42,233 nucleotides of DNA, from the NCBI GenBank assembly GCA_009773415.1, contig WSNO01000024.1, forward strand, positions 1 to 42,233, written 5' to 3'. The notes beneath the pieces are model-generated. The model ran no database searches. It saw only the letters and a program-made list of their open reading frames with translations, and was not told the DNA's origin. A program made the translations under genes and the position numbers. This document shows positions 1 to 42,233 of this stretch, one piece after another (the first letter of the stretch is position 1; each line of letters opens with the position of its first letter). The DNA is from Nitrospirota bacterium (GTDB taxonomy: Bacteria > Nitrospirota > Thermodesulfovibrionia > Thermodesulfovibrionales > Dissulfurispiraceae).

Positions 1-1
1 G

Positions 2-112
2 GCATTTGTCATCTTCCATATCTACATCGGATGGCACAACGACATTGTTGAGCGCAACGGACTGGTAAGCTCGATTTTCAGCGGGTATAAATTTTTTGGT
101 TCTGGCCATTAG
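2..112 (+). CDS. C-terminal end of a NiFe-hydrogenase b-type cytochrome (partial)
   Basis: Only the last 36 codons are present, entering from the left edge and ending in TAG at 110-112. The translated tail (HIYIGWHNDIVERNGL, then SSIFSGYKFF) matches the C-terminus of the HyaC/HupC family: a last membrane helix ending in a His, followed by a cytoplasmic tail with the S-x-I-F/S-S-G-Y motif. In that family the protein carries two haems b and passes electrons from the periplasmic hydrogenase to quinone. The identification rests on this short tail alone. A strong terminator follows, so it is the last gene of its operon. Confidence 0.65.
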   Translation, partial: AFVIFHIYIGWHNDIVERNGLVSSIFSGYKFFGSGH

Positions 113-144
113 TTGTATTTGAGGTGTGCAACCTCCGCTCGTTT

Positions 145-185
145 GCCGTGGGTGCATCTGGCCAGGATGACCCACGGCTTTTTTT
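145..185 (+). terminator. Intrinsic terminator after the hydrogenase cytochrome
   Basis: A 9-bp perfect stem (GCCGTGGGT at 145-153 pairing with ACCCACGGC at 170-178) is followed directly by seven T (179-185). It lies 33 bases after the cytochrome stop and ends the left-edge operon. Confidence 0.9.
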
Positions 186-265
186 ACATGACATCTCGCA
201 CACTGCGCAATGAAATTTTACTGCAGCGCAAGAAAAACTTATTTTAATAAGATGGAGGAACCTGT

Positions 266-1357
266 ATGGAGGAAGTAAGTCGCGCCGGAGTAATGATTTT
301 AATCAGTGGTGTAGCTGTTGGCGTTCTTTTCGGGTTTGTATTGCAGCGTGGTCGGTACTGCATGAACTCAGCATTCAGGGATGTCATATTTATGAACGAC
401 TACACCTTGATGCGAGCCTATTTCATTGCTCTTCTTGTAGCGATTATCGGCGCAAATCTGCTCGAAGATTTCGGATTTCTTGGAGATGACGGTTTGCGGC
501 GCCAATCGTTTAATGTAGTTGCCAATATCATCGGAGGCTATATATTCGGACTCGGCATCGTCATGGCGGGAGGGTGCGGTAGCGGTATTATTTACCGGGT
601 CGGCGAAGGCTATACCTCAGCTGTCCTTGGAACTCTCGGGTTCATTACTTCACTGCTGGCTACATACAATGGGCCGCTGAAGCCGGTCATGCAGTATCTC
701 AAAAGCTTTAAACTGACTATTGGGCAGGGAGACGATGAGATAACGAATCCTGCGCTTTGGGATCTTTTCGGCGGTACGTCCGTCAAATGGATAGTTATCG
801 GCATTATAGCCGTTATAATTATTCCGATTGTCTGGAAAGGCAGGCCGCTGGCCGCCAAGACGAAAAAAGGATATGCATGGCCTTTGACCGGGATTCTGCT
901 CGGTCTTGTTATGGTGCTCGCGATATGGGCGTCATATTTCTGGGGCGGACAGGCTCGCGGTCTCTCAGCGGCCGGTCCGACATCGGAGGCGTTTCTGGCG
1001 ATTACGATGGGGAACAGTATGGCCAAGTTCGACCCAATGTTCGATTTCTGGGGAATTTTCACGGCAACATGGAGTGCGCTCTATATTTTCGGCATCCCGC
1101 TCGGGGCATATCTGAGCGCAAAATTACTCAAGGAGTTCAAGTGGCAGGCCCCGCCTGCACAGGAGTTGATGCGCGTTCTTATGGGCAGTTTCGTTATGGG
1201 ATTCGGCGCTGCCACAGCGGGCGGGTGTACAATCGGACATGCATTGACCGGCATATCGACGCTGGCGTTGTCCAGCATCGTTGCAACGATCTTTATGGTC
1301 CTCGGCAACTGGACGATGGTTTATTTCACATTTATCAGGCCTATGAGGGACGAATAA
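266..1357 (+). CDS. YeeE/YedE family transporter (DUF395, two-repeat form)
   Basis: A 363-residue polytopic membrane protein with the two tandem sulfur-transport (PF04143) repeats of YeeE/YedE. Members import thiosulfate, and some are linked genomically to selenium metabolism. The conserved cysteines used to pass sulfur species through the pore are visible: Cys32 (GRYCMNS), Cys104 (GGCGSGIIYR) and Cys321 (AGGCTIGHALTG). About nine hydrophobic segments span the length. The ATG at 266 is preceded by GGAGG at 8-base spacing. The gene stands alone between two terminators. The substrate (thiosulfate, sulfide or a selenium compound) cannot be told from sequence. A second YeeE/YedE system, split into two genes, lies at 33.8-34.9 kb. 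Confidence 0.88.
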   Translation: MEEVSRAGVMILISGVAVGVLFGFVLQRGRYCMNSAFRDVIFMNDYTLMRAYFIALLVAIIGANLLEDFGFLGDDGLRRQSFNVVANIIGGYIFGLGIVMAGGCGSGIIYRVGEGYTSAVLGTLGFITSLLATYNGPLKPVMQYLKSFKLTIGQGDDEITNPALWDLFGGTSVKWIVIGIIAVIIIPIVWKGRPLAAKTKKGYAWPLTGILLGLVMVLAIWASYFWGGQARGLSAAGPTSEAFLAITMGNSMAKFDPMFDFWGIFTATWSALYIFGIPLGAYLSAKLLKEFKWQAPPAQELMRVLMGSFVMGFGAATAGGCTIGHALTGISTLALSSIVATIFMVLGNWTMVYFTFIRPMRDE

Positions 1358-1407
1358 CCGCGACCGCGATTCTGTCGACCACAGATAAAACTTCAGTAGG
1401 AACCACT

Positions 1408-1430
1408 CCCCGGGCTAAAGCCCGGGGTTT
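1408..1430. terminator. Terminator hairpin after the YeeE/YedE gene
   Basis: CCCCGGGC at 1408-1415 pairs with GCCCGGGG at 1420-1427 around a TAAA loop, followed by TTTT on the plus strand. It ends the YeeE transcript. It also marks where similarity to the intact tonB of 8.7 kb stops, so the tonB remnant on the other strand runs into it. Confidence 0.8.
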
Positions 1431-1446
1431 TCTGGTCGATCTTGAT

Positions 1447-1585
1447 AAACCGAACTTTTTGATGGGATCCCTGTCTTTGTCCCTGTCTCCTGTTTGCTGT
1501 ACTGAAGGCACGTCCTGCTTCAGTACAGCGTGCGGCACTGCAGTCTCTGTGACATGAGCAGTAACTGCACTGCTCAGCGCGACAT
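1447..1585 (-). pseudogene. Decayed, internally deleted copy of tonB
   Basis: This segment is a degenerate duplicate of the tonB gene at 8400-9065. The start context is intact (GGGAGG then ATG at 1585), but the fourth codon is TGA. Roughly 220 bases present in the intact gene, covering the membrane anchor and first part of the proline-rich region, are missing. Similarity resumes with the stretch coding TAHVTE-AAVP and continues to the stretch coding KKFGL, matching SKSSVA of the intact copy. The C-terminal TonB domain is absent. With the leader and promoter immediately upstream, this is a relic of a duplicated uptake module. Confidence 0.8.
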
Positions 1586-1604
1586 CTGCTGAACCTCCCG
1601 AACA

Positions 1605-1763
1605 TAAAAAAAACCACGCCGACACGCACCTTCATGGTGCAGAGCCTTCATGGCCTTCATTTCTTAACGTCAGACACGCTACTGCCGCTTCATGCGGCTG
1701 CCCATACTTGCTGTACAGGTTTCTGTGCTTTGGATGTTAGCAAAGCCGCTGAGGATTCGTCAA
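1605..1763 (-). ncRNA. Duplicate (relic) copy A of the leader RNA with its promoter
   Basis: On the minus strand it is nearly base-for-base the leader in front of the intact tonB (9086-9243). The promoter is kept (TTGACG at 1758-1763, 18-base spacer, TAACAT at 1734-1739), as are the P1 and P2 hairpins, the two small hairpins with AUGAA loops and the T-tract. One change turns AAAGCC into AAGGCC in the anti-terminator arm. Because the gene behind it is dead, this copy is probably without function, but it could still be transcribed. Confidence 0.75.
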
Positions 1764-1776
1764 TTCCAGAAAATTA

Positions 1777-2884
1777 TTAATCCGGCAAGCAAATAGTATA
1801 TTCACGCGGCGTATCTGATTCTCGGATGTTCAAAATATTTCTGGACGCGTCCGGGCATTTTCTGCAGCATTCTCATATGGGAAACCAGCTTGCCTTTTAA
1901 TTCTTTGTCGTTTCTTGCAGGGACTCCAGAATGTACTCCATACTTGAGGTCGCAGTTCAGATATTCGTCAGGATTCAGTTCCGGTGAATACGATGGAAGG
2001 TAGAAGACTTCGATCTGGTCCTTGTTCTCCTGGAGCCATTGCTTCACGATCCTGCTATGATGTGTCTTCAGATTATCCACTATCAGAAATACCTTGCGCC
2101 CCGCATCTTTGACAAGCCGCTTCATGAACCGTATCATCAGGGCGGCGTTCATCGCCTCTTTATACACCATGAATCGCACTTTGCCCTGATTGGTTATCGC
2201 GGAAACCATGCTCATGCTTGTACGGTTGGCGTTGAGCCGTATGGTAGGTGTCTTGCCTTTGGGTGCATATCCCTTTGCCCGATTCTCATCATTGCGTATC
2301 CCTGTCTCATCGCACCAGTTGATTTCTGCTGATTCCTGCTTTGCACGTGCTGCTATAGCAGGGTATTGTTCCGTCAGCCATTGCTGTACTCGCGCCGGGT
2401 TCTGCTCATATGCCCGTCGAATGGGCTTCTGTGCTGTAAATCCCCACCGCTTCAGATATTCACCCACCGTTCTGATCGGCATCTTTATGCCATGCTTGAT
2501 TCTGATCAATTCCTGCACTGCTTTACGACGAGTCCACAGGGCAAACGGCATCTTCAGCTGATCTGGTGTCTTGTCCTGTATCTCTTTACGTATTATTGCT
2601 TCCTGATCTGCCTGTAGCGTCTTCTGCTCCTCGGGACGCCGACCACGCTGTCCTTTGGAAATACCTTCCCAGCCATTGCGCTCATATAGTTTGTAGACCG
2701 TGATGCAATGGCTCTGTGATATTCCCACCACTTCGGCTATCTCTCGATACTTCATCCCCTTCTGCCGAAGCTTTACGACCTGTCTTCTGATCTGATACTG
2801 CGCATCCTGATTTAATGTCCGGGCATCGATCTTTTCCATACCCCTATTTTATCATAATGGTTAACTATTTGCTTGCCAAGTTAA
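1777..2884 (-). mobile_element. IS630-like insertion sequence, complete
   Basis: A 1.1-kb element bounded by imperfect terminal inverted repeats. The left end reads TTAATCCGGCAAGCAAATAG. The right end, on the other strand, reads TTAACTTGGCAAGCAAATAG. They differ at three positions. Each end is flanked by TA (1775-1776 and 2885-2886), the target duplicated by IS630/Tc1-type transposition. It holds a single intact transposase. The insertion lies between the relic tonB leader and the 3' end of the 162-residue gene; removing it would shorten that protein by one residue. Confidence 0.85.
1802..2839 (-). CDS. IS630-family transposase
   Basis: 345 residues, full length for the family. The N-terminal half has helix-turn-helix DNA-binding segments (MKYREIAEVVGISQSH, residues 29-45), and the C-terminal half has the DDE catalytic core. 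The three acidic residues appear in CDETG (near 176), FLIVDNLKTHHS (near 255) and SPELNPDEYLN (near 291). No frameshift or stop is present, so the element may still be mobile. The ATG at 2839 follows AGGGG closely. The gene runs antisense to the host YeeE gene and parallel to the uptake modules. Confidence 0.93.
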   Translation of the reverse strand: MEKIDARTLNQDAQYQIRRQVVKLRQKGMKYREIAEVVGISQSHCITVYKLYERNGWEGISKGQRGRRPEEQKTLQADQEAIIRKEIQDKTPDQLKMPFALWTRRKAVQELIRIKHGIKMPIRTVGEYLKRWGFTAQKPIRRAYEQNPARVQQWLTEQYPAIAARAKQESAEINWCDETGIRNDENRAKGYAPKGKTPTIRLNANRTSMSMVSAITNQGKVRFMVYKEAMNAALMIRFMKRLVKDAGRKVFLIVDNLKTHHSRIVKQWLQENKDQIEVFYLPSYSPELNPDEYLNCDLKYGVHSGVPARNDKELKGKLVSHMRMLQKMPGRVQKYFEHPRIRYAA

Positions 2885-3369
2885 TAAATAAGCTGTCCGG
2901 CGGTCTGCGGCTGAAAGATGCTGAAAGTCCTGCACGCGTCCTCGCCGAGCATATCCGCGTATCGTGCATCACCATCTTCACAAACGAGGAAGCTCAGATG
3001 CCGGAGTCCATGGCTGAGAACATCCCTTTCATGAATTGCCGCCGGACGCGGCCTGAGTGGGTCATCCTGACGGCACCCTGCAAGGTCGTGAAATCCCAAA
3101 GTGTGAGGAAGCCTCCGGTCAGGCATCAACAGACGGCAGTATGCCAGATAGGAGAGTGCAATCGTTCCGTCATCCTCGAACCGCCAGCTCGTAGAGTGAA
3201 CAAGGGAAACAGTTTCTTCGACAGGCTTCAGGAACTCCAAGCCGTTAAGCAGGAAATATACCGCTGAATCAGGATTCATTCCGCTCGCGGAAAGGTCAGC
3301 CGTCTGCTTACCGTAATGGACAGCGTCTCTGTCAAATGCAAACGCAAAAAGTTCCACGTATGTTCTCAT
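2881..3369 (-). CDS. Uncharacterised 162-residue protein closing the first uptake module
   Basis: I do not recognise this family. The start overlaps the stop of the upstream ABC ATPase in an ATGA junction (3366-3369), so it is translationally coupled to the BtuC/BtuD-type importer. The sequence is soluble-looking, with no signal peptide or membrane segment. It has four cysteines (YLAYCRLL, LAGCRQD, FLVCEDG, EDACRT) and several histidines (HYG, HTLGFHDL, HERDVLSHGLRHL). A metal- or tetrapyrrole-handling role would suit the context but is only inference. The IS630 insertion falls in its last codons and appends one residue (Tyr) before a new TAA, leaving the protein essentially intact. Confidence 0.75.
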   Translation of the reverse strand: MRTYVELFAFAFDRDAVHYGKQTADLSASGMNPDSAVYFLLNGLEFLKPVEETVSLVHSTSWRFEDDGTIALSYLAYCRLLMPDRRLPHTLGFHDLAGCRQDDPLRPRPAAIHERDVLSHGLRHLSFLVCEDGDARYADMLGEDACRTFSIFQPQTAGQLIY

Positions 3370-4121
3370 TCGGCAATCACCACGGGCATTCCTTCGCTCC
3401 TGATAACCCTGAGCCGGGTGTTGTAAATATCAGAAAGAAATGTCGCGTCGGCCTCGGCTCCGTCAGGAGCACAGCGCAGTGAACCTTCATGCAAATAAAT
3501 ATGCCGATTACAGTATGTCAGCGCAAGTGTGGGGTCATGAAGCACCGCAACTATCGTGGTGCCTTCCTCCGAAAGTTTTCGGAGCAGCTTGAGCAGATGC
3601 ATCTGATTGCAGAGGTCGAGATGCGAAAGCGGCTCGTCAAGCAGTATTGTTCCCGGCGCCTGCGCAAGCACTCGGGCAATCATGACAAGCTGACGCTCGC
3701 CTCCCGACAGCTCGGTGTAGGCTCGCGGGCGCAGATGCTCGATGCCCACGACTTCAATGGCGTGCCGCGCATGCGCCCGGTCGCTTTCAGACGGCGTAAA
3801 GAGGACCTGAGCAGCTCTGCCGGTCAGCACAACTTCTTCGACGCTGAAGGGAAATACGGGTTCATGAAACTGAGGCAGATAGCCGACCAGTCCGGCACGT
3901 CTTGCAGGGGACGTGCGCGCAATATCCTGCCCGTCAACGAAAACAGTCCCATGCGGTATCGATACCATGCCGGCAATACATCGAAGCAGGGTTGATTTTC
4001 CGCTTCCGTTTCTGCCAAGAATAGCGGCGAATGCGCCGTGCGGAATTTCGAACGATACATCATGAAGCACGGTCCTATTGCTGTATCTCCAACTGAGAGA
4101 GCGTACAATCAGTGCCGTCAT
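3366..4121 (-). CDS. ABC importer ATPase, BtuD/FecE type (module 1)
   Basis: 251 residues with all nucleotide-binding motifs: Walker A GRNGSGKST (36-44), Q-loop near YLPQFHE (81-87), signature LSGGERQ (138-144), Walker B ILLDEP (159-164) and switch His195. It pairs with the permease just upstream (4-base overlap, 4118-4121) and the binding protein before that, forming a type II importer for a bulky chelate such as cobalamin, haem or a siderophore. Family membership is secure; the substrate is not. The second importer ATPase at 21.9 kb is a paralogue with the same motif spacing. Confidence 0.93.
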   Translation of the reverse strand: MTALIVRSLSWRYSNRTVLHDVSFEIPHGAFAAILGRNGSGKSTLLRCIAGMVSIPHGTVFVDGQDIARTSPARRAGLVGYLPQFHEPVFPFSVEEVVLTGRAAQVLFTPSESDRAHARHAIEVVGIEHLRPRAYTELSGGERQLVMIARVLAQAPGTILLDEPLSHLDLCNQMHLLKLLRKLSEEGTTIVAVLHDPTLALTYCNRHIYLHEGSLRCAPDGAEADATFLSDIYNTRLRVIRSEGMPVVIAE

Positions 4122-5122
4122 GCCGACATCCCCATGATTTTCCTCCTCAGCAACACGATAAACAGGGGAGCGCCGACAAGAACGGTGAAAATTCCTACCG
4201 GCAGCTCAAACGCGGCAATTGAGCGTGAAAAGTCATCGACAATCAACAAAAAAACAGCGCCGAGCGAGGCCGTCAGCGGCAGCAGGCGGCGATTATCAGC
4301 TCCGGCAATCAGACGGGCAAGATGAGGAAGCACCAGTCCGACCATGGCGATAATCCCAGCAACTGCGACTGCCGATGATGCCGCCAATGTCGCCGGGATG
4401 AGAATCAGTAGTTTTTCCCGCTCCGGATTGAGTCCGACAGACCGGGCTTCATCATCACCAAGAGCAAGAACATTCAAACGCCAGCGCATAAGCAGCAGCC
4501 ATATGCTTGAGAGGATAATCGGCGGAGCGGATGAGACAACCTTGCTCCATGTAGCGGTATGAAGATTGCCCATCGTCCATTGCACAATAGTCTGGAGGCG
4601 GAATGGATCTGCAAAAAACTGTACGACGGTCAGCAGCGCCGTAAAAAATCCGGTCACGATAATTCCGGCGAGAATAAGCGCCACAATAGATACCTTGCGG
4701 CGCGCATATGCAATGCCGTATGTCAGCCCGACAGCCGCCAACCCGCCCGCAAACGCGGAAGGTTGCAGCGGAAGAACCGGAAGAGCAAGAGCCAGTGCCG
4801 CACCGAATGCAGCGCCTGCCGACAGACCGAGGACATCCGGAGATACGAGCGGATTGCGAAAAAGACCCTGCAGTGCAGCTCCCGACAGGCTGAGCGCGAT
4901 GCCCACCAGCATCGCCAGCAGAACCCGGGGCAGACGAACATCCCTCACAATGGCTTCCGCCATCAGTGCCTGCTCATCGTCGACTGGCGTCTGCGATACC
5001 TGCCGCAAAAGATACGCGCCGATTTCGTCCTGCGTTACGACATCGGACGGTCCGATGAAGAGTGAAATAACTCCGGCCAGAAGCGGTATCGTTATCAGGA
5101 GAATGGGGAATACGCTCTTCAT
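4118..5122 (-). CDS. ABC importer permease, BtuC/FecCD family (module 1)
   Basis: 334 residues, the usual length for FecCD permeases, with about ten membrane helices. Family hallmarks are RLPRVLLAMLVG near residue 65, GLFRNPLVSPDVLGLSAGAAFG (90-112), RSVGLN in the cytoplasmic coupling loop near 228, and the GLVLPHLARL segment near 266. It forms the homodimeric inner-membrane channel of the importer with the downstream ATPase. Tight packing with both neighbours shows an operon. In module 2 the protein at 22683-23690 does the same job. Confidence 0.92.
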   Translation of the reverse strand: MKSVFPILLITIPLLAGVISLFIGPSDVVTQDEIGAYLLRQVSQTPVDDEQALMAEAIVRDVRLPRVLLAMLVGIALSLSGAALQGLFRNPLVSPDVLGLSAGAAFGAALALALPVLPLQPSAFAGGLAAVGLTYGIAYARRKVSIVALILAGIIVTGFFTALLTVVQFFADPFRLQTIVQWTMGNLHTATWSKVVSSAPPIILSSIWLLLMRWRLNVLALGDDEARSVGLNPEREKLLILIPATLAASSAVAVAGIIAMVGLVLPHLARLIAGADNRRLLPLTASLGAVFLLIVDDFSRSIAAFELPVGIFTVLVGAPLFIVLLRRKIMGMSA

Positions 5123-6145
5123 TTATGCCTTTTTCAGTCTGCCGCCGTAGAGCATATCGAGCATGCGTTGCTCTTCCCGCTTCAGGTCTATGTCGCGAAA
5201 CCGTTCAGGATGTGTCCACTTAGCAACCATCTTTACCGCATGGATATATTTCAGTGTCCAGAGGTCGCACAAAAAGACCTCCGGCAGTTCATGAACTCTT
5301 TTTGACCGCACCGCCTTGACCAGCCTCCATTGTTCATCTGCAATAACATCTGCCGGGTCTTTGCGGGCATTGAACCACATGACGATGACGTCCGGATTCC
5401 ACCCGATTACCTGTTCAAATTTCACGACCAGATGCTCATGCGGAAGGTGCCCGCACACATTCCGGCCGCCGGACATCGTAATAAGATCGTTTACCGTGCT
5501 TGAACCGCACGATGTTTCAAGATTCCCCTGCGCCCACATGTAATACACACCGGGGCGTTTTGAAGCCGGCACGTCCGCGATCCGAGCGGAAAAACGCCGA
5601 ACCTCATCACGAACATGGGAGACAAGTCTTTCGGCACGGGTTTTGGATCCGGTCATTCTGCCGAGTGCGATCATTTTCCGATCCACGTCGTCCCGGTTGC
5701 TGATAAAAACTCCGAAAACCCTGACTCCGCGTTCCTCCAGCGCCGCGATGACTTCTGTCTGCCGCGACCAGATAATAACAACATCGGGCTTGAGCGCAAT
5801 AACGCTTTCGATGCTCACGAAATCCCAGTTCCCGGGCGCGGGCAGCTTTTTGTTCCGAATCCGTTCATCAAGCTTGGCATAATAGGGGAAAACAGGATTC
5901 TGATAGACATTGGCCGGGATACCGACAACACGTTGTTCCTGACCAAGCATGTACAATCCGCTCAATGTACTTTCGATGAGACAGACGATCCGGCTCACAG
6001 GCTTTTGAAACGTAATCGTCTTGCCGCGGAAATCGGTCACGGTTATCGCTTTTTCAGCGGCGAATACATGACTCCCCGCGCCCGCTAGAAAAACGCTGAA
6101 GACGATTACCAGAAGGCTGAGCTTCAAAAACCTTTGTCGTATCAC
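5123..6145 (-). CDS. Periplasmic binding protein, BtuF/FepB type (module 1)
   Basis: A cluster-A substrate-binding protein with the two-lobed periplasmic binding domain (PF01497). A GTG start at 6145 gives an ideal signal peptide (MIRQRFLKLSLL then a hydrophobic core, cleavage after SHVFA). The frame is open to a GTG at 6169, but that codon lies inside a terminator stem. Motifs include VVGIPAN, ESVIALKPDVVIIW and EQVIGWNPDVIVMW, which form the ligand cleft edges. It differs clearly from the other two binding proteins in the window, which resemble each other, so module 1 may carry a different ligand. No good ribosome site precedes either start. Confidence 0.85.
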   Translation of the reverse strand: MIRQRFLKLSLLVIVFSVFLAGAGSHVFAAEKAITVTDFRGKTITFQKPVSRIVCLIESTLSGLYMLGQEQRVVGIPANVYQNPVFPYYAKLDERIRNKKLPAPGNWDFVSIESVIALKPDVVIIWSRQTEVIAALEERGVRVFGVFISNRDDVDRKMIALGRMTGSKTRAERLVSHVRDEVRRFSARIADVPASKRPGVYYMWAQGNLETSCGSSTVNDLITMSGGRNVCGHLPHEHLVVKFEQVIGWNPDVIVMWFNARKDPADVIADEQWRLVKAVRSKRVHELPEVFLCDLWTLKYIHAVKMVAKWTHPERFRDIDLKREEQRMLDMLYGGRLKKA

Positions 6146-6149
6146 GAGC

Positions 6150-6184
6150 AAAAAGAGAGCAGCCTCCACAACCGGAGGCTGCTC
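6150..6184 (-). terminator. Intrinsic terminator between receptor and binding-protein genes
   Basis: On the minus strand an 11-bp perfect stem (GAGCAGCCTCC with GGAGGCTGCTC, 6157-6184, 6-base loop) is followed by TCTTTTT. It starts 8 bases after the receptor stop, inside the operon. Partial termination here would give more receptor than inner-membrane importer. Confidence 0.85.
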
Positions 6185-6192
6185 AAACCCTC

Positions 6193-8217
6193 CTAAAATC
6201 TGATCTCGATACTTGCCATGGCATTAAATCCAGGGTCTCTGAACTGCCATGGCATCTCATACTTGCGGTCAAAAAGATTATTCACATCCAGATTCAGTGC
6301 GGCGTTATACTCCTGCGTCTTGAACAGGCCCTTCTTCGCCTTCAGATTGACTACTCCATACTCGCCAAACTGCCGGCGGTTTCCTTTGTCAGTGCTGTCA
6401 TAGTATGCACCAACATACTGGAAATAGGGAGAAATTGAAATCTCATACGGCAGAGCTGCCGTGAATCCGACATTCGCGATCCAGTTCGGCACGAACGGCA
6501 CATCACTGCCGTCCTGAGCCGAATCTATCGGGTTCTTCACGTGAGTATCCGTAAAGGTGGCGTTCGCAAACCACATAATCGCCGGACTGATGAAGTGGGC
6601 GATTTCAAATTCCACTCCATTGGAACGGGACTTTCCGGCATTGACTGACTGGGTCTGAGACGGGGTCGAGTTCACGACGTTTTCGACGATAGCGTCATCA
6701 ACAACGGTATAGAAACCTCGCACCCCAACGCGTAGATTATCAAACACCCACGCATCACCGCCGAGATCAATGCTCATGCCTTTTTCAGGCTTGAGGCTTG
6801 GGTTTGGCAGCTGTCCGTTTCTGCCGGCTACCCCGAGATCCGATGCAAGCAGAGTTCCGCCGACAGACTTCGCCGACGGAACGATATAGCTGGATCCGGC
6901 ATTTGCGTATACGCCGGCACGAGGCGAGATGTTGTATCTGGCGCCGGCGCTCCAGAGGAAGCGATCCCACGATTTGTCTGTCCGCTCAGGAGTAACGCCG
7001 CTGATCAGGTCATAATTGTGCTGCGTATAGGCATAGCGTCCTCCGAGTCGGAGGACCCAGTTGTCCAGCATCAGTTTTTCTTCTGCATAGAGACCGTGGC
7101 TGCGGGCGGTCATGTCATTGCCGATGGATCTGACCCCCCCGGTCTCGGCGAAAGTTTCATATGTTGCATGCTGAAAATCTGTTCCAACAGTCAGCAGGCT
7201 GTTCTTCCAGTGCTTCCATGAAATCGAGAGATCGGCAGGAACGATGTTCTGCTTGACGCCGTCCTTCTCTCGCAGACTCAGAACGGGAAAGTTGTCTTCT
7301 TCCCATCTGCGGTCGTAGTACCGGTACCCGGCCTTGAAATTGAGAGTGACGTCTTGGCTCAGCCTGTTTTCATAAGTGGCATTGATAAGATCATACTGGT
7401 GTTCGAAGCCACGGTTCGGGCGTCCCGTGTCACCGGTATGCGATGTATGGTGTGCAAACAGAGAAACTTTTGATTTGTCAGGCGTGATGAAATAGGTTGT
7501 TTTAAAAAAGAGCTTAATTTTTCTGTAGTCAGGATCATCGATCATGTTCAGCCAGGAGGGATTCGTCCCATAATTCGTATAGTCGGACTGCTCGTAACCC
7601 GCTCCGAGGAAATAATGAACATTCCCCTTAAATCCCTCATGATACAGTTTGCCCTGCAACGTATTCCAGGTACCGTAGCCCGCGAGAATCCGGGTCATGG
7701 GGGTTATAATCCGCTCTTTCGTGATCAGGTTGGAGATGCCGGCAAGCGCGGCCTGATTACCCGCGAAATCCATGCTCATATAGTTCGGGTACATTATCGA
7801 GGCAGGACCCCGGTGCAGCTCTGCCCGATTCAGGTAAATCGATTCGAGGCTCATGGGATCGACGAAGGAATCGATCGGCAGCCCGTCGAGCAGATACGCA
7901 TTATATTTCGGACCGAATCCGCCATATGACCCCCAGTTTGCATCATTCCGCGACAGCGGGTTCACAAATGTGCCGGGCTGATACTTGAAAATTTCCGCAA
8001 GATTCCGGTTCGGAAGCGTTCGGTTTTCTATTTCTTCAGCAAGGATAACGTCGACCTTCTGGGTTACCGAATCCTGCGGCTGAGCTGTCTTCTCAGCTGT
8101 CACCACCATCTCTTTCATCTCATACGGTTTCTTTGCGTCTGCTCTCTTCTCCTCCGCCGTGGCGACTCCCGTAAAAACGAGGAGCAGACCCATGGCAATA
8201 ATAAAACTAATCTTCAT
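6193..8217 (-). CDS. TonB-dependent outer-membrane receptor (module 1)
   Basis: 674 residues. A signal peptide (about 1-21, ending VATA) is followed by a TonB-box-like stretch (EMVVTAEK, 36-43), the plug domain (with LLDGLPIDSF and RAELHRGPASIMYP) and a 22-strand barrel ending in the usual C-terminal Phe (SIEIRF). It imports a large chelate across the outer membrane using TonB energy. The ATG at 8217 follows AGGAGG at good spacing. It lies between tonB and the binding-protein gene. The plug is atypical of BtuB, so the ligand could be a siderophore, corrinoid or other metal chelate. The 182 bases upstream hold no convincing gene. Confidence 0.92.
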   Translation of the reverse strand: MKISFIIAMGLLLVFTGVATAEEKRADAKKPYEMKEMVVTAEKTAQPQDSVTQKVDVILAEEIENRTLPNRNLAEIFKYQPGTFVNPLSRNDANWGSYGGFGPKYNAYLLDGLPIDSFVDPMSLESIYLNRAELHRGPASIMYPNYMSMDFAGNQAALAGISNLITKERIITPMTRILAGYGTWNTLQGKLYHEGFKGNVHYFLGAGYEQSDYTNYGTNPSWLNMIDDPDYRKIKLFFKTTYFITPDKSKVSLFAHHTSHTGDTGRPNRGFEHQYDLINATYENRLSQDVTLNFKAGYRYYDRRWEEDNFPVLSLREKDGVKQNIVPADLSISWKHWKNSLLTVGTDFQHATYETFAETGGVRSIGNDMTARSHGLYAEEKLMLDNWVLRLGGRYAYTQHNYDLISGVTPERTDKSWDRFLWSAGARYNISPRAGVYANAGSSYIVPSAKSVGGTLLASDLGVAGRNGQLPNPSLKPEKGMSIDLGGDAWVFDNLRVGVRGFYTVVDDAIVENVVNSTPSQTQSVNAGKSRSNGVEFEIAHFISPAIMWFANATFTDTHVKNPIDSAQDGSDVPFVPNWIANVGFTAALPYEISISPYFQYVGAYYDSTDKGNRRQFGEYGVVNLKAKKGLFKTQEYNAALNLDVNNLFDRKYEMPWQFRDPGFNAMASIEIRF

Positions 8218-8399
8218 GTTTCCTCCTGTCTGTTTTCGTTCGCGTCCGGCAGAATCAAGACGTAAACGGTGCTGATCGCATTGTTCTCAAAGAGGCGGCA
8301 TATCTTCCTGCCGGTGCGACCGCCGCCCTGCCCGTTCCTCTGGTGTTTTGATCTCATGATTCCACGTTTCGCTTTTTCTTTTCATCACCTCATTCTGTT

Positions 8400-9065
8400 T
8401 TAATTACTGAAACGAAACGTAATCGGCAGGCGCGCCCGCGAGGCCACAGGTATCCCTTCGCTGGTCGCCGGTGCGAATGAAGATTTCCTGACAGCGGTGA
8501 CTGCCGCCTCCGCAAAACCGAACCCGCTGTCTTCCAGCACTTCTACATGCGTGAGGATTCCCTTCTCATTAATAGAGAGTCTGAGCAGCACGCGTCCCTG
8601 TTTTCCAAGCTTTTTCGCGAGAAGAGGATACGCCGGTTGCTCCTGCCTCACAAATCTCGGACCTGTTCCTTCGCCGAACACCACATCAGAAGCAACCGAA
8701 CTTTTTGATGGAATGCCGGTCTGTGCCTCTGACCGTCCTGCTTGCTGTCCTGAAGGCGCTTCCTGTCGAAGTGCAGTGTATGGCACTGCAGCTTCCGTGA
8801 CATGAGCAGTCGCTGCAACACTCGGTGCGACTCGCTGCTGAGACAAAGCGGTATTTCGGGGCGGAACAGGAGCTTTCCGTTCTTTTGCCGGCGCAGCGGC
8901 TTCACTTCCGACAACCGAACGTTCTCCGGTCAGAAAGACTTCATATACCACAGCGGATTCGGCAGCCCAGCGCATAATCATGAATAACCCGACAGCTGCG
9001 ACGAGGAGATGCAGGCCTGCGGCCGCCATGCCCGACAGAAAAAGCTGCCTGCCATCTCGCGACAT
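8400..9065 (-). CDS. tonB: TonB energy-transducing protein (module 1)
   Basis: 221 residues from the ATG at 9065, chosen because GGGAGG lies 8 bases upstream. The frame stays open to 9140, but that extension would translate the leader terminator. The protein has a membrane anchor (about residues 8-30), a short Pro/Ala-rich periplasmic spacer and the C-terminal TonB domain (YPLLAKKLGKQGRVLLRLS, then SGFGFAEAAVTAV). It transmits proton-motive force to the receptor downstream. No exbBD is adjacent, so it probably shares the ExbB/ExbD of module 2. Part of this gene is duplicated and ruined at 1.45-1.59 kb. Confidence 0.9.
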   Translation of the reverse strand: MSRDGRQLFLSGMAAAGLHLLVAAVGLFMIMRWAAESAVVYEVFLTGERSVVGSEAAAPAKERKAPVPPRNTALSQQRVAPSVAATAHVTEAAVPYTALRQEAPSGQQAGRSEAQTGIPSKSSVASDVVFGEGTGPRFVRQEQPAYPLLAKKLGKQGRVLLRLSINEKGILTHVEVLEDSGFGFAEAAVTAVRKSSFAPATSEGIPVASRARLPITFRFSN

Positions 9066-9085
9066 CTGCTGAACCTCCCGAACAT

Positions 9086-9207
9086 AAAAAAAACCACGCC
9101 GACACGCACCTTCATGGTGCAGAGCCTTCATGGCTTTCATTTCGTAACGTCAGACACGCTACTGCCGCTTCATGCGGCTGCCCATACTTGCTGTACAGGT
9201 TTCTATG
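9086..9207 (-). ncRNA. Leader RNA copy B: structured attenuator in front of tonB
   Basis: The untranslated leader folds into several hairpins. P1 is 7 bp (CCUGUAC-AGCAA-GUAUGGG, 9181-9199). P2 is GCCGC-AUGAA-GCGGC (9164-9178), followed by AGUAG. P3 is 7 bp (9144-9162). Then come AGCC-AUGAA-GGCU and GCACC-AUGAA-GGUGC. The arm AAAGCCAUG can instead pair with CGUGGUUUU to form a terminator (9086-9137) ending in eight T. The small AGCC/GGCU hairpin and the terminator exclude each other, as in a riboswitch or protein-controlled attenuator. Copies C and D share the architecture. I cannot match it to a known riboswitch class. Confidence 0.75.
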
Positions 9208-9213
9208 CTTTGG

Positions 9214-9243
9214 ATGTTAGCAAAGCCGCTGAGGATTCGTCAA
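9214..9243 (-). promoter_or_regulatory. Promoter for leader B and module 1
   Basis: Sigma-70-type boxes on the minus strand: TTGACG (9238-9243) and TAACAT (9214-9219) with an 18-base spacer. The predicted start is near 9207, just before hairpin P1. The same boxes and spacing are preserved in copy A. Confidence 0.7.
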
Positions 9244-9265
9244 TTCCAGAAAATGAATAGGCGCA

Positions 9266-9288
9266 TAAAATGCCCGATCTCCTCGGCA
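9266..9288 (-). terminator. Probable terminator after nrdG
   Basis: The hairpin TGCCGA-GGAGA-TC(G)GGCA has one bulged base and is followed by TTTTAT on the minus strand, 8 bases after the nrdG stop. It separates the nrdDG operon from the promoter of module 1. Confidence 0.5.
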
Positions 9289-9296
9289 GGGAGCCG

Positions 9297-10055
9297 TCAG
9301 GCAATGAGTGCGGAAATTCCGGGGATGCTCTTTCGGCACTGTTCCGACAGAGGGTGCGTACGTGCGCACTCGATATTCCTGATACCCCATTCCGGAAAAC
9401 TCTGCTGAAGTTTTGTACGCAGACGTTTCCAGTCCAACACGCACGGTGAAAGGTCACCCTGGACTTCCGGGGGCTTTCGGTACATTTGCAGATAAAATCG
9501 CTGAACCCCGAAGGATCTTACTTCCGATACAACTTCATCAAGATCGTCGTCGGTCAGCAGATTATACACCGTAGTTCTCACCTCGAGCCGTATTTTGCTC
9601 TCTCTGCATAGCCGGGCGGATTTGATTATATCTGGCGCGCTGACCGCGACTCCTGCGGCTTCCGCATACATACGCGCGGGTGCCTTATAGTCCAGAGCGA
9701 CATAATCGACCAGTCCTTTTGCCGCAAGCATTTCAAGATGGTCGGGAAACGATCCGTTCGTATCGAGCTTCACCGGATACCCCATGCCCTTTATGTGCCC
9801 GAGAAAACCTGCCAGCCTCTCCTGCAGCAATGCCTCGCCCCCGCTGATGACCACCCCCTGTATCATCCCCCGACGTTTATCCAAATACTGCAAAACGTCG
9901 GCTTCCTCCATCGGATCTTCAAACAGCATAGGATACACCAAATGCGGATTGTGACAATATGGGCAGCGAAAATTGCAGCCCTGCAGAAAAACAACCGCAC
10001 TAACTCTCCCCGGATAATCGACCAGCGAGAAACGCTGGAGACCGCCTATGTGCAT
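9297..10055 (-). CDS. nrdG: Anaerobic ribonucleotide reductase activase (radical SAM)
   Basis: 252 residues. The radical-SAM cluster motif CNFRCPYC lies at residues 27-34, holding the [4Fe-4S] cluster that cleaves S-adenosylmethionine to put the glycyl radical on NrdD. Later motifs include VVISGGEALLQ (near 69-79) and LDTNGSFP (near 97-104). It overlaps the 3' end of nrdD by 10 bases, so the two are coupled. The long form (about 230-250 residues) is common in anaerobes. A neighbour-independent alternative, another glycyl-radical activase, is unlikely given the overlap with nrdD. Confidence 0.93.
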   Translation of the reverse strand: MHIGGLQRFSLVDYPGRVSAVVFLQGCNFRCPYCHNPHLVYPMLFEDPMEEADVLQYLDKRRGMIQGVVISGGEALLQERLAGFLGHIKGMGYPVKLDTNGSFPDHLEMLAAKGLVDYVALDYKAPARMYAEAAGVAVSAPDIIKSARLCRESKIRLEVRTTVYNLLTDDDLDEVVSEVRSFGVQRFYLQMYRKPPEVQGDLSPCVLDWKRLRTKLQQSFPEWGIRNIECARTHPLSEQCRKSIPGISALIA

Positions 10056-12157
10056 GCCGCCGCACCCGTGACTTTGAATTCTTTGCGATCTGCAAACTCG
10101 GCGGCCTTGCCTTTATTCCACTGCGCCACCGGACGAAGATAGCCTGAAACGCGGGAATAGACCTCAGATGGTCTGCCGCAATGCGGACAGACTGGCTTCT
10201 CACCTGCAATATAGTTATGCTCAGGGCAGACCGAAAACGTCGGGGTAACCGTGAAGTACGGCAGACGATAATTGCCGCAGACTGTCCTGACAAGATTCCT
10301 TACCGACTCATGATCCTCCACGCACTCACCGGCAAAGATATGCACCACCGTTCCGCCCGTATACTTCGCCTGCAGAGCATCCTGCAGATCGAGATACTCA
10401 AAAACATCATCGGTATGGTTCACCGGAAGATGCGTGGAGTTGGTATAAAACGGTTCGATGCTGCTGTCATTGGCAGACCGGACGCTGTTGGCGCAGAGGA
10501 TGCCGGGGTATTTCTCCCGGTCAATTTTTGCCAGGCGGTAGCTCGTGCCCTCCGCCGGAGTGGCTTCCAGATTGTAGTTGTCGCCCGTCTCCTCCTGAAA
10601 CGCCACTAGCCGGCAGCGCATACATTCCATGACTCTGAGTGAGAATGCCTGTCCCGCATCTGACGCAATGCCTGCGCCAAGCAGGTTCAGGCAGGCCTCA
10701 TTCATGCCGACCAGTCCGATTGTCGAAAAGTGGTTTTTCCAGTACGATCCGAAACGCTCATGAACGCCGCGCAGATAATGTTTCGCATACGGATAGAGAT
10801 TCCCTTTCGTGAAATGCTCCAGCGCCTTGCGCTTGATTTCGAGACTCTGCCGCGCAAGCAGCAGGCGACTCTCAAGTAATTCAAGGAATTCATCTTCATT
10901 CTGAGCAAGATACCCTATTCTCGGCATGTTAACCGTAACGACCCCGATTGAGCCGGTCAGAGGATTCGAACCGAACAACCCGCCGCCCCGCTTCCGCAAC
11001 TCGCGGTTGTCGAGGCGCAGTCGACAACACATCGAACGGGCATCTTCCGGCTTCATGTCGGAATTGACATAATTCGAGAAATACGGCACGCCGTAGCGCG
11101 CCGTAACCTTCCAGAGAATCTCCAATTCAGAATTGTCCCAGTCGAAGTCCTTTGTTATGTTGTATGTCGGAATTGGAAAGGTGAAAACCCGACCGTTGGC
11201 ATCCCCTTCATGCATGACCTCAAGAAACGCGCGGTTGAAAAGATTCATTTCGTGCTGAAACTCACCATATTGAGCTGTTTGGGGCTTTCCGCCGATTATA
11301 ACCGGCTGGTTTGCAAGTATCGACGGAACTTCAAGATCGAGCGTGATGTTGGTAAATGGTGTTTGAAAGCCGACGCGTGTGGGAACATTGATATTGAAGA
11401 CAAACTCCTGAAGCGCCTGCTTGACCTCCCGAAAGCTGAGTCCGTCATGCCGTATGAACGGGGCGAGAAGTGTGTCGAAATTGGAGAACGCCTGCGCACC
11501 TGCAGCCTCACCCTGCAATGTGTAAAAGAAATTGACTATCTGGCCGAGCGCGCTCCGCAGATGCTTTGCCGGTGAGCTTTCGACCTTGCCGGGAACTCCG
11601 CGGAAGCCTTCGGTCAGCAACGCCTGCAGATCCCACCCCACACAATAGGCCGATAGGAGGTTCAGGTCGTGAATGTGAAAATCACCGTCAATATGAGCGG
11701 CGCGGATTTCAGGAGGATAAATATGATTCAGCCAGTAACTGCTGCTGATCTCCGATGAGATATAATTATTCAGACCCTGCAGCGAAAACGCCATGTTGCT
11801 GTTTTCGTTGACCCGCCAGTCGAGCTGCTTCAGGTATTGATCCACAAGTTCGACATTCGCCTTTTCCGTAATCTGCCTGATTCGTGCATGCTGCTCCCGA
11901 TAGAGTATATATGCTTTCGCCGTCTTGCGGTACGGAGACGAGATAAGCACCTCTTCAACGATATCCTGAATGCCCTCCACCGACGGCGTGCGCCCGCAGA
12001 CCTGCTCAGCCATGCTCAGCACCCGGAGCATAAGCCGCGCCGCCATCGGCGCATCGAACTCTCCTGTCGCCGCTCCGGCCTTCGCTATCGCATTGGTGAT
12101 TTTGTCCGGATCAAACCGGACGTGAGAGCCGTCTCTCTTCTCTATGATCGTTAACAT
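10046..12157 (-). CDS. nrdD: Anaerobic (class III) ribonucleoside-triphosphate reductase
   Basis: 703 residues. An N-terminal ATP-cone allosteric domain (IIEKRDGSHVRFDPDKI, about 1-90) is followed by the glycyl-radical barrel. At the C-terminus are the zinc-binding cysteines (CPEH near 645, CPHCG near 657) and the glycyl-radical loop RVSGYLRP (Gly near 671). The enzyme reduces NTPs to dNTPs without oxygen and without cobalamin. AAGGAG precedes the ATG at 8-base spacing. It lies 56 bases after btuF with no terminator between, so it appears to be under the cobalamin riboswitch. Confidence 0.96.
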   Translation of the reverse strand: MLTIIEKRDGSHVRFDPDKITNAIAKAGAATGEFDAPMAARLMLRVLSMAEQVCGRTPSVEGIQDIVEEVLISSPYRKTAKAYILYREQHARIRQITEKANVELVDQYLKQLDWRVNENSNMAFSLQGLNNYISSEISSSYWLNHIYPPEIRAAHIDGDFHIHDLNLLSAYCVGWDLQALLTEGFRGVPGKVESSPAKHLRSALGQIVNFFYTLQGEAAGAQAFSNFDTLLAPFIRHDGLSFREVKQALQEFVFNINVPTRVGFQTPFTNITLDLEVPSILANQPVIIGGKPQTAQYGEFQHEMNLFNRAFLEVMHEGDANGRVFTFPIPTYNITKDFDWDNSELEILWKVTARYGVPYFSNYVNSDMKPEDARSMCCRLRLDNRELRKRGGGLFGSNPLTGSIGVVTVNMPRIGYLAQNEDEFLELLESRLLLARQSLEIKRKALEHFTKGNLYPYAKHYLRGVHERFGSYWKNHFSTIGLVGMNEACLNLLGAGIASDAGQAFSLRVMECMRCRLVAFQEETGDNYNLEATPAEGTSYRLAKIDREKYPGILCANSVRSANDSSIEPFYTNSTHLPVNHTDDVFEYLDLQDALQAKYTGGTVVHIFAGECVEDHESVRNLVRTVCGNYRLPYFTVTPTFSVCPEHNYIAGEKPVCPHCGRPSEVYSRVSGYLRPVAQWNKGKAAEFADRKEFKVTGAAACT

Positions 12158-12213
12158 TTCACACGTCTCCTTTATTTTTTATCGCTCATCTGACTCTCGC
12201 GACAAGAATACCG

Positions 12214-13287
12214 TTATTGTACGGGCGACTTGCCGACGCCTGTGTACGGCACCCCGAATACTCTCCGATGAAAAACATCCAACTCATTTTTAACCCCTGC
12301 CGCACTGAATTTTTCAGGATAGACCTGCCAAGCCATCACAAGCGCGGTGGCAGCTGCACGCGGCGAGAGAGTTGACCATTCTGGTGCCTTGTAAACCCGC
12401 CCTGATTTTACTGCCTTCACATGACGCCACTGAGGATTGCTCAGGACATCGTCAACGCCATATTTCGCATTTCCCCAGATGAAAATCACATCGGGGTTCC
12501 AGGCGAGAATCCGCTCCATCGATACGCCGACATAGCGCTGTCCATAAGCCGCGGCCGGGTTAACCGCCCCGATTGCCTTGATAAGATCGTCATACATGGC
12601 GCTGCCGCCCGCCACAGTCGTAGGTTTAGAACTGAGCCAGAGAACTTTTTTCCTTAGTTCAGGTGGAACAGCTCCTGTTTTCTCCACTATACCCGAGAAC
12701 ATCCTCTTTGATTCGGCAATTACCTGCCGTGCCCGCGCCTCCCTGCCGAAGGCCACGCCATGAAACCGGATTGCCTCATGAAGTTCCTCGATACTTTCAG
12801 GATGAACAGCAGCGACGTTCAGTCCTCGCTGCTCAAGATACCGGACCAACTCGGGCTTGATCGACCAGGTGATGACGATATCAGGCTTGGCCTTCAAAAC
12901 CGCTTCGATATTGATATCCATGCCGCTGCCTGCAGAAACATACTCCTGCGCGATATCCGGTCGAACCGCCCGCATGAGATCGTTTTGATAGGCGTGCCTT
13001 CCGACAGCGACAACCTGATCCCATATGCCGAGTGCCGGAATCATTTCATAGGTCGAAAAAATAATCGCCCGCTTTACCGGAGCCTCAACGACGACGTTTC
13101 TGCCAAGTTTATCCGTATAATTGACAGCCGCGCCCTGGACATCAGGAGGCTGAACAATGCCGATCACGCAGAGAGCGATTACGGCTGCGATGAATCGAGG
13201 AGTTCTGACAGAAAGCACGGAGCGGGCTCTGACCGCTGCGGATTCGGCGCGGCACGTCAAAAAAAAGGGTGTATGCTTTGTATTCAC
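12214..13287 (-). CDS. Periplasmic cobalamin-type binding protein under a B12 riboswitch
   Basis: 357 residues from GTG at 13287, preceded by AGGGGGG six bases away. A long N-region (about 30 residues) comes before the hydrophobic signal segment (FIAAVIALCVIGIV). The mature part is a cluster-A binding protein with motifs IPALGIWDQVVAVGRHAYQNDLM, NIEAVLKAKPDIVITW, LAWNPDVIFIWGNAKYG and KAPEWSTLSPRAA. By eye it is closely paralogous to the protein at 23680-24672. No permease or ATPase accompanies it, so it would have to feed one of the neighbouring importers. Riboswitch control makes a corrinoid ligand the best guess. Confidence 0.88.
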   Translation of the reverse strand: MNTKHTPFFLTCRAESAAVRARSVLSVRTPRFIAAVIALCVIGIVQPPDVQGAAVNYTDKLGRNVVVEAPVKRAIIFSTYEMIPALGIWDQVVAVGRHAYQNDLMRAVRPDIAQEYVSAGSGMDINIEAVLKAKPDIVITWSIKPELVRYLEQRGLNVAAVHPESIEELHEAIRFHGVAFGREARARQVIAESKRMFSGIVEKTGAVPPELRKKVLWLSSKPTTVAGGSAMYDDLIKAIGAVNPAAAYGQRYVGVSMERILAWNPDVIFIWGNAKYGVDDVLSNPQWRHVKAVKSGRVYKAPEWSTLSPRAAATALVMAWQVYPEKFSAAGVKNELDVFHRRVFGVPYTGVGKSPVQ

Positions 13288-13288
13288 G

Positions 13289-13305
13289 ATTCCCCCCTCG
13301 GGAAT
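13289..13305 (-). promoter_or_regulatory. Hairpin masking the btuF ribosome-binding site
   Basis: On the minus strand ATTCCC-GAGGG-GGGAAT folds over the AGGGGGG ribosome site directly before the GTG start at 13287. Together with the riboswitch immediately upstream this looks like a translational expression platform. Confidence 0.6.
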
Positions 13306-13482
13306 TGAATCAGAGATACCGACTCAGACAGGTCTTCCGGCTCCGGGCCACCTACTCACCCGCCTTCCCATCCCCCTTTATGAGCGGAACAGTGGCTTAT
13401 GGTTGGGTTTTCGTTCCCGACACGGCTGCGGGGCAGCGGGAGATTTGCACTCCTCTTCCCTGGCGTCCAGTCAGCTGCAAAA
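13306..13482 (-). ncRNA. Cobalamin riboswitch
   Basis: Read on the minus strand, the canonical B12 elements occur in order: GCCAGGGAAGAGGAGUGCAA at the 5' end, the CCGCUGCCCCGCAGCCGUG segment, the GCCACUG box (near 13389-13396), GGGAAGGCGGG, and the 3' core ending GCCGGAAGACCUGUCUG (near 13328-13345). Outer bases GACUGGAC and GUCUGAGUC close the structure. It sits just before btuF and is followed by a hairpin over the ribosome site, not by an obvious terminator. In this class cobalamin binding lowers expression, here predicted for btuF-nrdD-nrdG. Confidence 0.93.
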
Positions 13483-13557
13483 CGTTATTTCGAGACTACA
13501 TCTTCTGTAATCGGGGACCCGCCTTTCTTCACTTCGTGACTTTCAATACGATGGTGT

Positions 13558-13587
13558 ATCTTATTCGTGCACTGATCGGAATGTCAA
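13558..13587 (-). promoter_or_regulatory. Promoter for the cobalamin-riboswitch operon
   Basis: Minus-strand boxes TTGACA (13582-13587) and TAAGAT (13558-13563) with an 18-base spacer give a start about 70 bases upstream of the riboswitch core. No clear terminator of the preceding chlD operon lies between 13588 and 13662; only a GGGCGCCC palindrome is seen there. Confidence 0.7.
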
Positions 13588-13662
13588 TATATGCCGCATG
13601 GACCAGGTTGTTAGCACTATATATTGGGTATGGGCGCCCAAACTGGCAGCACGAGGACCCAA

Positions 13663-15501
13663 CTACGATTCGGTTGAGCTTTCTTTCATGTTGATTACCA
13701 GTTCGCTAAGCATGTCTGCTTTGAGGTCATCAATGGTGTAGTGGTCGGCTTCCAGTTGCGCAGCTATCGCTGCGGCACGGTCGGTTGTGGTGAAGCGTCC
13801 TTTTTCTTCGGTGTCCACGACAATGATATCAATGCCGCGCTGCTCACGCAGCAGTGCGGAAATGCGCGCTATTTCCTCTTCAGGCGTCATGCCGCTTATC
13901 GCCTGATTTGCACGTCCGTCGGTTATCAGCACGATCAGAAAACGAGTCTCCGGTCGCTTTCTTCCGACCCTTTCCAGCAGGCGGTGCGCTTCCAGCAGGC
14001 CTGCTCCAAGAGGAGTTTTTCCTCCGACCGGAATGTCCCGCAGCCGCCTCGCCGCGTGTTCCACGCTTGCGGTCGGTTGCAGCACGACCTCTGCATGGTC
14101 CTTGCGGAAAACAATCATCGATACGAGATCGCGTTTCTGGTAGCAGTCGATCAGCAGCGACTGAATCGCGCCCTTGGCAGCCACCATGCGTTTCTGTGCA
14201 CCCATAGAGCCTGATCCATCAACAACAAAAAGGGCGAGATGCCCCATCTTGCGCTCTTTCCGCTTATAGCGGAAATCGTCCTCGTCTATCACCACAACAT
14301 TCGTGCGATTGCGAACTCCCTGATACGGCGCGGCAGCGCGCAACGTCGCATCAATGGCTATGGAGCGATTCTGTCTGAATACGCTTTTTACATACCTGCC
14401 TCCACGGTTGCGGGCCCGGGTGCGTGTCCGGCGGCCCGATGCCGCCCGCTCGATGCGGTCTTTCCTGAAAAAGAGCCGCTTCATGCGGAACGGCTGTCCG
14501 ACCGAGAAAACTTCCTCGCTCTGCGGAAGCAGCTCCTGAGGCACCGGCGGGGCAGCGATCTGCTGATTGTCGTCTTTGTCCTGAGGCTGTTCTTCCTGCT
14601 GATCCTGATTCGTATCAGGCGGCGACTGATTCCGGTCAGGCTCATCGGGAGCTTCCTGTTGCTCCGGCGGATGAGGTGGCGGCGGCGGCCGAAGTTCGCG
14701 CCGCCGGTGCATCAGAACAAGCGGAGCGACGAGATCGATCTCTTCACGGGATACCTCTCTTTTGCCGTGCATTGCTGCCTGAGCACGTGCAGCTGATAGC
14801 ATGCTTATGTCCGCACGATGACCGGCCACATTATATGTCAGACAGATGTCGGCAATATATTCGAGCAGCCGCTCACGAACAGAAACATGCGGCAGTATTT
14901 CCCGTGCCTTCAGAATCGAATCAGAAAGAGTTCGGTCGTCATCAGCATCGCCATGGCCGCATGATGATTTGATAACGGCGATGCGGGCAGCAGACTCATC
15001 AATATGCTCAAACCCTGCGCACATGCCGAAACGGTCGAGCAGATGCGCCGATACCTCTCCTTCACCCGGATACATTGTCGCAACAAGAATAAACGATGCA
15101 GGGTGGCGGATGCTCAATCCTTCGCGCTCGACCAGATTTTCGCCCCTGCTGTGCACTTCAAGTACGAGAGAGACAATCTCGGGAGAGAGCAGGTTCACAT
15201 CGTCGATGAAGAGCACGCCGCCGTGCGCCCGCGAAAGGATCCCATGTTGAAATTCGCGTTTGCCGGAGCGGAGTGTTTCTTCAATTGCTATGGAACCGAG
15301 CAGGGCATCTTCGGTAACATTCAGCGGCAGCTCAACAAACGGCGTTGCAGCCGGAAGTATCGAACAGAGCGCACGGGCGAGCGTCGATTTGCCGCACCCT
15401 TTTTCGCCGACAAACAGAACACCGCCGCATCGAGGATCGACCGCATTGAGTACCAGCGCTCGCTTTGCCTCATCATGCCCGACAAACGACGAACAGCTCA
15501 T
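13663..15501 (-). CDS. Chelatase AAA+/VWA subunit, ChlD/BchD type
   Basis: 612 residues. An N-terminal AAA+ module has Walker [10 protein letters not shown] near residue 33. A proline- and acid-rich linker follows (about 270-325, five consecutive prolines, many Gln/Asp). The C-terminal von Willebrand A domain has the MIDAS motif DGSGSMG near 428. In Mg- and Co-chelatases this subunit forms the hexameric motor with the I subunit and activates the large catalytic subunit. Its start overlaps chlI in an ATGA junction. The AAA+ part looks largely intact, whereas many D subunits have degenerate ATPase motifs. Confidence 0.92.
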
Positions 15502-16508
15502 ACCTGCGCGAGTGCTGCGGTCACCTTGTCGCGCTCTGCGCCGGCATCTTCAAACGGCAGCCGTTTCAAACGATGGCGGAGCGCAAGCCAGGAGGCATCC
15601 CTGATTTCCTCTGAACCAATTGCGGAAAGCCCCCTGTATGCGGCCATGGCGCGGGCGGCCTTCATCATCACAATGTCGGCGCGGTGTCCGTCGAGGCTGA
15701 GCGCCGAGGTGATCGTTACGATCTTATCGAGCACCGCATCATCCACCGGAATTGCACCGACCGACTCCCGGGCTGCGATAATCATAGCAGCAAGCATTTC
15801 CTGGTTGGCGGCCCATGCAGCATGAAATGCCTCGGGATCAGCATCGAATAATAATTTCCGCTTGAGTATCTCGACCCTCTGTTTTTTATCCCGCAGGGAA
15901 GTCACCGATACGCAGAGGCCGAAACGATCCAGCAGCTGAGGTCGCAGGTCGCCCTCTTCAGGGTTCATGGTGCCGACCAGCATAAAGCGCGCCGGATGCG
16001 TGAATGAGATGCCTTCCCGCTCGACGGTGTTCACTCCCATGGCGGCGGAATCAAGCAGGAGATCCACGATATGATCCTCCAGCAGGTTGACTTCATCCAC
16101 ATACAGAAAGTTTCTGTTCGCATCGGCAAGAATTCCGGGCTCGAATCGTTTTTCGCCGTGGCGGATTGCATGTTCTATGTCAAGTGTGCCGACCAGACGA
16201 TCTTCTGTAACGCCCAGCGGCAGTTCGACCATGCGCATCTTGCGTGTTTCACGGTGAAGATGCCCTTGCTGCGCCAGCATATCCCGGCAGTCGGAACAGA
16301 GGGTGGCGTCCGCATCGCAGGTAAACGGACAATCCCTGACCGCTTCCAGTTCGGGCAGCAGTTCCGCAAGCGCCCGGACAGCGGTGCTCTTGCCGGTCCC
16401 CTTTTCACCCATGATAAGCAGTCCGCCGATCGACGGATCAATCACATTCAGGATGAGCGCCGTCTTCATCTCCTCCTGATTCACCAAAGCGGTAAACGGG
16501 AATATCAT
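15498..16508 (-). CDS. Chelatase AAA+ ATPase subunit, ChlI/BchI type
   Basis: 336 residues from ATG at 16508, chosen because GGAGG lies 7 bases upstream and the ATG overlaps the cobN stop (ATGA). Walker [10 protein letters not shown] (about 32-40), Walker [10 protein letters not shown] (near 136) and sensor motifs ([19 protein letters not shown]) are present. A Cys-rich insert ([15 protein letters not shown], about 59-73) is typical of this subunit and may bind a metal. It hydrolyses ATP to drive metal insertion by the large subunit. Together with the neighbours it makes a complete three-part chelatase. Confidence 0.94.
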
Positions 16509-19500
16509 CCCAGAACCTCCTCCATGCGTTTCTTCCACCCTTCCACTTCATCTTTCGATATCATGTCGATTGCGCCGCCCTGAAACTCGCCCTTGATATC
16601 GCCCATGCGCTCTTCAATCCAGCCTTCGATCTCGACATACAGCTCACGCAGCGCCTCGCGCACATCGGGAGACGGATTCCAGAGATTGCGCTCGACCGCC
16701 TCGATAAGGCGTCGGGCGATCTCCTCCAGCGCCCACGGGTTGTTCTCCTGAAAGAACTTCCGGTTCTCCTCGTTCATCATGAATGTTCTCGTAATGTCAT
16801 CAAAGACCGAGTCGTCGACCGCATGTGCGGTCGCCTGCCATCCATATACACGTCCCACGCGTTTGCTGATCTCACCGGCGCCCTTGTAGCCGTGCTCCTT
16901 CATGCCATCTATCCACTTCGGGTTCAGAATCTTCCCGCGCGTTATCCGGCGCATCTCTTCCGTAAGTGTGCGGACCGAAACACGGTCCTGCTCCCGCGTA
17001 TCGCCGTAGTAATTTTTGATCTCCCTGCCGGAAAGCACGCGGGCGGCGTTAATCATGCCGCCGTGAGTGCCGAAGTAGCCGCAGCAGCCGGTCAGATCGT
17101 ACTCGTCGGTCACGGTCTTGTTGAAAGTGACATCGACCGTCCTCAGATTTTCCTGCAGGCTCTTGTGCGCAGGCTCACCGAAAACATTCTTGCCGTATGC
17201 GTATCCGTTCCAGTAAAGAAAGACATCGGAAAGATCTTTTTCGGTCTTCCACGCCGAGGCATAGATTGCAAGCTGCGTGCCTGCCTGATAGGTTCCCGGC
17301 ATGCTCGAAAAGAGACGGTACGTTGCCGCCCGCACTGCTTCGGCGTCATCCGGCGATTCACCGCTAAGGCGCTCAAGGGTATGCTGACGGATATAGTTCT
17401 GATCAAGCGGCTCGTCAAGCATTGCCACCCGCTGCACCACCTCATCCACTACATCAATGGCAGAAGGGAAATTGTCGCGCGTGATTCCCGAAACCCTTAT
17501 GGTGACATCGATACGCGGTCGGCCAAGCTCGGCGAGCGGGATCACCTCGAAGCCTTTCAGTCGTCCGTTGCCGCTCCAGAGCGGCCTGGCGCCGAGCAGG
17601 TACATCATCTGCGCCATACCTTCGCCATCGGACCACATGATATCGGTACACTGCCAGTAAAAAGCTATCGTCTCGGGGTAGCGACCTTCTTCCTCACTAT
17701 ATTTGTCGAGGGTTTTCTGTGCAAGCATCTTGCCGATTTCCCAGGCCGATGGTGTCGGGATGCGGTGCGGGTCGAGCGAATAGAAGTTGCGCCCGGTCGG
17801 AAGGATGTCCGGTCTGCCGCGGGTAATCAGTCCGGACGGGCCGGGTTCAATATAGCCTCCGTCAAAGCCGTTCAAAAGCGCTCCGACCTCATCGGTGCGC
17901 TCCACATTTATAACAATGTTCTCAATATCGTGTTCGAGCTTCGAAAGATACTCCAGAAGATCGGTCTGTATCGGATAGCATGCTTCAATCGCTGCCCGGA
18001 GTTTGCGCTTGTTGATGATGATGTCCCGGCAGATGCGGTGGCACTCGTCATCAGCGCGTTCCCTCAGGCGATCCTCGCTCAATTTTTCGTGCTGCGCGAC
18101 AAGTCTGGCTATCAGCCAGCGAAGCGAACCTTCCGACATGTCGAACCGTACTATCGCGTGCACGAAATCGCCGAGCTTTTCATCCTGCGGGAGTCTGCCA
18201 AATGTATGCATGCCCTTGGGAATATGCATCTCCTTCAGCACCTGCAGCGCATCATGCAGATCGCCGACATGATCAATGAAATTGTCGTGCGTAAGCTCTT
18301 TGCCGTCAAGCAGGTTCAGCGTTTTGGCCTGATCCATAATCATGTGCTGGATCGTGTGGGCACGCGCCGGCTCGACTGTGCGATAGCGTTCATATTCATC
18401 AATGAGTTTTGCCGCCTGATCAAGATCGCCGTACAGCTCGCCCTTGACCATCACCGTCTGCATGTGATCGACCAGAACCGCCTTGCTCCGGCGCTTCGCA
18501 ATGGTGCCCTCCGGCGGATTGTCCGCATTGTATATATAGAGATGCGGCATCGAGTCAAGACAAATGTCAGGAAGACATGAAGATGAGAGACCGGTCGCCT
18601 TGCCGGGCAGGAATTCCACGTTTCCGTGCGTGCCGACATGAATGACGGCATCGACCCCGAAATCACGCGAAAGCCATTTGTACGTTGCAATGTATTGGTG
18701 CGGTGGAGGCACGTCGGGATCATGCAGGATCTTGCATACCTGTCCGTCGCAGCGCGCGCCGGCGCAGCCGCGTTTCGGCTGGGCGCAGACAACCGCATCG
18801 CCATACTGCACTCCGGTAACGAGGAGAGTTCCATCATGCACCATCGCAGCAGGAATGCCGTCCTTCTCCTCGCCCGGAGGATTGCCCCACGCTTCGGATA
18901 TGCGTATTCTGGTTGCTTCAGGAAGTTCGTTAAACCAAAGTTCATAGCGCTCTTTCGGAATCCTGGCGAGAACGCCCCCTTTGCTCACTATTTCATCGGT
19001 TGTTGTCCAGCGGAACTCCGAAATCGCCTTGCGATTCATGATCGTGTCAATAAGCTCCTTGCCGTCGGCAGGAGGTTCCACTGCGTATCCTTCCTGTTGA
19101 AGGCGCTTCAGGATATCAGCAACACTCTCAAGGGTATCAAGATGCGCGCCGCCGCCAACCGATGCCTCGACCGATACGCAGGGATTATTGTGCAGGATAA
19201 ACGCTACCCGCTTTCCGCGGTTCGGCTTTCCGCGCAGCGCAAGCCACTGCTGAACGCGGTCGGCAAGGCAGGAAATGCGGTCCGGAATCGACTCATAGGC
19301 CTCCTGTTCAGGGTCGGAAATGCCCCGCGAAGCCCCGATGACCATCGGTTCGATTACGCCTTCAAACTCCGGCATCGCAATGCTCCATGCCACCTGCTGC
19401 CCCAGACCGTTCGGGTCATGGAGCCATTGCTCGGCATTCTTGTAGTACGATATGACCGGACAGAACAACGGAACGTTCAGCTGCTTCATTATTGAAACAC

Positions 19501-20296
19501 CAGACGGTGCATCCGAAGCCTTTATCTCGCCGCGGGAGTTGCCGAGGAAAAAGCTTGTCAGCTTGATGACGCCGCCCACCAGAGACTTTCCGTCACGAAC
19601 CAGAAAGCGTTCGACCACTTCGACACCGCTCAGATTGCCGATGCCAGGATCCTTGAGCGGATACAAAAAAACCGGGATTACGCCAAGCCCGCGAGCCTCC
19701 AGTGCGTCAGTCAGAGATTGTTCGATCTCGATATTTCTGGTTGCCCAGGCCGATCGAGAGTAGAGCATTCCGACATACAGTACAGGCGGGTTTGGCAGAT
19801 ACGCCGAATACCACGCAAGAAATGATTCGGTATCACTGAATACCGCTTCATGTCCTGGATGAAAGATCCCCTGCCACGGTAGCTCCTGAGGTTCCGAAAA
19901 AACAACAGACCGGTCAAACAGCTGGTGCACGAGGAATCTCATCATGTTGCGGATGTTGTTCTGTCCGTTATAGAGAAGATAGCGATACGCGGTTGCAATC
20001 AGTTCCGGCGCAACTGTCGAAAGAACCCAGAATGATGGGTCGCTGCCGACGACCACAACGGGGATGCGCCCGTGGAGTTCATGAAGCTCGGGCTCTATCT
20101 CATCCCAGAAGGTGTCGTTCGTCCGGTAGAGCAGAATGCAGTCAGCTTCGCGCAGCCTCGCTTTCGCCTCGTCTATCAATGCAGGGGTCGTGGTGAGCTG
20201 TTTGGTCGAAAAAGAGATGAGGGACAGGCGCAGTTCGTCCGCAGCCTCTTTCACCAGCGGCAGATAATTGGACCACATAATGGTGAATATCTTCAT
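16505..20296 (-). CDS. cobN: CobN/BchH-family large chelatase subunit
   Basis: 1263 residues, full length for CobN (PF02514). Family motifs include [14 protein letters not shown] (near 552), [20 protein letters not shown] (near 590) and [19 protein letters not shown] (near 810). In the aerobic B12 route this subunit binds the corrin ring and cobalt; homologues also handle Mg or, in haem-uptake (hmuS-type) loci, remove the metal from haem. ChlI/ChlD-type ATPases follow, but no other B12 synthesis gene is present. Its operon is dominated by uptake genes. Whether it inserts cobalt, nickel or iron, or dechelates, cannot be read from sequence. AAGGAG precedes the ATG. Confidence 0.9.
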
Positions 20297-20311
20297 GTTC
20301 CACTCCTTCGG

Positions 20312-21058
20312 CTATTCACTGTAGTTCCTGATAAGACGCGAACCCACGATAAAGAAGACCACTGCATAGAACACGAGAGCAAGCATGGAAACACAACCCT
20401 CTCCGTCCAGTAACGGTTTGCGGATGACGATATTGGTATGGGTCAGCGGAAAAACATATACGATATATTTCAGCATGTCCGGCATCCGGTCAACCGGAAA
20501 AAACGTTCCGCTGAAAAACGCCATTGGCAGAATAAAGAAATTGTTATAGGTTGAAGTATCTTCATGCGATTTCGTCACCATGCCGACGATGACGCCGAGA
20601 CAGGCAAAAAGAAAGCAGTTCAGCAGGAGTGTCACGACGAACAGCGGAGAAACCGAAAAATCACGTGACATGACGAATCCGACAATCAGGATCAGACATG
20701 ATGCAAAGAGCCCCTTTACCATTCCTGCCAGCACTTCACCAATCATGATTGACGATGAACTAATCGGCGCCTGCACAAAGACCTGGAATGTCTTGAAGTA
20801 GAGACGGTTCAGGTTGAGTGCGCTCGCAACCCAGGTGTATGAGTTGTTCATGGAACTCATGGCAACGAGTCCGGGCAGCAGATAGGTAAGATAATCGCCA
20901 CCGCCGATCTGGACATTTCTGCCAAGGCCAAGCCCGAATGTTACCAAATAGATAATCGGCACCACCATCGCCGAGAAGAGATAGCCGAGCTTCATCAGCT
21001 TCCGCCGGAACATCATCATCTCGCGGAGAAATACCGGGTACCATCCGCCCATTCTCAT
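20312..21058 (-). CDS. ABC-2 type exporter permease
   Basis: 248 residues from ATG at 21058, which overlaps the stop of the ATPase upstream (ATGA). The frame stays open to 21127, but that part overlaps the ATPase. Six membrane segments and the ABC-2 fold (PF01061) are recognisable, with FRRKLMKLGYLFSAMVVP near the first helix and FFSGTFFPVDRMPDMLKYI before the last two. This family usually exports drugs, polysaccharides, Nod factors or haem-like compounds. Its position directly before cobN, inside an uptake operon, is unexpected. Confidence 0.87.
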   Translation of the reverse strand: MRMGGWYPVFLREMMMFRRKLMKLGYLFSAMVVPIIYLVTFGLGLGRNVQIGGGDYLTYLLPGLVAMSSMNNSYTWVASALNLNRLYFKTFQVFVQAPISSSSIMIGEVLAGMVKGLFASCLILIVGFVMSRDFSVSPLFVVTLLLNCFLFACLGVIVGMVTKSHEDTSTYNNFFILPMAFFSGTFFPVDRMPDMLKYIVYVFPLTHTNIVIRKPLLDGEGCVSMLALVFYAVVFFIVGSRLIRNYSE

Positions 21059-21888
21059 TCTATTCTGTCCCCGGTAATCTTGATGAATACATCTTCCAGA
21101 TTCGACTTTCGTATTGTGACACAGCACTCGCGGCCCTGGGCGGCAGCGCGTGCTTCATCGAGGTTCCTGCAGATCTGCTGCATCAGTTTCCCCTCACCGT
21201 TGACATGCTCAACCGCATACTCGCCGACCGTCGCCAGAAGATTCGCAGGCGTGTCAAGGGCGATAAGAGAACCTTTCGCCATGATGCCCACCCTATCGCA
21301 GAGCGCCTCGGCTTCTTCAATATAGTGCGTCGTCAAAACAACCGTACGACCGTCAATCCGCGTCTTGCGAATCACCTCCCACATCTGCCGGCGTATCTGC
21401 GGATCTAGGCCTATTGACGGTTCGTCTAGGAAAAGCACAGTCGGATTCGTGAGCAATGCCCGCGCAATCAGCAGGCGGCGCTGCATGCCCCCTGAAAATT
21501 TGTTGATCAGGCTGTCGCGCCTGTCCCAGAGATCCACCAGATGAAGGCACTCCTGTATTTTCTGCCGGTAGTCTGACAAGCCATGAAGCATGCTGTAAAT
21601 CTGGAGGTTCTCATAGGCAGTCAGTTCGCGATCAAGATTATTCTCCTGCGGGACCACGCTGATACGCCGTTTAATTTCCTGTCGATCGGCGGCAATCGAA
21701 AGCCCGTCAATTGATGCGCTTCCCGATGTCGGCTGAGCAATGAGCGTCAGCATCTTGATGGTTGTTGTCTTTCCTGCCCCATTCGGCCCCAGCAGACCGA
21801 AGACTTCCCCTCGGGCGATAGACAGCGATATCTTATGAACGGCCCGGATGGTTCCATATGTCTTCGAAAGGCTGTTCAGCTGTATCAT
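21055..21888 (-). CDS. ABC-2 type exporter ATPase (CcmA/DrrA/NodI type)
   Basis: 277 residues with Walker A GPNGAGKTT (34-42), signature FSGGMQR (131-137), Walker B VLFLDEP (151-157) and the DPQIRRQMW segment typical of the drug-exporter branch. It forms an exporter with the downstream permease and is separate from the importer ATPase just upstream, whose stop it overlaps by 4 bases. Possible cargo includes a metallophore, a tetrapyrrole or an excess metal complex; none is indicated by sequence. Confidence 0.92.
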   Translation of the reverse strand: MIQLNSLSKTYGTIRAVHKISLSIARGEVFGLLGPNGAGKTTTIKMLTLIAQPTSGSASIDGLSIAADRQEIKRRISVVPQENNLDRELTAYENLQIYSMLHGLSDYRQKIQECLHLVDLWDRRDSLINKFSGGMQRRLLIARALLTNPTVLFLDEPSIGLDPQIRRQMWEVIRKTRIDGRTVVLTTHYIEEAEALCDRVGIMAKGSLIALDTPANLLATVGEYAVEHVNGEGKLMQQICRNLDEARAAAQGRECCVTIRKSNLEDVFIKITGDRIE

Positions 21889-22682
21889 TGCAACGCCTCG
21901 CTGACAGGATGCGTTATGTTTGGACAGATAAAACCGACGCCGTTATTGATCACGACGGAAACATCGATGCCGTACATGGCGTGCAGATTCCGGGCAGTGA
22001 TTACCGCTTCCGGACTTCCCGAGTCCAGTATCCGCCCCTCGCTGACCAGGATAACCTTGTGAGAAAAGAGCATGGCAAGATTCGGGTCATGCAGCGTCAT
22101 CAGTGCCGTCAACTTCTTTTCGATGACGATCGAGCGCACCTTCTCAAGCACCAGCAGCTGATTGCGAAAATCAAGATGTGACGTCGGCTCGTCAAGAATC
22201 AGAACCGGAGAATGCTGCGCAAGCGCACGGGCAATCAGCACGAGTTGCCGTTCACCGCCGCTGATCTTTGTATAGGGCCGCTCGGCAAGATGTGCAATGC
22301 CGACGCTTTCAATTGCATCACGGGCGGCAGTCAGGTCGCTCTCCGAAGGAGCCGAAAACATCGCCACATGACTTGCTCTGCCCATAAGCACAATATCGAA
22401 AACAGAATAGGGAAACGGCGGCTCGTGGTCCTGCGGCACAACGGCAATTAGCCGTGCGCGGTTATGAGCAGAAAGAGCGGTCAACTCCCGACCGCCGAAG
22501 CGCACGCTTCCCTGTTGAACAGTCCAGAGGCCCGCAATGCACCGGAAAATGGTTGTCTTGCCCGAACCGTTCGGGCCGAGTATCGTCGTAATTGCGCCGG
22601 CGTCAGCTTCAAACGTCACCCGATGAATTACGTCGGCGGCTGCCCGTGCATGACGGAATGTAAGATTCTCTATCGAAAGCAT
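21885..22682 (-). CDS. ABC importer ATPase, BtuD/FecE type (module 2)
   Basis: 265 residues with Walker A GPNGSGKTT (36-44), Q-loop VVPQDHE (81-87), signature ISGGERQ (140-146), Walker B LILDEP (161-166) and switch His198. It starts on the base after the permease stop codon and overlaps the next gene by 4 bases, so it belongs to one long operon. The C-terminal extension (about residues 225-265, GIDVSVVINNGVGFICPN) is seen in several cobalamin-type importers. Together with the adjacent BtuC- and BtuF-type proteins it makes a complete inner-membrane importer. Confidence 0.93.
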   Translation of the reverse strand: MLSIENLTFRHARAAADVIHRVTFEADAGAITTILGPNGSGKTTIFRCIAGLWTVQQGSVRFGGRELTALSAHNRARLIAVVPQDHEPPFPYSVFDIVLMGRASHVAMFSAPSESDLTAARDAIESVGIAHLAERPYTKISGGERQLVLIARALAQHSPVLILDEPTSHLDFRNQLLVLEKVRSIVIEKKLTALMTLHDPNLAMLFSHKVILVSEGRILDSGSPEAVITARNLHAMYGIDVSVVINNGVGFICPNITHPVSEALQ

Positions 22683-23690
22683 CTATTTCCCCCAGCTCTC
22701 CTTGCCGCCCTTTTTCATGAGATAGACAAAAAACGGCGCACCGGTAATTGCCGTGATGATTCCCACCGGAATGTCGTAGTTTGTCAGATTGCGGGCAATG
22801 GTGTCAGCCACAATCATGAATGCCGCCCCGCCGGCCATGCTGAGGGGAAGAAGGCGCCGGTGGTCGGGCCCTACAATCATCCTGAGCAAATGTGGCACCA
22901 TCAAACCGACCCAGCCGATAATGCCGCTGACCGACACCGCAATGCTGACAATCAGCGTCGCAGCCGCAACAAAAATGAGCCGGTCGCGTTTCACATTAAT
23001 GCCAAGCGCCCGCGCCTCATCTTCACCCATGCTCATTACATTGAGCCGCCAGCGCATAAGAACAATCGGCACCAGTCCTGCGGCCATGCCGCCGGCTGCG
23101 ATGCTCACCAGCCTCCAGTCAGCCAGAGAGAAGCTGCCCATGAGCCAGAAGACGATATTCTGGAGCTTCATCGGTTCGACCAGAAATTTTACGATCGATA
23201 CCATCGCCATAAAGAACGCCGACATGATAACGCCCGACAGAATCAGCGGAAGCCGCGATACCTCGCCCTCTGTTTTTGCCATAGAGTATGCAAGAAAGAC
23301 CGCGAGCACGCCGAACACAAATGCCATGATCTGCACAGGAAGATGCGGCAGAAACCCGACAGAGAGCGCACATCCGAGCGCAGCTCCCGCCGATATGCCG
23401 AGAATATAGGGGTCAACCAGCGGATTGCGGAAAATGCCCTGAAACGTCACCCCCGAGACTGAAAGGGCAATGCCGACGAGTCCGGCAAGCAGTACGCGGG
23501 GCAGTCGTATGTCCAGAATAATCGCCTGTTCCGGCGAATCCATCGAAACGCCGGACAGCGAAAGCGCACCGGCCAGTGTTTTCAGCACCGCCATAGGCGG
23601 CAGATTATATGCGCCGATAAAGAGCGCCGCCCATGCCGCGATAAACGGGGCCGCCGTAATTGCCGCCACGGTATATGGCTTAGCCTGCAA
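22683..23690 (-). CDS. ABC importer permease, BtuC/FecCD family (module 2)
   Basis: 335 residues, about ten membrane helices. Family marks: RLPRVLLAGLVGIALSVSG (63-81), GIFRNPLVDPYILGISAGAALG (85-106), ARALGIN in the coupling loop near 230 and GLMVPHLLRM near 268. The start overlaps the binding-protein gene by 11 bases. It is paralogous to the module 1 permease, to which it is similar along its whole length. Confidence 0.92.
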   Translation of the reverse strand: MQAKPYTVAAITAAPFIAAWAALFIGAYNLPPMAVLKTLAGALSLSGVSMDSPEQAIILDIRLPRVLLAGLVGIALSVSGVTFQGIFRNPLVDPYILGISAGAALGCALSVGFLPHLPVQIMAFVFGVLAVFLAYSMAKTEGEVSRLPLILSGVIMSAFFMAMVSIVKFLVEPMKLQNIVFWLMGSFSLADWRLVSIAAGGMAAGLVPIVLMRWRLNVMSMGEDEARALGINVKRDRLIFVAAATLIVSIAVSVSGIIGWVGLMVPHLLRMIVGPDHRRLLPLSMAGGAAFMIVADTIARNLTNYDIPVGIITAITGAPFFVYLMKKGGKESWGK

Positions 23691-24672
23691 ATCCCTTTAC
23701 CTTGCTGAACGGAACACCGAACACTTTTCGATAAAATACATCTGCCTCTTTCTCGATATTGACATCCCGGAACCGCTCCGGATAGGTGCGGGCTGCCATC
23801 CAGAGCACAACCGGAGCAAGCCGCGGAGACCAGGTAGACCACTCCGGAGCCTTAAATACATGTTTGTCTCTCACTGCCTTCACAAATCGCCACTGCGGGT
23901 TGTTCATAATCTCCTGAGCAGTATATTTTGCGTGCCCCCAGATGAAGATGATGTCCGGATTCCATGCGATAATCTGCTCCATCGAGACATCGATATTTCT
24001 TTGCTGGAATTCAGATGCGGGATTAATCCCGCCGATCATAGTGATGACATCGTTGTTCACGCCGATTGCGCATGCAACCGAAGTCGGTCGCGAACCGACC
24101 CACAGTACTTTCCGGCGCTGAGCGTCCGGAATATCTTTCACCCGCTTTTTCACTGTTTCAAATACGCGATCCATTTCGGCGATGACAGAGCGCATCTTTT
24201 TTTCCCGCCCAAACACTTTGCCGTGAAACAACATGTCATCATAAAGCTCCTGCAGGCTTTCGGGGTAGATGGTAAAAACCTTCAGCCCCTTCTCTTCCAT
24301 GTACCGGACATTTTCGGGTCTCGACGTCCAGGTAATGACCAGATCGGGCTTCAGCTTCTTGAGCGCCTCGATATTGATGTCGGTGCCGCTGCCGGCTGAT
24401 GCAATGATCCTTTCGATATCAGGCTTCGTCGCTTTCATCAGATCGTTCTGATAGGCAAATCTGCCGATACCGACCACCCGGTCCCAGATGCCGAGCGCAG
24501 GAATCAGCTCATACGTCTGGAAAAAAACCGCGCGTGTCACCGGCGTCTGCACACTTATCTGGCGTCCCATCTTGTCCCTGGCGGTGACGGTTTCTGCGCA
24601 AACAGAAACCGTCAGGCCGAGAATAAGGATAACAACGACTACAAGAAATCTGCCGATGATACGCTCCTTCAC
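23680..24672 (-). CDS. Periplasmic binding protein, BtuF type (module 2)
   Basis: 330 residues. The GTG start at 24672 overlaps the receptor stop (GTGA). A clear signal peptide (hydrophobic 8-22, cleavage after SVCA) precedes the cluster-A binding domain: IPALGIWDRVVGIGRFAYQNDLM, NIEALKKLKPDLVITW, IIAWNPDIIFIWGHAKYTAQ, FKAPEWSTWSPRLAP. The same motifs occur in the riboswitch-controlled protein at 12.2 kb, suggesting the same or a similar ligand. The binding protein of module 1 lacks them. Confidence 0.9.
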   Translation of the reverse strand: MKERIIGRFLVVVVILILGLTVSVCAETVTARDKMGRQISVQTPVTRAVFFQTYELIPALGIWDRVVGIGRFAYQNDLMKATKPDIERIIASAGSGTDINIEALKKLKPDLVITWTSRPENVRYMEEKGLKVFTIYPESLQELYDDMLFHGKVFGREKKMRSVIAEMDRVFETVKKRVKDIPDAQRRKVLWVGSRPTSVACAIGVNNDVITMIGGINPASEFQQRNIDVSMEQIIAWNPDIIFIWGHAKYTAQEIMNNPQWRFVKAVRDKHVFKAPEWSTWSPRLAPVVLWMAARTYPERFRDVNIEKEADVFYRKVFGVPFSKVKGFAG

Positions 24673-26951
24673 AACTTGATTTTCAGCTCGGCAAACCAGG
24701 TCCGGCCAGGCGCCGGATAGTATCCGAAGTACTGTTTATCAAGAATATTGTCCACCGAGAGCGAGAGCGCAGAATGCCTGGTAACCTGATACGATACCTT
24801 TGCGTCAGCAACGAAATAGGGGTCGTAGGAAGTAAATACGTTATTGGCAATATCATTATTGGTGTCGTTTGCATACCGCTTGCTGACATAGCGACCCGTC
24901 AGTGAACCGCTGACCGGCCCATGCACAGCCGTTGCGCCTGCGTTGAACATATGCTGCGGCACCTGCGTCAGACGCTTCCCAACCGAGTTCGGATTCGCTT
25001 CGTTTTCTTTAACCTTTGCGTCGGTGTAGGTATAATTCGAAAAGAGCGTTAGCCATTTGCCGAACTTCTGCTCAACTTCGAGTTCGACTCCCTTACTTTC
25101 TGCCTTGCCGGCATTGACGAATTCGCGCAGTGTGGAGGTCACCGTCTTTCGGTAGATGAGGTCTTCCATGTAATTCTCGAAATAACCAGCTTTGATCTTC
25201 GCCCCCTGCCAGAGGCCCTGCTCGATGCCGACATCCCACGACTTCACCGTCTCGGGCTTCAAATTCGGGTTTGCGGCCCACGTGGTCCCTGTTGACGAAA
25301 CCCAGGTTCGGTACAGATCATACACCGACGGTGATCTGAACGCTTTTCCGGCCGAAGTCCGCAGGGTTGTGGCGCTGAATGGCTTATAGACGAACGAAAG
25401 CTTGGGACTGAACGAGGATGCGTCACGAGAACCGTAATATTTTGGATACCCTGCCTTGGGAAGCCCCGTTGCCGGATTTCTGTCCACTATATACCCATCG
25501 AATGTCTCCCAGAGGTCATACCTTCCGCCTATGTATGCAGTAAGATTGTTCAAGATGGCGATCTCCGCTTCGGCAAAGGCTGAATAAGTATGGTCTTTTC
25601 CTTCAGCCTTGTATTTTTCGATCGTTTTCGTGTCTTCGTCTTTATAGCTTGTCAGAAACGTCTCGGTGATGTCCGCCGAACCGTGTCTGTATGCGCCTCC
25701 AAAAGTGAGGAGGTGCTTTTCAAAAAGCGGTACGGCAAACTGAAGATCAGCATTGAAGACCTGCATCGGGCTTTCGCTCAGATACCCCGGACCACCGCTC
25801 AACGTTGCAACCTGAGCTGTCGTGCAGCCGGTAGTCGTGCCCCGGCAGACGGTCGAATACCAGTTTTTCACCCGGTCGTTGAGCGACAGCGACAGCTTCG
25901 TCTTCACCTTCGCTATTTCGGTCTCGAGCCCTGCGGAATAAATATTCTGCTCGCTTCCGCCCATCGCCCCAAGGTATGTTCCTTGCGCAACCGAGCCATA
26001 GTTATAGACCGGCTGCCCGGTTGCAGCATTCTTCAAATAGGTGTGAGGCTCGTCGTAATTGTACTCGTACCTGCCGCGATGGAATGATAATGAGAGCTTC
26101 GTCGTCTTCGTGAACGCATACTCGGTTTTCAGCGTGATGTGGTCGTCCCACCACCGGTTGTCACCCTTGTCGCCGATGAGAAATCGCGCATTACCTTGAT
26201 TGTTAGTCGTCGGCGTCCAGCCGATTACGTTTGACGGAGGCGCGGTGCTCTGTATATTGAGGTCGGTCGGATATCCGTTCGTCGCCCGATAGCCGTAACT
26301 GCCGTAAACGCTGAGCTTGTCGAAGAATTTGTTTCCGTAGGAAAGTGATATCGTCCGCAGGTCATCCGGTGCCGTGCCGCGAACCCAGCCTGATCCGTAG
26401 CCGGATTTGAACATGAACTCCTGCTTTTCCGGCATCCGGGTTATAACCTGCACGACACCGCTCATGGCAGAACCGCCATAAAGGCTCGAAAACGGACCTC
26501 GCACAACTTCAATTCGCTCAACATCGTCCAGGCTGTAATACGAGTAATTCACGCCTCCCGTATAGCCGTCATTGAGAGGGGCACCGTCGAGTAGAAAAAG
26601 CACCCTCTTGTCGTCAGGAACACCCCGTATACTGATATTCGAGGTTGTTTCAAGAAAACTTTTCCCTGTTTTGTTGAAAACCCCCGGAAGAAGATTCAGC
26701 GACTGATCCAGAGACTTCACATTCCTGCTGTCAAGGTTTTCTCTGGTAATAACCGAAAAACTGCCCGGCGCTGTTTCAATGCTTTTTTCGGTACGTGTCG
26801 TGGTTACAATGACTTCGTCGAGTTTTGCCTCGGGAACCTTCACATCTTTCAATTCTTTTTGTTCATGCGGTGACTGTGCTTCTGCTGCATATGCAGCAAC
26901 TCCGAACAGAATTATCACTGCGGCGCTGATTACTGCCCATGTCCTTCTCAC
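24669..26951 (-). CDS. TonB-dependent outer-membrane receptor (module 2)
   Basis: 760 residues from GTG at 26951, with GGAGGAAGG upstream. A signal peptide (to about residue 23) precedes a TonB box (DEVIVTTTRTEKS, 46-58) and a standard plug (SVITRENLDSRNVKSL, VLFLLDGAPLNDGY, RIEVVRGPFSSLYGGSAMSG). The barrel ends at a C-terminal hydrophobic strand (AELKIKL). The plug resembles those of BtuB/CirA-type receptors. It would import the chelate that the downstream BtuF/C/D-type importer carries inward. Confidence 0.93.
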   Translation of the reverse strand: MRRTWAVISAAVIILFGVAAYAAEAQSPHEQKELKDVKVPEAKLDEVIVTTTRTEKSIETAPGSFSVITRENLDSRNVKSLDQSLNLLPGVFNKTGKSFLETTSNISIRGVPDDKRVLFLLDGAPLNDGYTGGVNYSYYSLDDVERIEVVRGPFSSLYGGSAMSGVVQVITRMPEKQEFMFKSGYGSGWVRGTAPDDLRTISLSYGNKFFDKLSVYGSYGYRATNGYPTDLNIQSTAPPSNVIGWTPTTNNQGNARFLIGDKGDNRWWDDHITLKTEYAFTKTTKLSLSFHRGRYEYNYDEPHTYLKNAATGQPVYNYGSVAQGTYLGAMGGSEQNIYSAGLETEIAKVKTKLSLSLNDRVKNWYSTVCRGTTTGCTTAQVATLSGGPGYLSESPMQVFNADLQFAVPLFEKHLLTFGGAYRHGSADITETFLTSYKDEDTKTIEKYKAEGKDHTYSAFAEAEIAILNNLTAYIGGRYDLWETFDGYIVDRNPATGLPKAGYPKYYGSRDASSFSPKLSFVYKPFSATTLRTSAGKAFRSPSVYDLYRTWVSSTGTTWAANPNLKPETVKSWDVGIEQGLWQGAKIKAGYFENYMEDLIYRKTVTSTLREFVNAGKAESKGVELEVEQKFGKWLTLFSNYTYTDAKVKENEANPNSVGKRLTQVPQHMFNAGATAVHGPVSGSLTGRYVSKRYANDTNNDIANNVFTSYDPYFVADAKVSYQVTRHSALSLSVDNILDKQYFGYYPAPGRTWFAELKIKL

Positions 26952-27072
26952 TGCCCTTCCTCCTTTTTCCGCACCGCCGCCATCTGGTACAATGATGACG
27001 GAAACGGTGCATCGTGCATTGCTTCCGGGACGGGGCAGGCACCCTCGCCAAAGGCTTCGCCTGCCTTCGTCC

Positions 27073-27708
27073 TCAATTGGCCGATTTCAGCTCAAACCTT
27101 ACCGGCAGTATCGCCCGCGACATAACCGCAATGCCGTCACGCTTTGCCGGACGATACGTGGACTTCTTCACTGCCACCAGCGCGGCGTCCGTGAAGCCGA
27201 AGCCGGCGCCTTCGACAACTTCAGTGCTGAGAAGCCTTCCGCGCTCGTCAATAGTCAGCCGAAGAACGACCTTTCCTTCCTTGTTCATGCGCCTTGCCAT
27301 AAAAGGATACTCAGGTATTTCACGGTGCAGAAAGTTCGGTCCCATGACGCCGCCAAAGGGCATATAATCAACAGGTTCGCGATTGACTGAAGCGGAAGAA
27401 CCTGCTGATGCCGGAGGTCGCTGAAATGTTTCCGCCAGCTTTGGAGGTGCAACTGGAGCGGCACTCTCGGAATGCGCCGGAGTCAGCGGTTGCTCGACAG
27501 TCCGGGGCTGCGCAACCGGCCTTGTCCGCTCTTTCTTAACCGGTTGAGGCTTCATAAATTCGCTTGGAGCCTCCTCCTTAACCATCCCGAAATCGATCTC
27601 TATCGGACGCGACACGGTCACCGCCGACACGCTGAACGCCCAGACCAAGCTGATGACAAACATATGCGCAAGAAAGGAAATTTGAAATCCCCGGACTTGC
27701 TCTTTCAT
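27073..27708 (-). CDS. tonB: TonB energy-transducing protein (module 2)
   Basis: 211 residues: membrane anchor (about 8-30), Pro-rich periplasmic spacer (KPQPVKKERTRPVAQPRT and following) and C-terminal TonB domain (IPEYPFMARRMNKEGKVVLR, then GAGFGFTDAALVAVKKS). It overlaps exbD by 4 bases and precedes the receptor by 121 bases that contain no other gene. The C-terminal domain is recognisably related to that of the module 1 TonB, while the spacers differ. Confidence 0.92.
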   Translation of the reverse strand: MKEQVRGFQISFLAHMFVISLVWAFSVSAVTVSRPIEIDFGMVKEEAPSEFMKPQPVKKERTRPVAQPRTVEQPLTPAHSESAAPVAPPKLAETFQRPPASAGSSASVNREPVDYMPFGGVMGPNFLHREIPEYPFMARRMNKEGKVVLRLTIDERGRLLSTEVVEGAGFGFTDAALVAVKKSTYRPAKRDGIAVMSRAILPVRFELKSAN

Positions 27709-28085
27709 CGCCGCTCCACGGTCTGAAGGCTGACTTTCCTGAATTCCATCCGCTTCACAAGGTCAACCACATCAACAAACCCCTGCAACGCAACCTCCCG
27801 ATCAGCCCTGATAAGAACCGGCACCTCCCGGCTGTCCTTGCTGAGCATTGCAGACAGTTCTTCAAGCGATACCCGCTTTCCATCGGCATATATCTGCCCG
27901 GCCTTGTCTATCTCGACTGTCCGCGTTCTGAGGGTGTCTTCGTGTTTTTTGGCGACCGCCGGCAGTTCGACCGGAATAACACCGGTTGCGATAAATGTTG
28001 AGGTCGTCAGCACGATGGTCAAAAGCACCAGCATGATGTCCACAAACGGGATGACGTTGATATAGTCAAACTCTTGTTCTTGCAT
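27705..28085 (-). CDS. exbD: ExbD proton-channel component
   Basis: 126 residues, one membrane helix (about 13-35) and a periplasmic domain. The essential membrane aspartate is Asp16 (VIPFVDIMLVLL). ExbD with ExbB uses proton flow to energise TonB. Its start overlaps the end of exbB by 20 bases. The order exbB-exbD-tonB-receptor is standard. Confidence 0.94.
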   Translation of the reverse strand: MQEQEFDYINVIPFVDIMLVLLTIVLTTSTFIATGVIPVELPAVAKKHEDTLRTRTVEIDKAGQIYADGKRVSLEELSAMLSKDSREVPVLIRADREVALQGFVDVVDLVKRMEFRKVSLQTVERR

Positions 28086-28500
28086 TCCTGATTTCCCACT
28101 GCATGATGAGCACTCTGACCTGACGCAGAAGCATGTTGTAACACGCTATCGCCGGTATCGCCACCATAAGGCCGACTGCTGTGGCTTTCAGGGCGAGGGC
28201 AAGGCCAAGCATGATCTTGGTGCTGTCCATGAAGCCGGACTGTCCCATGGAATAAAACGTCAACATGATTCCGAAGACGGTACCGAGCAGCCCTATATAC
28301 GGCGCGTTGCTGCCGATGGTAGCTATCAGATGCAGCTTCTTCGTAAGCTCGAGTTCAAGCGACTTCTTTTCGGCAAAATCCTCGATTCGTATGCGCTTCA
28401 TCACAAGATGACGCTCAACGGCTATCGCTACGGCAACAACACTGAGCACCAGCAGCAAGCCGATAACGCCGTATTCAACAACCTCTTTCAGCCAGTCCAT
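28066..28500 (-). CDS. exbB: ExbB/TolQ-family proton channel protein
   Basis: 144 residues, a short ExbB with three membrane helices (about 8-26, 60-82, 95-118). The core motif SNAPYIGLLGTVFGIMLTF (63-81) and GLALALKATAVGLMVAIPAI (95-115) are those of the MotA/TolQ/ExbB family (PF01618). The short cytoplasmic loop between helices 1 and 2 is common in exbB of anaerobes. Because only one exbBD pair is present, it probably serves both TonB proteins. Confidence 0.93.
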   Translation of the reverse strand: MDWLKEVVEYGVIGLLLVLSVVAVAIAVERHLVMKRIRIEDFAEKKSLELELTKKLHLIATIGSNAPYIGLLGTVFGIMLTFYSMGQSGFMDSTKIMLGLALALKATAVGLMVAIPAIACYNMLLRQVRVLIMQWEIRNARTRV

Positions 28501-28542
28501 GAAAAACCCCTTTGTTCTTTATTGCCACGTCTAGCGCCTGGG

Positions 28543-28580
28543 AAAAATGCGGGATGCACGTTCCTGAGCGTGCATCCCGC
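28543..28580 (-). terminator. Strong terminator between the methyltransferase and exbB
   Basis: A 12-bp perfect stem (GCGGGATGCACG with CGTGCATCCCGC, 28549-28580, loop of 8) is followed on the minus strand by ATTTTT. It separates the methyltransferase from exbB although both lie on the same strand, so exbB and all downstream genes need read-through or a promoter in 28501-28542, where I see no convincing boxes. Confidence 0.88.
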
Positions 28581-28633
28581 CCGGAGAGGCAGCAGGAGAA
28601 TTGCTGCCGGGTATGGTTGAGGAAATATCTCGA

Positions 28634-29341
28634 TTATTCATTCTCGCTGTCTTTCCACCAATGAAGAGAGACATTGACATTCTCGTCCAGATACCAATGC
28701 CCCTGCGATATGCGGAGACGCGATGCGAAGGCATGCTCATCGAAATGTCTGGCGCCGGTCTGAGACGCAAACCGCCAATGCTCAAATGCTTCAGCAAGCG
28801 AATGGTAGACATGCGGGCTCTGCATTTCATACTCATTGCTCCAGCACAGAGCATAGCCACCAGTGTCGGCACAGGTCTGGAGCACATCGCCACCCGTTTC
28901 GGTTACCACAAAAATATTGCGGGGTCTCATGGCAAGAACCCGTCGGAACGCATCTATCATGCCTTCCTCACAGACATGCAGTGAATTGCAGGCGATAACA
29001 AGATCGCACCGGCTGTAGTCGCAAGAAGAAATATATGACCATGATCGCTCATCTACCCGAACATGACCTATCCCACGACGCCAGGCTTCCCTGAAAAAAA
29101 GACGACGCATTGCCGACGACGGTTCAAGAGCCGTCACCTCGCACCCAATCGCTGCAAGGGGCAGAGAAAGAGTGCCGTTTCCGGCTCCGATGTCCAGAAC
29201 CCGCCAGTGCGGCTGTATATGCTTCAGGAGATGATGAAGAATCGGCTCATGATAGTTGCCGTGTTCCACCCAGAGCCGATACCAGCGGGCGTTCTGCTCC
29301 CAGTAGTCAAGTGATGCTATGGCACGCCCATCAATGACCAT
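28634..29341 (-). CDS. Class I SAM-dependent methyltransferase
   Basis: 235 residues. The SAM-binding motif I VLDIGAGNGTLSLPLA lies at 48-63, followed by an acidic residue at the end of strand 2 (VTALEPSS) and the motif DLVIACNSLHVC after strand 4. The C-terminal part is rich in His and Trp (HWRF, RHFDEHAF, GHWYLDE, LHWWKD). The ATG follows GGAGG at 7-base spacing, directly behind leader C. Methylation of a metallophore, corrinoid or tetrapyrrole would suit the neighbourhood, but the substrate is unknown. A strong terminator right after it may make it a separately expressed gene. Confidence 0.82.
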   Translation of the reverse strand: MVIDGRAIASLDYWEQNARWYRLWVEHGNYHEPILHHLLKHIQPHWRVLDIGAGNGTLSLPLAAIGCEVTALEPSSAMRRLFFREAWRRGIGHVRVDERSWSYISSCDYSRCDLVIACNSLHVCEEGMIDAFRRVLAMRPRNIFVVTETGGDVLQTCADTGGYALCWSNEYEMQSPHVYHSLAEAFEHWRFASQTGARHFDEHAFASRLRISQGHWYLDENVNVSLHWWKDSENE

Positions 29342-29360
29342 ACCGCTTCCTCCTGAAATA

Positions 29361-29479
29361 AAAAAGCCACGAAGACCGCACCTTCTGGCGCTTCAGCCTT
29401 CGTGGCTTTCATTCATTCTGTCAATTATGCAACAACTGCCGCTTCGGCGGCACTCTGAACTCCCTGTTCAGATGCTAAT
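29361..29479 (-). ncRNA. Leader RNA copy C: structured attenuator before the methyltransferase
   Basis: Same architecture as copies B and D. P1 is UCUGAAC-AGGGA-GUUCAGA (29455-29473); P2 is GCCGC-CGAA-GCGGC followed by AGU; then AUGAAAGCC, the small hairpins AGCC-ACGAA-GGCU and GCGCC-AGAA-GGUGC. The terminator stem (GCCACGAAG with CTTCGTGGC, 29366-29374 and 29398-29406, extended by A-T pairs) ends in TTTTTT just before the ribosome site. P1 differs from copy B at paired positions on both sides while keeping pairing. Copy D is almost identical over 100 bases. Confidence 0.78.
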
Positions 29480-29485
29480 TTTATG

Positions 29486-29515
29486 ATTATAAACAATGCT
29501 TTCTCCACGGCGCAA
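29486..29515 (-). promoter_or_regulatory. Promoter for leader C
   Basis: Perfect TATAAT (29486-29491) on the minus strand with TTGCGC (29510-29515) at an 18-base spacer. The start is predicted near 29479, immediately before hairpin P1. Confidence 0.65.
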
Positions 29516-29644
29516 CAAAAAAATATTTATGGTCCGATTAGGAAACGCGCTTTTCAGAAGCAATCGCGGACTGCACGTCATGCCCAAACGGCGACAATTA
29601 CGATAAAAACAGGGACGCGCAGGGAAGGCGCGCCCCTGCCGAGG

Positions 29645-29670
29645 AAAAGCCTGACATTGAGTGGTCAGGC
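29645..29670 (-). terminator. Terminator after the hldD-cooT operon
   Basis: GCCTGAC-8-GTCAGGC (29649-29670) followed by TTTT on the minus strand, 37 bases after the stop of the 94-residue gene. The rest of 29516-29707 shows a GC-rich palindromic stretch near 29615-29635 but no gene. Confidence 0.75.
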
Positions 29671-29707
29671 AACGGGGACTGGAATGCAACCGTGATTGTC
29701 ACGCGGA

Positions 29708-29992
29708 CTACCCCATCAGCACGGGGCCGGAACGATATACTGCACGCAAAGAAATAAGTTCAGCTTCCATTCTGTTATTAAGTATGTCATTGGTCAGAAT
29801 GTCATCTATTGTTTTTTTCACTGTTTCCTGATATTCCTCCGTCATCATGAAATAGTGAAAAAACAATCCCTCAAATCCATCCATTCGCCGCAGCTCATCA
29901 TTATGAGAACTGAGAATCTCTTCTATATCCAGATATTCGCGCAGAGAGCCGAACCAAAGATTTCTGTTGCCAAGACTGTATACAATCCACAT
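29708..29992 (-). CDS. Uncharacterised 94-residue protein
   Basis: The ATG at 29992 is chosen because GGAGG lies 5 bases upstream; the frame is open to 30016. The protein (MWIVYSLGNRNLWFGSLREYLDIEE and onward) has no signal peptide or membrane helix. It is rich in Asp/Glu and aromatic residues and mostly helical in appearance after residue 20. I recognise no family. It follows cooT by 58 bases and is ended by a terminator, so it is the last gene of the leader-D operon and may share a nickel- or metal-related role. Confidence 0.7.
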   Translation of the reverse strand: MWIVYSLGNRNLWFGSLREYLDIEEILSSHNDELRRMDGFEGLFFHYFMMTEEYQETVKKTIDDILTNDILNNRMEAELISLRAVYRSGPVLMG

Positions 29993-30050
29993 AGACACCT
30001 CCAAAGAAAGGACCATGCCGGTTTTGAATGCGGCAGAGCCGGGCGTTATT

Positions 30051-30287
30051 TCACGAGGACCTCCCTAATGAAAAGCCGGCACTGTCGGAAGGTCTTGTCT
30101 GTCGCCGCTTCAAAATTATGCGGTGATTCAGCAGTGATACCTCCAGAATTTCTCCGTCAAAGACACGCTCCTCGCCATATGTGTTTTTCAGATGCAGCTC
30201 TTCTCCATCGCATCTCAACTCATCAATGTCCGCAAGATAGAGGACTTCACCTGACTGTTCCCGGATGAAGGCACTCGGTTTGCACAT
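30051..30287 (-). CDS. cooT: CooT-family nickel-binding protein
   Basis: 78 residues. The ATG at 30287 is preferred over the one at 30290 because AGGAGG sits at good spacing and it places cysteine at position 2 (MCKPSAFI). In the characterised CooT this N-terminal Cys2 binds Ni(II) in the dimer. The rest has the family's small beta-barrel pattern (GEVLYLADIDELRCDGEELHLKN, then GEERVFDGEILEV). CooT helps deliver nickel to CO dehydrogenase in Rhodospirillum. No CO dehydrogenase is in this window. It follows hldD by 15 bases. Confidence 0.8.
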   Translation of the reverse strand: MCKPSAFIREQSGEVLYLADIDELRCDGEELHLKNTYGEERVFDGEILEVSLLNHRIILKRRQTRPSDSAGFSLGRSS

Positions 30288-30302
30288 CATCCCCTCCTGT
30301 GG

Positions 30303-31298
30303 TCACTCTCCCAGTCTTTGGCCGGTTTTGAGATAATTTGTCACATAGTCGCAGACAGCGTCGTGCAGCGACATGGCAGTCCCGCTGTATCCTGACAGCT
30401 GAAACTTCGCCGTTGCCGCACAGGTATGATACTGGTAATTCCTCCGTATCCCCGGTGGCATGTCGATATACTCAATCCGGCATGGAACATCAAGGGCTCC
30501 GAATATCGACTGAGCAAGGCAATTCCATGTAGTAGCGGTGCCGCTGCCGATATTAAAAATGCCGTTTGCGGCAGCATTATCGAGAATATGAAGTGTCATA
30601 TCCACAGCGTCTTTCACATAGATAAAGTCTCGAACCTGCTCGCCGTCTGCGTACCCCGCCCGATGCGACCGGAAGAGCTTCAGTTTGCTGCTCTCTCTGA
30701 TCTGCCCGTATGCCTTTAGAACGAGCGAACTCATATCTCCCTTGTGGTATTCGTTCGGTCCGAAAACATTGAAATATTTCAGTCCGGCTATTCCGGCCAG
30801 CAGGCCACTACGCCATGCCCAGAGGTCGAACAGATGCTTTGAATAGCCATACACATTTAACGGGCGCAGCGAACCGAGAAGCGATTCATCATCGCTGAAC
30901 CCCTGGCTACCGTTTCCATACGTTGCCGCGCTCGATGCATAGACAAAGCGGACGGAGCGATCCGCCGCGAACAGAGCAAGCTGTTTTGTATATGCAAAAT
31001 TGTTCATCATAAGAAAGGACGCATCCAGCTCGGTGGTTGATGAACATGCGCCCAGGTGCAGAATCGCTTCGATCCTTTTTAGAAGGCTGGTCACCAGCGC
31101 TGATCGTTTTCTGTTCGCTACCGCTTCCAGAAAATCGTCTTTTTCGACGTAATCGGTAAATCTGAGCGGCGTGAGGTTTTTCCACTTCTCGTTTGTTCCA
31201 AGATGATCGACAACAAGAATATCGTCCCTGCCGAGCTGGTTAAGCCGCCAGATAACCGCGCTACCGATAAACCCTGCCCCTCCGGTGATAATAATCAT
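30303..31298 (-). CDS. hldD: ADP-L-glycero-D-manno-heptose 6-epimerase
   Basis: 331 residues from ATG at 31298 (GGGAG five bases upstream; the open frame to 31310 overlaps the leader). NAD-binding motif TGGAGFIGS (5-13), catalytic SSAATYG and YGYSK (Tyr/Lys pair), and HldD-specific segments (GACSSTTE, KYFNVFGPNEYHKGDMSS, VRDFIYVKDAVD). It epimerises the heptose nucleotide used for the LPS inner core, a Gram-negative marker. Being first in an operon with cooT behind a metal-uptake-type leader is unusual. A related sugar-nucleotide epimerase is possible but less likely. Confidence 0.87.
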   Translation of the reverse strand: MIIITGGAGFIGSAVIWRLNQLGRDDILVVDHLGTNEKWKNLTPLRFTDYVEKDDFLEAVANRKRSALVTSLLKRIEAILHLGACSSTTELDASFLMMNNFAYTKQLALFAADRSVRFVYASSAATYGNGSQGFSDDESLLGSLRPLNVYGYSKHLFDLWAWRSGLLAGIAGLKYFNVFGPNEYHKGDMSSLVLKAYGQIRESSKLKLFRSHRAGYADGEQVRDFIYVKDAVDMTLHILDNAAANGIFNIGSGTATTWNCLAQSIFGALDVPCRIEYIDMPPGIRRNYQYHTCAATAKFQLSGYSGTAMSLHDAVCDYVTNYLKTGQRLGE

Positions 31299-31310
31299 GC
31301 ATTCTCCCAC

Positions 31311-31441
31311 AAAAAAAGAAAAGCCACGAAGACCGCACCTTCTGGCGCTTCAGCCTTCGTGGCTTTCATTCATTCTGTCAATTAATTATGCAACTACTGC
31401 CGCTTCGGCGGCGCTCTGAACTCCCTGTTCAGATACACTGA
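31311..31441 (-). ncRNA. Leader RNA copy D: structured attenuator before hldD-cooT
   Basis: P1 UCUGAAC-AGGGA-GUUCAGA (31415-31433); P2 GCCGC-CGAA-GCGGC (31399-31412) then AGUAG; AUGAAAGCC; small hairpins AGCC-ACGAA-GGCU and GCGCC-AGAA-GGUGC. The terminator stem is GCCACGAAG with CTTCGTGGC (31323-31331 and 31355-31363), followed by TTTTCTTTTTTT. Relative to copy C it carries an extra AATT in the linker and a few substitutions. The anti-terminator AGCC/GGCU pair and the terminator share the same bases, so only one can form. Confidence 0.78.
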
Positions 31442-31447
31442 TTTTCT

Positions 31448-31477
31448 ACTATATTGAAGTACGAGGTCAGAAGTCAA
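31448..31477 (-). promoter_or_regulatory. Promoter for leader D
   Basis: TTGACT (31472-31477), an 18-base spacer and TATAGT (31448-31453) on the minus strand, with the start predicted near 31441 at the 5' edge of hairpin P1. Between here and the pdxA promoter (31478-31677) I see no convincing gene. Confidence 0.75.
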
Positions 31478-31677
31478 TGCGTCGTTCATGAATGCAAAGC
31501 AGCGCTTGCGCAACGTTAACTGCTGTTCTGTGGCTATGGTTCATGCGTCTGATTCCAAAGCCAATCCCGTCTAAACCATGGACATACGTCTGAGTATTGC
31601 AAGGGGAGTCGCATTTCGCGCAATGAACTCCCGCATGATCGACTTGGGCATGACTTGACATTATCACGATTAGTCAT

Positions 31678-31721
31678 CAAAACGCAGTCGTTTTGACATG
31701 TTTCTTTCTCTGATGGATAAT
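31678..31721 (+). promoter_or_regulatory. pdxA promoter with overlapping inverted repeat
   Basis: TTGACA (31693-31698), a 17-base spacer and GATAAT (31716-31721) place the start about 3-7 bases before the pdxA ATG, so the mRNA is nearly leaderless. A perfect inverted repeat CAAAACG-CAGT-CGTTTTG (31678-31695) overlaps the -35 box and could be an operator. Confidence 0.7.
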
Positions 31722-31731
31722 AGACAGTACC

Positions 31732-32673
31732 ATGAAAAAGAGAATAGCGATAACGCTGGGGGATCCCGGCGGCGTGGGTGCGGAGGTAACGTTGAAATCC
31801 TTGCCGGTTATTGCCGGCATAACCCGGCCGCTCCTAATCGGCGACAAGCCGGTCATCGAGTCGGCCTGCGAAATGCTCGGCATCGAGCTGGATATGGGAT
31901 TGTGCGATTTCCTAGGCACCGGAGCGATTTCATCGACCGGCTTTGCGAGAAATATCCCGTCGGCCGAAGGCGGTCATGCCGCCGTCTCATACATTCGGAA
32001 AGCGGTCGAGCTTGCCAGGGCGAATGCGGTCGATGCCATCGTTACCGCTCCTATCAGCAAGGAATCTCTGAAAATGGCCGGATATGCCTGGCCGGGGCAC
32101 ACGGAAATGCTGGCTGAACTCACCGGCACACAGCATTTCGCTATGATGCTCTGCGGCGGACCTATACGCGTCATTCTTGTTACGACTCATACCGCAATGA
32201 GAAACGTCCCTTCGCTTATCACCGCAGATCGTGTCCTGGAAACTATTCTCCTCGCAAAAAAGGCGTGCAGCATGTTAGGCCTCGCAGGGCCGCGCATTGC
32301 TGTCGCCGGCCTGAATCCTCATGCCGGTGAGTCCGGCATATTCGGAAATGAAGAACAGACGGCAATATTTCCGGCAATTGCCGCGGCGAAAGCTGAAGGC
32401 GTTGTCGTTGCCGGACCGTTTCCGTCCGACACGCTGTTTCACAGAGTCTACAAAGGTGAGTTCGATATCGTCGTGTGCATGTATCACGATCAGGGATTGA
32501 TTCCGCTAAAGATGATTGCATTCGATTCAGGAGTCAATGTGACGGTAGGTCTGCCGATTATCAGAACATCGCCGGATCACGGCACCGCATTTGACATCTC
32601 ATGGAAAGGCGCGGCAAATCCGTCAAGTATGGCAGAAGCAATAAAGTTTGCTGCGAGGTTACAGAAGCCTTGA
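31732..32673 (+). CDS. pdxA: 4-hydroxythreonine-4-phosphate dehydrogenase
   Basis: 313 residues. The N-terminal TLGDPGGVGAEV (8-19), TAPISKE (105-111), GLNPHAGE (193-200) and MYHDQGLIPLK (250-260) are PdxA signatures; His153, His197 and His252 match the metal ligands. It oxidises 4-phosphohydroxy-L-threonine in the DXP-dependent route to pyridoxal phosphate. No ribosome site precedes the ATG, consistent with a near-leaderless transcript. It overlaps the next gene by 4 bases. PdxA2-type homologues act in other pathways, so the exact substrate is slightly uncertain. Confidence 0.93.
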   Translation: MKKRIAITLGDPGGVGAEVTLKSLPVIAGITRPLLIGDKPVIESACEMLGIELDMGLCDFLGTGAISSTGFARNIPSAEGGHAAVSYIRKAVELARANAVDAIVTAPISKESLKMAGYAWPGHTEMLAELTGTQHFAMMLCGGPIRVILVTTHTAMRNVPSLITADRVLETILLAKKACSMLGLAGPRIAVAGLNPHAGESGIFGNEEQTAIFPAIAAAKAEGVVVAGPFPSDTLFHRVYKGEFDIVVCMYHDQGLIPLKMIAFDSGVNVTVGLPIIRTSPDHGTAFDISWKGAANPSSMAEAIKFAARLQKP

Positions 32674-33779
32674 AACTGTTTGAGCCGTTTCAATTGGGAG
32701 CACTGACACTCCCGAATCGCATTGTCCGATCCGCTACGTATGAAAAAATGGGCGATGAAGACGGTTTCGTGACCGAACAACTAATCGGCATGTACGAAGA
32801 CCTTGCGCGAGGCGGTGCCGGACTCATCATCACCGGCAATGCGCTTGTGCATACAACTGGAAGGTCTGTCCCTCAGCAGATCTGTATTCATAACGATTTC
32901 TACATCAAAAAACTGAAACTCTTGTCTGACGCTGTTCATGCGCTCGGAAAGACAATAATACTCCAGCTTGCTCATGGAGGCAGACAGTCTTTTCCTTCCC
33001 TTCTGGCAGGACGATCCCCGATTGCTCCATCGCCGGTTTATGAACCGACCCTCAAACTTACCCCTCAGGAAATGACTCACGAAGATGTCTGGGATATGAT
33101 AGATGCCTTTGGCACCGCTGCGCGGCGCGCAGCCCTCGCAGGGTTTGACGGAGTGCAGATACACGCTGCTCACGGCTATCTGGTAAATGAATTCCTATCT
33201 CCGCATACTAACCGGCGTGACGATTACTGGGGAGGCGATGAAGAGCGACGCTTCCATTTTCTTGAAGAAATCATCATCGCAGTGCGCAAAGAGGCGGGAG
33301 ACGGTTTTCCTGTTATGATCAAGCTCAATGCCGAGGATTTTATTTCAGGCGGACTCGACGTTTACGAAAGCCTGCGCATTGCTTTGCGGCTCCAGAATAT
33401 GGATATCACCGCCATCGAAGTGAGCGGCGGCATGTATGAAGCAGGACAGGTAACGGTGAAACCGGGTATTCAGACGATAGAGCAGGAGGCGTATTTCCGC
33501 AGGTTTAGCCGGCAATTCAAGCAGTCGCTTCAGGTGCCGGTTATGCTGGTCGGCGGATTTAAGTCCCGCGCGCTCATGGAGGAAGTACTGCAAACAGACG
33601 ATGCGGATCTCATATCACTCTCACGCACGCTTATCCGTGAGCCTGACCTGCCGAATCTCATGCATGCCGGCAAAGAAAAGGCTGACTGCATCTCTTGCAA
33701 CGGCTGCTTGCGCTTTTTCAGAATTCCCTTCACCCACTGCGTAGCGCTGGCAAAAGAACAGAAAAAAGGTTCCGGGTAG
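32670..33779 (+). CDS. Old-Yellow-Enzyme-type NADH:flavin oxidoreductase
   Basis: 369 residues from TTG at 32670, which overlaps the pdxA stop (TTGA) and has GAGG about 11 bases upstream. It is a single FMN-binding TIM barrel (LFEPFQLGALTLPNRIVRS at the start; QLAHGGRQS; GVQIHAAHGYLVNEFLSPHTN). The C-terminus carries CISCNGCLRFF and a later THC, resembling the Fe-S cysteine motif of 2,4-dienoyl-CoA reductase relatives. The flavin/NAD domain that normally follows in those enzymes is absent. It probably reduces an activated C=C bond; the substrate is unknown. Confidence 0.88.
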   Translation: MKLFEPFQLGALTLPNRIVRSATYEKMGDEDGFVTEQLIGMYEDLARGGAGLIITGNALVHTTGRSVPQQICIHNDFYIKKLKLLSDAVHALGKTIILQLAHGGRQSFPSLLAGRSPIAPSPVYEPTLKLTPQEMTHEDVWDMIDAFGTAARRAALAGFDGVQIHAAHGYLVNEFLSPHTNRRDDYWGGDEERRFHFLEEIIIAVRKEAGDGFPVMIKLNAEDFISGGLDVYESLRIALRLQNMDITAIEVSGGMYEAGQVTVKPGIQTIEQEAYFRRFSRQFKQSLQVPVMLVGGFKSRALMEEVLQTDDADLISLSRTLIREPDLPNLMHAGKEKADCISCNGCLRFFRIPFTHCVALAKEQKKGSG

Positions 33780-33811
33780 CCCATTCCGCATCGAGACTTG
33801 AGAACTTCGTC

Positions 33812-34339
33812 TTACAATCCTTTCTTTTCAAACCAGAGGAACAGTCCGATGCTGACGATGACGAACGGCACAATAATAACCCAGTGGTTTATGCCGAGAA
33901 TCTGGGGCAGAGTTATCTTGCCGTAAACACCCCACGTAAGCACGCTCGCTTTCATGAGAGGAAAAACCTCTGCGAAAATCGCGGCACCAAGCAGCATGCC
34001 CATAATGCCCCAAAGTGCATCCCAGCGTCCCTCTCCAAGTGCTCCCATCTGTGTGCCGGGACAGTAACCGAGGACTCCCCATCCCAAACCGAAAATAAGC
34101 CCGCCGATAATCTGAGCGCCGAGGATGGTCGGCTTCAGGTTCAGCTTTACAAGCCCCATGTCCTTGAGAAAATAGATGCCGACCATGGCGACGATGATTG
34201 AGGAGAGCATGAATTTCAGAATGGTCATATCCATAAGTCTGAGTGCCCCGATCTGACGCTCATACCTGAGCACGCCGCCGCGCTGCAACAGAAACCCGAA
34301 CAGTACGCCGGTAATCAGGCCATAAAGAAGTGGATTCAT
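33812..34339 (-). CDS. YeeE/YedE transporter, second half-subunit
   Basis: 175 residues, four to five membrane helices, with the single conserved pore cysteine Cys93 in GYCPGTQMGALGEG, as in the PmpB-like member of split YeeE/YedE pairs. Its ATG (34337-34339) overlaps the stop of the upstream half (ATGA), which indicates coupled synthesis of the two halves. Together they would form one sulfur- or selenium-type channel. It is the last gene of its operon and converges with the OYE gene, with a 32-base gap and no clear terminator. Confidence 0.9.
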   Translation of the reverse strand: MNPLLYGLITGVLFGFLLQRGGVLRYERQIGALRLMDMTILKFMLSSIIVAMVGIYFLKDMGLVKLNLKPTILGAQIIGGLIFGLGWGVLGYCPGTQMGALGEGRWDALWGIMGMLLGAAIFAEVFPLMKASVLTWGVYGKITLPQILGINHWVIIVPFVIVSIGLFLWFEKKGL

Positions 34340-34860
34340 CGACGCTCACCTCCTCCGTACAGGATTCGGGCGGAGATAATCCCGCCGACAAAAAAACAGA
34401 CAAGAGCGACAAAGCCGCTGACTGCCAGCTGGAGCGAACCGCTCAGCCCATGGCCGCTCGGTCAGCCGTCGGCGAGTCGGGCTCCGAACATCGCAACCGC
34501 ACCGCCCAGAAATGCAAAGAGAGCCCGTTTCGTAACGCTCGATCCGAAGCGTTTCTCCCACATGGGCGGGATTGCCTGTTTTTTGAAATCGTTGAACATC
34601 AGGGCGGCAAAGAGCGCTCCGAGAAAGATACCGGCCACAAAAAGTGTCTGCCAGTCTACAATCGGCTTCTCCTTGATGAAATATTCCATTGTCTTAACCC
34701 TGTCAGGAGCAAACTGCTGTTCTATAATGCCTGCCGTGCGGACAAAGGTGGTCGATGCTCCAAGATATTTATCCGCAAAATAGACCGACCCTATTGAAAC
34801 CAGTCCGCTGAGCGCACCGGCTGCATAGGGATTCCAGCTCTTGCCTCTCTGAGTGTCCAT
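34336..34860 (-). CDS. YeeE/YedE transporter half-subunit with in-frame UGA (putative selenoprotein)
   Basis: Read through the TGA at 34462-34464 the protein has 174 residues: 132, then U133, then PSGHGLSGSLQLAVSGF and a last helix ending in GGGERR. Family members read G-C-T/P-S-G-H-G at this place, so UGA replaces the conserved pore cysteine. Three points support decoding as selenocysteine: homology continues in frame past the UGA; the extended frame ends at 34336 in an ATGA overlap with the next gene; and a bSECIS-like hairpin follows. Without read-through the protein would lose its conserved motif and last helix. A disabling mutation is the alternative. Confidence 0.82.
34428..34447 (-). 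promoter_or_regulatory. Candidate bacterial SECIS hairpin
   Basis: In the mRNA, bases 18-37 counted from the U of UGA fold as GCUGAGCG-GUU-CGCU(C)CAGC: eight pairs with one bulged C and a three-base apical loop starting with G at +26. Bacterial SECIS elements typically place a G-containing loop about 16-37 bases after UGA. This is a hand fold only. Confidence 0.65.
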
Positions 34861-34898
34861 AATAGCCTCCTCTTCACAAAGGGTGAGTCTGCGGTAAC

Positions 34899-35189
34899 CT
34901 ACTGTTCGTTCTTGATAATAAGAGCCTTGCCTTCGGTAAGCGCACGAACCATCTTTTTCCGACCGACGGCGAGCAAGCGCTGAACGGTGCCGCGCGATAC
35001 GCCCATATTTTTACCGGCATCGTCCTGAGTCAACTCTTCACCATCACAAAGACGCATTGCTTCGAGCTCATCCTGAAATAATGGAATCTGCTGCAATTTT
35101 GTCATCGGTGTGCCCGCCGGCTTGAAAACACGACACTTCAGTTCATCAAAGGGACAGCCGTATATCCGCGGGTTCCTGTTACGCGGCAT
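34899..35189 (-). CDS. DUF134 family DNA-binding protein
   Basis: 96 residues with the DUF134 pattern: an N-terminal RIYGCPFDELKCRVFKP segment (Cys12, Cys19) and a sigma-70 region-4-like helix-turn-helix (LTQDDAGKNMGVSRGTVQRLL, about 53-73). Such proteins are commonly next to NifX/NifB-domain proteins, as here (3-base gap to the upstream gene). A regulatory role in iron-sulfur, molybdenum or sulfur metabolism is presumed but not established. Confidence 0.88.
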   Translation of the reverse strand: MPRNRNPRIYGCPFDELKCRVFKPAGTPMTKLQQIPLFQDELEAMRLCDGEELTQDDAGKNMGVSRGTVQRLLAVGRKKMVRALTEGKALIIKNEQ

Positions 35190-35192
35190 GCT

Positions 35193-35570
35193 TCAGTGTG
35201 AACAGCACAAGCCCTGCTGGTCTGGAGTCGCCTCAACGAGCACAAACTCGTGCAAGTGATTGTCGGCCAGAAGGTTCAAATTTTCTATCACCGTTTCTGC
35301 CTCGGATCTGAATACACGAATGCCGACCGCATTCATCTTTACAAGGGCACTGCCGCCAAGACTGCCGGTTATCACTACATCAACTACGTTGGCATTCAAT
35401 GCGCGAAGTGGATTACACCCGCCTTGGGCATGATCAACATCGGCATTCGGAATAACCAAGAACGACCGTGATTCCGCATCTACTATCATAAACATCGGGG
35501 CAGAGCCGAAATGATCTGAAACGGGACTATCGAACCCCTTATCCGTTTCAATAGGAAGACAGAACTTCAT
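35193..35570 (-). CDS. NifX/NafY-family (dinitrogenase Fe-Mo cofactor domain) protein 1
   Basis: 125 residues from ATG at 35570, with GGAGGG 8 bases upstream; the frame is open to 35711. It begins MKFCLPIETDKGFDSPVSDHFGSAP, the start of the PF02579 fold that binds iron-molybdenum or related clusters, and ends in a Cys/His tail (GLCCSH). No nitrogenase gene is nearby, so it is probably one of the many small cluster-binding proteins of anaerobes rather than a nitrogen-fixation protein. It follows its paralogue by 28 bases. Confidence 0.87.
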   Translation of the reverse strand: MKFCLPIETDKGFDSPVSDHFGSAPMFMIVDAESRSFLVIPNADVDHAQGGCNPLRALNANVVDVVITGSLGGSALVKMNAVGIRVFRSEAETVIENLNLLADNHLHEFVLVEATPDQQGLCCSH

Positions 35571-35598
35571 GAATGACACCCTCCTCGAATCGACTCGC

Positions 35599-35979
35599 TC
35601 AGTGAGCGCAGCCACCGCCCTGTGAATGCCCGCCGCAGACCTGATGCGGCTGGAGCACTGCAAGCTGCCCCTGCTGCATAAGAGTGATATTTTCTGTAAT
35701 AGTATAAGCACCGGCCTGATAAACCTGCAAGCCCGCCTCCTGAAGGCGTATCAGCGCGCCTGCCCCTATTCCGCCGACAACGATAGCGTCCACCTCTGCC
35801 CCGCCCAATGCCTTGAGAGGACTGCATGCGCCATGCTGGTGGTGCTGGTCGCGATTGATGATTTCGGCAATCGACTGATCCTCTGTATTGACGACGATAA
35901 AGAACGGTGCTGACCCAAAATGACCAAATACTTTGCTGCTCAGTCCATTTGACTGCTCAACCGGAAAACATACTTTCAT
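35599..35979 (-). CDS. NifX/NafY-family protein 2
   Basis: 126 residues from ATG at 35979 (AAGGAGG at 6-base spacing). It begins MKVCFPVEQSNGLSSKVFGHFGSAP, a paralogue of the downstream protein. It carries a His cluster (DQHHQHGACSP) and a Cys/His/Gly-rich tail (VCGGHSQGGGCAH), features suited to metal or cluster binding. It is the first gene of a five-gene operon leading to the YeeE/YedE pair, under a promoter whose -10 box is buried in a perfect palindrome. Confidence 0.88.
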   Translation of the reverse strand: MKVCFPVEQSNGLSSKVFGHFGSAPFFIVVNTEDQSIAEIINRDQHHQHGACSPLKALGGAEVDAIVVGGIGAGALIRLQEAGLQVYQAGAYTITENITLMQQGQLAVLQPHQVCGGHSQGGGCAH

Positions 35980-35992
35980 ACACTGCCTCCTT

Positions 35993-36042
35993 ACTATAAT
36001 GTGCATATGCACATTATAGTGAATATCGGGTAAGAACATCAA
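35993..36042 (-). promoter_or_regulatory. Promoter with a perfect 28-bp palindromic operator
   Basis: Minus-strand TTGATG (36037-36042), an 18-base spacer and TATAAT (36013-36018). Positions 35993-36020 form a perfect palindrome, each half-site reading ACTATAATGTGCAT. It covers the -10 box and the start point, a classic repression layout. The divergent ArsR-type regulator 140 bases away is the likely ligand-controlled repressor. Confidence 0.82.
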
Positions 36043-36131
36043 GCCGCCGCCGACAACCATACATGCCTCATGATTCACCGTATTTACCTCTGTCCAGTCG
36101 GCTGGTGTCCATGCGGCATGCAATTAAGGAC

Positions 36132-36160
36132 TTGACATCATTCATATAATTGTATTTCAA
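36132..36160 (+). promoter_or_regulatory. Possible arsR promoter
   Basis: TTGACA (36132-36137) with a weak -10 candidate TTTCAA (36155-36160) would give a start at about the ATG codons, i.e. a leaderless message. An AT-rich imperfect inverted repeat (CATAT at 36143, ATATG at 36160) lies across it and may be an autoregulatory site. Confidence 0.4.
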
Positions 36161-36161
36161 T

Positions 36162-36566
36162 ATGTTTATGCAAGTCACGGTAAATCATTTTAAGCTGCTG
36201 GCAGATATCTCGAGAATTCGCATTCTCATGCTGCTCGACAAGAAGGAACTGTGCGTCTGCCAGATTATGGGCGTTCTGCTCATGTCCCAGCCTCTTGTAT
36301 CACGCAATGTATCGCTTCTGCAGAAAGGCGGTTTTCTCGACGACCGCCGCGAAGGAAAAATGATGTTCTACTCCCTGAAAAAGATGCTTCCCAAGTCACA
36401 GTCTTCGCTTATGGAGATACTGCGCCGGGAACTCGCCGGAAACACCCAAGTGAAGCAGGATCTGCGTTCGCTCAAAGACTGCACAGAATTTCAGAAAAAA
36501 TCCGGCAAGTGCGACATGGAGACATACCTCGCCTATATGCAACGGAAAAGGGAAGGAATACTATGA
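36162..36566 (+). CDS. ArsR-family transcriptional regulator
   Basis: 134 residues from ATG at 36162 (36168 is also possible; no ribosome site precedes either). Winged-helix ArsR fold: HFKLLADISRIRILMLL, the alpha-3 motif ELCVCQI with Cys31 and Cys33, recognition helix QPLVSRNVSLLQKGGFL and wing REGKMMFYSL. The ELCVC motif is the arsenite-binding site in ArsR repressors, so As(III) or another thiophilic ligand is likely. It overlaps the next gene (ATGA) and is divergent from the NifX/YeeE operon, whose palindromic operator it may bind. Confidence 0.9.
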   Translation: MFMQVTVNHFKLLADISRIRILMLLDKKELCVCQIMGVLLMSQPLVSRNVSLLQKGGFLDDRREGKMMFYSLKKMLPKSQSSLMEILRRELAGNTQVKQDLRSLKDCTEFQKKSGKCDMETYLAYMQRKREGIL

Positions 36567-37228
36567 GCCTGAAAGAGTTTAAAGCAAAAAGAACGCGACT
36601 GCAATCTTACACTTGGTTTGGCCTTCCGCTTGTGGTCATCGGCGGCTGGTTTTATCCGAAGCTCGGTTTTCTCTTGATGGGATGCATGGTTGGTGCTCTG
36701 GGCATTGCAGCATTTCAAGGCCGCCAGTGGTGTGACTGGCTCTGCCCGCGGGGCAGTTTCTATGACCTCTTTCTGGACAGAGTCAGCAGAAAGGCAACGA
36801 TACCTCTCTTTTTCCGGAGAACCGGAACTCGCATCGGCATGATTCTCTTATTGTTTACCGTCCTCGGCATTCAGATTTATTATGCATGGCCGGGTGTTGA
36901 CGCCATCGGCAAGGCATTTGTCGTTGTCCTCACCGTGACAACCTCGATAGGCATCGTTGTCGGCATCGGCATTCATCCACGCACATGGTGCACTGTCTGC
37001 CCCATGGGCACTATTGCGAACTGGATGTCGGCCGGTAAAAAACCGCTTGCGATTGAAGAGACCTGCATCGACTGTACCCTCTGCGCCAAAGTCTGCCCGA
37101 TGCAGCTCACGCCGTACAAGGATAAAGCTGCCGGAGTCATGCAGGACAATGATTGTGTCAAATGCGGCACCTGCGTTGCCGCCTGCCCCAAAAAGGCTCT
37201 TTCATTTCCGAAGAAGCATGCAGCCTGA
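36563..37228 (+). CDS. Membrane 4Fe-4S ferredoxin (NapH/CcoG-like)
   Basis: 221 residues from ATG at 36563, coupled to arsR by overlap, with GGAAGGA upstream. Four to five membrane helices. CDWLCP (Cys57, Cys61) and CTVCP (Cys143, Cys146) are the loop cysteines of the NapH/NosR/CcoG group. Two [4Fe-4S] ferredoxin motifs follow at the C-terminus (CIDCTLCAKVCP, 168-179; CVKCGTCVAACP, 198-209). It probably moves electrons between quinol and a soluble partner. Control by an ArsR-type protein is unusual for this family. Confidence 0.88.
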   Translation: MSLKEFKAKRTRLQSYTWFGLPLVVIGGWFYPKLGFLLMGCMVGALGIAAFQGRQWCDWLCPRGSFYDLFLDRVSRKATIPLFFRRTGTRIGMILLLFTVLGIQIYYAWPGVDAIGKAFVVVLTVTTSIGIVVGIGIHPRTWCTVCPMGTIANWMSAGKKPLAIEETCIDCTLCAKVCPMQLTPYKDKAAGVMQDNDCVKCGTCVAACPKKALSFPKKHAA

Positions 37229-37364
37229 CATTCTTTTCTGAGACCGGCCGACCGCATTATTGACTTCAGCAGCTGCGGCGGTCAACAATAAAGTGATTAT
37301 ACGACCACATCTTCTTGCAGCAGGTCGTGCGTTCAGTATCGCACTTGCATATACATGAGGAGCG

Positions 37365-37970
37365 GTGGATACCTCAATCATTCAGAACTTCCCCTATTTG
37401 GGACTATTTGTTTTGCTCGTGCTCGGGACCCTCGGCTTCCCGTTTCCTGAAGATGCCATTTTAATTCTCTGCGGGTTCATGATTGCGCATGATGTTGTTG
37501 AGCCTGTTCCCGCTATTCTCATTCTTTCAGCAGGAATGATCTGCACCGATTTTTTTCTCTACCATATTGGCCGGAAGTACGGAAGAATGGTCGTGGCACA
37601 CCAGCGCTTCAGCAGAATCATCTCTCCTCGCCGCATCAGGAAACTTTCACGCTCATTTGAAAAGTGGGGCGTATTTGTGATTTTTTTTGGTCGGCATCTT
37701 GTCGGCTTGAGAGCTCAGATTTTCCTCGTTGCCGGCATTCTGAAAATGCCGCGGACGAAATTCGTACTTGCGGATACGCTCTCATCATTTATAACGATTG
37801 CGCTCATGGTAGGAACCGGCTACTGGGGCGGTAATTATATCGAGATGATCAAAACGGATGTTGCGGCTGCGCAGAATGCCATGCTCATTTTAGCATTGAT
37901 CGGGCTGATATGCGTTCTCATCTGGCGTGTTGCCGTCAGGCGGTTGCGCGAAGATGATTCACCCGATTGA
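37365..37970 (+). CDS. DedA-family membrane protein
   Basis: 201 residues from GTG at 37365, preceded by GAGGAG. Typical DedA (PF09335) features: LGFPFPEDAILILCG, the ADFFLYHIGRKYG-like segment (here TDFFLYHIGRKYG, 62-74), and FFGRHLVGLRAQIFLVAGILKMPR (107-130) with the conserved arginines. The family works in undecaprenyl-phosphate or phospholipid flipping and membrane homeostasis. It follows the ferredoxin by 136 bases that hold no gene. The 176 bases after it (37971-38146) show no clear feature. Confidence 0.9.
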   Translation: MDTSIIQNFPYLGLFVLLVLGTLGFPFPEDAILILCGFMIAHDVVEPVPAILILSAGMICTDFFLYHIGRKYGRMVVAHQRFSRIISPRRIRKLSRSFEKWGVFVIFFGRHLVGLRAQIFLVAGILKMPRTKFVLADTLSSFITIALMVGTGYWGGNYIEMIKTDVAAAQNAMLILALIGLICVLIWRVAVRRLREDDSPD

Positions 37971-38146
37971 AAGAGATATTTTGATTTCAGGAAAACTGAA
38001 CATTCAGCAAGCGTCCATAAATCGGGAAGATGCCGGCGGATCGAGAAAATTCATCTCCCCGTCCGGCGATTCAGTCGGCACTTACTGACAAAAAACTACT
38101 CCACACGGAATAGCCACTACATCCGGGAATAACTTTCCCTGGCTCC

Positions 38147-38341
38147 TCAGGAGGCTTGCTGAGGTGCTGATCGATTTTCTTCCTGTTCGACCGGTACTGT
38201 CTCGCCCGTTGCCTGAATTGCTTCTTCAGCCTCACCAGTTCCTGACTTGCTCAAGCGTTTCTGTCTCTTTTCTTCCTGCTTTTTCAGGCGGTTAAGCTCT
38301 TTTTTTCGTTTTTCCTGCTTATAGGCCGGTTTCTTCGCCAA
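38147..38341 (-). CDS. Small basic, coiled-coil-like protein (64 residues)
   Basis: TTG start at 38341, with GGGGG a few bases upstream. The first half is extremely Lys/Arg/Glu-rich (KKPAYKQEKRKKELNRLKKQ and onward, residues 3-31), predicted as a charged helix. The second half is acidic and low in complexity. It could bind nucleic acid, but no family is recognised. It stands alone, so it is the least certain protein gene of this region. Confidence 0.5.
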   Translation of the reverse strand: MAKKPAYKQEKRKKELNRLKKQEEKRQKRLSKSGTGEAEEAIQATGETVPVEQEENRSAPQQAS

Positions 38342-38470
38342 AATGCCCCCTTTTCTTTCATGCCTGCTCGTACTACGAAAATAAACTGCAGATCGATTAT
38401 ACCATGAATGCCATAGTCGCTTCAGGAGATTGAAGCAAAAAAAATACTATGAAAGAGGAAAGAGAGCAAA

Positions 38471-38623
38471 AAAAAGCGATGCTTGCTCCTTTTATGCTTC
38501 TTCAGATCGGCGGTCTGCACATCCTGGGACATACGACTTAAGACTCTTACGTCTGAAATCTTACATCTTGAGACTTTACAACCTTTCTGCCGATCTTCTT
38601 CAGGAGCAAGACCACCGCTTTTT
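38471..38623. repeat. Long imperfect inverted repeat, about 150 bp
   Basis: Nested complementary arms: AAAAAGCG/CGCTTTTT (38471-38478, 38616-38623), CTTGCTCCT/AGGAGCAAG (38482-38490, 38602-38610) and GATCGGC/GCCGATC (38505-38511, 38589-38595). The core repeats short CTTA/GACT words. On the minus strand it ends in eight T, so it may terminate trmJ transcription; it could instead be a small non-autonomous element. The rest of 38342-38766 holds nothing I can name. Confidence 0.55.
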
Positions 38624-38766
38624 CCGAAAGTCTTACTTAATTATCTTCTATCACCTTTTGAAGAGACTGTCAAGGCAAAGTAGAAATGTCCGGGTTCATA
38701 TAGCCGCCAAAGGCGCAGCAGACCAAGAGCGCCGCATCACACGCAAGCGATTCACTCGGCGATATG

Positions 38767-39564
38767 TTATTGTTCTGTACTGTCATCCTCCTCTGATTTG
38801 CGGCAATGAAAGGCTTCACCGAATTTCGTCTCCACTCGTGAGCACAGCCCAAGCAGCATGTTTATTTCCCACTCAGTAAGGCCTGCCCTGCCGATAAAAT
38901 GCTTGAGATTGTGCATGATCTTTTTTTCGAGATTTCGGTCGCCCCGCGGAAGATAGTCAAGCAGGCGGAGGGCGTTCGTCATGCGTTCATAGAGAGCTTT
39001 CATTTCCTGATTGCTGACCAGCACAGCAGGTCGGTACGAAGAATCTTTGGCGGAAGTATGCACGTATCGCGCGGCCTTGGCAAGTTCATAGGCAACGAGC
39101 AGCACCGCCTGACCGAGATTCAGCGACGGCTGCGTAAGGTGCGCTGATATATGGATGAGAAAACCGCATTGATCAATTTCTTCATTAAATAGTCCGCGAT
39201 CTTCCCTGCCGAACAACAGCGCCACACTGTTGTGTTGGGCGATTTCATATAAACGCCGGGCCCCCTCTTCCGCAGAGACAAGTAATCCTCGCTTTCGACC
39301 GGTACGACGTGTAGTGCCTGCAACAATGGAAACATTTATAAGTGCACTATCAAGCGTCATATGGCGCTCTGCGGAGTCGAGCACGTCAAGGGCGCCGCGG
39401 GCAAACCAGCGAGCCTCTTCCCCAAGCGGATCGGGTGGGCAGACAAGCGAAAGCTTTCGAAATCCCATATTCTTTATAGCACGGGCGGATGCTCCGACAT
39501 TGCCGGATTCGCGAGGTTCCACCAATACGAAGTGAACATTATTCTTCCAGTCTTGAGCATGCAT
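38767..39564 (-). CDS. trmJ: tRNA (cytidine/uridine-2'-O-)-methyltransferase TrmJ
   Basis: 265 residues. SPOUT fold of the TrmH family, group 1: motif 1 VEPRESGNVGASARAIKNMG (16-35), motif 2 VALLFGREDRGL, and motif 3 PSLNLGQAVLLVAYEL. The C-terminal extension (about 165-265) is as in TrmJ. It methylates the 2'-O of position 32 in tRNAs. It is divergent from the lipoprotein gene; 191 bases separate them. Confidence 0.93.
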   Translation of the reverse strand: MHAQDWKNNVHFVLVEPRESGNVGASARAIKNMGFRKLSLVCPPDPLGEEARWFARGALDVLDSAERHMTLDSALINVSIVAGTTRRTGRKRGLLVSAEEGARRLYEIAQHNSVALLFGREDRGLFNEEIDQCGFLIHISAHLTQPSLNLGQAVLLVAYELAKAARYVHTSAKDSSYRPAVLVSNQEMKALYERMTNALRLLDYLPRGDRNLEKKIMHNLKHFIGRAGLTEWEINMLLGLCSRVETKFGEAFHCRKSEEDDSTEQ

Positions 39565-39755
39565 GCAGGAGGCTCCCTACCCATTTTTCAGAGGTTCCTA
39601 CAGTGTACGATTCTGCGCGCATTCTGTCCAGATGCGGGCGGAGACAGGTTTCGGCATTTCCCGCTGCTGTATCTTTGTGGTAACATATTACGGTTATTTA
39701 TGAGGTGTACCACCTTCCTCCTCTCCGTGCATTTAAATCACACAAGGAGCTTTTG

Positions 39756-40115
39756 ATGAAACGGATTTTCATATTGTTTTGTATAGCTACCCTGCTCACC
39801 GCAGCCTGTTCTTCCGGTGAGCTTTATGGGCAAGGGGTGCCGAAAGATATTCCGAAGGTTCAGGTCAAGGATGTGCTGCTGAAGCCCTCGCTGCAGGGGC
39901 AGATTGTTGCGCTCGAAGGCATCGTTGTTACACAGTGCGCGTCCAACGGCTGCTGGTTTTTTCTGAATGACAGCACAGGGCAGTTATTCATCGATTTGGC
40001 GCCGAAGGGCTTTGCCATACCCCCCCGAACCAAAAAGATCGCCAGGGTCTTCGGCATGGTGCAGCAGAAAGAAGGGTCTGCACAACTGGTGGCGTACGGC
40101 GTGGAGATTCAGTAA
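39756..40115 (+). CDS. Small lipoprotein with OB-fold-like domain
   Basis: 119 residues from ATG at 39756 with AAGGAG upstream. The signal sequence ends in a lipobox (LLTAAC, lipidated Cys18). The mature part has strands IVALEGIVVTQ, CWFFLNDSTGQLFIDLA and KKIARVFGMVQ, resembling the small OB-fold proteins often found with MacB-type transporters. Its stop codon abuts the next start (TAATG), so it is the first gene of a three-gene operon. It could act as the periplasmic partner of the ABC transporter. Confidence 0.82.
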   Translation: MKRIFILFCIATLLTAACSSGELYGQGVPKDIPKVQVKDVLLKPSLQGQIVALEGIVVTQCASNGCWFFLNDSTGQLFIDLAPKGFAIPPRTKKIARVFGMVQQKEGSAQLVAYGVEIQ

Positions 40116-41278
40116 TGCCGTTTCTTACCTTTGCATTCAGGAATCTCCTTCGCCACAAGGTGCGGAGTTTTCTGACTCTGGTCGGCATTACAGCATCCGT
40201 TGCGGTTCTTTTTTCGATTCTCTCGTTCAACAAAGGTTTTGAAAAGGGAATTGTCAAAGAGCTCGATCAGACCGGCATTCACTTTATGGTCGTGCCGTCT
40301 GGATGTGCGCACGAGGTCGCATCGCTCGTCCTGCACGGAGCTATTATTCCGAAATATCTCTCGGTTGATGTTGTGTCCAGGATACGGCAGCTGGATGATA
40401 TCGAACTTGTCTCTCCCATTCTGGTTGCCCAGCTTCCCAATCCTGCGAAAGACCGTGTTGATCTTGTCTACGGCATGGACCTGAAGCACGCCAGACAGAT
40501 GAAGCCTTCGTGGATCATCGATGGTTCGCTGCCGGCTCGTGATGATGAGGTCATTGTCGGCGCCGAGATTGCCGCGCATGATCGCCTGAAGCCGGGAGAT
40601 ATGATTTCTTATCCGAACAAGAGCCGATCCTTTCGTGTAACAGGGATACTTCAAAAGACCGGCGGACAGGACGACGCATTCATTTACATGCCGGTCAAAA
40701 CGGCACAGCTTCTTTTCAACAAACCTGATGGCGCAACAGCGATTGGCGTGCGCGTTGCCAAGCCTGATCGCATCAATGCCGTCACTGAAGAGCTTTCGGC
40801 ACAAGTCCCCGGCATTCAGATCGTAACGATGGGCCAGGTTCTGAGCAGTCTCATGAGCCTGGCTGCCTCAGCGAAGGTCATGAGCATATCGCTGGCAATC
40901 ATTGCGATTTTTATCAGTACAGTGGGAGTCATGAATGCAATTCTCATGGCAATTTTCGAGCGTTCACAGGAAATAGGAATGATGCGGGCTGTCGGCGCAT
41001 CACGGCTCGACATCTTCAGAATCATTCTCAAGGAGACAATCCTGCTAACGGCAGCCGGCGGCTGCGCAGGCGTGTTGCTTGCAAACATCGGCTCGCACGG
41101 AATTGAGCTTCTCCTCAGAAAGTCGATGCCCTACGCTCCGTCCGGCAATATGATTGTATTTGACCCGTTTCTTGCAGCCGGCTGCGTCGGATTCTCGGTG
41201 CTGCTCGGTTTTCTGGCGGGAGTATTTCCGGCATGGAAGGCGACAAAGATTTCCCCTATTGAGGCCATTAAAGGATGA
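40115..41278 (+). CDS. FtsX/MacB/LolC-family ABC permease
   Basis: 387 residues: N-terminal membrane helix (about 20-38), a large periplasmic MacB-type domain (about 45-255) and three C-terminal helices (about 260-285, 305-330, 350-375) of the FtsX fold. Motifs include FAFRNLLRHKVRSFLTLVGI at the start and EIGMMRAVGASRLDIF before the second helix. The neighbouring ATPase starts within its stop codon (ATGA). Members work as mechanotransmission pumps for lipoproteins, peptides or drugs; the cargo here is unknown. Confidence 0.92.
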   Translation: MPFLTFAFRNLLRHKVRSFLTLVGITASVAVLFSILSFNKGFEKGIVKELDQTGIHFMVVPSGCAHEVASLVLHGAIIPKYLSVDVVSRIRQLDDIELVSPILVAQLPNPAKDRVDLVYGMDLKHARQMKPSWIIDGSLPARDDEVIVGAEIAAHDRLKPGDMISYPNKSRSFRVTGILQKTGGQDDAFIYMPVKTAQLLFNKPDGATAIGVRVAKPDRINAVTEELSAQVPGIQIVTMGQVLSSLMSLAASAKVMSISLAIIAIFISTVGVMNAILMAIFERSQEIGMMRAVGASRLDIFRIILKETILLTAAGGCAGVLLANIGSHGIELLLRKSMPYAPSGNMIVFDPFLAAGCVGFSVLLGFLAGVFPAWKATKISPIEAIKG

Positions 41279-41934
41279 TCGAACTCAGAGGAGTAGAAAA
41301 GACTTATATTCGTGGCGCTGAACAGGTGCATGCGCTGAAAGGCATCACCCTTTCTATTGCACGGGGAGAATTTGTCTCAGTCATGGGTCCGTCCGGATCC
41401 GGAAAAACGACTATGCTGCATATACTCGGATGCCTTGATAATATTACTTCAGGCGAGATTACCATCGATGGAATGTCCGCAAGTTCACTGCAGGAGCCGC
41501 AGTTGGTTGAAATACGCAGAAAAAAGATAGGCTTCGTCTTTCAGCAATTTTATCTGATACCCGGACTGTCGGTTTTTGATAACGTATCACTTCCTCTTCT
41601 GTTTGCGCATGAGAAAAAAAATCATGCGTACATCCAATCACTCATAGAGCTTGTCGGGCTGAATCATGCCGCAAAACGCAAGCCGCACCAACTGAGCGGA
41701 GGCGAGATGCAGCGAGTCGCTATCGCCCGCGCCCTGGTGAATAATCCAAAACTTATCCTAGCCGACGAACCGACCGGCAACCTCGATTCTGAGAACAGCG
41801 ATATGATTTATGCGCTTTTTGCCGATCTGCACAAGCGCGGACTGACCATCATCATGGTCACGCATAATTCCGAACTTGCTGCGCGGGCTGAACGCGTCGT
41901 TCGGCTAAAAGACGGCCTTATCGTACGCGACTAA
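41275..41934 (+). CDS. LolD/MacB-type ABC transporter ATPase
   Basis: 219 residues with Walker [10 protein letters not shown] (38-46), Q-loop [10 protein letters not shown] (87-96), signature LSGGEMQ (140-146), Walker B ILADEP (161-166) and switch His197. It pairs with the FtsX-type permease upstream. Its TAA stop shares bases with the TAG stop of the convergent tautomerase-like gene (41931-41934). Confidence 0.94.
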
Positions 41935-42155
41935 CCGCCTGCCTTATCGCGTTTACGGCGAACAGCAACGGTTTCCCCACCGATTCCCCAATTGTCGGTT
42001 TCGATCTCATCTATGGTGATTACAGTGGTCTCTGGATTTTTGCCAAGAACCTTAACCAGAAGAGAAGTTACTCCCCTGATGAGTTCAGCCTTCTGCTCAG
42101 CTGTTGCTCCGTCTCTGGTAATTCTGATGTTCACATGAGTCCGTTGCACGAACAT
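41931..42155 (-). CDS. 4-oxalocrotonate-tautomerase-like protein without Pro-1
   Basis: The core HVNIRITRDGATAEQKAELI, then LLVKVLGKNPETTVITIDEI and NWGIGGETV, is that of the small tautomerases. Those start Met-Pro, the freed Pro-1 being the catalytic base. Here the matching residue is Thr in MFVQRTHVN, and the frame extends upstream to ATG 42155 and further to 42212 without a good ribosome site at either. Either the protein has lost the usual chemistry, or the gene is damaged at its 5' end. The start is uncertain. Confidence 0.65.
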   Translation of the reverse strand: MFVQRTHVNIRITRDGATAEQKAELIRGVTSLLVKVLGKNPETTVITIDEIETDNWGIGGETVAVRRKRDKAGG

Positions 42156-42233
42156 TTTTTCAACCGAATAGATTTCCCAAATGAGAGGGGTATTCAATAA
42201 GCCCGAACGCATCGAACCCGCGTCGGCTTGCCA

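Follow-up and report, generated by a model that had tools for sequence, protein, structure and literature searches.

A hairpin-and-terminator leader preceding nickel-uptake genes across Nitrospirota, with a probable role in place of NikR

The window analysed here, the whole stretch of 42,233 nucleotides, harbours on its minus strand a gene group composed of hldD, cooT and a 94-residue orphan (ORF94), preceded by a promoter and a leader, designated leader D. Promoter, leader and genes are in agreement with the original prediction of a shared leader ahead of these three genes. The following elements were identified:

31448..31477, minus strand: promoter of leader D, TTGACT, 18-nt spacer, TATAGT, recognised from the sequence, 14 nt upstream of P1
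31318..31434, minus strand: leader D, the whole putative attenuator of 117 nt, with intrinsic terminator
31415..31433, minus strand: P1, 7-bp hairpin with loop AGGGA; four of the seven pairs changed on both sides among five leaders
31399..31412, minus strand: P2, hairpin GCCGC-CGAA-GCGGC
31353..31363, minus strand: P3a, GCC-ACGAA-GGC, predicted to be exclusive with the terminator stem
31335..31348, minus strand: P3b, GCGCC-AGAA-GGTGC, terminator tip and predicted second antiterminator hairpin
31311..31366, minus strand: intrinsic terminator with U-run, abutting the hldD ribosome-binding site
30303..31298, minus strand: hldD, ADP-glyceromanno-heptose 6-epimerase, 331 aa (TIGR02197)
30051..30287, minus strand: cooT, nickel-binding CooT family (PF10133; PDB 6fan)
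29708..29992, minus strand: ORF94, 94-aa orphan that closes the gene group, beyond the range 30051-31477

The hldD product passed the equivalog cut-off of TIGR02197 (368.8 bits against 274.6, E 2e-110), and the ATG is taken as its start codon in preference to the GTG at 31310. The cooT product matched its Pfam family with E 1.3e-12 (48.2 bits, cut-off 27), retains the Met-Cys N-terminus and thereby Cys2, and has CooT in the PDB as its nearest structure (E 7e-7); by family membership it is a predicted nickel binder. A Pfam search gave no match for ORF94, and a fold assignment was discarded, since the predicted model had low confidence (pLDDT 69) and matched nothing in the PDB at E < 0.001. Homologues of ORF94 were also found behind the leader in genomes G015, G108 and G093. 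The sister species G015 (JAAYUK010000142.1, a Nitrospiraceae MAG) keeps the order leader, hldD, cooT, ORF94, leader, methyltransferase, exbB, exbD and tonB.

Leaders A, B and C are also present in the window, and the promoter geometry of leader D is repeated at each of them. They were scored with R1, a covariance model built from five leaders, one row of which was reduced by two loop bases for alignment register:

29361..29473, minus strand: leader C, 131.8 bits with R1
28634..29341, minus strand: methyltransferase (MT), directly behind leader C
13663..28500, minus strand: exbB, exbD, tonB, TonB receptor, binding protein, FecCD, ABC proteins, CobN and two chelatase ATPases
9088..9200, minus strand: leader B, preceding tonB, 75.6 bits with R1
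2881..9065, minus strand: tonB, TonB receptor, binding protein, FecCD, ABC and a 162-aa protein, behind leader B
1608..1720, minus strand: leader A, a broken copy of leader B together with a tonB remnant, adjoining an IS630 transposase

Leaders D and C are 93% identical in a BLAST match, and leaders A/B are more distant from D (72-76 bits with R1). The same-strand genes at 13663..28500 behind leader C would form one transcript. Leaders A and B belong to a duplication with 98% identity over 202 nt. The duplicated leader and tonB fragment (window 1448-1779 against 8694-9259), next to the IS630 transposase, represents a relic leader. The window further contains a cobalamin riboswitch at 13310-13490 (minus strand), ahead of a periplasmic binding protein at 12214-13287 that is followed by NrdD/NrdG. 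Two Sulf_transp (YeeE-type) half-genes are located at 33812-34860 (minus strand), adjoined by DUF134 and a Nitro_FeMo-Co protein. At the left edge, where a hydrogenase remnant had been proposed as a sign of nickel demand, the sequence holds an open fragment of 36 aa that matched nothing in Pfam.

Among the five leaders, P1 maintains its seven pairs and five-base loop despite sequence change, and the fold comprising P1, P2 and the terminator of leader D beats 200 of 200 dinucleotide shuffles (z -5.4). A leader typically contains between two and four hairpins whose loop is either ANGAA, usually AUGAA or ACGAA, or NGAA, and some of these hairpins fall beyond the span of the covariance models. Pentaloop hairpins ending in GAA were counted in 127/221 cases against 1.5 in shuffles, and the closing pair is C-G in 102 of the 127. 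All five pairs of P3b changed on both sides among 43 homologues. The 5' strand of the terminator, GCCAYGAAGGY, doubles as the small hairpin GCC-AYGAA-GGY, which corresponds to P3a. The P3a pairs are intact in 43/43 sequences, including the 5 to 9 in which A11, G12 or G13 has lost its partner in the terminator stem, but this set of 43 (A5) was picked by a pattern demanding GAAGG, which weakens the case for conservation of the P3a pairs. Similarly, the models were built from the same leaders, so the conservation of the terminator 5' strand and of the loop is partly ascertainment. In transcripts truncated ahead of the 3' arm, P3a was predicted in 41/43, and both tandem hairpins in 40/43. The full terminator has a predicted median of -27 kcal/mol against -10 kcal/mol for the tandem hairpins, which makes termination the likely default. 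Two exclusive folds, tandem hairpins and terminator, are thereby predicted, and attenuation is the likely mechanism. A leader peptide was considered and rejected, as the short frames of leaders A/B and D are missing by eye from leaders C, E and F.

Of the 176 genomes searched within the order, R1 matched 61. A second covariance model, R2, built from 43 terminator cores, matched 114 of 395 Nitrospirota genomes. Among 50 outgroup genomes of other phyla, Candidatus Desulfaltia bathyphila (Desulfobacterota) gave the sole clear R2 match, the rest reaching at most 33 bits. The covariation score of R2 was 0.402 against 0.216 for shuffled alignments, and fell to 0.12 or less once the structure was slid. 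Neither the leaders in the window (E up to 5) nor 20 related leader loci (E up to 1) matched Rfam, including its NiCo and cobalamin riboswitches, and a search of the open-access literature gave no account of the leader RNA. Leader D belongs to a previously undescribed family of putative switches, made of hairpins and a terminator, that precede nickel-uptake genes across Nitrospirota.

The genes behind the leaders were tabulated for 63 usable leaders, defined at the order level by at least 500 bp of DNA downstream. A regulon-type gene was found within 3 kb downstream in 60 of the 63, a number better taken as a description of the regulon than as a test, as the labels were assigned by BLAST against reference proteins partly taken from leader loci; its independent part is that the gene set is full of metal-uptake genes. 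Thus the leader does not stand mainly before genes with no metal link, and one leader regulon responding to nickel or cobalt, as originally predicted, is supported by this tally together with the ECF permeases and the NikR distribution described below. The tally includes CbiM/NikM (23), TonB receptor (23), methyltransferase (15), DUF4198 (14), P66 (14), TonB/ExbBD (13), the PF13557 protein (6), CooT (2) and ORF94 (2), and no recognised regulon gene was present behind 3/63. At the class and phylum level, leaders are located ahead of CbiM-type ECF permeases and of a His-rich permease that resembles UreH, although the assignment stayed below threshold. In Ca. Desulfaltia, leaders are found ahead of an operon with the order DUF4198-NikM-NikL-CbiQ-ABC, of further uptake genes and of a gene for a hydrogenase maturation protease. 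The suggestion that the leader be sought near hydrogenase and nickel transport genes is therefore borne out by this protease and by the ECF nickel/cobalt permeases.

The genome from which the window derives (G000) possesses an extra leader on contig C18, before a lone TonB receptor, and another before a PF13557 outer membrane protein that is truncated where contig C44 stops. The remaining part of such a protein stands at the start of contig C45, followed by NikM, PDGLE/NikN, CbiQ and ABC-P66, an ABC ATPase whose open frame gave a P66 match. The C44 leader probably heads a NikMNQO locus split over C44/C45, provided that the two contigs join as their ends suggest. A SAM methyltransferase of roughly 235 aa is often the first gene behind the leader (L122, L123, L129, L131 and others), and is perhaps a nickel-chelator enzyme. 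P66 occurs as a small standalone protein or as the C-terminal domain of a NikO-like ATPase. It contains invariant W, H and Y residues (W-x-x-H-N-x-x-H; L149-L208, L252-L260) and belongs to no Pfam family. P66 was rejected as the regulator, being a component of nik operons that also occurs in NikR-positive genomes.

The original prediction had also joined a heptose epimerase, CooT and TonB-dependent uptake in one regulon. The gene order in the window and in G015 fits this, but the link to hldD is genus-specific: within the family, hldD passes the TIGR02197 cut-off in G000 and G015 only, hldD behind the leader is confined to their genus, and none of the other tabulated leaders precedes it. The best hldD match, with 64%, is that of Desulfaltia, located 0.3 kb from a leader but on its upstream side. 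In this organism, locus L249 (G437:C51) shows several leader-like matches in 6 kb, close to the hldD homologue and to a P66 gene that is itself equipped with a leader-like terminator.

Of 175 genomes of the order, 36 encode the nickel regulator NikR, and the 61 genomes with the leader are all without it (p 2.5e-8). In the phylum, 190 of 395 genomes encode NikR, and leader match and NikR occur together in 4 genomes against 54.8 expected, three of these being weak matches. Restricted to strong leader matches, NikR was present in one genome of 95 (G309, a clear case) against 45.7 expected (p 1e-31). The genomes are related, therefore these p-values overstate independence and serve as a guide only. 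In genera g88 and g95 some species possess the leader and others NikR. In each of seven NikR-positive loci compared, the nik operon begins with nikR, and NikM of type M1 is 67-72% identical between a leader-led operon and NikR-led ones, against 45-52% for the type of the genome studied here. The exchange between leader and NikR appears to have happened more than once. Since the leader precedes nickel-uptake genes in species lacking NikR, it probably takes over the role of NikR as an RNA. The near-exclusion also favours nickel over cobalt, and nickel is the likely signal, judging from this comparison.

Leader, conservation, covariation, predicted exclusive folds, metal-uptake context and near-exclusion of NikR can be read from the sequences. 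The reading that we prefer, with a probability of about two in three, is that the leader controls nickel acquisition by transcription attenuation, through a factor reading its loops, in place of NikR. Transcription would begin at the standard promoter just upstream of P1, and the nascent RNA would form several small hairpins sharing the C-G-closed loop (A)NGAA. When these hairpins are not stabilised, the long terminator would capture the P3a strand of the second-to-last hairpin and stop transcription before hldD, termination presumably being the repressed state. Under scarce nickel, the factor reading the repeated loops would hold P3a/P3b and the polymerase would pass, turning on nickel uptake by the TonB system, the receptors and NikMNQO, as well as the accessory genes cooT and ORF94, and hldD in its own genus. 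The leader would in this way stand in for NikR. The broader view of a new nickel-sensing RNA regulator that repeatedly replaced NikR, either as a pentaloop-hairpin Ni2+ riboswitch or as the target of a nickel-dependent antiterminator protein, has somewhat better than even odds.

Regarding the reader, a protein is somewhat more likely than direct metal binding, at about 60:40. Direct binding of Ni2+ or Co2+ by the RNA, with the repeated hairpins as the aptamer of a new riboswitch class and metal favouring the terminator, is the main alternative, although a less likely one. It is consistent with the metal-uptake cargo throughout, the strong covariation, the precedent of Ni/Co riboswitches in the literature, and the absence of NikR together with that of any regulator gene in a search of the leader loci. 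Nevertheless, the hairpins are simple, with no junction or compact pocket, and Rfam gave no match. Moreover, hairpin number, spacing and stems vary and the loop alone is fixed, which is typical of recognition by a protein.

The signal could instead be cobalt or a corrinoid, which we regard as unlikely. The uptake operons contain CobN, chelatase ATPases and BtuF-like binding proteins, with CobN behind leaders in the window and at L149, L150, L163 and L223; in addition, a cobalamin riboswitch lies within the window and the NikM/CbiM models carry a cobalt label. However, the leader is nearly exclusive with a nickel sensor that heads the equivalent ECF operon in relatives, NikL and the hydrogenase maturation protease are found behind the Desulfaltia leaders, and CooT belongs to the regulon.

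CooT had been regarded as the best clue to the signal, a weak argument, since 158 of the 175 genomes in the order (90%) encode it and it is rare behind the leaders. It is improbable that CooT acts in trans on the leader, as a dimer that binds nickel, recognises the loops and controls the operon encoding it. CooT is indeed a small dimeric nickel-binding protein (PMC6006190), common in the order and a regulon member in the genome studied here, G015, G090 and G153. Nonetheless, it is absent in all three genomes of genus g61, although the leader of G108 is the best-scoring one beyond the genus studied here, and the leader-bearing drafts G093, G163, G166 and G147 (80-98% complete) also lack it, while many CooT-positive genomes have no leader match. 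A universal RNA-binding role was rejected on these grounds, and CooT is probably cargo rather than regulator, because g61 keeps the leader. The genome studied here possesses a second CooT at L117 (G000:C40), adjoining DUF3842, and in G153 a DUF3842-CooT pair lies under its own leader (L144, L173). Finally, ordinary terminators copied along with genes and devoid of regulatory meaning are a very unlikely explanation: terminators are common and leaders A/B are a recent duplication, but the geometry of promoter, hairpins and terminator ahead of start codons is constant, the loops are conserved while the stems change, and the leaders precede different nickel genes across families and nearly exclude NikR.

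NikR is missing from many nickel-dependent anaerobes. The leader bears on the control of nickel uptake in such organisms and marks a likely nickel regulon, to which it ties the 94-aa orphan, the P66 domain, the methyltransferase and DUF4198.

The NiCo (czcD) riboswitch, known for efflux genes, shares with the leader a structured RNA and a link to Ni/Co, but the leader has no junction, does not match Rfam and is located ahead of uptake genes. The two-hairpin antiterminators of the ANTAR type (EutV, NasR) possess hexaloops with A1 and G4 (PMC7496416). Similar to them, the leader has tandem hairpins with a C:G closing pair, a loop with A first and a conserved G, and a second hairpin overlapping an exclusive intrinsic terminator, and it recurs at several operons. 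In contrast, its loops are ANGAA pentaloops with G third or NGAA tetraloops, not hexaloops with G fourth, and up to four hairpins are present. A search for the ANTAR domain PF03861 gave no match in the genome studied here and none in the control genomes either, which makes it a weak test. CooT of Rhodospirillum rubrum belongs to CODH operons (PMC6006190); the protein encoded here has the family PF10133 and Cys2 in common with it, but stands behind the leader with hldD and the orphan, and has no CODH gene next to it. NikR regulates nikMNQO (PMC2667541), the same kind of target operon as that of the leader, but is a DNA-binding protein, and among genomes with a strong leader match only G309 has it. 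With the leader, attenuation by RNA and repression by a DNA-binding protein appear to have changed places, in some cases between species of a single genus.
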